Source of the DNA: Antedon mediterranea
Lineage: Eukaryota > Echinodermata > Crinoidea > Comatulida > Antedonidae
Reading direction: 5' to 3'
NCBI RefSeq assembly: GCF_964355755.1
Contig: NC_092677.1
Span: 5,957,001 to 6,021,000, forward strand
DNA length: 64,000 nt
Numbering within the stretch: position 1 is the first letter of the stretch; the number at the start of each line of letters is the position of its first letter. A program made the position numbers and the translations under genes. Shown piece by piece: positions 1 through 64,000 of the stretch. The notes under the pieces were generated by a model. The model saw nothing but the letters and a program-made list of their open reading frames with translations, was not told the origin of the DNA and made no database searches.

Positions 1-1380
1 TGTGTATAATTAACGTAACGATCAAAATGGTTGAATGTCTTAATATAGAAATAAGCAAAAATTGTAATCATAAAAATGAGAAATGATATGTCAAGGAACG
101 AAGACAAGTTAGTTCAACCCTTAGTTTAACAAGATATAAAACAAATGTATTTCCCCAGAGGACAATTCGGTTAAACCAAGTATTAACCTTTTCAGTTGTT
201 TTTAGGTTATATGCTAGAATTGATTTTGAGTATGAAAACAGAGCTGCGATGAAAGCCGACTATGACAATTTATTGATATCCTAGTTTATGTCACATATTC
301 GTTATGTTTTCTTCCAAAACGAACCTTTTATAAGTAGAAACTACGATAACCAATATAAATGATTACGAAATCTTTTCAAAACACTATCAAAACAGCCAAG
401 AATACAATGTACAGTATGTAGGTCTAATTTAAGATGGGGAAAATGAAGTAGTAGGGCCTAGTTAAAAGATTGAAGGATCATGGACAATAATTTTTATAAC
501 ACGTCATCTGAGTATATCATTGCCATTTCATTGGTAATCACGTGCTATTTAGATTCAGCATTTAATCTATTGCAAGAAAGTGTTTTAATTGTACTGCTTT
601 ACGGCAGCTTTTGGTTTTCCAAAAATTGTTTGCAAACGCGGAGCATGCAATGGTCGATCGCTTTTGAAAAAAGAGTGCTGCCTACTGCCATTTTGAATGG
701 CCTGTCTCCGAGCATTTGATAATGAATAAAGATGGAAGCAATTGAGTTATAGAATACAGCTTTTCTTCAGAACATAGGTGTGTTATGTATAAACACGGTA
801 GTGAATGTGCAGAATATTTTATTATCCTTTATTCTAACGATTGGATATTAAACCGATGGGACTCATCATTATTTTAATAGCATTTAGGGCCTATATTCAT
901 TTTGTTGCCATAACATACAATACTGCGTTTATCTAGCTTACAAATTCAATCCAAGTGTTCTGCTTTACTAATAATAGAGTCAATCCCCCATTAACCTAAA
1001 CAAGCTGTATTTTCTCAACTTTATTCTCTTATAATATAGACAGTTCTTTATGGGATTCAAAAGAATAGTTTTCAGTAAAAAGATGACGTAAGAGCAACCA
1101 TTAATCGCAATTGAACAATGTACACATTGACTTTAACAAATGCGCACAACATAATGGACTTGCTCTACATTATCTGGGGAAGGTAGATTTTAATATACGA
1201 GATGTTCACTGTGACAAATCATTTCCTGCTACTATTTCTGTCTTACATTTAAGAGAGTATTCTACGTGATCTATTTACAGTTCACTTTTACTAGAGTATG
1301 AGCAGAATCGATTCAAGAAGCTATGTTACAGAAGATGAATGTTTCAGTATTGCCATTTTATAACACCATTATAACACTAT

Positions 1381-1421
1381 AGGTGTAATTATTCAATAGG
1401 CCCTATTGAATAATTACACCT
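1381..1421. repeat. Perfect 19-bp hairpin with 3-base loop
   Basis: AGGTGTAATTATTCAATAG, then GCC, then its exact reverse complement. It could be a small palindromic transposon remnant, a chance product of repair, or a structured transcript element. No flanking gene explains it. Confidence 0.9.
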
Positions 1422-3063
1422 AAATATAATATATCGTACGGGTAACAGTTAAATGGCTAGTATTGGTAAAGTTACCCAGGCGGTACCATAGTAATGATGG
1501 CCAGGTACAGTACAGGTAGCGATACTACATGTAAAACATGTATGCGATATATCACATTCATGCTTATTTATTTACCGTGGTCCCTACGCCTACCAAAGTT
1601 AGCGATAGTTGCGCCAATAAACCCAACTTACCCGGAAAAATATACCTAATATGATTAGGCCTAGAAGCAATGAGAACAGCGAGGTCGTCGCTTTCCACAC
1701 ACCCCACTGATGATGGCAACGTATATAAAGATGGAGATAGAAATATGAATTGACCTAATCAGCATAATTAACAAATGCATTTTGCATTTTGACTATTGAC
1801 TAGTATAAAACGATATCAATTTTCAGGAATGCAGTTCAATAATTGCTATAGTTGTCAATGGTATAATACTAAAACATCATGCAGACAACGAATGATAATC
1901 GTCCTTCGACAATTGAGATATAACAGTATTATAAAACGTGAAAAGAAAAAGAAGACAAAGCATAGAATTCTGAAATGCAAGATGACTGCATAAGGCACAC
2001 TTGTATAGGTAATAATTATATGTGATAGTAAGCAAATGAGAAGTTTATTACTCTGACTGGCACATATCATATGCTTATAATATACATTGTTATAAAGGTA
2101 AATATCATTCTTAAACATTGAAGCCACAATTCATTAAAATATAGAAACCAAACGTGTGAGTTTGAAGATGGAAAGTTTGGCGAGCCAGCTAGTCAGCTGG
2201 CGATAAAAAAAACAACTGTGCAAAATAACGCTAACGTACTAAACAATAAAATAAGAGACAGACTACAAGGTACGGGTTTCAGCAGTTACAGACAGCCAAC
2301 AGTTGGTAATAAACAACCAGGTACCTGTCTGGAATATTTACAACATGATAATAGGCCTAGAGTTCGGGCGCGTCTGTAACAATGTCGCGCGCAATTATGT
2401 CGGCAGGTGAGAGGTCAAAATTCATTCATTCACATCAGACATAATTAAACAAAAAGCTGTCATGTGAGCAATCAGTAAAAAAGATACTATGGTAAATATG
2501 TATTATTGAATACAATTGAGACACTCAAAATATATCAATGCAAACATGCATGAGAATAAATACGTATGATGCCTTATCAAAGGAATTATTATAATCTGTG
2601 TAAATAATAAATATAAGAAACAACAAACAATACAGAGAATTCAAGAGTATATGATGTTTATACTATTTGAAAACCATCACCAATAAACATATATGAATGT
2701 ACATCTGAATAAGTTAAATAAACATGGCGGGTGAAAATAATGATGCTACTCATAATTATTAGTTACTAGTCATTCTCATTTAGAAACCGCGTATCAAATA
2801 TTAATTAAGTTTATGAACGTTTGTAAAAACAAACAATGGTTACATTTGTGAAAACATGGGTATTTTACTTGTTTAATTCAAAAGGAAAAACTAACTACGG
2901 TATATATTTATATATTCAAACTTCAAGATTAATAAAGAAATTATTATAACTACAAAATAATATGATTGAATAAATATCAAATGAGCATTCTAATTTATTC
3001 TAAAATAGCATTCTTCGTAAATCAAAATTACCCCTTGCTCTCAGCTACTGAGAGATGTAGCGC

Positions 3064-3117
3064 GCTGAAAACGAGGTCAATTCATTACGCGCTGAAAACG
3101 AGGTCAATTCATTACGC
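3064..3117 (+). repeat. 27-bp tandem duplication
   Basis: Two identical copies of a unit starting GCGCTGAAAACGAGGTCAAT lie head to tail. Recent duplication, no coding role seen. Confidence 0.85.
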
Positions 3118-4947
3118 AATGATATTTCTCAAGGTTATTACATAATCGACTGAATTCGTGACCTATATCTTCCTCAGCAACATTCTGTAAAATCAAATTC
3201 TTGAATAGATAGTTGTACGCCCGTGACACAAACTAGATACAATTATATCGTCTGTTATCTGTTATGTTATCAAACCACGTGGCGTTCACACGATTCAAAA
3301 GTAGGATTATGAACCATTTCATTGAGTCGTAGTTTGTCATTGGAATACAGACTAATGAATATTCATACTAGATTTAGTCTAGGTTCTAGACCTTGTTTCA
3401 AATTAATATTATAAAAAGATAACTATGTTAGCACATATGGCGTTCCATACGTAAAATACTTAAGCTAATGATAACGTATTTTCCAGACACAAATCGAAAC
3501 ACCGACTTACTGGTGATGGACTAAAATAAAAAAGACAACTAAATTCTTAGGGAAAGTCTTTTAATTAGATTAAATTGAAATGACAGTTCACACATGATTA
3601 TTTAAACTTTTTTTTAAAGTCAACGATTAAAATAAAAGGTTTATTTACAATACGATAACAAAAAGGCACTTTTTTTTTTACAGAAAACAAAATAAATTCG
3701 AAAAGTTTCATCCAGATAAAGTATTTATACTGCCTTTGATGGGAATAACAAGTCAAACTAAATTACGCTGTGAATATCAACAGCAACATTCCTACATATG
3801 ACTTTAATATTATTTTCATCGAAATTCATAATATCTTAGATTAAATGAAACTTTAATTACTGTAGGCCTAGGAAAATACAATGCTATTACTGTGTTTAGA
3901 TAATTTTCTATATGTTTCGTGAACATACCCGGTCGTACACTGGAATAATTTGATTTTAATATTAAAAATAATTTTAAAAAGGCATGCATCTGTCGTTGAA
4001 AACAAGTGTATGGTGAGTGTTTTGCTTCGAGCATCACATAATCGTCATGTTTTACTATAAATGTCTTATAGGCCCACAGAAACCTAACAGACATAAGGTA
4101 TTAGTCGTGAAGAGCAACATACAAACTAATTGGATTTTTTTTAAATTATTACTGTTAACTACATTATTATGAGATGAAAATGATGAATGAAGCTAAAAAT
4201 GTGTATTATTATTATTTCATAATATAAATCACAGGCCGCAATTGCATTGTGAAAATGACATCGCAAACAACTCATCATTTGACAAATGCTTTACGATGCT
4301 GAAATTTTTATGAAATTTGAGAAAACATTAGTACAATATGGTTTATTATTCTTAGATTTATCTCGCCTACTCTTGGGTAGATAAGGACAACGAAGCTAAC
4401 TTGCGTATTGACAATTACCCAGAGGCCTTAAGAGAGACAGCCGACATTGCAATAACTATCGATTTTCAATAATGGAATCAGTGAGTCTAATTTCAAGCAG
4501 ATATTTTGGATCTCAAGCCTGACATTATACTAAGCGTAATAATTTGAAGCAGCTAAGCCACTGTAGAAAAAAGGAGTATTACTGATTCAACAGGTGTTAG
4601 TGTGGACAATCAAAAGTATGTGTTAGTTAAACTCTGTCTACATATTAGTTTGAAAAAAAAAGAAAAGATGTGATGTGCTTATATGGTAGTGATATGCCCA
4701 AATATTGTATTGATATAACATCATCATGTTCAAATGGGCACATCACTTTATTTGCCGTACACAGTTTTATAGTAGTTACACATTGATGTTAGCATTCTGG
4801 TGACTCCCTAAAATAATGTGCAGTGGGTATAGTTTCAGTAGGATAAACGGTGGATTTCTGAACTTCATAAAAAATACCTCTCAATTTTAATCATTTAGGC
4901 AGTGGCACAATATAATATAATCAAATTATGTAATTTAAACTATCGAC

Positions 4948-5180
4948 GACGACGATGGCGATGATGATGACGATAGCGATGATGATGATAATGGTGGCGA
5001 TGATGATGATAATGATGACGATGGCGATGATGATGATAATGATGACGATGGCGATGATTATGATAATGATGATGGCAATAATCATGACGATGGCAATGAT
5101 GATGATAATGATGATGATGGCGATGATGATGATGATGATGATGATGATGATAATGACGACGATGATGATAATGAACAGGA
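4948..5180 (+). repeat. Imperfect GAT-rich trinucleotide array
   Basis: Runs of GAT interrupted by GAC, GGC and AAT, with a higher-order unit of about 24 bases (GACGATGGCGATGATGATGA...). Open frames on both strands (poly-Met/Ile) are by-products of the repeat. Confidence 0.95.
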
Positions 5181-6752
5181 TGATATGATTTAATACAAGG
5201 ATGACGTTAAATGTTAGAAAGAGTAAACAAGAATCGGCGATACAAAATACAGTCATAATGTGTAGACAATTATGAATGTTCTTTACACTAAAGCATCACT
5301 TACAGTTACTGCTAATCTTCAGGAACACACTACACACTAAAATAATGCTAGTTTAATTAAATGTTCTAAATATACACATGAAATCGATCATCAACAGGCA
5401 TAGGCAGTACAATAATGATATAATACGACATCAATCAACCTACAGTACACATTCCAATAATGCAATCAATTAATCCAACTTCAAGTTAGTATTGGTACTT
5501 AGCATCGACTCATGGCTTAATTCGAATAATTTCACAATTTAGGTACAGGTGATCAGATAAAGTGCAAATTTACGAATTAGTATAATTGAATAAAGGTAGT
5601 AATCAAACATATTATGAGTCAGAATAATATACATTTCTCTGTTTTATTTTATACTTTACAGTTATCTTAAAACACAGTGTCACATTGCATACGTATTACC
5701 TCTAAATTATTCATAATAATGATACGAGCAGAATTCAGTGGTGTAACATAACCAAGTCACGTGTTGCGGCGATAGGCTATAATAAATAATTTGTAACATT
5801 GATAAAACTGACGGTTCTTACTATTTGTACTGATGATGTGATGGAATGAATATTACACTGATGAATGTAATAATTATAAGGCCTCAAAAATGTCATGTAG
5901 CCATGACCAAAACCAAATAAAAATAAATATACGGTCTACTTTTTTTACACGATGAGCATTACTTTTTTTATATAAATGAGTACATGCATGAGCTTTTTTA
6001 AAACCATTTATTAATTTATTATTTTAGACAATTTTGGCTTAGTAAATTTAAAATTTAAAAGTCAAGGAGGGAAAATCCACCAGAGCCAGTTTTCAATCGA
6101 TTCTCTGCTTTAAAAACTTTAAACACTTTTTGGCCTAACTGATCATGACAAAACTGATGATCAGTGATTACCGGATATGTGGATAAAGATAATTAACATT
6201 AATACAATTAATAGTGGTCATTTGTTGTATTAATAAGATGATAACCCTAATATCAATTAATTTGATAATAAGGAACAATGATTATAAACACAGTGATGAC
6301 ATTAACGAACGTTGATTAATAATGACCATAGGTTACCTAACATCACACAATGCGTGGATCCCAAGTGTTCGCATTCTCTTATGTTTTGTGAATTACTCAC
6401 GCATCGTTACATGATACACGCAAGCATAAAAAAAACAAGCAAAATTGTACTTTAAAAAATGCTGAATTTTGTTTTAAGCATTTTGGCTTAACGTGAATTA
6501 GTACAGAGTATATGTTACTATTCTGATTAGGCCTACCACACATTTTCTTACTATTTTAGACAGTGCAAGGATTTTTTTCGAAAAATGGCGACTACCAATT
6601 TCAATTTATTAGATTTGAAGATTTTACTGCGAGGAATAATAACACAATACAGATTATGTTATTGTTCAGATGTTTTCCCTACTGTGAACTGTGATATTAT
6701 TTTGTACTTTATCTACCACATTGAAAAAAATTGCGAAAAAAATCATAATTTT
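5181..6752. other. No gene recognised
   Basis: AT-rich DNA with short T runs. No exon, repeat family or RNA gene could be supported. Confidence 0.5.
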
Positions 6753-6832
6753 CGGGTATGACTCGATCCCACGACCTCCAGATCACTAACCAGACGTTCA
6801 TCCTGTACCTATAGACCACCGAGCTTGCTCCC
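6753..6832 (-). repeat. tRNA-like SINE head or tRNA pseudogene
   Basis: On the minus strand the stretch has a box A-like AAGCTCGGTGGTCTATAGG and a box B-like GTGGGATCGAGTC at tRNA-like spacing. The acceptor stem does not close cleanly and there is no CCA context, so a SINE head is more likely than a functional tRNA. Confidence 0.45.
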
Positions 6833-6910
6833 TACCCAATATTAGTTAAATATACAATTATCATACAGATTGAGTGCATATATTCCATTTTACAACATCG
6901 TGACTGGAGA

Positions 6911-7245
6911 TTATGATGATGATGATGAGGAGGAGGAAGATGATAATGATGATGATGATGATGATGATGATAAAGAGGAGGATGATGATGAAGATAATGA
7001 TGATAAGGAGGAGGATGGTGATGATAGAGAGGATGAGGAACATGATAATGGAGAGGATGAGAAAAATGATGAAGAGGATGAGGAACATGATGATGGTGAT
7101 GAGGATGATGTAGAGAAGGAAAAACATGATGATGATGATGATTATGATGATGATGATCATGAAGAGGAGGATGGAGAGGAGGAAGATGACAATGATGATG
7201 AGGTGGAGGTGGAGGAGGAGGAGGATAAAGGAGAGGAGTAGGTCA

Positions 7246-7277
<32 letters not shown>

Positions 7278-7395
7278 AGAAGGAAGATGACAATGATGTT
7301 GGAGAGGAGGATAATGACGTTGGAGAGGACGATGATGATAATGGTGATGGAGTTGAGAAGGAGGATGACGGAGAGGAGTATGACATGATGATGAG
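6911..7395 (+). repeat. GAT/GAG trinucleotide array, about 480 bp
   Basis: A compound array of GAT, GAG, GAA and GGA triplets, strongly purine-rich on the plus strand. It yields a 123-codon Asp/Glu-rich frame on plus and poly-Ile on minus. No splice sites or conserved flank support a coding role. Confidence 0.95.
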
Positions 7396-8571
7396 AATAC
7401 AGTATAAATGGTTCTTGATAATCAGTTCCCTAAAGAGATGTCTTTTGACTACTGTAAGCTAAACACGACTTAACAAACCTACATCGCGGTAATCTCAGAT
7501 CTAAACCATAACAATACATTATTTATTCCACTTCACGTTTTAAAGTTTTCCGACGACGTACTAATTGGAAAATGATTACCTCACAACACGTGATAATTAA
7601 GGAAAACTACCTCCTTAGAATTAATTGCTATTTTTTTTTTTTTAAATAAACGTCAATGGATTGGAAAAATCAATAGTAATAATGATAATATAGGATTACT
7701 TGACAATAAAGCATTGAATTACATATCGACTTTCAATAATTATAATTTGCGATTCTAATTTCGATGCCTGCTTCATATTCCAGTAATTATTATTAACATT
7801 TATTTTATTTGATATTTATTTGTGAAATATATCTTTAAGTTGGTTTATTACATGATTGTATATAAATTGGATTAAATCTCCTCCTTGCAAACTATGGTGA
7901 CGATAAGTCATTAACAGTCTTCTACTTATATGGGCCTATATATTGAGTTTGAAGTTTTTAAAGCTGTATTAAACACTCAGCAGAAGGTCTAGTACTACTA
8001 GTGGTAAATGCATGCATATAATGCTTCGTCAACATGTTTTTTAATCTAATATCAATTAATTATGCAAACAAAAAAGACAACCCGAAGCATTCATTTCCCA
8101 AGCTATCTTGATTTTAACACAATTGAATCGTCTAGAGTTTCAACAGAGAGAATAATGAAGATAATAGAGAAAATAATAAAATGATGCACCAGATAAAACA
8201 GGCCAATCGTTAGTAGTTTAATAATATTAGTAAATCTTGTATTTTGAAATCGTCGTATCTTGTATTTTGAAAAACTAAATATCTTAATTAGCTGCACTAG
8301 TGAAAACGAAAATATTGGAAGCAGGTCTATGCAAGTAACAAAAACATTAAATACTGCTTTGCTCTCCAAGAAGTAGGCCTACGTGGGTTATGTGTCAATG
8401 CGTTGATCTATTTCAAGAATACAATTAATTGCCTACATCAGATGTGTACCAAGTATTCTGCCCACGTGGGCTACAACCGTCAATGGTATAGGCTATGATT
8501 CTGATAACAAAATAACATTTTACGTATAATTTACATTGATGGGATCAGAAACAGAATAGAGACCGCTAGAA
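7396..8571. other. No gene recognised
   Basis: AT-rich unique sequence. An 88-codon minus-strand frame at 8103-8369 has no domain or splice context. Confidence 0.5.
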
Positions 8572-8752
8572 AGAAGTTTTTGAAGTAAGCGATAATTTTT
8601 TTTTCGCCAGCGAGATGTTTTTTGTCATTAGCAAAGAATGTTTTTTTTAATGTTAGCGAGAAGTTTTTAGGTTAGCGAGATGCGATTTTTTACGTTAGCG
8701 AAAATGTTTTTTTTTACGTTAGGGAGAGGTTTTTGACGTTAGAAATAATTAA
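8572..8752 (+). repeat. Degenerate tandem repeat, unit about 25-30 bp
   Basis: Six or seven diverged copies of TTTTTTACGTTAGCGAGATG with T-run length differences. An old minisatellite. Confidence 0.7.
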
Positions 8753-9373
8753 TTTATAAGGCAAGAAAAAAGTAGATGACAGAAATACGATTTGCATAAT
8801 TGTATAACCTATTTCTTATTGTACAATATAAATAGAGAAACAATCTGACACAAATTCTATTTTGTGCCATTACTAGAAATGTAATATGTATTATTGTGCT
8901 TAATAGCTGCTGTTAGATATATATATTATATGTATTAAACTATTATGTTCTGCCTTTTTTATGCTCACATTAATTTGAGATGTAATACGTTATTGCAATT
9001 CGTAACACGCATGTAGCACGGAGGCAAAGGCCGTCCTATTTAAATGCATACCGCTAATATTCTATTTAACAAAAGGTTTTTTTAATAAAAGGGCTGAGAC
9101 AGAAATTCATTAATATTTTGGATGATGCCAAGATAGAGAGATAAGAAATGGAAAATGAAGCTGTAATTATACTATTATCTAGTTCTTCGTCATTTAATAT
9201 TTTGGTGTAATGTCAAATAGTTATTAAATTTTGCCCAAAAAGTGGTTAAAAAAAATATTTACAAAAGCAGACAATAGTCAATAGTTATCGTTTTGATTTA
9301 GCTTTTTGATTATTTTATGTAGTACTTTATTTGCATATCGATTGAAATCCAATGTTGAAGTTGTGTTTTGACC

Positions 9374-9476
9374 TATACCAGGTACCCATTTGTACACTAG
9401 GTGAGCTAGGATACAAGGGATGCGGGGAACTTTGGATTCGAACACACGATCGGTCCAACACAGTGCACCAGACGCC
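9374..9476 (-). repeat. SINE fragment, tRNA-derived, minus strand
   Basis: On the minus strand a box B-like TGTGTTCGAATCC is followed by CCCGCATCCCTTGTATCC and ACAAATGGGTACCTGG. The TGTATCC and AATGGGTACC blocks also occur in the SINE at 63553, so they are probably the same family. Box A is poorly preserved. Confidence 0.55.
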
Positions 9477-9943
9477 TTTACGATACACTGCGGTATTGTA
9501 ATTTTAATTAGTAATTTTTAAAAAGAAATAGTATAATATTAATTTTAAAATAATATTAAAAACATCTAATATTAAGCATTGAAAAAAAAATGTGTAACGT
9601 TTGAAATTCAATCATAGTAAGTTTTGTTGTAAATGAAGAGAAGTTGGAAGGGGAACATTGAAGATTCTCCTTAAGTGATGTAAAACATTCTCAATTCAGT
9701 TCTTAAAAAGTTAAAAAAAAACTGTTTTACTCACATCACACGACGGATATATGGCGGAAACTTTTAAATTCGATGTCTAAAACTACGTAATACATTGTTA
9801 CGTATCGCATGCAAATGTTTACATTCTATTACCTATATATATATTTGTTTAATGAAAACAGTTATTCTTTATTAATATTATAAGAAGCCACACAAGTAGA
9901 TTGTGTTCGTGTGCACCGGTGTGAAAATCACGTAGAGCAAATC

Positions 9944-9972
9944 AATAAAAAAAAAAAAAAAAAAAAAAAAAA
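9944..9972 (+). repeat. Poly(A) tract
   Basis: A near-pure run of about 28 A (positions approximate) after AATC. It may be the tail of a retroposed sequence, though no body is recognisable upstream. Confidence 0.7.
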
Positions 9973-10045
9973 CACAACTAAGATCAAATACCATTTTCCT
10001 ATTGCTATTAAATGTCAAATATTTAAAAGAATTGACAGAACTTAC

Positions 10046-10106
10046 CGTGAATTATGGCATGTATAGTCAGCAAAAGCATCACATAAAAACCTTCGCTAAT
10101 CTTCAT
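10046..10106 (-). CDS. Signal-peptide first exon of a second minus-strand gene
   Basis: ATG at 10106 gives MKISEGFYVMLLLTIHAIIH followed by G|GTAAGTTC, a consensus donor in phase 1. The 20 residues form a signal peptide with a Leu-rich core. It lies downstream of the stop codon of the Ig/FN3 gene on the same strand, so it should start a separate gene that continues towards lower coordinates. No further exon of it could be identified in the first 10 kb. Same phase and similar leader suggest, but do not show, a tandem paralogue of the Ig gene. Confidence 0.5.
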
Positions 10107-12236
10107 GGCAACGTATACAGCACAAGTAGTAGAAGTTATATATTCCCTTGGTTCTAAACGAACAATATCAACTCATCTCTGTGACTCGATTGCATTGAAT
10201 GCACCACCAACGTAGGAGGAGGCCTACGTAATCGCTACGCATCACTGAACTTGACAGTCGTCTGCGTGTGTGTTTATTCTTCTGTCCATATCCTATTTGG
10301 CGTGTTAGTCCCTAAGCGTTTCAGGACAATCTACCGCATCAATTATGCAAAATCATGCCACTCTGCCATTTATCCTACGCTTTCTATCTTCATACTAAAA
10401 CAAATAATACAAATCAGGTTTATTTGGCATTTCGCATACCATACTATAGCCTATTTTGAAATCATTGAAAATCGAAAAAAAAAAAAACACTACGTCACAT
10501 ACGTGTGTTTGATTGTAGGCCTACACAAATTAATAATTAAAGACACTGGACCTGCAATTATTGACGTCTTGTACAAATAATTAAAACATTAAACCAGGTC
10601 ATTTCTTATCTTAAATGTGCGTTCTAAGGTTAATTATGATAAAAAGAGAAAAATAAAGCACTACCACTAAGTAGCTCGCGTCGAAAGTTCCGGTGAACAG
10701 ACGATCGTCTAATTATATTAGGCACGAACGTCCATAAGCCCGAATGCCATAAAGTTGGGCTCGAACGTCCATTAAAATTATTAGAATCGACTTATTATTT
10801 TACATTTTTGACCGTTTAAAAACGAACAAAATATCGCAATGAGTCCATAGGCCTATAGTATTTATTTTTACATCACATGTATTGTGTGACCTTAAATTAG
10901 GTACAAAAAACGTAGATCTTATGTCTTTAAAAGATATAAAATTAGGCCTCTTTAGTAGACATACAATTAATATTGTATATAATATTGGCTTACGTAGATG
11001 GCGTTTAGTAGATGCTTGGATCACTATTTACGACATTGGAAACAATCCGACAATTAACCGTACACGAGTTAAACTGAAATGATCGTGGATCTACAGTAAC
11101 ACTGTAAACATCTTACACTGAAACTGAATAGCATTCCATAGATCAGAGATATCGTAGGCTACCGTATACAATCACTAAATTCGATCGTGTAGAAAGATTT
11201 GTGTTGCATCTATTAATAGATTAATTTTACGTTTGTTGATTGACGGCAATTGACACATTTTATTTTGGCAGTTGTCTATTTATCCGACAGATGAATTAAC
11301 CTATACATTGTCGCAGAAACGTCGTATTGCCATTAGCATACATGCTGCATTGATAAAACGAGCACTACTGTCTAAACAAGCAAAGCAGCATAAGAAATTC
11401 CAGGTGTAGAATTTTGACATTCCTAAATACACGTCCCTACATTTCTTAAGTCAATGTACCTAACATCAACATAAAAAAAACTTGTCACTATAAATACGGT
11501 ATACGCTATTGTAATTATGAGATAAAGTAGGCCTACGGTACCCGGATTGCTGGTAGATGCACGGCCCTGGTAGCCATATTAGAAGAGTTACGACATTCTG
11601 TTAACGAGTTTTCAAAAGTCACATGACACTTTAAACGGCCATCTTTGTAATTCTATTTAGAGTATGGAGTTTAGGCCTACTGCAGCAGACCGAATTTAAT
11701 ATCAAACAATCCATTTATTTAAACGTTTTAAAAAAAATGTTAACGAAATGTATAAGTTACTGTGAACATGGTTTTAAACAACGAAATGTAAAAACGATGC
11801 AGTTAACTATAGAGAATCGCAAATTCTTGGACACAAAATTGGCTTCTAATCCATTTAATATCGTAACTCTTCTAAATGGCTCTAATTATTATCCAATAAT
11901 AATAATAAACAAACGGTTACATACATACCACTGTTTATGTTCATCATCAATGTTATCTTCAGTGATTTAGATTTGTCCTTTGCATATTTTAATACAAATC
12001 TTTTGATTGGTTCTTTCTTGGTACGTAATTTGCATACACAGCCAACCGCTGCTAACGGATGTACGGTATTGCTAATAATATACCAATTATAAGTATAGTA
12101 GCCTAAACTACAATCTGAAAATAAGGACAGAGTATCGGTGACCCAGGACAGCCACAAGAGCACCACTAACCGATACCTACATTAGTTGATTTGATTTTCA
12201 TTAAGAAAAATCCATCTTGGAGGATTGACCAATTGA
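10107..12236. other. Upstream of the 10106 signal exon; no gene recognised
   Basis: Several TAGGCCTA octamers but no supported exon. The first few hundred bases should contain the promoter of the gene starting at 10106. Confidence 0.45.
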
Positions 12237-12545
12237 TTAAAGATGTATTATCCCCCTAAAAAAATAATTCTTGTTATTTGTTTTTCGTTGAATATGCCAT
12301 TTTAATGTCACCTCATATAGTTATCCACTTTGACCAAAAATTTGAAAAAATTAGTCAAATTGGATGCCAGCCAAAGGGTTTTAGGTTGAATTTAACAATT
12401 TATTTTATAAGTAAAAACATTAATTTCTTCCGGTTTTTTTCCTACCGAAGTGATTAACTTTATTAAAACTACAAAATAATATTTTCAAAGTCTGATTTTA
12501 TTAATCTTTATTTTTCATATTTTTTGGGGGACAATACATCTTTAT
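12237..12545. mobile_element. MITE-like element, family B (AAAGATGTATTGTCCCCC ends), copy 1
   Basis: Both ends carry inverted repeats: TAAAGATGTATTATCCCCC on the left and its inverse GGGGGACAATACATCTTTA on the right. About 309 bp, no coding capacity. Related copies occur at 18895, 26109 and 62600. Confidence 0.85.
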
Positions 12546-13263
12546 GTGTTTAATATGCATTTGACGAAACTAAATGATTATGATTGTCATGTATGTTGCT
12601 CATGCCATCGTAAGGTTCCTGATCATATCTCCTGAACCGTTGAACACCTGGAATTGGTAACAATCAAACTTCCTGGATGTTCAATTACTGTTTTAAATTA
12701 CTGGCAGTAGCAAAAAAAAAAATCAATTTTCAACATTTCTACAATATGCTTTTTATTATTTGTCCTTAAATTCATCTCTGAACAATATTATTTCCCTTTC
12801 TTTATCAATCGATTGATTGCATTAAATACACACAATTACCCATCAATTGTAAATTGTCTTTTATTTTGTTTTAGTGAAACACATTAAATCTGGCAGTGTG
12901 CTACTTTTCAAGCATTTCAAAAACCAGTAAGCACTTTCAGTGCTCTAAAAATTATTACCATTTTCCTATCTTATGACTGTGGACCGCTTATATGCGCTAT
13001 ATAAGAGTTTTAAAACTAGGCCTATGTGTTGTTTATTCGTTCTGTCAATATAGGCCTAATACTCGGCAGTTTCCAAGATCTGCCACCATTTATATTTAGA
13101 TTTTATAGCATTTCTTCCTTCCTTTCTTCTTGAAATTGAAATACTCTTGTATCAGTAGCAAAATAAAATACATGAAATTATGGATGAAAATAAAATGTTC
13201 AAAGTCAGGTATAACACTGGGTTCATGTGAGTCATTCGCTTTTTAACAAGGCCAACAGCCATT

Positions 13264-14045
13264 AAGTCGCGTGCTACAATGCATAGTGATACCGGACCGA
13301 CAGACAGACCGACAGACCGACAGACAGACCGACAGACAGACAGAGAGACCGACCGACCGACCGACATAGTGAACTATACTGACCGAAATTACTGAACATG
13401 TTTAAAAATGTTGAAATGTTTAAAAACATTTTTTTTTTTTTTATTTACACGTGCGTAGCCTATCACTTTCGACGTGCTCGTATAACGTAATTTCGAGTTG
13501 AAAAGTAAGTCAAGAAAACAGAAATCGGGCAAAAAGAGTGCGCCACAACATTTAACGCGCAGTGCGCGCGCAAAAATATGCGCACTCATGGCAATTTTGT
13601 AAACGCTTAAAATTGCCTGAAATGTACTCTTATTTCATCGAAAATAAATTTTGAAAATGTTAAGCGCGCGTACGCATGCGTTACATGCGCTACGCACGTA
13701 ATTTTATTGCCATATGATGATTTATGCCCTGAAATTTATGAGTACCAAATTTTATTTAATTGTGATTCATGGTTGTGAAGATATGATTACAAACGTGATT
13801 TCGTTAAATCGTGCGTAGACCGCGTAATTTTTTATTGCGCACCGTGAAAACATAACCACATTGATTCCTGGCCATAAGGAATATACTGTGAAAAATTGAC
13901 CTAGCTAGATTAAACTGATATCAAGATAAGGTCAGAAAGCGATAAAACGCATAGTGATACCGGACCGACAGACAGACAGACAGACCGACAGACAGACAGA
14001 CAGACAGACCGACCGACATAGTGAACTATAGAGTCGCTTCTACGC
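13264..14045 (+). repeat. GACAGACCG-type repeat with hairpin end, two copies
   Basis: Two blocks (about 13290-13366 and 13965-14018) of GACAGACA/GACCGACC units each begin CATAGTGATACCGGACC and end CGACATAGTGAACTAT. The second is followed by AGAGTCGCTTCTACGCGACT, an imperfect hairpin. The interval between has CG-rich palindromes (GCGCGCGTACGCATGCG). A third copy end lies at 54828. Probably a non-autonomous mobile repeat with an internal microsatellite. Confidence 0.7.
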
Positions 14046-15689
14046 GACTAAAAATAGTTGCAAACACAGTAATTACCTTGTAAAAATGTTATGAAATAAA
14101 ATTCGGAATTTAAGATTTAAACAACGTCCTAATGTTATTTATGTTTATTTTACTAACTAGTACGATATTAAACAAGTACAATACAGAACTGTGCGTATAG
14201 TGATGTATGTACAGTAAGTTACGTCGTCTAAAAAATTACATAATAAAAATCGTATTATGAAATAAAAGTTGTTTAATAAAGAACTAAACGTTATATGAAT
14301 ATGTTATCATTGTACATAAATAACTGATGTTAAAACTAATTGGAAATAGCAGGGGTAATTGACTTTCTGTCACGCTGTAGTTGTCTCTAGGTAACTTCTT
14401 CCCAACAATCTTAATTAAAGCAACTCGGTAATGCAATTTTCAATCGATCTTTATTACACACTGATGCGACTGACGCCGGTGCCATACCAATGAGCTATCC
14501 AATTTTCCTAACTAACTTAAAATTTATGAGACTTGCAATAAAGATGAATATCTTCCATGAGAAGTAAACACCATTACACTAATTACTGTTAATAATTCAT
14601 ATTAGCCAACGATAATCATTGTTGCTTTCAAATCTTCAGCAATAAACAACTCAAATACATTCTATTTCTTGAAAATCATGCTATATTTACAAGTATCGAT
14701 TATAATTCGTATAACTAGGTATATAATTACAATTCTCATCTATACTCTCAAATTCGTAATCTCCAGTTTAATAAGAATATATACACGTATAAAAGTAAAA
14801 CTTACTCTATAATATTTAAACAGTAAACTATCTGCTTGATATTGTATCAGTATAAATGTAATGCAATGTCGAAATAAAACCCAGGTTAAGCAACGTAAGA
14901 ATGGGTATGTAGAAGGTTAGAAATTTAACCTGAAATAGAGCTATCTGATAGATTATTCCAAAGAACACAGTTCTAAAGCTTTCTAAATCAAGAATTTGTA
15001 CTATTACTAAGTCATGTTAAGTTTATAAATTCCTTCGCTGAATTCTTTTGCAATCAATCCTTCCAAAAAAAAAAAACCTTGAATATGCTAAACTATTTTG
15101 GCGCAGGGCATTCTGATTATACTTGTAAACTACAAATAGTCACCTCTCATAATTTTATACAAAAATCAGAAAACCGGTTGTAAGTGTCCACTAGCAATTA
15201 ACTGACGTAGCACAAAATGTGCTAAGCATCTATAAATACTTAATGACTGAACGCACCTTTTACTGTCTATTATTTTGATTATTTATTTGAAAATATAAAA
15301 TACCTATTTTGTTCTAAAACTCACTTGTGTTGCTTATTTAACATAACAATGCGAGTTGAATTTGACAGCTACAATAATTTGGTCCTCCTTTTTTAACATA
15401 AAAAAAATAGGTACACATTAGATCACACAGTCTGTTCACACCGAAAACGTGTAAAAGGTATTCGCAACGTACATTCACACTTGAATCGGAAAGGTGAATT
15501 ACGCTATGTATTACGGTGATTCTGTTATTTGATATTTGTTCAGACGACGTACAAAGTAAACCTGTTCTTGTCAGTGTAATAGTTTCAATAAAATGTGTGT
15601 TATTTTCTTTTTGAAAGAATTTTATTTCAGTAATCATTCTAAAATTATACTTTTCGAACAAATAATATGGATTATTAATTTATTTTTTT
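14046..15689. other. No gene recognised
   Basis: AT-rich DNA downstream of the Ig/FN3 gene. A box A-like GGATAGCTCATTGGTATGGC on the minus strand (about 14477-14500) lacks a convincing box B. Confidence 0.5.
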
Positions 15690-16041
15690 ATTTTATTTAT
15701 TATTTAATAATGATCGATTCTACAAAACTCAACGTTTTGGTTCTCAAACATGTTTTTACATATGTTATTATGCAATTTCCTACCCATTTTTATTTATAGT
15801 AGTTGATATTCCACTGACTATCACAGTTATTCTTTTTTCTAAACTGAATGTACTTATTTCTATAAAAGAACCAGTATATTGTATAGTCACTCCATCTGTT
15901 AAGATTATTGAAAAGTCTGCTGCCATTTTAATTATTCCTAACAAAGTCTCTGTACATCCGGGTTGAACTTCATCGACTCTTGCCACGCCTTCTTATAATG
16001 TCATTCTTCGTCCGCAAAAAAACAACTTCATTTGCATTTCA
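15690..16041 (-). other. Probable 3' UTR of the Ig/FN3 gene
   Basis: This lies immediately after the stop codon on the minus strand. AATAAA-type signals on the minus strand (TTTATT on the plus strand) occur near 15690-15795. A 68-codon open frame in this stretch has no recognisable domain and is better explained as UTR. The exact poly(A) site cannot be fixed. Confidence 0.4.
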
Positions 16042-16151
16042 TTACAAGAATCCAATCGACATCGTCATTAAGAGTATAACTGGGATCAAAAAGTTACTTA
16101 TCAATGTCAGGCCAACTCCATTTCCAGGCAATGTCTGAATTTGTGCATAAG
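16042..16151 (-). CDS. Ig/FN3 gene last exon: hydrophobic C-terminus, GPI-signal-like
   Basis: The acceptor TTTTTTATAG is followed by a phase-1 exon of 35 full codons and a stop. It begins YAQIQTLPGNGVG and ends in a run of about 22 hydrophobic residues (LTLISNFLIPVILLMTMSI...) followed directly by TAA. A small-residue cluster (GNG) before a hydrophobic tail with no basic tail after it is the usual form of a GPI-attachment signal. The transmembrane alternative is possible but would leave no cytoplasmic residues. Confidence 0.75.
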
Positions 16152-19100
16152 CTATAAAAAATAAATAATAAACGTGATCGGACAAGATATATACACACAG
16201 ATAAGATTCACCATTTAGAAAATTGCAGGCAACAGTTTTGAAATCATCACTCTTAGGCGTTTCCAAATGAATGTGTCATGACAATTTATCAAGTTCGCTG
16301 CAATATCGCGTGATTTTCTCAAATAAAGCATGCTAGACTAAAAGAAATATCGCATACAAGTTAATGAATTGCGACCTTCGTGATCAAATTAATAACATTT
16401 TGATTTAATTTTGTATCCGTATATTTAATTGCCACGCATTCACGGATTGATTATCTTAACGTTAATGTCGATGAAACGTTAAGATAGCAGTAATTGCACT
16501 ACTCCGTTTTTTGTTGCATTTTTTGTATAACCATGGAGGTGTATAACTATATATCAGAAGGGAAACATTATAATAAATGTATTGTTTAGAAAACAAGATC
16601 TTAATTTATTTTTTGTTGTTGTGCTGGTTGTATTAAAATAACAAGTTCGAATTGCTTACTTGGTTTTTTTTCTCTATACACATATAAATGTTATATATAA
16701 AAACTATATTAATTACGGATACAAAGTTTAAAAACATAAGAAAAGAAGGATTACAATGACCAAATTAATAAATATGTGAAGATGGTTAGATTTACAACAA
16801 ATACAACATATCGTTGAATGAATAAATGAATAAAAGTGGTGGTTCAAGTCACAAAAGACGAATTGATTTCTCTACTTGTAAGGGCAGTGGTAACTAAACT
16901 TTAAATGAAATGTCTTCAAAAATTAACAATGCGTGCTCTTTTAGGAATGAAGCCTTCCTGTAAAATTTCAAGAAAAAATTGAAGATAGTCTGTCTATTAA
17001 TAGTTTTAAAATTAATTATAAAAAGCATTTCTTTCCACCAGTTTCTTTATTCACTGATTGTTGTATTTTTTTTGTCTTGGATTTTTTGAATTCTTGTGTT
17101 TTAAAGTTGTTTCATTGCAGGACCATATTGAAAAACAGAAATGTTGTGATCTTTTCTTTTCTGAATTATATTATCCTGCCTAAATATGTTTTAATAAATA
17201 ATAAATAAATAAATAAAGCATTTTAATATGTTCTACATTTAGGGTCTACGGTTTGATTATAGGTTCAATTGAGAAGCGGACATTTGTCTGTCACAACAAA
17301 AGTTTAGTATCATGATGTATACGATGTGCTTCTAATGGAAAACAGGCAAATTCGAGACATTTTTCGACGACTCTTGCTTGTTTATCTGAAGATGGACGGG
17401 AACCCCAAAAACCTGCTCTTATACTCAAATTTAATGCCGTCTCCTGTTAAACCATTTTACTTTTAATAATAAATAAAAGTTTAAAATAAATTCTATAATA
17501 ATAGAAAACAAAATGATAAGTTTAATGTTCTTGTTGACCAAAACGCCGATACATAGGCCTATTTTATTTCATTTTTTAATGAACTGCACTTTACTGCAAA
17601 CTTTACAATCATTTCAGCTACTTAAATTAGATCACATCGTTTAAATTCTCTGTTTATTCCTTATGATAAACTATATATCTAAAAAATCCACACAATCTTT
17701 TCTGATACAAAAATATTATATGACGAGTTTGCAAGTTAGTTTCTTACTGTTTATACTACTGGCCGGCTGTTAAAGTATGATATATTAACATCAATCTAGG
17801 TTTTCATGTAACTTAAATCATGTATTTTATGTTGTGGCAAAGAGAGTTAGAATAGAATCATGTTACGTATTAAATTCTAATTTGTAGGGTACCTGAGTGA
17901 ACTGAAATCCATATACGTAAATTATTCTTCTGTAACATGAGGCACCACCTAATATAGGCCTTTTTCTTCTTTGTTTTGTAGGTTGAGAATTATTATGTAC
18001 TTAACTTTCGCATTGATGATCGACACAAGAAAGACAGACCTACGCAGTTGCTTTTAATATAATGTTTATAATTATTAAGCCCGTGAATGTGTCTATTTCT
18101 CCTTGCAACAAAGAAAGTGGAATTTCTTTTCTTTATTCGTTTTACGTAGCTTGTTTCTGTCCATTATAAACATCAATACAATACATTACAGTTAAATAAT
18201 CATACTATGCAGACCTACTAAAAGATGCTAACTTTGGATTATTCAATGTGGAATGTAGGCCTATACATATGTGTGCAACTCGGCATAAATACTTAGAACG
18301 TTAGCGCAAGTTTATTAGGCCTATCTTTACTTGAGACGGTGTGTGTTGTTTTCTTCAAGATCTTATATTTTGAAAGAAAAGTTCGCATAAAATGATTATT
18401 TCGAGAATGTATAATATCTGCCAATTTTGTTTTCTTATGTTTTTCTTCAAACTGACTTACGTAATAGATGGCGCTGTTCATATTTAGGCCTACAACGATT
18501 GCCTATCTCTTGCTCTTTTTTCACGCTGCTGCTTTAGCCCGCTACGTCCCAGGAGGATGACTCATTAAGAAACCGAAAGTAAAGCAGCAGTTATATATCT
18601 AAGGTTGACAGTTTTGCTAAAATGTATACTCGACTGTAATTTATATGTACCACCAAAAAACGTCTGGGAAAGAGTATAACGGTTGAATGACAAATCCCAA
18701 AGCATTTGTGGTATTTATGAGTCCCATGATATTATATAATTCGCTGTCATATGATACTTCACACTTGAATGAAGTATCTAGGCATGATGAAGTGACCCCC
18801 AGACTTGACCTTAGCAATAAACTAAAGTGACTGATATGAAACACAGACTCTGTAACAAAAAAATAATATTTTTTCACATATAAAAAAAGAAAAGAAACGT
18901 TTAATTATAACTCAAAAACCATTGTCTGACAGACAATTTAAGTATTTTTTGCATTAAATTACATTTTTTCAGGTAAAATAACTATTATGTGACAATAAAA
19001 TGATACATTCACACACAAATTTGAAATAAAAAATATTTTTCAGGGGAACAATAGGCCTATATCTTTAAAACTGTTACGTCAATAAGCGAGTTGCGTTTTT

Positions 19101-22100
19101 TGTAAGAAATATTTCTTGTTTACTACTGTATTAAAACATTTTATGTATATGAATGTAAATGTGGTTACTTCTTAACATCAAAATAATCTTAGTCTTATTT
19201 ATATACTGTTCAAAAGATATGTATTTTTTTAACAATGTACCTTATATATAAGAGAATTATATAAATGTGCATATATACATATATTATTTATATTTATAGA
19301 ACTATAATAAAAGTGGGACGAACCCACACAAGACAAAAAAAAACATTTTATAAACTTTATTTTTGAACACAGTTTGCATAATTGTAATTATTATTGAATT
19401 GAGTTTTACCTAGCTTATTGTGTACACACAGATAAGATTCAGGATCTAGAAAAACTCTTAGGCGTTTCCAAATGAATGTGTCATGACAACCGATCAAGTT
19501 CGCTGCAATATCGCGTGATTTGATTTCTCTAATAAAGCATGCCAGACTAAAATTATTATTACGAACATGTATAATAATATTATTTATATAATAACATTTT
19601 TTTCCCTGTGTTTTTTTTTTAAATGACTTAAGCAATAGATGGCGATGTAGGCCTACTTACCATAATTATTGCAAACTTTTTTAAATTTTGATATTAACTT
19701 TTGCAATTTGTAATCATGAGTTAAAATATTTATAAATAGTAACTTACCTTTCGGCTGCGTCGGTGTTGCTACGCTTGCTTGAAGTACGTAATCCTCTAAA
19801 ACGACAGAGTTCATAATATAACTAAATTCAATAAATTCAATGTATTGAAGTGTTGACATCCCGGTTGACATGTCATGAATCAAGGGTCTAAACGAGGTTG
19901 CAATTGTGTACACCATGGTCATACACGAGGTTCAGTCTTAAGCTTGGTTCCCACTAGGACGTAACGCAAGAACGTAAACGCAACGCAAGCGTTTTGACCA
20001 ATGCTAAGCGACAGTTCGAATAATTCATCGCTCTTGTAATTGGTCAACTCACTTACGTTGCGTTACGTCCTTGTGTTGCGTCTCTAGTGCGAACCAAGCT
20101 TAAGTGTCAGGTGAAAACGAGGTAGGCTTATGCTAAGTTGACGTGTATAGAGCAATTTCAAAAACTTGACCATTCTACTACTAATACCATTTTCACATCT
20201 TGTTTTGTAAGTGTATTATAGAGATACATATAATTATTATTAATGTTACCTAGAGGGGTCTGTATTGTAATGCTTCCCACGTCGCCAGCAATGTCATCTT
20301 CAATATACGGTGTGACGAATATCTTATACCAAGTCTGACGACGAAGCGCTTGTAAACGTAATGCGAAGTGTTTTTTCGACGAAATCACTGGAACTCGAAT
20401 TCGTTGAACTTCAATACCATCGCTAAAACTATTATTGTTCTGTTGGTGGAAAGGAGTAAGTGCCAGTTATAAAGCAGTAGGAGTGAACACAAATGAATAA
20501 TAAAACAATGTGAGGATCTCTTTTGGCGTAGGATGTAGGCCTATCACAAGCAAAAGTGATTTCAAACGTGGTCCACACTGTCGAGAATTATTACATAACG
20601 TATCTGATTTTGCTGTAAACCTGTAGATAAATAGCATCAAACGAAAGAATAAACATTCATGAAAAATGAATGAGAACGGAAATAAGATTCAACTATATGC
20701 TAAAGCACTGCGTTGAATATATATTTATACTGGCGATTATATATTAGTAGGTGATCTAAATATAATCTAACTAAAACTGTGATTACTAATTTGGGGCTGA
20801 TCACGTGTGATACGTCACGACCAGACCATACTATTGTTTGGAATGGCCTTTACAGTCGTGGAGACGCAGCTGTACCAAATTGGAAAGTAAAGGTTATCGA
20901 AAAGGAATCACTGATAGAAAGAAGAAAGATTAAGAAAGCCATGCATACAGAATAAAACACAACATTGGATAATATTATCTTCCGCATGTTTACGATAGTT
21001 TATTAAAGATAATTAAATCAGGAGGTAAAAAAGAGCGGAAACGCTCAATCGTCAACAAAAGGACGACTGGTGGCGCCACACAGCGTCTCTAACTGTACAG
21101 ACAAACAGCATACCAACGGAACGCCATTAAGGTATTTATACCATTTGTGTCTGTATTATTTGGTTCAACAAAAAAAGTAATAATTTTAATTAAATAGTTT
21201 TATATAATACATATTTATTCTTTCTTACATTTTATCTAGCTCTGAGATAATTACGATTCACTTACATTTGTTAAACGTGAGCCTACATTTTTTTTAACTT
21301 GAATAACACGAACTATGAAATACTTGTGCGCAACGTAGTGACCATTAGATTTCCATCTTAAATGGTATTCATTTGCTTTTCTGCTCGTATTTCCACTGAG
21401 AATAGTAGGCATCTTTGGACGACCTTAAAGAGGAAAAAATAGTGTTACTGTACCTTAAAGAGTAGCTCCGGGTCTTAAAAAAATGTTGGGTCATTATGTC
21501 AACATAATAACCCAACTTTTTTATAGCGGTGACAGCATAATGTTCGTAGTGAAAAAATCCTATTTTCAAAAATGTTGATAATCACATTATAGTGGGAATG
21601 ACGACAACATCGTGACGGTGACTTAATGATTGTTTGTTGCATTGTGATGATAGATAAAATGACGTGATGATGGTTACGACTTTACGAACGTTGACGATAC
21701 TAATAATAATGGTGGATGGATTGTGACGAATGTTTGTGATACTACTGGTAAGGAATTTTGTGATTAAATATTTTGTGAATAATAAACTGTAGTTAAACCA
21801 GGGAAGAGTGAATTAATGATTATGTTGATGCTCACCACTAATAGCATATGTTCTCGATGTTTTACCCTGCGAGTTAGTAATTTCACACGTGTAATCACCA
21901 TAGTCTGTTTTTGACGAAATTGTCACCAGTAAGCTGTAAACACAAATAAAAAATATAAAGCGTAAATATAAAGGCTATTAACAGATGAGGGCGTATCAAT
22001 TGTAACTCAATTGCGCATGCTTACATTGAACACTATAGCGCTGTTCCACCAAACCACGCTTAGGGTGTTTGTTAAAGGGTCGCTATCCAATCGAACACTC

Positions 22101-25100
22101 CACGAAAAGCCAACACGTGCTCTAATAGCTATGAAATATCAAGTTAAAGATTCCATGTTCGAATCTCAGTTAGGACGGGTTTTTTCCCATCAGATATGAT
22201 CCAGTAGGCATACATCTCACTGGGGCTTTCTATTACTGTTGTGATGTTAATAATTATATAAGAGGTATTGTCAGTTGGAATCAAACCATATAAACATCTT
22301 AATAAAAGGTGAATTAGTTGACGTTCAAAATAAGCTGTACATGGTTAAAAAGCCTGCCTACCTATCCTCTGTCATCCACATTGAATTTGAATGTATGGGT
22401 ACACCATCCTTGTACCACGTGGTGTTCACAGGGCGTGGGTTTCCAGTGTGCTTGCAGAAGATAGCGAGTTGCTCGCCCACTCCAACACGTCTGTCTTGAT
22501 CAGAGCTGGACGTAATCTCTGGTTTATCTGGTGTATTGAAATAGTAAAAATGTTATACAGTATAGTATTTATAGTTGAACATGTTATATACGTATAGCAC
22601 AATGTCAGTAACTTACGCAATACTGATATATTCACTGTTCGGTTAACCACACCAGCCTCGTTCCATGCTTTACATGTGTAGACTCCGTCATACTTTCGTG
22701 TCAAATTGGGAAATACGAGCATCGATGCGTTCATGAATTTCACCTTATCATCCTTGTTGGATGTTCTCCTCCACAAGACGTCTGGAAGTGGAGAACCATT
22801 AGTCTCACAGCTCAGAGTAAGAAAAACAGATTCTTTAAACTCCAATAGACAACCTTTACCAATCGAAATGTTGTTTACTCTGATGTCTGTAATTTTTGGA
22901 GCAACTATTAAAAACAAGATGTAAATAGTATCTATAACAAATGTATGTTATTAACCGTACAATATAAACGCTACACGTTCATCAATGTTAGTCACGTGAA
23001 AAATAATGAAAACTAATCAATTGAGGTATATTTAAAGAATACATCAAAAGCTATCATGAATAAACAGTTGCAACCTACACCGTATTTTTATTCCGTGTTT
23101 TAATGCCTAGCATTAGTTGGCTATTGTTAGGCGCAAAAGTATGAAAAAATCCAAGGATTCAAAATCAAATATCAAATAAAGCTATCTTTACTATTATAGC
23201 TACGCTTTCAAACTAGTTTGACAAAAAATGTGTGATGTGCCCAATTGTTTGATATTTTTTTTTTTTTTATTTATTCGGTATATAAAAATATATTACAAAA
23301 CGACAGTCAAGGACTGAAATGAAATGTATTACAAATGACTAAAAATTAGTTAAAATTGCTATAAAAATAGAAACATCTTAATAAAATTAGATATCGTACC
23401 ATACAATTAAAAACATACATGAATAAAAAACCTTAAAACCTTCACTTATTACATATCTAAAAAAGAGCTAGTGGTGCCTATTAATTATATCCACCATGGT
23501 GGGAACTGGAGACGACCTAAGTCTGCTGGTTTTACAATGGCGTCATCGTGTCCATATATTAAATCACATTTTTTGTCACATAAAGTTTGATAATGTAGAC
23601 AGAGGATATAAAACTTAGGTTAAGAAAAAAATCATAACTGTGGCGTATCATTTGTTACCTATTGTCTGTATTTCATATTGAAAACGCTGTACGTATTGGC
23701 CTTCAGCTTGCGTTGCTTCGCACACGTATGTCCCCGAATAGTCTGTTGTCATCTGCTTAATCGTAAGCATTGATATGTTTTTAAAACCATTTTCCTTAAT
23801 TTCAAATTGATTGTTTCTTGTTGTCGAATCGATTTCTGCATAAGCAATAAACAATTATTTATTACACTAAAGGCAAGTCATGTAATGCACCAAGATATAC
23901 TGTAAGGATGTGTTTAATAAATTGTCAACATACTCGTGGTAGGCCTACACATCGTTTTCAGTTTTAATATTATTTCAACTAGTCCTTCCATTGGAAATGC
24001 GAGAGTTCTGATCCTGCTAAAGGCACATTGTCATTTTTATAACAATTTGTGATAACTACTTGATATAAAGATAGCTTGTCGCCCTCTATGTGTCTTGAAG
24101 ACATATCGCCGCTCAATATTCTATTAAAATGTTGAAATACATTTGCTTATTGAATATCTAAAAACATATTTACATTTACTCTTTTTACAATTATTGTTTC
24201 CGATTAATGGATTAAATTATAATATAATACAGTATTAAATTATAATATAATACAGCTAAAAATGGTTAAAAGCATTTTTTAAGAAACAAACATAATTATA
24301 TTGAAAGCAAAGAAAAATTGATTTTGAATATTGTTTTTATTTGTTAAAATGTTTTAAGAAATAATAAACCCAATTATAAAAACGTTAAAACAGCCACAAT
24401 GGCCAAGTAAGTTGCGCATGCACACTCGGATGGTAGCGTCAACAATACGAGTATAATGTACACATAGGTCATACCTTGAATTTTATCAGAAGGTTTGGTT
24501 CGAGACCATTCAAATGTGCTTTTCGAGTTAACAATACACTCGATTGTTACGGAGTACCCTTCTTTAATACTCTTAAACAGCGGATCCCCTTCCGATGTTA
24601 TAACTGGATCTGAAAAAAAAAACACAATACTATTATTTACGGTATTATAAATAACGTACATATGAGTGCTGTTAGCAGATCTCATAACGCAATGTAGTTT
24701 TATTGACGCGCTGGACCCTCAAAGAGACACAAACCGAATGTAAATGAGAACGCTTCTCATTTTATAACAAAGTACTTCCCAAAATCGTCGCCTGCCATTA
24801 TGGTTTACCCGCAGGAAGCGGCAAACACCGTAACTTAGCCTAGGTCGTCCTTAGGCCAATGTTTTGAGAATAAACAACGAACCTGACAAGCGATAAATCG
24901 GGACGGGAGGTAAAATTGATATGCAAAATATAAATAGCTGCTTCGCAGCAATAATGAATTAATATTGACACAATACATAGATTGGTTAACCTTGGCGAGG
25001 TATTAATATTCTTATAATGAATATGGATTAAGTTACGTCATCTATGTTAAAATTAAGAATGAGATAATAAATGATGATTAATTATCTTAAATTAAAACAT

Positions 25101-28100
25101 TAAAATAGACACGCGGGCACTATAATAATATTATCGTAGTCCATTGATTTGCCCACGATAGCTCTTTTTACTTGGAAAATAGATTGCTTGCCAACTACAT
25201 TACTTGCTTTGTTTGTTATTTTGTTTGTTAGCTCTATAGCGCCTACAATTTTGAAGTTATCATAAATTTTCGATGTAAATATAGGTATATATACTGCATA
25301 AGCCTATTGAAATTCAAGAAAATCAGTTCATTATTAAACATTTAACATGGGTCAAAATATCAACATGCGCCCTCTGTGGCTTTATTATTTTGACTAGTAC
25401 TTTTCTCAGTTTCTACGTGATTTCATCAGCCTATCAAGGCACCCATAAAATGCAATCACCCCTTTTTCAGCCTATCCAGATATTTATTGCATGTGACTAA
25501 CAGTCGACGCCCTTGTTTATGATTGCTCTTTTTTTCAACCCATTCCCTGGCAGTCGACAGTCATTTTGCCTGTGGTCACTCTCTTCAGACCATCCAAACA
25601 CCCATTGCAAGCGATCGCCCTTCTTAGCCCATCCAGGCATTCACTGCATAGGTCACTGATCGCTCTTTTAACCTCTGGCAGTAAGGCCTAAATGACTTGT
25701 AAACTTCATTCAGGTTTGTTTCTTGCAGGGTGTTTCTTTCATAAATAATTCAGAACCATCTAGTTTATTTTCAAGGCGCCTGGTAAGTGTCCAAGTAATG
25801 CACACCCATGATGTGCACATCATAACTTGCAACGATTTAGTATGCATTCGTTTTAATGTAAATTAAAAGAGGAACCAGTAAGGTATGCTGGGTTTAGGCT
25901 ATTGGTAAATAGTGTGTTTTAGATAATTATTTTTCACAACTATAACTCTAGTGTCTAGATAGTCACGAGTGGGTTCCAAACATGGGCAGTCGTTTGTTTT
26001 CGCGCCGCAACCAACGACTAGTGCAGCTACGCGGAATTTTAAAAGTCATCCTGCACGCAACATCTGAGCATGCGCAGTCGTGAAAATGAAAAGTCGATGT
26101 TTGGCATCTTTAAAGATGTATTGTCCCTCAAAATAATGAAAAATAAAGATTTTTAAAATCGGACTTTGAATAGGCCATTTTGCAGTTTTAATGAAGTTGT
26201 TCACTTCCATAAGGAAAAAAACGGGGTAAAAAAATTATTTCACCTATAAAAAGACAAAATATACAGTTAAATTACCCAAAAACTCATTGTCTTCCAGACA
26301 ATTTGACAATTTTTTGCTTTAAATTACATTTTTCTCAGGTAAATAAATTTTTTTCAGACCAAAGTTTTTGTGAGAGTGAATAACTATTATGTGACATTAA
26401 AATAACATATTCAACAAAAAAATGTAAAAAAAAATTTTTTTAGGGGGACAATATATCTTTAAATATTACATAATCTATATACTAGTTTAATGATAATAAT
26501 ATTGTAAACATAAATTTTAAAAATCGAGTAATAAAATTCATTACAATTCATTATAATTAGGCCAAATGAAATAGAATAAAAGTAACACAATTACTGTGCT
26601 ATTTAGTTCCTGCCTCAAATTCAAACATTTATTTCATCAAATGCCATACAAATAATATTATTATTATTTTGCGAGCGCATTGTAAACATCAACATGATTC
26701 CAGTTCCTGCTCTCTTTTCCAATTATAAAATGCATATATACAATATGCTATTAATCTATTATTCATTCGTTTATATTAATAATAAAATAGATGTTCACTT
26801 AAGCCAATGATATGTTTTAATTTAAAGAGTCAAGTGGATCTTTAATTTATAATCTTGAATATGTCTGTCTCCAAGCCTTATAAAAACAGTAGTTTAGTAA
26901 GTATTAATTTTTTAGCAAGTTTTTTTTTTAATTAGATAATAACAGCATTACCTTGAATTTTATAAACAGAATGAGATAAACAACATGATTATCTTCTTTT
27001 ATCTTTACAATAATGCGTTGACGTATCTTTTCGCAGAACCGTTGGAAATTGAGAGGGGTGCTGGTGGTTGGATCAGAAAAAAAAAAGAATAATGTATTGC
27101 TGCCAGGGAAGAGTTTGATTGTAATTTCTCACTTCTCTTGCTAGGACTCTGTATGATGTCTTCTCTATATCTACATGTTGAACGGGTTCTTGTTTACCAT
27201 TCGCTTGATATTCACCATATGCCCTATCTTACTGGTGAATAACTTGTCCATCTTTATTTTGCTGTTATTAATTTTTCATAATGTTTTCCATACTTTATTT
27301 ATGATTGTGTTGCTGATATAGAGCGTCAGTAACCGAGTATTATGTCGCCTACAATGTAGGCCTACCATCACCTTTGAAAAATACAATTGGTCCTATGTAG
27401 AATAATGGAAAGAGTACATAGTACATCGGACTTAGCAGATATCACACATTTTGTATCATTGATTACTGTACACATACGTGCAATAATCATATTCAATCAT
27501 TCTCATATCATACTTTGAAAGAAAATGCTATACATTTTAGATTAGTGAAATTGATTTCAATCTATTCTAGCCAGAAAAGTTATTAATACAGCATATACTT
27601 TTTATATTGTATTATTATTATTATTCTGAGCATATTACAGTCATTACTTTTATTCCCAACCAACCTACTCCATAATTGCTAATATATTTATCTAGATCTC
27701 GGGTTTGTAATAAGTTCAATGTATTTGGATGACATCATTAAAGTTATTAGCACATTCTGTAATCTGTAAATATTAGTTGGTGCATATTGGTTTCTTTCAG
27801 CAAATTTAGGGCATAAATGGATTTTAACAAACCCTATGTTTTACTTGCAATGTCATGCAGAAACTGGAGGTGTCATAATGACATGTGTTGCTGCATTTTC
27901 TGGACGCCAATTCGAATGTTATGCTTCTCTTCGTGTTTTCCAACACAAAAAATAAACATATAAAGAACGTCTAGAGGAATGACAGCTCATCGTATTTCAG
28001 ATATGATGTTTAGCCATTGGTTTTATGAGCAACGAGGCACTAGGTTTTTCTTGAAGAAAGCAGTACATTGTTCAAACTCAATGAATCTTCCTTTTCATTT

Positions 28101-28809
28101 CAAAACTTCGAAGTATTTATTACAGCGATAATCGTAAAAAATTCATTTAGCAAAAATGAATTAGGCCTTACTATAATTAATATTTATGCAACTTTAGCAA
28201 ATAAAGAGTAGAGGCATCTCTTGTACGTTTGCATGCGTCCGTGGAGAGGACTGATTACTCTGGAAAAAGTCAAGACTAGCAAAAGAGAGCAGCAAAAACT
28301 GAGAGAAAAATTAAGTGAAACTGCTGCTCTGCTACTTATCTAAAAACCTTGAAAGTTCTTTATGTATACATTTGTGTATATCTGGTTTTTTTTAATGAAT
28401 ATCTTATCATTCTTTAGGTTGAATGGTAAGGCTGGTGATAACGTGAATTTTGTGACATTCTTTGTGATGTTGTTGAATAAAGAATAATAATTTACAAAAA
28501 TTAATAACAGTGTTTGTCCTTTACTAAGATATTTTTGTTGCCGAAAAATATAGAATTTGTTTCTATTGAGTAGCTTTCAAGTGCCAGAAATAAAAAAATT
28601 ACCATATCCCTCATCTGTCGGCGCAAGCGCACTAGGCACGGATCTATTCTGTTGACAGATCCGTTTATAGTACGTGCCAGCTTGTGATTCGGCGTTCCAT
28701 ATAGTCACGTGATGATCTCGCAAACATTCCTGTTCATCTTGGCCTATTGTACCGCTGGTGGATCCGATCACAAGCTCCGTCTGTGTATATCGTCCAAGAA
28801 CTCGATGAA
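16042..28809 (-). CDS. Ig-like/fibronectin III cell-surface protein, probably GPI-anchored (gene span, 10 exons, 5' end not certain)
   Basis: Ten minus-strand exons bounded by AG and GT join without a frame break into 526 codons including the stop. Order: cysteine-containing N-terminal region; three Ig-like domains, each with the Cys...Trp...D.G.Y.C pattern; one FN3 domain split over two exons; a 15-residue stalk; a hydrophobic tail ending the protein. No cytoplasmic segment follows the tail, so GPI anchoring is the best reading; a tailless transmembrane protein is the alternative. Several N-glycosylation sequons (NAS, NLT, NRT, NIS, NTT) fit an extracellular protein. Nine exons begin in phase 1 (20250-20439 begins in phase 0), typical of shuffled extracellular modules. 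The layout (Ig, FN3, GPI) recalls contactin-like adhesion proteins, but it has too few domains to be contactin and no orthologue is recognised. A 5' exon with the signal peptide is missing from this span; candidates lie at 32759 and 55490. Exons and frame are seen; function in adhesion or recognition is inferred. Confidence 0.85.
16186..16341 (-). repeat. Segmental duplication, copy 1
   Basis: About 150 bp with close similarity to 19418-19556: shared blocks include CTCTTAGGCGTTTCCAAATG, AATGTGTCATGACAA and AGTTCGCTGCAATATCGCGT. Both lie in the last introns of the Ig/FN3 gene. The minus strand reads CHDTFIWKRLRV in both copies, so a decayed exon is possible. Confidence 0.75.
16870..17220 (+). 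repeat. Possible LINE 3' end with AAAT tail
   Basis: The stretch ends AATAAATAATAAATAAATAA, the sort of short tandem tail left by some LINEs, preceded by T-rich sequence. No reverse transcriptase motif is readable. Weak. Confidence 0.25.
18895..19068. mobile_element. MITE-like element, family B, partial copy
   Basis: Shares internal blocks with 26109-26463 (ATTGTCTGACAGACAATTT versus ATTGTCTTCCAGACAATTT; AATAACTATTATGTGACA) and ends CAGGGGAACAATAGG...ATATCTTTA. The left end is not recognisable. Confidence 0.65.
19418..19556 (-). repeat. Segmental duplication, copy 2
   Basis: Partner of 16186-16341. On the minus strand the frame NLIGCHDTFIWKRLRVFLD continues to PESYLCV. The other copy has an insertion in the middle, which shifts that frame. 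Confidence 0.75.
19748..19795 (-). CDS. Ig/FN3 gene exon: short membrane-proximal stalk
   Basis: A 48-nt exon, phase 1 at both ends (acceptor CGTTTTAG, donor G|GTAAGT, a near-perfect donor). It encodes DYVLQASVATPTQPK, a Thr/Pro/Ala-rich linker plausible between the FN3 domain and the anchor. It could be skipped without a frameshift, so it may be alternatively spliced. Support is the consensus splice sites and matching phase; there is no domain signature. Confidence 0.6.
19938..20103. mobile_element. MITE, family A (AGCTTGGTTCCCACTAG ends), copy 1
   Basis: 166 bp with inverted ends TTAAGCTTGGTTC and GAACCAAGCTTAA and subterminal ACGTAACGCAA/TTGCGTTACGT repeats. No coding capacity. Flanking TTAA could be the target duplication or part of the repeat. 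Lies in an intron of the Ig/FN3 gene. Confidence 0.88.
20250..20439 (-). CDS. Ig/FN3 gene exon: second half of the fibronectin III domain
   Basis: A 190-nt exon, phase 0 at its start and phase 1 at its end (acceptor CCAACAG, donor G|GTAACA). After a short Asn-rich loop it encodes FALRLQALRRQTWYKIFVTP and then a GDVGSITIQTPL strand, matching the E, F and G strands of FN3 (leucine before the L.p.t.Y.i.V.p motif and the closing QT). Between this exon and the previous one, on the opposite strand of the intron, lies a retroelement fragment. Confidence 0.87.
20788..20955 (+). pseudogene. C-terminal fragment of a Penelope-like/RT-GIY-YIG-type retroelement ORF
   Basis: The plus strand reads PDHTIVWNGLYSRGD, then NWKVKVIEKESLIERRKIKK, then AMHTE and a stop. 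The pattern HTI.W...kViekE....R.iKEAm is characteristic of the tail of Penelope-like and related GIY-YIG elements. Only about 55 codons remain. It is antisense within the intron that splits the FN3 domain of the Ig gene. Family assignment is from memory of the motif and is moderate. Confidence 0.5.
21266..21423 (-). CDS. Ig/FN3 gene exon: first half of the fibronectin III domain
   Basis: A 158-nt exon, phase 1 at its start and phase 0 at its end (acceptor TCTTTAAG, donor AAT|GTAAGT). It encodes RPKMPTILSGN, YHLRWKSNGHYVAHKYFIVR: strands A to C of an FN3 domain with the conserved Trp and a C-strand Tyr/Phe pattern. It lies exactly where an FN3 first half is needed, between Ig3 and the FN3 second half, and both phases fit. 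Confidence 0.85.
21836..21933 (-). CDS. Ig/FN3 gene exon: second half of Ig-like domain 3
   Basis: A 98-nt exon (acceptor TTTACAG, donor G|GTGAGC). It begins with one base that completes the Ser codon and ends in phase 1. It encodes LLVTISSKTDYGDYTCEITN, the E-F strands with the second disulphide cysteine, and SQGKTSRTYAI as the G strand. It is too short to stand out as an open frame alone; the splice phases and the Ig signature support it. Confidence 0.9.
22115..22260 (+). repeat. tRNA-derived SINE-like sequence
   Basis: A box B-like ATGTTCGAATCTC follows a weak box A (AATAGCTATGAAA). The downstream part (GATCCAGTAGGCATACATC) is non-coding. It lies in the intron between the two halves of Ig domain 3. 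Confidence 0.4.
22362..22527 (-). CDS. Ig/FN3 gene exon: first half of Ig-like domain 3
   Basis: A 166-nt exon (acceptor ACACCAG, donor AG|GTAGGC). It starts in phase 1 and ends in phase 2. It encodes KPEITSSS at the start, VGEQLAIFCKHTGNPRP with the B-strand Cys, and TTWYKDGVPI with the core Trp, typical of an I-set domain. One NTT sequon. A Ser codon is completed by the first base of the next exon. Confidence 0.92.
22617..22904 (-). CDS. Ig/FN3 gene exon: complete Ig-like domain 2
   Basis: A 288-nt exon, phase 1 at both ends (acceptor TTTAATAG, donor C|GTAAGT), encodes one whole Ig domain. APKITDIRV opens it, VFLTLSCETNGSPLPDVLW carries the B-strand Cys and core Trp, and NLTRKYDGVYTCKAWNEAG is a textbook F-strand motif. 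Sequons NIS, NAS, NLT, NRT and NIS make it heavily glycosylatable. Reading past the donor gives a longer open frame that is an artefact of the open intron. Confidence 0.93.
23659..23835 (-). CDS. Ig/FN3 gene exon: second half of Ig-like domain 1
   Basis: A 177-nt exon, phase 1 at both ends (acceptor TATGCAG, donor G|GTAACA). It contains NISMLTIKQMTTDYSGTYVC, the E-F strand signature with the conserved D.SGTYVC and the disulphide cysteine that pairs with the one in the preceding exon, followed by the G strand. One NIS sequon. It joins the next exon through a Val codon. Confidence 0.88.
24475..24609 (-). CDS. Ig/FN3 gene exon: first half of Ig-like domain 1
   Basis: A 135-nt exon, phase 1 at both ends, preceded by a long pyrimidine tract and CAG, with donor G|GTATGA. 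It encodes strands A to C of an Ig domain: PVITSEG at the start, SVTIEC with the B-strand cysteine, and FEWSR with the core tryptophan. Cys to Trp spacing is shorter than in most I-set domains. The second half of the domain is the next exon at 23659-23835. Confidence 0.85.
24610..28602 (-). other. Large intron of the Ig/FN3 gene
   Basis: About 4 kb with no additional exon found. It holds a family B MITE (26109-26463) and otherwise AT-rich unique DNA. Confidence 0.6.
26109..26463. mobile_element. MITE-like element, family B, copy 2
   Basis: Starts TAAAGATGTATTGTCCCTC and ends AGGGGGACAATATATCTTTA, inverted ends. About 355 bp, no ORF. Internal blocks match the copies at 18895 and 62600 (GAATAGGCCATTTTGCAGTT versus GAATAGGCCATCTCACAGTT). 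Confidence 0.85.
28603..28809 (-). CDS. Ig/FN3 gene exon: N-terminal cysteine-containing region
   Basis: This 207-nt exon is phase 1 at both ends, with acceptor ...TTCATTAG and donor G|GTAATT. It encodes 68 full codons with two cysteines about 25 residues apart (contexts QECLRD and YKRICQQ) and one NRS sequon. The stretch VTIWNAESQAGTYYKRIC resembles the E-F strands of an Ig V-like domain, but the usual upstream Cys/Trp half is not in this exon, so it may be a degenerate Ig domain or an unrelated N-terminal module. It splices in frame to the exon ending at 24475 through a shared Asp codon. It is less certain than the downstream exons because no family pattern is decisive. Confidence 0.65.
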
Positions 28810-29954
28810 CTAATGAATAACGTGTGAAATGAAAGAAAAAAAAAGAAACACATAAGTATGTACAGTAGTGAAAAAAGCATAAAGATTATGAATGAAAGAT
28901 GTAGTCCTCCCTTGTGACGGTTTCTACATATATCAGTCAAGAAACCTGTCAACGAGTAAAAGAATAAAAGTTGAAACACACGTGCTTTGAATAGAATGAT
29001 TGAATGCTTTCACCCTTGTGACGTCACGATCTCACAGTAAATAATCAAGACACTAATCAGAAATATATCATATACAATAACATATATATTTTTTTGGATT
29101 TAAACATCTTTGTAGTGATGGACAGATTGACATAAAATGTAATCCTAGGCTGAAAAGGGTATTTGGCTTTATATATGTATAAGTATAAGACGATTTATTA
29201 GAAATCCATCACACACGAACGATAAAAATACAGTAGTTGAAAATAAGATAGGGGTTTCAGAAAAATATAAAGAAAAATTATCATTAAAGTATATATACAA
29301 TCTATCTTCCTGTTAACGCAATTCCAAATTATTAACATTATATAACAACTATTCAAAAAAAGTTAAGTTAAACACATAATAATAGTTTTAATAGGCCTAC
29401 AATATGTCAATAGTAAATCAACATAATTAATAATATACTGTTATATTAATTGTACTAATATTGAAAATAATTATTATCATAAATAATTTGATAAAAGTGT
29501 TGCTTGCTTTTCAGTTACATTGCTCACATATGCAAATGCATGAAGGATTCATATTTTAAGATCTGTGGACTCCAAGTGAAGTCAAAAGAAAAATAATTTC
29601 CAAATTCAAAACGTCAGCCATTCTAATCTAATCTTTCGTGGCCTCATAATAAATTTATGGAACCACCGTACCATGACACTTTTGAAAAATATGTTTAGGG
29701 AACGGATGGGTTTTTCTATTAGCCATACTGAACACGTATGCATTTAAAATGCGCACGTGTCTAGAAAATCATATTGACCTTCGAAAAACTATCTATATTC
29801 GATTAGCGTGTCATAGCAATAACAGTTTATTTTATACGGGGCGCCGTATGACACACGGTCGCTATCTTACAAACAATAATAATTGTAATGACGAATACTG
29901 TACATTATTTCTTCTTTTATATTTCGTAAACATTGTTTTTCGATTGCGATAATA
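28810..29954. other. No gene recognised
   Basis: AT-rich DNA upstream of exon 28603-28809. A hydrophobic minus-strand frame starting at 28979 has no good donor and is not accepted as a leader. Confidence 0.45.
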
Positions 29955-30090
29955 TTGAATAGCTGTATTTTTATATCCAGTTTACGCCCCATATCTAGTA
30001 TTATTCAAGAGCTTTATTTTGTTAGTACAGTATTCAGTTTGCGCCCCATATCTAGTATACTTCAACAGCTTTATTTTTTATATCAAGTTG
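29955..30090 (+). repeat. Tandem duplication, unit about 57 bp
   Basis: Two copies of a unit with CGCCCCATATCTAGTAT and AGCTTTATTTT, and a partial third copy upstream (AATAGCTGTATTTTTATATC). It accounts for the repeated peptide in a 71-codon frame there. Confidence 0.85.
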
Positions 30091-32758
30091 TGCAAAATGA
30101 TTCTGCAATCAACGAGCGTTTGAAAATCAATTTTATGAAGTTGACCGATAAAGAAAAAACCCCAGCTTAGCATGTTTAAAGATGTGAATGTTCGACGATA
30201 CATTCGCGTCGTTTTCAATCTGGATATTTATAATTAAAGTTCATAGCGAACGTGTAGTAAAATGATATACACAGTATATACTTATTACATTAAACAATAC
30301 GTTTTATTTGATTGATAACGAATAGTTAATACTAATATTCATAATTATTTTTGTACGATATGTTATTTTAATGATGTCACACTTCACCGAGCTTTCTTTA
30401 TTTCTTTTTTTTTATCGCATCACACAACGAATAGCTTGCTAATTACAGGATAAACTATTTCATAATTTATCGTGCTTATAATCTTAAGTTTTATTTTAGG
30501 GTTAGGGCGAATGGAGTTATGAAACCGTGATGTTATACTAATACTTTTGAAGAGATGACGGGGTAAATTCTTTCCAAAAGACTCCCTCTGAAAATGTAAT
30601 GAAGACATGGACCTTGATAAAATGTGTGATGTGTTCATGTCAACGGTTTTCTAAAAACCAGTTCTTTCTTGGCTGAATGGTATACATTTCTGGAACTGTG
30701 CGCTCAAATAGAATCCTCTCAACCTTCTCCGGTGTTTTTTTAAAATAATCGATAGAGATTATTTACAGAGTTTAGTTATATTATAAGCGATATCAGGTCT
30801 TGCAATATATCATGTTTTGTATAAACAGTTACGCAGCGCACACCCCTAAAAAAGGGCATGTGTTACCTTTTCTTCATATTGTGTAGTTCTCCGTGTTTGA
30901 TGTTATAGTTTATTTAATTAATATAATTTTTCAATATTTTGGAAATATATTATTTTTCCAATTGTGGAAAACAGCCAGGCCTCTTTATTGAGGTAAAATA
31001 TTATTTTAAATTGTCACTCTATGCATATGCTTAAGCAGTGTATAACCTAATCTTTTACGCTGGCGTGTTACATTGGTATTACCTGGATTTTCTTGAGTTC
31101 AATAATACAGAACTTGCATAAACATTAATTATAAATAATCTTAGACTTACATATATATATAATAAATACTACTTCGATAAATTTCGATATAACATTTTAA
31201 TTACTATGTTTATTTTGATTGGCATTTATTTTTTATTCATCATTAAAATGCTAAACTGAAATGACCCATTTATATTATTTTTAATGTTTATTACGTCATT
31301 ACCGTATTGCATTCGTTATATGATATTAAGAATGATTAAAACCATCAATGTGATACCTATTATGTTTTTGTTTACTTATTGAACAATTTAATGATGTCAG
31401 ACCTAGGATATCATATCATACTAAAGTAATTCTTATCGTTATTATATATTGTAGTCTGCGCTGTAAACTTTGGTTAGCAGACTTGAGTAAAGATCAAGTT
31501 TGGCAAAACCAGTTTGCTAGTGTAGACCAATTAAAAACTATATGAGAAAGAAACTAGTTATGTCATGCGCCTTAATCTGTGCCAACCTTCAGAGATAATA
31601 ATATATGTAGGCCTATTTGATAATTTTTTTAAATTTTTTTTTAAATTTAAAAATAAAACCGGTGATTAGACTAGAGTAGTTATTAAATCACTCAAGCCAG
31701 TCTGGCATGGAAGCAGCAATTCATCAGGCGTTCCATAGTCTTAGATACAATTAAAAGCAATGAAGTGTGCAATCAAATGCTAGAAAACCTCACGTGATTC
31801 GTTAAAAGTTGAGCGCTAAACCTACAATTTTAACCTTTGAACTCGGAACATAATGTTAAGGTTAGTGATCAAGATCAATGGAGTCGTATCAATTATTCAC
31901 TCTTCTACATCGAATTATCTCTCTTGAATAAGCATCTATTTTGTCAGTAATGAAATTGATAAGCCTCCTGGGGGATTTTAGAAATTCTGAATGCCTGTTG
32001 TATTGAATTAATTAGCGCAAATACTTGGTGAATATACGAACTATGTGCTTCACTGATCCGAAGAATATCTTGTGTTTTATACTAGTAGATATAATATTTT
32101 GCTGTCGGCTTATAGTCCCCAGGGTCGGTCATATCGCAAGCTCGGAATGAATTATTTCACATAATTTGAAATTGCTTGTGTTTTGCTTTAGGAATTAAAA
32201 ATAAGGAAATGATATCACCTTTCTATTTGTCGTGTTTGTTTTTATATTGATAAACATGTGTACTTTAATTAAAAAACGTTTGAAATGTATTACTAATTAT
32301 ATTTAAATTATGCATTATCATTATTTAATCAAGTTAGTTTAACAAATGAAATGGCGACATATTTTTTAGAAAACGTAAAACTACTACTAACAAAAACGTC
32401 ATTTTAATGTATTCATTATTATTATTATTACATTTATTTACACAAGGCCCTGAATTTTACGTATTTTTTTATTTTTTTTTTATTACGGTATATTTGATTT
32501 GGCAGAAGTTTTGGAAATGTCCATTAGGGCGGCAGAGAAAAAAAAACATCATCATATATTCTTGAACGACATCACCTCTAGCGACTATAAACACTTTACA
32601 GTATCATGCTGTTAAAGGTAACAGGTCCAAAGATCACTGTATCTCCAGCTTACAAGAAAGTGTTGTCGACAGATATGATCTTATATCGTTTGGTATATTA
32701 ATTTATACCATTCAAAAATGCATAAGCATAATTAAACAGTAATGACCGTTATTCTTAC
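30091..32758. other. No gene recognised
   Basis: AT-rich sequence, no exon supported. If the 32759 exon belongs to the Ig gene this is intron. Confidence 0.5.
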
Positions 32759-32827
32759 CATGTTTTCTGTGTGGGTGCATAAGATCCCTTAACAATGAAC
32801 GCTTGCTGTTTAAAGGCATCCATTTTC
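32759..32827 (-). CDS. Candidate small exon, symmetric phase, possibly 5' part of the Ig/FN3 gene
   Basis: A 69-nt stretch with acceptor TTTTCTAG and donor G|GTAAGA. Being 23 codons long, it has the same phase at both ends. Read in phase 1 it is open (KWMPLNSKRSLLRDL...) and would fit between a phase-1 signal exon and the exon at 28603. Read in another frame it starts with ATG (MDAFKQQAFIVKG...). Neither frame shows a known domain. It may be a real exon of this gene, a first coding exon of another transcript, or chance. Confidence 0.35.
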
Positions 32828-33018
32828 CTAGAAAACAAACGAAAGATATGTTTTTAAATACCAGAAGGTTAGTTTCCAATGATCAGATTTTTCAAACGTG
32901 CTTAGTAAAAATCGACTTAACTTTAGACCTATTATTTTAAGTCATTGATTTTTTATCTTAAGTCAGTTTTATAAATAACCTAAGCAAATATTTAAACATA
33001 TTATTTTTGTATATCTTA

Positions 33019-33345
33019 GACAACGAGTTTGATAAGTAAAGCCTCAGTTTTCACTTATGCTCTCCTTAATGAGAACTTGTTTTTCACTTATGTATTTTTA
33101 AAGCTATTTTTCACCTAAGTCAAAATTGCTGATTGAAATGACACGTTTCAAAAACAGCCTGTGGCAAACAAGTTTGATATGTAAAACCTCAATTTTCACT
33201 TATGCATATAACCTATTTTTACTTAAGTAAGCACTTTACAATTTGGACATGTTGTTTTTCTATCTCAGAAAAGGAGTTTGATAAATAAAGCCTCAGTTTT
33301 CCACTTATGCCTCTTCTTTATGAGAACTAGTTTCACTTAAGCAAA
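33019..33345 (+). repeat. Three-copy diverged tandem repeat
   Basis: Three copies of GAGTTTGATAAGTAAAGCCT followed by CAGTTTTCACTTATGC, at about 33026, 33171 and 33270, with the block ATGAGAACTTGTTTTTCACT in two. Spacing varies from about 100 to 147 bp. Confidence 0.8.
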
Positions 33346-34434
33346 ACGGATTGATTTTTGAAGTGTTTTGATGAACATAGTTCTCAAATCCGGATATGAC
33401 TTGATTGTTGTATTGCGTGCTTTCCAAATCTATCATCCATGGAGTGCGACCACAGCGTCGAAAGTGTTGAAGTTGTACTATGTTCTACAGTCCTATGCAT
33501 CGAGTATGCCTAGAGTGTGATTGAATTTATTCACCTCGACCACATGAGATACGTATACGTATACCTACGGTATCTAACCTTTAACCTCTATCTAACTAAA
33601 CCTAATTTTGTGTGAATGTAGATCACTACCTACGGCTATTTAATACAACACTTGAAAATAAATTGCTAATAAATTCACTTTAGATAATTTGACAAGATAA
33701 GGACATTGCCTTAAAATAAATATACTTAATCATTATTATTAGGCACATGGACTTAGGTTTTTTCGTTCCGTAGAGTCATATGTTTTATAATTGTTTGTAC
33801 ACCATACTTTTGATTATAAAAACTGAAATTGTTGTCAGTTGAACATTGAATAATAAATGCTTTTTAATGTTTATTTAAAAACAACGCCCTCTATTGTTAA
33901 ACCTGAGAAAATTCCTTTCAAAATAATAGTATACTGTCACCTCATGAAATTATCTATCCGTTATATTTTATACAGCACACTTACTTTTCAAGGCAGACTA
34001 GACCAGGGCTTAAAACATTCGAGAAGGCAGTCTATTTTGTTACGGGGAGTAGACAAGGCTGTGTGACACTATGGGTTGATTTTCGCATGCGCAGTCATAA
34101 ACCGCCTAGCTTTGTGTCGTGATTTTCAGGTGCTTGTGTAACAATAATTAATCGCATAATTATAAATAAATTTAAATCTTGATGACGTAAGATTATTGAA
34201 TATCACAATCCTCAAATCAATATAAAGAAAAATAAAAAATCAAAATGAAAGTCAGTAGATAACATTATTATACATGCATGATCACAAACACAAACAAAAA
34301 TCACATTCTCTAATATGCTTTTCATAAGTAAAATTTGAAAAGATTCTTGATATTATTCACCACCAAAGCATCAATATTACTATCATAGGTAGATTTGATC
34401 CAGAAAAGGAATTACAAATTAAGATAAACACATA

Positions 34435-34685
34435 CAAAAAAGAGCAGAAAATATGAAACAGAAGGAAAAAGACGAAAGGAAATAGAGGAAAGGAAGAAGA
34501 GAAAAAAAGTTATAAAAAAGGAATTGAAATTAACAAAAAGAGAAAAAGTACAAAAAATTTTTGGAATAAGATTGGAAAAGAAGAAAAGAAAAGTAGACTA
34601 GGAGGTAAAATGAATAGGCTAAGTGGATAAAAGTAAAATAAGAAGGGGAGAAAAGAAAGGAAGAAAAAGAATTAAAGCTAAGATT
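34435..34685 (+). repeat. Purine-rich tract, about 250 bp
   Basis: Almost only A and G on the plus strand (runs such as GGAAAGGAAGAAGAGAAAAA), with scattered pyrimidines. Could form triplex-type structures or be a decayed GA/GAAA microsatellite. Confidence 0.7.
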
Positions 34686-35589
34686 AAGCTGTACAATCAT
34701 TCAAAATTGGTTATTCAATTTAAAGTTAAATTAAAGTAAATAAATAAAGCCCGGAAACTTCTTTGAGCAGTATAGACTTATCAATAAAGTAATACAAAAA
34801 AACATCATGAGCCCCCAGCTACCACATTGGCGTGTCTTTTTTGTTTTATTAATATACAAATTCGGCAAATGAAGAGTGTATTCAGATGGGCCTTGAAAAT
34901 TAACATTATTTTGAATTTAGTTCAAAATCGTACAATTTGGATTCAAAGGTTTATAATTTACACATGGTTTGCGCAAACCAAATATTATGTTAACTGCCAA
35001 CTTTATTCAGTGGTATTTTGCCTTTCGCTGAGATATGATTTGACGTATGACGCCATATAGCACTGCAGAACGCTTTACCAGAATCACAGCGAATAGCACA
35101 GTAAATAGAATTTAAACACATTTGAAAATTGTTAATTATCGATTATCGATTATCGTAAATCAAACTAAGTGGTTATTTAATTGAATAAATATTATAATAA
35201 CCGTTCTGGGACCGCATTTCAATATATTTACAGACTGTGAATTATCGATTATCGTCAAAAGTGGATTAATTTAATAAATATTTTAATAATATAACATGCT
35301 CGGGCTTAGGCCAATCTTCTTCAAGGAATTTAGGACATACACTTAGACTAGACTACTCTCTAGGCACCAACTCGGAGATGTAGAATAGACAATGTCACGG
35401 AGTACCTTCACTGAGAATGATTTCCACTTAAATGGAAACGTTCATACATGTGGACGAGTAGGCCTATACGTCGACTACTCGGTTTTTCAATTTGTGTGGA
35501 AATGAGATTAATAAGAATATTCCAGTTGAAATCAAATGATATAAACGGGTTAACTGTAATGTTAACGTGTGGCAACTTTTTTACTGGTA

Positions 35590-35776
35590 CGATAATTACT
35601 AGTTTTAATTGACATTCGGATGTCTAAGGATGGATAAGCAAGCCTGTGAGTTACAGCGATTTTAATTGCTTTTGCTTATCCTTGCCTCCTTAGATTTCCA
35701 CCTGTCTTGTTTTTGTTACCTATGTTTTTAATTTATTTCGATTTTAAAGGCTAAATAAAGAATGAATGAATGAATT
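35590..35776 (+). repeat. Probable LINE 3' end with GAAT tail
   Basis: The sequence GCTAAATAAAGAATGAATGA ends the block with tandem GAAT units, typical of a retroposon 3' terminus; the upstream TTGCTTATCCTTGCCTCC is non-coding. Family not determined. Confidence 0.4.
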
Positions 35777-36754
35777 TCCAGTTGATTCTTATTAGAGTCA
35801 ACATACCAGTTAAACGGGTTTCATTTGATTGGGTACTAAACAACTATCTACACAGAGTAACCACCACAATCACATAATCATTAATGGCATGTACCCGTAG
35901 GTTATAAAGTGCTGTAGGTGTTTCCAGTGAATTAAGTCCGCCTCCTCCTTGTACCAGTGGGAACTCCCACGTGATATATCAATCTCTAAATTTAACTTCG
36001 GCTCTAACGAACTTCCCATCAAATCCACATATGACCAGTAATACTGTAATTTGTAATTTACACTACAATATCTCTAAATTCCTTGCAATTTGAATTTATT
36101 TGAATTTATCTGAATTTTTTAATATAAATTATTGTTGGCACGTTATAATCTTCTATCCATCGTGACTGCTATTTGATTTTGAATATTCTGTTTCGTGTGC
36201 GACTGAAATACAATATCATTAAATAACTGAAGAAGATAAAAAAACGATCTTGTATCGAAACCCTAGGTACTCGCTGTATTACGGGATTCCCCAAGGTCTA
36301 CTATCAAATTGAGCATGATGAAACTTTTCTGAATATTTTGTAAACGTAATCTACTGTACAGAATATTAAAGGTGTCTAAGCGCCTCTACTTTGTTTTAAT
36401 AATAACCATTAACTGCGACTAGGAATACTGTGTATGCTATTATCATTCATTATTTTGTATACTATTGGTAAATTGTTTTATAAGCAGATATACCTATTGC
36501 GCTTATAAACTTATTTTTAAACAAATTGTTTTTGTAGAATGTTTACGTATTAACTTTTTGTTTAACTTGTGTTCAATGATTCAAGTTTTTTCTAAATTAT
36601 ATAATTGTTTAAATAATAAATCTCATCACCAGGCTTAGAGAGTGGTCCGAGTTTAAAGAGTCATGAGTTGCAACCCTAGCACTGGGTTGAACCATGGACC
36701 CCTGGATTGGAAGGCAAACTTTGTAACCATCAATCTACAGCTCACTACATTGTA

Positions 36755-36990
36755 ATCATCATCATAATCATTATCTTAGAAATAATCGGCATCATCAAAA
36801 TCATCGGAATCATCATTACAATATCGTTATCATATTCTTCCTAATCTTTTCATTTTTATCATTTTCACTATCTTATTCATTATCTTTATCGGTCTTCTCT
36901 ATCATAATTACTTTCAAAGTGATTCAGTCTCATCAACATTGTCATTAACAATTTCATCTCCTCCTCTTTCTAAATTAATACTATCATTGT
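36755..36990 (+). repeat. Imperfect ATC/ATT trinucleotide tract
   Basis: Decayed CAT/ATC microsatellite, the pyrimidine-rich equivalent of the GAT arrays at 4.95 and 6.9 kb. Confidence 0.75.
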
Positions 36991-38439
36991 ATAGTTATAT
37001 CCCGTGTATAGTATAACATTTTAACAAGTGTAGGTCTAATTTAATTCATATAGTATTGGAGAATAACTCGTCAAATTACAATTTTGCACCTGCAGGTATG
37101 GGTTTCTGCGAATACATGCAAACGGATTTCAAATTCAGCAATACGTCTTATTAGTATATGCAAGTATACCTGATTCCTTTTGATAGTCTTTTGTACCATC
37201 TGAACTAGATACATTTAGCATTATTTAGCGATCTCAATCTCTTTGGGATCAAAATAGTGTAACATCCGGCTTATAATAATGGAAAATACGGTAACCTGTA
37301 ACAATGTATGTTATGTAGAGTAATTCAAAATAATTATCATTCTACATAAATATAATTACTTTAGAATTAATTGACAGTTCCATCACGATTACGCGCAATA
37401 TTCTTGATAATACTACACAGGTATTAGACCTACAGTAGTCTTAAGGGTTCAGTCATATATGTGACATAATCATATATGACTATAATATAATAATTTTACT
37501 ACAACATGACGTATCGTAACTAAAGCATATTTTCCAGTAGGCCATTTTGACGCGCGAATCGAAAGCGTCAGCTTATACGATGAATTCTAGTTCATTAAGA
37601 GCTTTTCACTTCAGCCAAATTGGTAGTTCGAATTGTTTCTACTTTTTCAGAAGCGAAAATCGCGCAACCAATCAGAGCTCAGGAAATGGGCTATGACGCG
37701 TTCATGAGAACTCATTTAAAAATCAAAAAGCTCAGCAGAAAGAAACATGAAAATAGTATAGCTATTCACTTATTCTATTTTTTTTCTCAGCGAAACGTAT
37801 TCGGGCGAACAAATTCATCTAGTGAAAAAAGATTATTTTATTCTTCTATTAACCAAATTGGATATATTAAACATTACATTACTAAGGGCAGAAAGCATGA
37901 GTGTTAAAATCATAACACATTAAAATAAACAAACGAAAAAAGTCGACATCAATTTCTACACTAAAAATGTAAACAAAAATGTAGGCTAAAGGAAAATCAG
38001 CAGCTGAACAGGAAAAATAATTTAAAAAAAAAGACTTTCTACTTTTTTTTAAATGTTGTAGACTTATCGTAATCGGGGATGAATACATCATTCTTAGCTA
38101 ATCTTTAATTGATGCGGAAATTCAGCAATATCATATTGATAAATTGCCATACATACGGATAAATTATTCAGCGGATTTAAGATGTCATCTTCTGTTTTAG
38201 CTCACAGAAGACAATATTAGAAATCTAAGAGCAAAAGTGAATGGCATGTAAGCCTCTTGACAATTACAATTGACAGGAAAAATATGATTAATATTTGAAA
38301 GTAAAGCCGGTTTAAAAAAAAATAGTATATTCTGAGAAATAAAACTGATAGCAAGAATGACAAAGAAATATTTATGTTTTTATTATCTTGCAAAAGAACA
38401 CTATATCGATAAGTGTATGAATTTAACTAGATATTGCAA

Positions 38440-38905
38440 TATTTTTATGGCTTCCTGCAGGAGACTTTCTCCCTTCAGGGTCCCAGGACTGCCTTGATTT
38501 CACTGAAAGTTGCCTGGTAAGTTAAAGGAATGTGACGAGTGTCTAGGCTAAACATTGAAACAATAAGAGAATTTAGAGATTATAACTTTGTTATGTCCTT
38601 CTCCAAGAGACTCTCGCCTTTTTGGATCCTATAAATCTTGGTTTCCTTACTAGGCAACTATAAAAGTTGCCTAGTAAGTTAAAAGAAAGTTTCCATGGCT
38701 AAAGATTAATTTATAAGACGATTCTTACATTTTGAACAAGAGAATTGAGAGACTATGACTTTTTTTATGGCCTTTTGTTGTGTAAGAGACTCTCTCCATT
38801 TCAGATCTCATGAAATGTGGCTTCCTTGGTTAATATTTTCTATGAAAGTGGCCTCATGTTGAAGGAACGAGATTTAAAGGCTAAATATTAAGAATTGGAA
38901 ACATC
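38440..38905 (+). repeat. Three-copy tandem repeat, unit about 161 bp
   Basis: Copies begin near 38443, 38604 and 38765. Shared blocks: AGAGACTCTC, GGCTTCCTTG, AAGTTGCCTAGTAAGTTAAA and GGCTAAA. One copy contains an extra GCAACTATAAAAGTTGC hairpin. No coding frame is common to the three units. Confidence 0.85.
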
Positions 38906-39587
38906 TGGCCATGGACGAACCCAAATTTTGGAAGAGCCCGGTGTATGGTTCGTATCAGCCTACATCGTTATGGACAGAATTATGAACACTGTTTGGTGGT
39001 GGTAGCCTACAGAAGGAACACTTTGAAATGGTGCTGTATGCCTATAAATGTAAAAATTCAAATGATAAAATCCAAATGAGTAAAACTATACATTTCTTGA
39101 GAAATAGCAAGAACTTCTACAATCAGTACCAAATGAATTTGCATACTAACTCACCATTTCACATACATCATGTGAACTCTGTCATCTTTAAACGAAGTCT
39201 TATTACGGTTTAAAAGTGGGTTTGTTTAGAGTCATACAACATCTTGGAAATTGATTAGAATTGAAAGCAACGAATTTAAATTTGTAATAATAACAAGCAG
39301 TTCATCTAGAAATTTACAGCACCTTTAAGCGTTACTGAATAAATTGGATGACAAAATAACAAATTCACGTAGGTCTATCTGAAAGCTTCTAATTCATAAG
39401 TCGAAGCACAGCTAGTTAACATCAATTAGATAAGATAAGATTACCATGCAAGCATTAATGAACTCACGTTACGCAATAACTGAAGGCATGATATCTCGGT
39501 TTATAAACTACTTAAACTAGTACTACATAAACACGATGTAAAATGTATAGCAATCAAATTCTCTTCTTTGTTGATTTGTATTCAACC

Positions 39588-39870
39588 ATCGAAATTGTAA
39601 ATTAACCTAAATATAATGTTTGGTAAATAAATAACCTAATAATGTAATATTTTGTGTAAGAATAATAATAATAATATCAAATTGATAATTAATGATTAAT
39701 GTATCTTTCTATTCATAAACTACCAGTTATTATCGAAATTGTAAATTAACCTAAATATGATTTTTTTGTAAATAAATAAACAGAAATACATACATGTAAT
39801 ATAGTGTAAGAATAATAATACTGCTAAATTGATAATTATTGATTAATTATTCTTACTATCCGTAAATTAT
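39588..39870 (+). repeat. Tandem duplication, unit about 140 bp
   Basis: Two copies share ATCGAAATTGTAAATTAACC, TAAATAAATAA, GTGTAAGAATAATAATA and AAATTGATAATTA in order. Confidence 0.85.
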
Positions 39871-40894
39871 TTATGGATGGAAAACACTTTACATCATTAC
39901 ATTATTTAATAATGGCGTTACATTTACATTCAATTGTACATTTCTTTACAAATACATTATTATTATTGTATTATTATTATGGACCAATATGTAATACAAT
40001 TAATACTGAGAATGTGGAAAATCTTAAAACAACATAACAACAACATAGGACGAAAGGATGGAAAGGAGTGAGAGAGCATAAATAAACATGAGAATAGGTT
40101 TTGTGGCTGACATATTTACCGATCCTGTCACAGTTGCAGGATTAATCAGACAATAGTAAAGGTACGGTAAGCCATGAAACTTGAGTTAGAAAGTACGAGT
40201 TTCCTATCATATTGGCGATTCATATTGACTGTTTGGAGGGTGTGAACATTGTTTAAAAAGTGTAGCCCTACTAACGTAAATCAATCATGAGGCAAATTTA
40301 ACAATCTTAAATTTCACGTAATTCAATCTCGTACGCAAGTTGATGCCAGGTAAAGCTAGGCCAAATTACACCAAGGTATATATACACAAGAAAAATTAGC
40401 ATTTGAAGGAAAGGGTTTGGAATTATAGGTAATTTGAATAATATAACGGAGAAAGGTGACAGAGATGACTATAGGAAAGGTAGGTAAACGTAGACCCTTT
40501 TAAAGGTAGTATGGTTTTATAATTGATTATTAATAATACTAATAATATCTAATAAATCTATAATTGAAATATGAAATGAAATTAAAATCAAGTAGAATAT
40601 AATAACATATACATGTTTTGTTACAATTCTTTATCTCAATGTATCATTACATAATATATCATAGGTTATGCCGACAAATCAAGGTCATTATTGAGTCTGT
40701 TATGATACGTTGGTTAATTCAGGGTAATATACCATAATTCCATAGATTATCAAGACCTGTAAACAGTAAATCACTGATAATAATATTGTGTAGCATCCAG
40801 CATTAGCATGTACTGTAGATCGATATTAGGAAATGTTCCATTGCATGACGCTGTCTACACAAACTAATAGGAATCAATAGAGCGTATCAAACAT

Positions 40895-41010
40895 ATGCGC
40901 ATGCTTACAAACTAATCGGCATGTTACAGTACGATAGCTTCTACGATTATGTGGAAGCTATCACAACACAGAATGTTGTGTAGGCATGCGCAGTGTGTTT
41001 CACTACTGTT
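40895..41010. repeat. Palindromic MITE-like block
   Basis: A central hairpin GATAGCTTCTAC/GTGGAAGCTATC sits between ATGCGCATGCTTAC and GGCATGCGCAG. The outer match is imperfect. Confidence 0.45.
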
Positions 41011-44000
41011 TGTAAAATCGTTGGCACCGCGACGTCGTATAAACAATCGGAAAATTATGCACGGTGTGTAAATAAAAACAACTTGTTTATGCTTCTTGAC
41101 GTTTTCCGTATAATTACTCGAGCTATTTATAGATTTACAGAATCACGTGTTTAACATTTGAATTATACAGAATACAGTTTAAATGTCTTCTCATCTCTGA
41201 ACGAGTGCAGAAGATTGTAAAGAAAGCCAACACTGATTCACCTAATGTTATTACGATTAAAATAGCTGAATAAAAAGCCGAAGAAATAGAAATATGACTA
41301 CTATGTTGACTTATGGGAATTGAATTGGAATAATACATCCGCAAAGACAGATAAATGAATAATGATATTGACTATTAGGAAACGAAATTGGATTGTAATT
41401 ACAGGAGTTGCGGCCTGAGCGTAACTATACGGCGCGACGCGCTAATACCCAAGTGAAGACTCACGTTCATTTGTCAATTAGTTTGTAATCTATAGTCTTA
41501 CTGGTTTCAAATTAACAGCTAACGAAAATGGGTTTAGACTAAAATGTTATAAATAATTAAACACTATGGAAATATACACAAGAAGTACAGCTGTTTGTGT
41601 ACATTTGATATTAGTCCTATACATGTTTTCAATTACGCAATCGAATAAATTATGAGTAACATGAAATACATATTTACAAAATTGAATGATGTATATGTAA
41701 TAATACAACAAAAGTGAGATCATTTTGATTAAGCTTTTTACGAGCTAACTGCAACCAAAGAGCATCTACAAGCTGACGTAATAATTATTGTACCGAGTTT
41801 TTCCTATAGTGTATGCATTGCTGTGCAAGAGACCAACATCATTACGTCCCATTCAGAGGGCAATGAACTCCATCTTTCAAACACGACAGTATAGATCTTT
41901 CCTTGCCAATCATACATGAGTTGGATTTCCATGCTACTTCCTTGCTACTGTACTTGAGCATAAATCAAAATTTTGACATAGTATGTTCTTTTTTAAACTT
42001 TGCTATTTCGATATAGTAGACTAGGTCTATCTATAGATAACTTAAACTAACCATCTGATGATCCTATTCTTTGAAGAAAGACCCTCTTTGAATTTGAAGC
42101 AAGTCATACATATTGAGAATTTCTTTCGGCCGAAATGAATAGGATTATACCGGAAGTTCGACTTATGTCGAAATTGTGACATAGTAATTATCGACAATTA
42201 ATATTATGGCACAAATAGGCTTTCGTAGATTTTATGATTCTTACTAATCTCGGTACGTAAAGTACGATATGCAGGCTTAAATTAAATTTTATAACGACCA
42301 AGTGTATTTCCAACATTTGTATTCATAAACAATATCCAATTACTATTTTCTTAAGGTAAAATATTCAGAGGAGATGGCATTAACATAATGATATACATTG
42401 AATAATAACAAACTTGTATAAAAAGATAAAATTAACATGATGTAGAATATTTATTGAATGTGGTTACACAATAGAATATTTTAAGAAAGGTAATTCAATG
42501 TGATATTGAAAGATGGGAAACAGAGCAAGAAAGAACTTGTTGTGAATACCACGTCAACAAAATGATTATATTATAACACGCCTGAATGTATCTTGCCATT
42601 TGATTGGTTAATGAAACCTGCGGTTATTTGCCTCATGAACGAAGACCGGCACTATTGAACGATGAACGGCACTGACGTACGTTCAGCGTTTTGTACACAA
42701 CTTTTGCATACGTACCAAGCAAGGTTGTTGGTTTCGAAAATCAACCAGCGAGTCTTACAACTGTTGATTCCCCGTCCAGTATTGGAGCGCTCCCCTTGTG
42801 AATGGCCTAGCTACCCAGCCTGGCATTAGACGATGATTTAGGAATGATGATGACGTCACGCGGAGTGAACAGTCAACATTTCAACTGATGAAATCACCTT
42901 CGAATTCATAAATATTTTTATACTACAGTAGGATAACAATAATTTCATGTTTTTCTCACACTGTGTTAAAATAAAACGTGTTAATATTTATGAATTGAAA
43001 CAAGACTATAACATGAAATTACAATTTCAATTAATTTTTAATAAACAATCTTGTAACCTATATTATATAAAAAAAAAGCCGAGAATATCAATTGTTTTTT
43101 CGTTTCGGAAGACATCGACCGTCTTATATAATTCAATACATAAAACAAAACTCGTGCTAGACTAGGCCTACAGTAGCTATATCAATGACTTTTTTTTTAT
43201 TAATATACTGTATCTTATAAGTTATTAAGTTAAGTATAGCCAGTGGTAAAATGACTAACTTAAAGTGAAAATAATTATGTTGAAATATTTTGTTAAATTT
43301 ATCAATATTATCATCGCTAGTGACACTACAACGAATCACACAATTTGTTCTAAGCGCGCGTTCAAGTACTGATATAAAGTTGATACCGTTTTTATACGCG
43401 CTCAGTCATCGTGTGATACTGAAAATTAAAATGCGCTGCAAAAACAGTAAATTTCTGTGGTTGTTATTATAATTGTAAATTAAAGAAATTAATACTTATT
43501 TTAATTATTGATGTCTTAAGAGAATAAATATATGCCAAGTTTGTTAAACACCCACGAAGAAACTATTAAAACAGTTATTTTTGTTTTATTTCTGGAAATT
43601 ATTTGAATTTGTTAATTGTATCTGTGGGGTATTGATAGTCATCTCTGGTAACCTCTTTGATTTAATTTGATTTAATTTGATTCAAAATACAATAAAATAT
43701 TCTAATAATAATTCAAATAAACTGTTATCAAACCATATTTTGAGAGCAATTCCCAGATGCCATACATTTGGGATATTTGTTTTTTAAATCAAAAGAATAA
43801 AATTTAAACTATATATAATACATGGTTTAGTTTAAACAGTAAATTCATTTGTTTAATCATAGTTGTAGGTGGCTGCCAAAATAAGGTAAAATATTGAGTT
43901 ATAAAAGAAACACACCTTTAGAGATACCCTGATTTATTTTTTTATTGTTTTACAAGTTGTGTTGTTTAGCAAAGATTATAATAGTTCCCCACTATGCAGT

Positions 44001-44259
44001 ACCAGATAGGTAAATTGATGGCATTATGGTATAATTTACAAATTTAGAAAAAAATTGGAAAAGATAATTAAATAATAACTTATTATTTATATTATTTCCT
44101 CCATGATTTGTGTTGTACTAAAGTAATTGTTTACAAAATAAATGATTACAGACTATTTCCTGTTTTTTTTTTTCAAACTGTAGCTGTTATTTTACAGTAT
44201 GCCGGGTCACTGTTTATTTGCTTGTATACGAACATCACATTGTATTGCTATTGTTGTTT
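41011..44259. other. No gene recognised
   Basis: AT-rich DNA, with a locally GC-richer stretch at about 42580-42880. Small frames lack support. Confidence 0.5.
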
Positions 44260-44742
44260 ACCTCCGCCAAGTTTGTTTGTTTGTTTGTTTGTTTGTTAGC
44301 AGGATTACTCAAAAAGTAATTACAAGATCTTTACCGAAATAAATATACAGATAGATATGTGGTCAAGGACCATTCCATTAAATTTTGGGACCATTTGGGA
44401 CCATGGTCCCAATTCTGGTTTATTTTTGTACAAGAGGCAAGAGTTATAATTTGTGATTTGTAATTTTAAAATTTGATTTAATGTGAACGTTTTTTGATGC
44501 GAGTAGTTTAAAAACCCATTTCTTTTCAAATTTAGGCTACTCGTTTGATTTTCGCGTTGCTGTTCTATTGTCAGTCAACTGAAGCTATTGTTAATTGAAA
44601 GGCTTGTTACATAACCATTACACCAAACTCTCATATACTGTACATGCTTGTAGTGAAATTAGCCTAAATCACAAACAGCATTAAGACACACACACAATTT
44701 TACAGTAGGCGGAGGTATGCACTCTCGGAGTGACTTTATAGT
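44260..44742. mobile_element. ACCTCCGCC-bounded non-autonomous repeat
   Basis: Starts ACCTCCGCCAAG followed by GTTTGTTTGTTTG and TAGCAGGATTACTCAAAAAG, and ends GGCGGAGGTATGCACTCTCG then GAGTGACTTTATAGTT. The ends are inverted (ACCTCCGCC/GGCGGAGGT). This arrangement is familiar from dispersed repeats in many marine invertebrate genomes. No ORF of its own. Family name not asserted. Confidence 0.75.
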
Positions 44743-44854
44743 TTTCTATTTTACGGAATTTCTGTAAAAAAAATGTCCCTTATACATCAGTATGTTGACT
44801 TAACATCACATATGTAGTATTTTCTATTTACAGAATTGATAAAATAACAGCCAA

Positions 44855-45115
44855 ATGTGGTGTAAACTGCGTCGCCATACCGTCGGTTTTTTTACTTAAC
44901 TTAATCCCATGTTGTACTTTTATATACAGAATTTCTGTTAAAAAAATTAACATCAAAAAGTGGTGTCAACTGCGTTACCATACCGTCTGTTTTTTTACTT
45001 AACATCACATGTTGTATCTTTTATTTACATATTTTATGAAAATAAAAAGTACAACAGGTGATGTTAAGTAAAAAAAACAGACGGTATAGCGACGCGGTTG
45101 ACACCACTTGTTGCT
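44855..45115. repeat. Direct plus inverted repeat block
   Basis: A unit with GTGGTGTCAACTGCGT, CATACCGTCTGTTTTTTTAC and TTAACATCACATGTTGTA occurs directly at about 44857 and 44958, then inverted at 45050-45109. The last two form a roughly 59-bp stem with a 33-base loop. Confidence 0.88.
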
Positions 45116-45442
45116 GTTTTTTTACATTTTTTTTTTTAAGTGCGTCTACTAAAAACAGAAATTTGATGAACGATTGGGAGGGTATGTAGGCCATACCGAA
45201 TCAATGGCAAGCTTTCGGGACAGTTTGGCGAAAGACGGACGAAATACAGTCGATAATGAACAGAACGATGTTTGGCACATGCGCAGATTAATTTGAATAA
45301 TTTACCATCGACTGTCGTCCAAAGTGATAAATAAGTGATATAATAATTGTATGTAAATGTATAAAAGTTAAAAAAGCTGTATCAATTCTAAAGGTTTAGT
45401 GAATAAGTTAAAAAAGCTAAAAAAATGTGAATTTTGCTAATG

Positions 45443-45592
45443 CCGGGTTTTCACTAGACGAGGACGGAATGCAAAGTAAATGATTTGACGAATCACAAGC
45501 GATGGATTTGTCACAGTATCGCTTGTCATTGGTTAACCAGCTTGCATTGCTTTTACGTCCTTACGTAACGTCCTAGCGTGGGAACCAAGCAG
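45443..45592. mobile_element. MITE, family A, diverged copy
   Basis: GGGTTTTCACTAGACG at the left and TAACGTCCTAGCGTGGGAAC followed by CAAGC at the right correspond to the family A ends. Internal CAAGCGATGG and CGCTTGTCATTGG match the other copies. Confidence 0.7.
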
Positions 45593-48500
45593 TATCAGTT
45601 GTACGACACGCGGCACCTCCGACAAGACGCTCGAGTTAAAAAACTGATATGACACGAACAACTAAAGGAATTCACCCAATGAAATGCTTCATCTTAAAAT
45701 GGCCATGAAAAGGTTTTTTTTCAACATCTAATATATTATACAATGAAAGGCGCTAATGGAATTTATTCAATCAATAACATTAAAGTCAACCGAGAATTTG
45801 ATTTATAAATAAGTATACAATCTTAGAAATGATATACGCAGCAATTGTTTTTAGACTTTGTCAGATAGAACATTATTTTTTTTGGCGAATTTTTATTTTT
45901 AAAAAGGAATATAATGAATTACCAAGAATAATAGTGACTGTATATATAGTAAATTTTTTATTTAAGTCAACAGTATGCGTTCCCCGGAGGCGAAAATGTA
46001 TAATTAATGAATTGCGTAGTGAAGGTTACGTGTTTCATAGATAAACGAATAATTTTCGAAATAGATGATGAACGGAAGATTAACTACTGTGGTGGAAAGA
46101 ATAATATAGTGGATTTTAGAAACAGTCATGGTAAAACATAATTACGGAACAGAAGTTCTTCAGAAGATTTCCAAAATATAATCAATCATAATCATAATGG
46201 CAATTAAGTTTGCAATCAATCAACGCCATTTTAAAAAATAAATTAAAACATAAACAATTATTTCTGATCTTGCAACCGCCATCTCTATCGCCACGATAAA
46301 GAGAGTGATCGTTAGATTTTTTTAAAGAAAAATAATAAAAATAAAAGGATTCAAGTACATCTAACTTTTGTTTTTTATTTCTAATTTGTTCAACAAACTC
46401 AAACCACAAATTAATGATGATTGAAATTTAAAAGCAAAATACTCTAACCACACTATTTCTATATAAAATTTAAGAAAATTATGAAAATATAAGCTGTTAG
46501 GCCAAATCCTAATAATATACAGTGACGAAATATTTAACACCGACTGCCCAGCAAAACGAATCTCACGTTCAACCGGACCTTTCTAAAACGGTCTCGTCGA
46601 CGGTCGGTACGCAGCAAGGAAACCCCAACACTAATGACTAAGAGCAAACAACAAATATTTCTTCTGTTATCCCCTGTTATCTATCGTGAAATCCTATTCT
46701 TTTTATACTAAAATGCACTGTCCTCAAAACTACTGCTCAAAAGAGTTTTAACCACATGATAAATGGAAGTGACAGCGGCGATGTATACATTATCTGCGTA
46801 TGAATTTCTGTTTCTGAATTTCTCTTCTAAATCCGGAAATCATATTTTTTTGTTTTACTTCGTGCTTTCCATACATAACACCCACCTACAGTAAGCCCCT
46901 TGCAACGTGACGGACTGCACTTCATGATACATGCAAGTCATCACGAATGCAATTGTCTAAACGGATTGATTTTACAATACACAACACAGGAGGTGCCCTC
47001 CTCCACTTCTTCACCTTTGAAAGTGAAGGACCTTATCACATCTGACTTAGAATGTGTTGTTAGTTATTTCTATCGTTAGAACCAGGCGCCTCTGTGTAAC
47101 TATTAATTTGTTTCCCATGTAAGCAAATTGTAAATTCAATCCACTGAAAGAACATTAACAAGTCTAGTCATGTGACTTTGTGATTTTTTTTAGTATGTAT
47201 TCCCACTGAAATCGAAATGTTTTAAATGACACATCACAATGCGAGCCTAAACGTGTCGTCATTAACAATTTTGATCCATAATGTATGGTATCTTGTTTTG
47301 CATCAGAAATTATCTAAGACGGCGAAAGGGAACTGACAAATACCATAATTGTGATCCTTGTTTGCAAACAATGAAACGCATTTGCTTTACTTGATAAATC
47401 AGTAACAAAAATTATAAAATCTTAATTTTGTTTCGATTTAAAATTCCTAGTAACGTTATAAATGTACTTTATCATAGCATACAGGTTACTCGCATGTATA
47501 TATTTTGAGTGAAAATACTTTGGTAAACCTAAAGAAAGGAAACAGTTGTTTGTGTGTAGCATGCACGAACATTTTGCCATTAAATGGCAAACGATATCTG
47601 ATATCAAATACCCTAAAACAAAACAATTTATGACACAAAATAGCATTACATAATTTGTTTTATTAACATTGCTCCAAGCAACAGCAATGTTTGTACAATA
47701 TATAGTACACGCCTAAGGGCTGTATTAAAAACGGAACTGATATTCGGTGACGTGTTCGTGAGGTTGCTTAACGAATAAAAATGAATTGCAAATAGGTTAA
47801 AAAGAAATGCAGTTGATTCACAATACAATTCGACGAAAATTGGTCAAAACATCACAGTTAAATTAGAAAATCTAATTACGATCAATAAATTAGAATACAA
47901 AAAACGGCGATGGAACATAGTCAAAAGATGGATCATTAGTATATAGGAGAAATTTTTTTTTTTAAAGTCCGCCCCTGTCCAAAAACGAGAATTGAGAAAT
48001 TAAATTTTATGAAATACACAGTATTGTCTTTAGGTGACGACAGATCAACAATTCAGTTGAAGTAGGAAGGCCAAAATGAGTACGTGTACTCTACTAACTT
48101 GCACTGGTGACGCCGAGATTTGTTTTTTTTTTATTATGTTAAAGAGTTAAAATCTTGTTAGGATTCTACAATTATACGGTAACCAAATATCCTTAAAAGA
48201 AAAAGTTACAGATAGACCGACAGAGGGCGGAAAATTTCATATTTCGTCCCTTGTGAAGATACCGATTACTCGAGATTTTAATTATTGGAATTTTGGCAAC
48301 ATCATGCAAAGTAATGAATAAATATATGTATACGTATTCACACGTTGCTTTAAAGATAGGAGTGAAATCGACCGGATAAGTGTTAAATAAAATTGAATAT
48401 AACTTCTCGCTTCACACACAATGGGTCTATGATATTCTTTTAAACGATGGAGCGAATTTTCTTAATCAGTTATTATTGTACTAGTGTACTGACCAAAACC

Positions 48501-49449
48501 TATAGAATCAACCAGGTGCACCAGTTATTTTCAATTTATTTTTTCGACCGATATATAAATAGAGACGCTATAGATTGGACTGTATCATTAATCTGTTGCA
48601 GTAATTTTGAAGTCTGCACATTTCCAGTGATTGAAGAAAAACAACATGGCGCCCATGCATCATATGTTTATTTATAATGGTTACTTATTTAGCACGCGCT
48701 CTACTTTGTTTCTATTTTGACAATATTTTCTCTATTGTGGGTTTGTACGTTCTCATTTTATTTCATCATTTATGTCTATACACACATAATTCAGGGAAAG
48801 GTCGCGTGGCAAAAGGCCAGGTGGCACGGGCCTAGATTCATCTAATACCTCTAATACTATTAAAATCATTTCATATTTATATATAGTTTAATATAATAAT
48901 AATTTAACCACATGTTGCACTGTAGTAGGCCACAACAACTAATGCTGTTGAACAACACCACCGACCACCCACCACCTACTCACCAAAAACATAGTCAGTA
49001 CAAAACACCAAAATCAACTAGCCTATTTTTTTTTAGATACAATTATACTTAGCTGGTTCTTTCAAATTAGAAACGAGGTCGACTGATGACCTTACCTTGA
49101 CAGTATTCATTTTTTGAGCAGACAAAATTAAATCAATTTAACATTTTCTTTCGTATTCATGTCTATTAATTTACATTATCAAAACCATAATCTCTACTAC
49201 CTAATTGCAGGCGTCATTCAGGAATAAATCAGAGGCAGTAGAATAAATAAGACGTATCATACTATTTGATGTCGCAGAGTCCAAAGAACAAAGAAACTGT
49301 ACAACCAAACTGGATAAAAACTGTCATTTATATTTAATGATAAAATGAATAAAATGCAGAGTATAAAATCACATGAACTAGATATGGGTTCGCTTGAGAG
49401 AGAGAGAGAGTGGTCACGCACGGGGAACTTCAGACTCGGAAAATTTACC
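45593..49449. other. No gene recognised
   Basis: AT-rich DNA with small frames only; no exon, RNA gene or defined repeat could be supported. Confidence 0.5.
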
Positions 49450-49575
49450 TAAAGCTTGGTTCACACTAGAAACGCAACGCAAAAACGTAGTGCAACGTAC
49501 TGTAATTGGTTTGACAAATCACAAGCAAAGGATTATTCGAATTCGAATTGCGTTTCTAGTGAGAACCAATCTTAA
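49450..49575. mobile_element. MITE, family A, copy 2
   Basis: TAAAGCTTGGTTCACACTAG at the left and CTAGTGAGAACCAATCTTAA at the right. Shorter than copy 1, with an internal deletion. Confidence 0.85.
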
Positions 49576-52500
49576 GTTAGGGTGAGTAATGAGTAAACAA
49601 TGTACACGTATGGTTCTTTGAACATAAATCATCAGGAAAATTCAAGCATCGCGCCGCCGACGCAACAACCTGGAAGGGATTTTTATACGGCAGTTCAATG
49701 ATGCTATAAAATATACGTTTCGCGGAAAATCCGAGATACCTGAAGGCATGTTTGTTACAACTTGTTTTTTTTTATATTTGAAATAAAGGATGATTTTTTA
49801 AAACTATTTAAATTATAGCATTTGGATACGACAAGGGTTAAAAGGTCTACCCTTAAGGTTACATTTTGCAATGACGTGCCGCAAGAACATTAGCTTGTTA
49901 AGATGGTGTTCCATTTCAGAGAATCGTGCTATATCAGATATCTCGTCCTATACGATCGCCAGTTTACGTACATTTCGTAACCTATCATTCTTATGGTTCA
50001 AGGATGTACTCAAATATTGATTTATATTGATTAAATATTGATCACTGAATACACACATTCAATTGTGTTGATTTAAGATGTTTAATTTCTGTTATATCGA
50101 TCCGTATTGCTTATTGATTATCATACATTAGACGACAGTGGTACCTTGTCGCTAAGGTTAATAAAAGTAGGTCCATTGGAGTAAACATTTCGGTTTTAAC
50201 GGATGCTGGAACCTTATTGCCGTGGGAAATTGATTTACAAAACATATTGTTAATCCTACACATAACGGCCTTCTTCAACTTAACTGGAGAACTTAGCATG
50301 AGAGAGAAGATCCTCTGAATACAGAAAGCAGCTGTTATAAATGACTCTAATGAGGACCACTAAAGGCCAATTTACACAGACGAGCGGTAACAGTAATGCC
50401 AAATATAGAATCTAAGTTATTCCTTATGATGAACATTGAGAAATAACGCGGATAGATACAGATTCCATGTTGGACAAGCTACGCGGTTTTCCGCTTACCG
50501 TTACCGCTGTTGATGTTATTAGACTTCGTTGTCTAATGCGGCCTTGGATCATTTTTAAAGATTAGTGTCTAAACTTAAATAAATCAGAATTATTGCATAA
50601 TGAATATTTGACATGAGACATGAAATATTCGTGCATATTATTGAGTAATATTAAATTAGCTATATTTAAATAATTGCCTTGTTAATCAGCCTTTAGTAGG
50701 CCTAATAAATAACATAGTCTCGGTCCTTGGTTGGTTAAAAAAATCTGATTCCCCCTCCTCCTTGACGTATAGGCCTAGACACAGAACTAAAACGTTAATG
50801 TTTCAGTGCTATAATATTACACTGATTGCAATTTTGACCCGGCATTCTTAAACCAATCGTGGCGACAGTTATTATTTGTATTTAATGTTACCGACATTCT
50901 TTGATATCACCTGATATCGTTTATTCTGAAATTTTCAATTTACTCTGTCAATCATGTGACATTAAATCTGAAAAATAGCAATGTCAATATTTCAAGTTTT
51001 ACTGCCTTTTCATTTGGTGTCTAAATTGAATAAGCCAGGCTGTAAAGAAATATCAAAATAAATACCCGTAAGCTCCTCAATCTCGTCGTTTATATGGTAA
51101 TGTAATGTTGAAATTACAACGACGAAAAATTGATATGAATAAAACTATTCCCAAGCGAGAGATATAAAAATATGAAGAAGAAAAATGTAATGCATTGAAT
51201 TGAACAGAAATTTGGAGCGAGTTGTATTAATTATGAAATAAAATTAATATAAATGATTGTTAATAAACAAACTAAAAATACGGTTTTTTTTCTACAACTA
51301 CATGTGTGTGATATTCATGTACTAAGACAGGATCAGCTTTTAAACATGAAATATCACAATACACATATATCCAATAGGATTCGATGATAGACCTCGACAA
51401 TTATAAATTATAGGTACCCAAAAATTGACGTACATGTATTACAATGTGTGTATTATAAATGCACACACGGTATACGTATAAACAAAATAACTTAGTATAT
51501 AATTCACTTAAAAGCCCAAAATTGTATAAGTATAAAGAAAAAATAGTGTATAAGTATAATATAATTATCCGTCTGTAATCGACACCAGAAAATCCCCAAG
51601 GATAATGAATAATGCCCAGGAGGAGTATTTTTACCTAATTATGCCAAATCATGTTATTCGTTCCACTTGTACAGAATTTTCTCGTTTGATTGTAATTAAC
51701 ACAAATTGCCATCACAGTCAATGCGCCCACAACATGAAGCTTAGCTACATTAACTATGCATATTACATTGTACATATTATTTTACATTATCAATTATGAT
51801 TATGAAGTTCAATGGTCATACACATTAAAATAAATCGGATAGTATATTAAAGGTACATAAGCAAAAGAAAAGTAATATTCTCCGAGTAATGTTCTCCGAA
51901 AGCCGGAAATTATCAGAGCGCGCGCGGCGTATTCAAACGTAAGAGTGGTGAGTGTGGTGTCAAATACTATTATACCGTATTTATTCAAATAAACGCCCTG
52001 CTTTGAAAAAACGCACACTCGAACAAATTCGTCCCATGAAACATCACTTGGAATAGGCCTATACAAATCTCCCTCAAATTTAATTTCATTATTTGACCAC
52101 CAACACAAATTGTACAGTATACAGAGAAGATTCGTCCTGGACTTCAACGTATTGACGCAAAGTGCTGTATTGTGGTGGGAACCGACGACGCAACAGTGCT
52201 GCAATCAATCAATCAATCAATCAATGAAAGTAACATTTATTTCTCTTATAATTTCATAGTAAATAAACATTTACAGTAAATATGATTAAAATAAAAGGAG
52301 AAACATTCCAAAAAAAGCGAAGCTTGCATAAGGCAGCCCATAAACACTGAAAAAGAAAATAGAACAACACGGGAACCGGGAACCGGAAACAGGACAAAAA
52401 CAGTAATGAAGTCTTTTAGTTTCAGGGTACCGAAAAATGCTAAATATAAAAACTACAATAAGTGAAAGGATGATTACACATAACTGGATAAGAGGTGTCG

Positions 52501-52809
52501 TTTCATTGTAAAGAAAAACTCTTCTTTGACAAAGCACTTTTTATAGGAACTGGTACGCTATCTTAGAGTTTAGGACCAGTGAACTTAATGCTATGTTTAA
52601 AAAAAGAATACGTATTTGATTTGCGCTCCGAGTTTTGTGATTATGAAAATTAAGATTGAAACTAAATAAATAATCAAAGTGCGATGGAAGGATCGAGTTT
52701 AGCCATGATCAAGAAAAACATTTTGTTGAAGATGGTTAATATCCTAAATTTTAAGAAGATATCGCAGGTTTGATTTCACGCAGGCGGCATTATTGGAAGG
52801 GCATTATCT
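49576..52809. other. No gene recognised; short repeat at 51970-52230
   Basis: The block around 51970 has ACCGTATTTATTCAAATAAA followed by CGCCC, a sequence I associate with dispersed repeats of marine invertebrates. An AATC microsatellite lies at 52203-52226. The 131-codon minus-strand frame over this block is probably repeat-derived. Confidence 0.4.
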
Positions 52810-52906
52810 TACGTTGCGTAGGCCTAGATTGCGTTGCGTAGGCCTAGATTGCGTTTCGTAGGCCTAGATTGCGTTACGTTGCGTCGCTAGTGGGAAACAC
52901 GCTTTA
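52810..52906 (+). mobile_element. MITE family A half-copy with internal 20-bp triplication
   Basis: Three tandem copies of GCGTTGCGTAGGCCTAGATT precede GCGTTACGTTGCGTCGCTAG and TGGGAAACACGCTTTA, the right end of family A. Each unit carries a TAGGCCTA octamer. Confidence 0.8.
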
Positions 52907-53287
52907 AAGTCAAGATTAAAATAACTTCAATTTTTGACACGTTAACATTTCCAGTGGATTCTATAATCCCAATTGTGAGCCAGGCCTTCTTAAATCAATC
53001 ATGTAAACACCCATTGTATATTAAAACTCATGCATGATGAAATTTCTCGATGGTTCATGTTACTAACTATAAGGTTACGAATGAAATAACATTCGCTATA
53101 GTCGAACAAGGGAATAATCTAAACTAATTGATACAACATAAATGACAACATGGATAGTCATGATACACATGAAACTTCACAATGATACAAATCAAAACAT
53201 CATGCAATAAGCCACGAACTGGTTCTAGCATGAAATAATGTTTCTGAATAACATTCTCGGTTTGAAGAAGATTGAATTTAATGTTTG

Positions 53288-53472
53288 TTTAGCTTGGTTC
53301 CCACTAGAACGTAACGCAAGGACGTAAACGCAACGCAAGCGTTTTAACAAATGACAAGCGAAGTTATAGACAGTTAGCAATCACAAGCGAATAAGCCTTC
53401 GTTTGTGATTGGTCAATTCACTTGCGTTGCGTTACGTCTTTTTGTTGCCTTGCTTGTGGGAACCAAGCTTTA
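53288..53472. mobile_element. MITE, family A, copy 3
   Basis: TTTAGCTTGGTTCCCACTAG at the left and GTGGGAACCAAGCTTTA at the right. Internal ACGTAACGCAAGGACGTAAA and CACTTGCGTTGCGTTACGTC match copy 1 closely. Confidence 0.9.
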
Positions 53473-53509
53473 TATAACATAATCGTCCAGTGTCAGTATA
53501 TTACAACAT

Positions 53510-53920
53510 ATCATAATTGTGATCATCATAATTGTGATCATCATTATCACATTAATCTTGTTAGATGAATGTACACTAATCTGAGCTATGGAGTTGTTTT
53601 TTTCCGAAATAAAAGATGAAGAAGAAGAAGAAGATAACATGATCATTAAGATCATCGTGTTAAATTATTGCAGCATTTCATGTACCATGATAATCACGAT
53701 CACATAAATTCATGTTTGCATATATTGCAGCATGACATCATAATCATCACGATCACATACTATTGTACTGTAATCATGTTAGCATGTTATAACATGATCA
53801 TCAAGATCATCGTGTTAAATTATTGCAGCATGTCATATGTCATGATCATTTTGCATAATCTTGCAGGATAACATCATTATCATCACGACAACATAATAAC
53901 GTTAGTATATTTCAGCATTT
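53510..53920 (+). repeat. GATCATC-rich irregular repeat
   Basis: Diverged copies of AACATGATCATCAAGATCAT, CGTGTTAAATTATTGCAGCA and ATAATCATCACGATCACATA, spaced about 60-100 bp. Includes a 15-bp duplication ATCATAATTGTGATC and a GAA run. Confidence 0.75.
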
Positions 53921-54827
53921 TGCGATCACAATACGCTACCATCATTTTTACTTTATACATTCCAGCACATTATGCTATTACTGTATATTTATTTATTAAT
54001 ACTTTAGTCTGTATTTTATTGATTGTTCTCCCTCGGTTGATTCACGTTTACACGTTGCTCATACTTATCGTATCTCTAACTATTAACCATCGTTATGTAT
54101 CATAAGATTATTGTCACACAGCGCCTCAAGCATTTGCCATTCAAATTAAGAAACAAATTAATAGAATAATCAATACTAGAAATCAAATGGCAATGATATA
54201 TGGTGACTCTGCATCCTGTTTTTAATTATCCATCTGTTTATGTTGAAATAAATGTACACTTAAAAATTAATGTTTTCAATAATGAAGTCCAATAATTTCA
54301 CGTATTAATTTGTTGTTATAATAGCGCTATAACACAAAGTTAAGCGTTTCTCATTATTACATCGGTCATTTTTTTATATCAAACATACGCATGGAAACAT
54401 AGTCCCATTATGCAGCTATAGCGTATATTCAGCAGTGCAATTGTGTTTGTGTACGTATTTTTTCACCTGTTGGGGCGGGGGGGGGGGGGGTAACCGAAGT
54501 AAAGTGTTTTCATTCATTGTAGAAAGAGTTGGATCCAGTTAGTATTAGTATTAGTAGTAGTTTAGTAGTAGTAGTCAAACGTTCAACACACTGTCCCACA
54601 CGCCCTTATTTGACAAAAATCTGGTCAAAATTAGTTCTTTATCAATATCGTCTCGCGTGATCGAAACACACGTCCGCATGTCACGCGAATATATTATATT
54701 CGAGTGACATGCGAGTAAAATATGTATTTCACAAGGCGGGAAGTGCAAGCAACAATGTGTCATGCTTTTCACTTAAATAAGGCCAAATACATGGCTGTAG
54801 TCGCGTGCGCAAATTTGAGTTAGTGTT

Positions 54828-54885
54828 TACCGACCGACTGACCAACCGACGTAGTGAGCTAGAGTCGCGTTTTCACGCGACTAGA
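54828..54885 (+). repeat. End fragment of the GACAGACCG/hairpin repeat
   Basis: ACCGACCGACTGACCAACCG, ACGTAGTGAGCTA and AGTCGCGTTTTCACGCGACT match the right end of the 13.3-14.0 kb repeat, including the terminal hairpin. Confidence 0.75.
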
Positions 54886-55489
54886 ATAGACGTGATCAAA
54901 TACAGTAATATTTAAAGTTTTGAAATAGAAATAGAACCATCGGGTAAGGCTAAAACGAACAAGTAGCAATATATGTAATCTAGCACTACAGCTACTAAGA
55001 AACATTCCAATTAGAGGGTGAGGTGGGACGGGGGAGGGGTGTTGTAGGAGTAGAATGGGAAGACATCTTGTGTACCGAAGTAGTCTTACATGACTGTGTT
55101 CTACCGTATAACAATTTCAGTTCACATGAAATGTTAATATTGTTTTAGATATATTGTTATCATATGATATTTTTAAAAAAATGTTTAAATATCTAAAAGT
55201 GTACTTTATGGTTTCTTGGAATTGTCAGCCTTGTTAATTAGAATCGTACGTAACACATTTTCAATACCGAATAAATAAACTAAAAACATTTACAGGTACA
55301 AACATGTTACGTAAATTAATGTTCAGCCTAATCATCTGAAAATCATCTGAAATTGGTGTGAAAGACACGGTTTGCCCCGCAGTGCACATTTACACGACTC
55401 GTCGGCACCGTTCACTTCAAATAAATTTTGATCTCGCCAGAGGCAAAATTCAAGTTTGTTTTTCTTTTTCAAGTATAAGGATAACTTAC

Positions 55490-55556
55490 CTATTCGACTA
55501 GTGCTGCTAAATTCAACTCCGACAATTAAGCCCACAAATAGTATCTTGACAAACAT
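55490..55556 (-). CDS. Signal-peptide first exon of a secreted or surface protein
   Basis: ATG at 55556 opens MFVKILFVGLIVGVEFSSTS: a short basic start, a hydrophobic core and a small-residue cleavage region, i.e. a signal peptide. After 22 codons comes G|GTAAGT, a strong donor in phase 1, which matches the phase of the Ig/FN3 exons on the same strand. It may therefore be the first exon of that gene across a very long intron (about 22.7 kb to the small exon at 32827, or 26.7 kb to the exon at 28809). Without splicing the frame continues to a stop at 55332, giving 74 residues with four cysteines. It is divergent from TEN1, whose start codon is about 1 kb away. Confidence 0.5.
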
Positions 55557-56514
55557 TATGTATTTTTGGTAAAATTCGAAACTGTTGTTGACAATCTTGC
55601 GTTAAGAGTCACTATAATTGCCAGTGCGCAATGCATACGATTTGTGAAATCGAAAAGCAACCGGGCGTAACGCGGTTTGACACTCGTGGATGGGCTGAAC
55701 AAATTCCGCTAGATGTTTCCGTATTATTCCGTATTCTTCCTAACGTTGAATAAGAACTGCCAGAGAAGCTATAAAATTAATGAATAATATACTATCGAGT
55801 ATACATTTCGTCACATCACCATCACGGGCAATGAGTCGTATACAAAGATGGGTGTTTCGTTAAATGAAGAGATATCAACTGTACAATGCAAGAAGGACCG
55901 GTTTTTTATTCTGCTCGTCTACACAATAGCATACATACCGTTACTTATTAGAATACCGTCTGCATTATACCAGCTTTATATTCTCGAAGGCCTACTCGTC
56001 ATAACTTATTGTAAACTGATTGTTTACTAAATTACAGTATGTTGAAATGTGTTGTTTTTTTAATTAGGAATTCTTTACTGTTAATAAAACAAATATTTAT
56101 ATATTATCGTTTGACAACTTTAAGCTAAAGCATTTTTTAAAACAAGACTGGTTAATAAAACTCTCTCATTAACTCTTTATCAGCAATCCTCCTAGGGGAG
56201 AAATGGTTTGAATATTGCATACTTTGGAATTATCTAGAATCAATAGGTGTTTTTTATAGCAATGATTAATACTTCTCTATCAAATGTATACTTTTCACCC
56301 CAACCGCTTTATCTTTCTAAGTTTATAATACGACCGTGTAAAATAACGTCCTCTAGATGCAATGTTAAGCCGGTAACCCATATATTTGTTGTACAGACGA
56401 CGTACGGTAATTACGTGTTGAATGGAAGAGAATTCCCCCAATTTGTCAATCGGATTAAAGTGCCCCTGGGAATCAACAACTGCTTTTCATCCAGGGACTT
56501 AACATGATGTTGAC

Positions 56515-56597
56515 GTTGAGGGGGGAATTTATTATTGAAAAAAAATCAGTGCAGCAGCAGCCGCCGCGGTAAAATTTGATTATTTTTATGAAAAACT
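56515..56597 (+). promoter_or_regulatory. Presumed TEN1 5' UTR/promoter edge
   Basis: A short GC-rich island with GCAGCAGCAGCCGCCGCGG lies about 30 bases before the start codon in otherwise AT-rich DNA. No clear TATA box is seen. The leader exon at 55556 reads away on the other strand, so this roughly 1 kb interval may hold a shared bidirectional promoter (inference). Confidence 0.25.
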
Positions 56598-56695
56598 ATG
56601 TCATCTTTTGCAAGTTTACCTCCGCCTGGTTGTATTAAAACTGTTAAAGAAATCTGCAATGAAAGAGTTCCTAAAACGGCAAAAGTTATAGGAAG
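56598..56695 (+). CDS. TEN1: TEN1 exon 1
   Basis: Encodes MSSFASLPPPGCIKTVKEIC... to VIG plus two bases of an Arg codon; donor GT at 56696-56697. The Pro-rich start followed by an IGR-type strand matches the first beta strand region of TEN1 proteins. Confidence 0.85.
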
Positions 56696-57746
56696 GTTAG
56701 GTTTAGCCCCAGTGGTGTCTTGTCTTGTAGGCCTAGCTAGCCAAGAAGCTAGTAGTAGTAGGCCTAGGCCTAGGCCTAGCTAGTACTAAAAAGTATAAAG
56801 GCCTACCTAGTAGGCCTAGGCACTGTGATGTGTGTGTACTACACTGGCAAGCCAGCAGTACAGTAGCTTGCATGCCTAGCTAGTAGTAGGTCTAGGCCCA
56901 GACCAGACATAGCCTAGTCTAGTATGGTTCCCTTTCTGGAAAAAATTGTTCATTTGTGTTGTAACAACTTGACAAGTCGACATAAATATAAATATTATAT
57001 TGACATACCATGTCGTCATATGGGTATCAATTGCTTTGATTGTTCATTAGACATTATTAAATATTCAACACGCTTAGTACTCTACGCTGTGGTAGTACTG
57101 AGTGGATGGCACGTAGACGCTTCCATACTTAAATAACCTATGTTGTACATAGCCTAAAATGTTTGCAAATTGCACCAGATTCCCAGTGCTGTATCTCCAC
57201 ATACTATCTATTTCGGAAGTATCATGTAAGGGTGGGTTACGGGTTAGGTTACTCTAAATACCATGTGATAACACATGTGATGTTGTATTACTAAATATTC
57301 CTATGAAACTTCGGAAATAGATACAGTACCGAGAATCGTCTGCAAATTGATGGCTGTAATGTAACATCAACAGTAAGATCAAAGTTGAGCTCATGTGTCC
57401 TATAGCTTGATTTGCATACAGACACATCATGTGGGAATCTACAACCATAATTGATTTAACTTCACATTTTAATTTTTTTAGATTAATAGAAAGAGATATC
57501 AAGTTGGAGAAAGGAGTCCTATCCAGTAGAGATAAACGACACAGTTTAACGATCAATACAAGACTTATAGAACCATTTCAAGCCAAGATAAATTGTCTCT
57601 ATCAAGTTATTGGTGAGGTGGATGTAAGCCGGGATCAACAAGAGGTGATAATGACTGTGCGAACAGCAGTATGTGTCGAAGGAACCGATTTGATTGCGTA
57701 TGAAAAAGCTTTACAGTTTCAACGCGAGTATTTGTACACTAGATAG
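56598..57746 (+). CDS. TEN1: TEN1, small OB-fold subunit of the CST complex (two exons: 56598-56695, 57482-57746)
   Basis: The joined frame gives 120 residues (human TEN1 is about 123). Exon 1 encodes 32 codons plus two bases and ends AG|GTTAGG; exon 2 begins after a T-rich tract and TAG, completing an Arg codon, so that ...VIGR continues LIERDIKLE. The second exon carries the features used for recognition: TRLIEPFQAKINCLYQVIGE around residues 60-79 and TAVCVEGTDL around 94-103, aligning with KLVEPFHAQVGSLY and LTCVEGMNL in vertebrate TEN1. TEN1 binds STN1 and, with CTC1, forms the RPA-like CST complex that protects telomeres and recruits polymerase alpha for C-strand fill-in. The start ATG is the first in frame; an upstream ATG at 56588 opens only a 16-codon frame. 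Reading exon 1 straight into the intron gives a false 61-residue frame. Confidence 0.9.
56720..56920 (+). repeat. TAGGCCTA/CTAGCTAG-rich block in the TEN1 intron
   Basis: About 200 bases packed with overlapping palindromes: TAGGCCTA, CCTAGGCCTAGG, GCTAGC and CTAGCTAG, plus GTAGTAGTAG. This is the densest cluster in the window of the octamer that recurs elsewhere. It lies wholly inside the intron. Confidence 0.8.
57482..57746 (+). CDS. TEN1: TEN1 exon 2
   Basis: The acceptor AG lies at 57480-57481 after ATTTTTTT. The exon encodes 87 residues and the stop TAG. It has most of the OB-fold strands and the terminal helix (AYEKALQFQREYLYTR). The conserved EPF and CVEG motifs are present. Confidence 0.92.
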
Positions 57747-57774
57747 AAATGAATAATTAAATCGGTTTTAGAAT

Positions 57775-57780
57775 AATAAA
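57775..57780 (+). terminator. TEN1 polyadenylation signal
   Basis: The first AATAAA after the TEN1 stop, 28 bases downstream of it. A canonical poly(A) hexamer in a plausible position; the cleavage site is not determined. Confidence 0.5.
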
Positions 57781-58686
57781 TAGGAAAAAGATAGCAAAGT
57801 TATAGATTGCATTTTTACTTTCTTAATTTTCCAGATGGAAGATTTTTAAGCGCAATTAATTTATCTATATGATTACAAAGGTGATTGGCAAGTTGAGAAG
57901 TGGTTCAACTAGTTCACCTCATAAAGGCTTTTCAAGTATTTGTACAAAACAACGTGTGTAAAAATAGTTTTGTTGTTGAATATGCAAATGTGTTGAGCAA
58001 AAATTGGTTTGGGGACAAAAAATGTAACAACTTGAATTGTAATTTAAAGAACACAAAGTCAACCAGAAGGTCATTGTCAATCCAGGAGTAAAATAAAATA
58101 ATTATTTGTGTTCATTTTTTTCAGAAGTGAATAGGTTTTATGTTATTAATATGGTTTCTTTGTTGGTACATTCAATAAGTTTCAACTAAAGGACACTGCA
58201 AGTATGTAAAAGTTATATATATATATTGTGTACACTGAAATTGAAAGTAGTGCTGCATCAAACATGCAGTTAAAACAACGGTCATTGCATTGCAATTGGA
58301 CAATTAAAGTCTAGACCCCTTAAGCTGTCGAAATTAATCATGACATACATTTTTTAATTACATACTTGTCAAATATTATATTTTGCAACGTCGTCAAGGT
58401 CAATGACTCAGTTTATTGTTATTAATAACATTATTTCTGATACTTCAGCTTGAAGTAGTGTTACAAGGTCAACAAAGGTGAATTTGATTTAGGTGGGAGA
58501 AAAAAGAAAATGTAATTATGACAGAAAAGAATAAGTGCGCAGATACTGAGCGAAATTCTTGGAAAAATGCAGGACATGATGGAGTGCTCTTTAATATTTT
58601 GACCCACATTAAAGATACAACTCAAGATTTCAATAAGCTTTTGTGATGTCACCATTACATCTTGTTCCTAAAATCAACCGGCATAG

Positions 58687-59269
58687 TACAGTACGGTACC
58701 TATACAGTACGGTACCTATACAGTACGGTACCTATACAGTACGGTACCTATACAGTACGGTACCTATACAGTACGGTACCTATACAGTACGGTACCTATA
58801 CAGTACGGTGCCTATACAGTACGGTGCCTATACAGTACGGTGCCTATACAGTACGGTGCCTATACAGTACGGTGCCTATACAGTACAGTGCCTATACAGT
58901 ACAGTACCTATACAGTACAGTACCTATACAGTACAGTACCTATACAGTACAGTACCTATACAGTACAGTACCTATACAGTACAGTACCTATACAGTACAG
59001 TACAGTACCTATACAGTACGGTGCCTATACAGTACGGTGCCTATACAGTACAGTGCCTATACAGTACAGTATCTATACAGTACAGTACCTATACAGTACA
59101 GTACCTATACAGTACAGTGCCTATACAGTACAGTGCCTATACAGTACAGTACCTATACAGTACAGTGCCTATACAGTACAGTGCCTATACAGTACAGTAC
59201 CTATACAGTACAGTACCTATACAGTACAGTGCCTATACAGTACAGTGCCTATACAGTACAGTACCTATA
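58687..59269 (+). repeat. 16-bp satellite, about 36 units
   Basis: Tandem units of CAGTACGGTACCTATA and single-base variants. Variants are arranged in blocks: first CGGTACC, then CGGTGCC, then mixtures of CAGTGCC and CAGTACC, which shows local homogenisation. One 5-bp insertion lies near 59000. No stop codon occurs in any forward frame, so three long overlapping open frames arise; this is a property of the unit, not evidence of a gene. The array lies just downstream of TEN1. Confidence 0.97.
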
Positions 59270-59289
59270 AAAACATTCAGGACCGTAAA

Positions 59290-60710
59290 ATACAGTAACT
59301 TGGAAACTGAGGGAGTTATCATGAAACAAACTTACATAAAAAGCAAGTAATATTTGGAATATTTTGCAAACATTTTGCCAAGTATGAGTTTAATGTCTGA
59401 ATGTGCTGTTGAAAAATAGCCATTACTATTATAACTATGTAGAGGTTCTAGATGGCGATTTGACTTAATAATCAGTAAAAGGATAAATATGTTGATACTT
59501 ATGGCGTTTCATGTGTATAATATACTTCCAGCTGTTAGTAGTTTCCAGACAAAAATCGAAAGTGACTGGTGGACTATAACAACACAAAGAAGATAAGTTT
59601 GGGCAGGTTTGTATTAAAACATTATTGTTGGTTTAATGCTTATAATCTGAAAGTAATTGCATTATTTCATTCAATTTTCGTTTTGAATTTATTTTTATCA
59701 ATCATAAATAAATCCGAAGACAATACAACTATAAAAATAAAACTTTCCATTTCACAATCAAACAACAGAAATTCTACAGTTTCAGAAAGTGCTTTCAATT
59801 TACCCATAATGCAATGCAACTACCTTTTCATGTATTGGGAAATAAATGAATTAAGAATAACTACCAACAATAACTATGTTTCTAAACCCAATTTATTCAT
59901 TTTAATAATATAGCAGATTTTACCATTTCATGGCTTTGTACAGAAGCACAGTACTAACACAATAATCAAACTACTGCAAATAGGCCTACTGAAGATTGTC
60001 TTCTCATCAATAATTGCTTTAAAATCTAGCAAATAATTATGCACTTTAATTGTCCACGCTTGTATACAAATATAATATTCCTAAAACTACTGCTATTTGT
60101 TGTCGCCTAAATATAAATATTTTACTTATCTAATTAAACACATTACACCAAATCCTATAAAATACACAATCACTGTATCATTAAATTAATGATTTGTCAT
60201 TTCTACAGTAATTTTGCAGGTGGTAAAAAAACTACAATTTTCATTAAAGCATCTTTTAAACAGATTATTTAGTAAACCATTTGGGGCTTAACTTTCATTT
60301 AAATAGATTGGTAACACGCCATAGAATAATTGGTATCCAAACTATCGTATGGACGATGTCAAGGATGATAAAACAAGTAGTAAAAAATCAACATTTTAAA
60401 TATACAATTTAAAAATATAATCTTATTTTAAAACCAATTCAAGCATTTACTTTTTTTATTTTGTATTGTATTTTACAATTTTGTTTCAAACATATAAATT
60501 CATTCACCAAAAAGTATGCTCTTCATTTACATTAGAATAAATTTGTATGTACAATATTATAAAGTAAAATAAATCTGGCGCAGAAGTTCGAGTAGAAAAG
60601 TTGTATGGATTGTGGTGAAGTATTTAAATGTATATTATTGCTTTTTTTTTTTTTAAAGTAATGTTTGTGCTATAAAAACTTAAAGCTGAAAGAAATATAC
60701 AATGTATTTA
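59290..60710. other. No gene recognised
   Basis: AT-rich DNA. A 114-codon plus-strand frame (59569-59913) has no domain or splice support. Confidence 0.5.
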
Positions 60711-60712
60711 TT

Positions 60713-60802
60713 AAACTGGTTATTTGTTAAACCAGTTATTTGTTAAACCAGTTAATTTGTTAAACCGGTTATTTGTTAAACCAGTTATTTGTTAAACCAT
60801 TT
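60713..60802 (+). repeat. 17-bp tandem repeat, five copies
   Basis: GTTATTTGTTAAACCA units in tandem with small variations (GTTAATTTG, CCGG for CCAG). Confidence 0.9.
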
Positions 60803-62468
60803 TTTTTTTAGACCGTTTTTTTTTCATGAATATTTGAAAATGAAACCAAAAAGTTAAGTAACTATGTTGGGACTTTAATGGGAGTTTTATCAAATGGGTA
60901 TCATTAAAACCTTTCAGCGCAAATGATTACTGCAAGTATCAAATGGTTAGTGTAGTCAGTTCAGCACACGTGAAAGTGTATTATCATTTTCGAATTTAGT
61001 CACCTCTTCATAATCCCTTTTTCCTTATTTTGTGTAATCTTATAACCGCAGATTTTAGCCTGACCACCTAAACGGAATGAAAATATGTATAAAAAAATGT
61101 TGATAATTTACTTAATTTTAACTTATGTGGGCCTACATAAAGTACAGTTATGCCAGATTGGAGCAAACATTTGACCAACTACTATTAAGAACAATTCAAA
61201 ATTTGAATTTTTATTTTGTAAAATTATTTTAAAAATTCAACTACTCTATAATACGGTATGGAATGATGGCCATGTTCTATACCCTATTAAGGTATATTTA
61301 TCACATGACCTCATGACCTCTCTGTTTGTCGATACCTTAGATTGTGCGCTACACTACAAAGTTTATAATTTAAAATAAGTTACATTTCAGCGGATTATCA
61401 ATCTACTGAATCAAAATGTATATATTTACAGAAATCATTCTCGGCTTCTGAGCTCTTACTTAATCAAGAGACTTATAGTCCTTGGTTTAATACTTCAATA
61501 TTTATTTTATGAACGCAATACATCAAAATGTATTATATGTGCTAATATTTCAAGTCACTCGCATAAAATATATTTCAAATAAGTATAGGAATGTAACAAT
61601 TGGAATAAAAATACAGTAACATTCCTTATAATTTATGCTATAAAACTGTAATATCAATGAAATGGTTTGCTTGTGTGATTCAGTTTAAATTATCTTATAA
61701 TTAACAGCAATGGTTTATAGCCAATGACAAAACATTAGGCAAATTTCCTAAATTATGTGAATTAATTCACTATCACATCCTTCATAAAAAGTGGCAATCC
61801 TTAAACATACACATACACAAGATGACCATAACATAAACAATGTCTTGCACAAGTCTTGTCAGTTGAGTAGTTTTGTGGTTTTTTTTTATGACATCTGACA
61901 TGATTTTAACCCAGGATTTTGTGAATGTTACATCAGGGGTCTTCTTAACCTCACATCTTGATCATAAAGGAAAGAGTTTTTTCCAGTAATGCTTTACTTC
62001 TAGCATGTCCTAAACATGCGTCAGGAACTAAGGCATTATATGTAAAACTGTGTCCGGTCTTCATGATTGGCCAAGGTGTCAATACAGTGGCGGCAGTGCA
62101 AGCCGCATCAATAAAACCAGCAGAGGTTCAACGCTCTCCTTGATCATAGTTCTAGTAGTAGAACAAGTCTCTTCAGATAAAAACTTAAAACTAGTCCAGT
62201 GTCTTGTTATGTGTGAACACAGTGCATCTACTGGAAGAGTAGGGTTCATCTCAGTTATTCAGTGTCATGGGTTCATAGAAGACCTAATCTGAATTTGCTC
62301 AAATTGAGAATGAATATTACCAAGCACAAACAAACGCTCAGCCCGTAGAAGTTGTTTCATGGTGAAAAAAAGCAGGTTTAGAAAAATTCAAATTGTCCAA
62401 TCAAGTTAACAGCGGGACTATTTACAGATATGTCGCGGTATTGACTGGTAAAAAAATATTTGTTTTCT
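60803..62468. other. No clear gene between TEN1 satellite and ankyrin gene
   Basis: Mostly AT-rich. The stretch 61950-62290 has more balanced composition and overlapping open frames on the plus strand (e.g. PVFMIGQGVNTVAAVQAA), but no splice sites or recognised family; it may be an old repeat. Confidence 0.4.
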
Positions 62469-62498
62469 TTAAGATCTTCCAGCCAAAATGTTTCTCAC
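62469..62498 (-). CDS. Possible terminal exon of the ankyrin gene
   Basis: A long pyrimidine tract and AAG precede a phase-0 frame VRNILAGRS then stop. Phase matches the upstream donor at 62722, giving ...NPRNHLL-VRNILAGRS. It is very short, so only the acceptor and phase support it. Confidence 0.3.
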   Translation of the reverse strand: MRNILAGRS

Positions 62499-62599
62499 CT
62501 TAAAAAAAAATATATGAAAGAAATATGTTATATGAAAAGTATAATTTTGTTTAATATACATCGCCACAAAATCATTGTATCAGGCTAAACAAAGTCTGC

Positions 62600-62710
62600 T
62601 TAAAGATGTAATGTCCCCCAAAAACACGACAACTGAAGATTAATTAAAAAAAGACTGAATAGGCCATCTCACAGTTTTAATAATGTTAATCACTTAACCT
62701 ATGACATTAA
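62600..62710. mobile_element. MITE family B, left-end fragment
   Basis: TAAAGATGTAATGTCCCCC followed by GAATAGGCCATCTCACAGTT and AATGTTAATCACTTA matches the left part of 26109-26463. The right end is missing. Confidence 0.75.
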
Positions 62711-62721
62711 ACATGACTTAC

Positions 62722-62997
62722 AAGTAAATGATTTCGTGGATTTAGCCCAATAGCCTTTTCCTTCTCAACATTCTCCTTGCTGACATCAGCGCCATTTCTC
62801 ATCAGTCGTCGAACAATTTCCACAATCAAGGCCTCATCAGTTTTGAGACCAACAGCAAGATGAAGGGGCGTGCATTGGCTAAACGTTCCCTTATTCACGC
62901 ACTCCGACGTTTGGTCGTGTTCTAAAATAAGGTCGATGAGGTCAAGTTTGAGATTCTCTACTGCATAGTGGAGTGGAGTTTTGCCACTTTTGCCATC
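62722..62997 (-). CDS. Ankyrin gene exon (downstream)
   Basis: 276 nt, exactly 92 codons, phase 0 at both ends; acceptor GTTAATAG, donor CTT|GTAAGT. Encodes one full ankyrin repeat and a second with an extended helix, then KEKAIGLNPRNHLL. Confidence 0.88.
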
Positions 62998-63329
62998 CTA
63001 TTAACATAAAAAAACAAGTAAATTAATTACGGTAATACATGTACAGATAATTTTAATATTTTTTGTTGTAAGTTCATAGGCCTACCCATAAATAATTTAG
63101 TACACATAATACAATATATGCAAGGCCTTAGGTTTACAAAAAGTACTAGTTTTATGGTTTATGTTGACCTCTGACCTTACCTGTCCTGTGGTTGACGCAT
63201 TCATAAAGAAGAGCAGCTCAACTAATTCTTTATTCCAAACCTGCACCTGAGATGCACACTGAGAATCTGCTGTGAACACCGTCTCTGTTTTCCCATGATG
63301 CTCAATAGCATAGTGGAGTGCTGTTTTTC
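62722..63329 (-). CDS. Ankyrin-repeat protein, partial gene (exons 63181-63329 and 62722-62997)
   Basis: Two minus-strand exons with consensus sites join in phase 0. The first (phase 1 start) encodes KTALHYAIEHH and ELVELLFFMNAS; the second encodes GKTPLHYAVENLKLDLIDLI and CTPLHLAVGLKTDEALIVEI followed by RRLMRNGADVSKEN. These are ankyrin TPLHxA helices and xLLxxGADV turns, so at least three repeats are present. Ankyrin repeats mediate protein binding; no catalytic domain is visible and the family member is not recognised. The 5' part lies beyond the right edge: the window ends in ...GAAG|GTATTAAG on the minus strand, which could be the donor of the preceding exon. The 3' end may be the small exon at 62469. 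Confidence 0.85.
63181..63329 (-). CDS. Ankyrin gene exon (upstream)
   Basis: 149 nt; acceptor ATTTTAG, donor CAG|GTAAGG. Starts phase 1, ends phase 0. Contains one clear ankyrin helix pair with a longer than usual loop (TETVFTADSQCASQVQVW) before ELVELLFF. Confidence 0.85.
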
Positions 63330-63552
63330 CTAAAATATTCAACATTCATAATAACCAAAATGAGAAATCACACTTTTGTAGTATTTTGTTTCTAGCTTCT
63401 TAGAGGGCAGTATAATACATTGTAACATACATAATGAATTTACACTATCGTCTAATCCAATGGAATGTTTCCTGTACTTTCAACATCTAGTTAACTATCA
63501 ATTAATTCTAAATTTTTCTCTATATTGTACAGTGGCCCATTTCAAAACTATA

Positions 63553-63823
63553 AGGGCGTGTGACGCAGTGTGTTGGTCATTTGACTACTGATCGTGAGAT
63601 CTAGGTTCAAATCCAACTCTTGCTGCATTGCTTGTATCCTTAGGCAAGACACTTTACTTGTGTTTTCCTCTCTCCACCCAGGTGTATAAATGGGTACCCA
63701 GTTAGATCAATGTATGTTTCCATATGTGTTTGAAAAAAAAAATGACTGGGGTAAAGTAATAATGTTCAGTGCTTAGCGGTTTCACAACATTAGGCGCTAA
63801 ATAAATCCAGGATATTATTATTA
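63553..63823 (+). mobile_element. tRNA-derived SINE, full length
   Basis: The head has box A-like TGACGCAGTGTGTTGG and box B GGTTCAAATCC at tRNA spacing. The body contains TTGTATCCTTAGGCAAGACA, CTCTCTCCACCCAGGTGTAT and AAATGGGTACCCAG, and the tail ends TATTATTATTA. This order (tRNA head, conserved body, short tandem tail) is that of a retrotransposed SINE. It lies in the intron upstream of the ankyrin exon. The fragment at 9374 is a relative. Confidence 0.85.
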
Positions 63824-64000
63824 ATCCTTCAAGATTAGACCTTTAATTTTAACATTCATTATCTTATATAATATACATAATACAGGACCTAGCATAACAG
63901 TCCTAATCTTTCCAGGAAAGCCAGTGTGGACTTCACAGAAAAGTAACATTGTAGAGTAATTTGTCATCAAATAGTGAACATGAAATGTCTTAATACCTTC

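Follow-up and report, generated by a model that had tools for sequence, protein, structure and literature searches.

Exon chain and reading frame

The window, i.e. the whole stretch of 64,000 nucleotides under analysis, carries on its minus strand a chain of exons running from 28809 to 16042, and all ten proposed exons were located in the sequence (Table 1). Acceptors are AG in ten of ten cases, donors are GT in nine of nine, and intron phases agree at every join, which bears out the ten exons with consensus splice sites and matching phases that an earlier note had read from this DNA. The joined exons amount to 1577 bases and give a single open frame of 524 complete codons followed by the stop, the two remaining frames containing many stops each. 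The 526 codons previously announced are right as to the single frame; this number results from counting, besides the complete codons, the stop and the first codon, which is split. Phase 1 was found at all domain borders, as expected for shuffled Ig modules, and the introns that interrupt Ig1, Ig3 and the FN3-like segment lie in phases 1, 2 and 0, respectively.

The G+C content of all ten exons exceeds that of their flanks, some of which overlap an adjacent exon, the margin being only 0.01–0.02 in the case of exons 6 and 7. For codon usage, a score was trained on two long reading frames and 21 FN3 stretches from this genome; it was best in the frame of the model for eight of the ten exons, exon 1 included, and positive for seven of them. 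Exons 9 and 10 did not score best in their frame, and the values of exons 7, 8 and 10 were negative. This score penalises stops in the other frames and therefore favours an open frame. It is also weak, as a free scan of both strands brought only three simple-repeat stretches above the listing cut-off and none of the exons of the gene. Overall, the exon assembly is sound, but the earlier description of the product as complete, FN3-containing and probably GPI-anchored goes beyond its support.

Table 1. Position and content of the exons, of candidate and neighbouring features in the window, and of other Ig-matching frames in the genome.
Feature	Coordinates	Strand	Content	Basis
Candidate first coding exon	55556-55490	-	putative; signal-peptide-like, 22 codons + 1 base, phase-1 donor	start-exon scan
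Exon 1	28809-28603	-	68 aa orphan segment, two Cys, phases 1-1	frame, G+C
Exon 2	24609-24475	-	Ig1, first half	frame, Ig_3 profile
Exon 3	23835-23659	-	Ig1, second half	frame, Ig_3 profile, unspliced-frame scan
Exon 4	22904-22617	-	whole Ig2	frame, Ig_3 (E 1.6e-9)
Exon 5	22527-22362	-	Ig3, first part	frame, unspliced-frame scan
Exon 6	21933-21836	-	Ig3, second part	Ig_3 profile 1-78 of 78, residues 270-344
Exon 7	21423-21266	-	FN3-like segment, first half	pattern only, no profile match
Exon 8	20439-20250	-	FN3-like segment, second half	pattern only, no profile match
Exon 9	19795-19748	-	16-codon stalk linker, phases 1-1	frame
Exon 10	16151-16042	-	hydrophobic C-terminal tail and stop, GPI-signal-like	frame, hydropathy
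95-base duplicate	16249-16343; 19454-19552		91% identical copies	genome search
Ankyrin-repeat exons	62710-63345	-	piece 63100-63345 weak, below cut-off
Tandem repeat	58637-59350		long, open in three frames, translation like VPIQYSTYTVQYLYST
Simple repeats	4924-5295; 6835-7459		Asp/Glu-rich in one frame
Ig frames of ~500-630 aa	C7:3414200-3416300 (294-1991 of that piece)	+	Ig domains, TM-like segment, tail with LTYADI and LDYATV	Ig-like matches, translation
Ig frames of ~500-630 aa	C7:1882545, 3562658, 3632170; C11:15983770; C3:18567270; C3:18529311			Ig-like matches
Frames of ~1340-1380 aa	C10:4102377, 4122525, 4147717; C1:24077708; C5:20708721, 20775159; C9:22130412; C6:22910810			Ig-like matches

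Ig domains and their relatives

The claim of three Ig domains is firm. In the joined protein, three stretches were recognised both by the Pfam profile Ig_3 (112.5 bits with a cut-off of 30, E 1.4e-32) and by I-set (96.7 bits with a cut-off of 23.7). Exons 2 and 3 joined cover positions 2–77 of the 78 of Ig_3, and joining exons 5 and 6 completes the profile for Ig3. In the unspliced frames, only fragments were obtained: for Ig3 the exon-5 part alone was matched, and for Ig1 exon 3 was matched just below one curated cut-off. The joins between exons 2 and 3 and between exons 5 and 6 are therefore supported by the profiles that they complete. The protein contains nine cysteines, including one pair per Ig domain (93/152, 205/250 and 293/340) with the separation usual for such domains. 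On the strength of these profile matches, assignment of the predicted product to the Ig superfamily, with tandem I-set-type domains, is firmly supported.

Relatives were searched in the 354,431,138 bases (18 contigs) of the animal's own genome. At E 0.1, 67 matches were obtained from 82 scored of 209 candidates. Nine of them are the exons of the gene itself, the 16-codon exon 9 giving none, and the best of the 58 others is 32% identical (E 4.2e-13) and lies in the Ig region. No close paralogue was found in this 354-Mb genome, where masked or gapped stretches could conceal one; the gene does not, therefore, belong to a visibly expanded recognition family. A search for mitochondrial COX1, intended to reveal the phylum through its genetic code, gave no match.

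Other frames with Ig-like matches are present elsewhere in the genome. Seven are uninterrupted over about 500–630 residues, and the tail of the one that was translated holds two short motifs (Table 1) which we take to be ITIM-like. Judging from this one frame, the seven may form a family of intronless genes for Ig receptors of the inhibitory type. Eight further uninterrupted frames reach about 1340–1380 residues; in a 1191-residue part of one of them, a long region free of Pfam matches precedes two Ig stretches close to the C-terminus.

Comparison with PDB sequences by phmmer gave 182 distinct sequences at E <= 0.01. The best 60 of these 182 are tandem-Ig proteins, with titin on top (4e-30), followed by DSCAM, neurofascin, VEGFR2, MDGA1, Robo1 and contactins; ectodomains of receptor-type phosphatases are present there too. 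The three Ig domains align in order with those of neurotrimin (query 83–359, E 1.1e-13, 53.8 bits) and of DIP-eta (query 89–354, E 5.5e-10). Both rank below titin, DSCAM, neurofascin, VEGFR2, MDGA1, Robo1 and LRIG1, of which a three-Ig fragment of 293 residues reaches 71.3 bits against the 53.8 of neurotrimin; long chains gather score, and such a ranking is not a tree. Taken together, the PDB matches indicate by their sequence a tandem Ig protein and no more.

Many receptor kinases and phosphatases have ectodomains made of Ig and FN3 domains. This frequent occurrence, and the VEGFR2 and phosphatase ectodomains among the listed matches, would suit a receptor whose cytoplasmic exons had been overlooked, a longer gene of the kind that the earlier note had itself raised as the alternative. 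Against it, a Pfam scan of the minus-strand frames at E <= 0.1 gave no kinase, phosphatase or other domain from 19747 down to position 1, and no domain in the 10 kb beyond the low end of the window. The domain-free scan thus extends to 26 kb past the stop on the same strand, and no kinase or other cytoplasmic domain was found downstream within that distance. On the other side of the gene (minus strand, 24610–62700), there was no further Ig, and nothing but PF22867 (YoaL) at E 0.072, far below its cut-off. As a control, the same type of scan over 19748–28809 recovered exons 3 and 4 and the part of Ig3 on exon 5; exons 1, 2, 7, 8 and 9 are absent from the listed matches. Since exon 2 was missed, domains split over short exons could escape such a scan. 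Even so, a receptor kinase or phosphatase appears very improbable.

FN3-like segment and the two ends of the protein

Ig3 is followed by about 115 residues encoded by exons 7 and 8, a length and position that are right for an FN3 domain. By eye, one stretch with a tryptophan resembles a B strand, and another with a tyrosine resembles an F strand. Pfam gave no FN3 match to this segment, either within the whole protein or alone (E up to 10), and phmmer against PDB sequences (E up to 10) gave no match. A profile built from 24 FN3 stretches of the same genome scored 2.8 bits on exons 7 and 8, compared to 2.3 bits on an Ig region and 7.7 bits for the best of 1000 shuffled sequences, and hhalign aligned only 14 columns of the segment with the own-genome FN3 alignment at a probability below 1%. 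Exon 8 folded alone gave a low-confidence model (mean pLDDT 65) of two strands, a helix and a strand; the helix sits where FN3 strands are expected, a half-domain folded alone being a poor test. The FN3 domain previously claimed was thus recognised by no Pfam, PDB or own-genome profile, and it is the sequence pattern alone that makes an FN3 fold plausible.

The protein had also been described as complete. Its first exon opens at a splice acceptor, so that the model lacks the initiator methionine and the signal peptide and is not complete. On the same strand, the next gene is an ankyrin-repeat gene at ~62.7–63.4 kb, and the start is therefore expected in the interval from 28.8 kb up to this gene. 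More ankyrin repeats follow in the next 10 kb and, still further in the 5' direction of that strand, a Death domain. First exons were sought as ATG exons that combine a hydrophobic core with a donor in phase 1. The best candidate in the window (11-residue hydropathy 2.77, donor score 10.3 bits) is proposed as a putative signal-peptide start exon; its donor is in phase with exon 1, or directly with exon 2. Among 40 third-order Markov sequences of equal length, a candidate of the same quality appeared once. At the same cut-off, this strand had two candidates and the opposite strand had one, compared to a mean of 1.6 per Markov sequence (n=40), and this chance-level number counts against the proposed exon.

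At the other end, exon 10 has a pyrimidine-rich acceptor and encodes a tail that is hydrophobic up to its last residue (15-residue hydropathy 2.4), with nothing beyond. Such a tail is probably a GPI-attachment signal. The GPI anchor put forward earlier fits the tail by its hydropathy and is kept as putative. In-phase TM-like terminal exons, exon 10 counted, numbered three on this strand and three on the control strand, and the scan alone does not, therefore, single out exon 10. All others on this strand share one ORF near 8.3 kb, where two alternative acceptors would give a TM-like terminal exon in phase. A 95-base duplicate has one copy just upstream of exon 10 and the other in the preceding intron, and the genome search found these two places only. 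It was considered as a duplicated tail exon and dropped, because the likeness leaves out exon 10.

These two ends bear on the possibility that part of the chain was joined wrongly, with exon 1 or exon 10 belonging to another transcript, in which case the true three-Ig product would end differently and be secreted or transmembrane. Exon 1 has no known domain or relative in Pfam or PDB, and in the own genome it matched only itself, plus one chance match (E 3.6). Folded alone, it gave no confident structure (mean pLDDT 46). Having phase 1 at both ends, it could be skipped with the frame kept; exons 2, 3, 4 and 9 are likewise multiples of three in length. The last intron measures 3.6 kb, the codon usage of exon 10 is poor, and the equal number of TM-like terminal exons on the control strand adds to the doubt. 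On the other hand, exon 1 is distinct in G+C (0.49 compared to 0.29 in its flanks) and scores best in the frame of the model, and for exon 10 the quality of its acceptor and the confinement of its competitors to a single ORF speak in favour of the chain as drawn. A mis-joined chain is considered unlikely.

Architecture and proposed role

In Drosophila, Klingon and Wrapper consist of three Ig domains and one FN3 domain and are GPI-linked. The earlier note had seen no family that could be named for this gene, a statement that does not hold, since three Ig, one FN3 and a GPI anchor are this make-up. The likeness, compared by architecture alone, concerns the proposed domain order and the type of anchor; the present protein differs by the extra orphan segment in front of Ig1 and by an FN3 that profiles do not recognise. 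MDGA1 and MDGA2 have six Ig domains, FN3, MAM and a GPI anchor. They share the order Ig, FN3, GPI with the predicted protein, whose best stretch on MDGA1 aligns query 143–364 with residues 389–615, whereas only three Ig are present here and no MAM was found on the minus strand (1–19747 and 24610–62700). With the three-Ig, GPI-anchored IgLON, DIP and lachesin proteins, the common points are the three tandem Ig domains aligning to neurotrimin and DIP-eta and the probable GPI tail, and the difference is the additional FN3-like segment after Ig3.

According to PMC10863630, Butler et al. (1997) demonstrated the GPI anchor of Klingon. The author response of the same article describes the domain content of Klingon as similar to that of Dprs and DIPs, of which it is a distant family member. 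The article also mentions many false negatives of GPI predictors for Dprs and DIPs, one of two predictors having missed Klingon (PMC10863630). An absent GPI prediction would not, therefore, be decisive.

Could the gene belong to the Klingon/Wrapper group, or more widely to the IgLON/DIP wiring receptors, and act in contacts of neurons or glia? The shared architecture and the ordered alignments to neurotrimin and DIP-eta point in this direction. However, titin, DSCAM, VEGFR2, MDGA1, Robo1, contactins and the LRIG1 fragment outscore both, so that no special kinship is visible, and the FN3 is only putative here. Neither Klingon nor Wrapper is named among the best 60 of the 182 PDB matches. Membership of this group is accordingly regarded as unlikely. 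The idea that the 68 residues of exon 1 are a new domain, capping a Klingon-like Ig-Ig-Ig-FN3-GPI stalk of a clade-specific, single-copy recognition protein, is held to be quite doubtful.

The preferred reading, which we consider fairly probable, is that of a one-copy gene for an Ig-superfamily surface glycoprotein made of the orphan segment, three Ig domains, an FN3-like segment close to the membrane, a short stalk and a GPI signal, with a role in adhesion or recognition. The surface recognition or adhesion protein proposed in the earlier note is retained in so far as the Ig superfamily and the probable GPI tail fit it; the absence of a matching family, on which it had drawn, was wrong. In such a protein, a signal peptide, on an exon probably far upstream, would lead the chain. 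Most likely, the Ig domains would engage an Ig protein, identical or different, on an adjacent cell, and the lipid anchor would keep the protein in the outer leaflet. Signalling would run via a partner receptor or through shedding, as is general among Ig adhesion proteins with a GPI anchor.

This is best seen as an ordinary Ig-superfamily gene, in which a specialist might be surprised only by the orphan segment at the N-terminus and by the possible make-up of Klingon type. Should transcripts confirm the chain and the animal lie outside the insects, the gene may represent a Klingon-type protein in another lineage, which would bear on the age of this architecture. Otherwise, it would be one more Ig-superfamily gene in a genome with many Ig domains.
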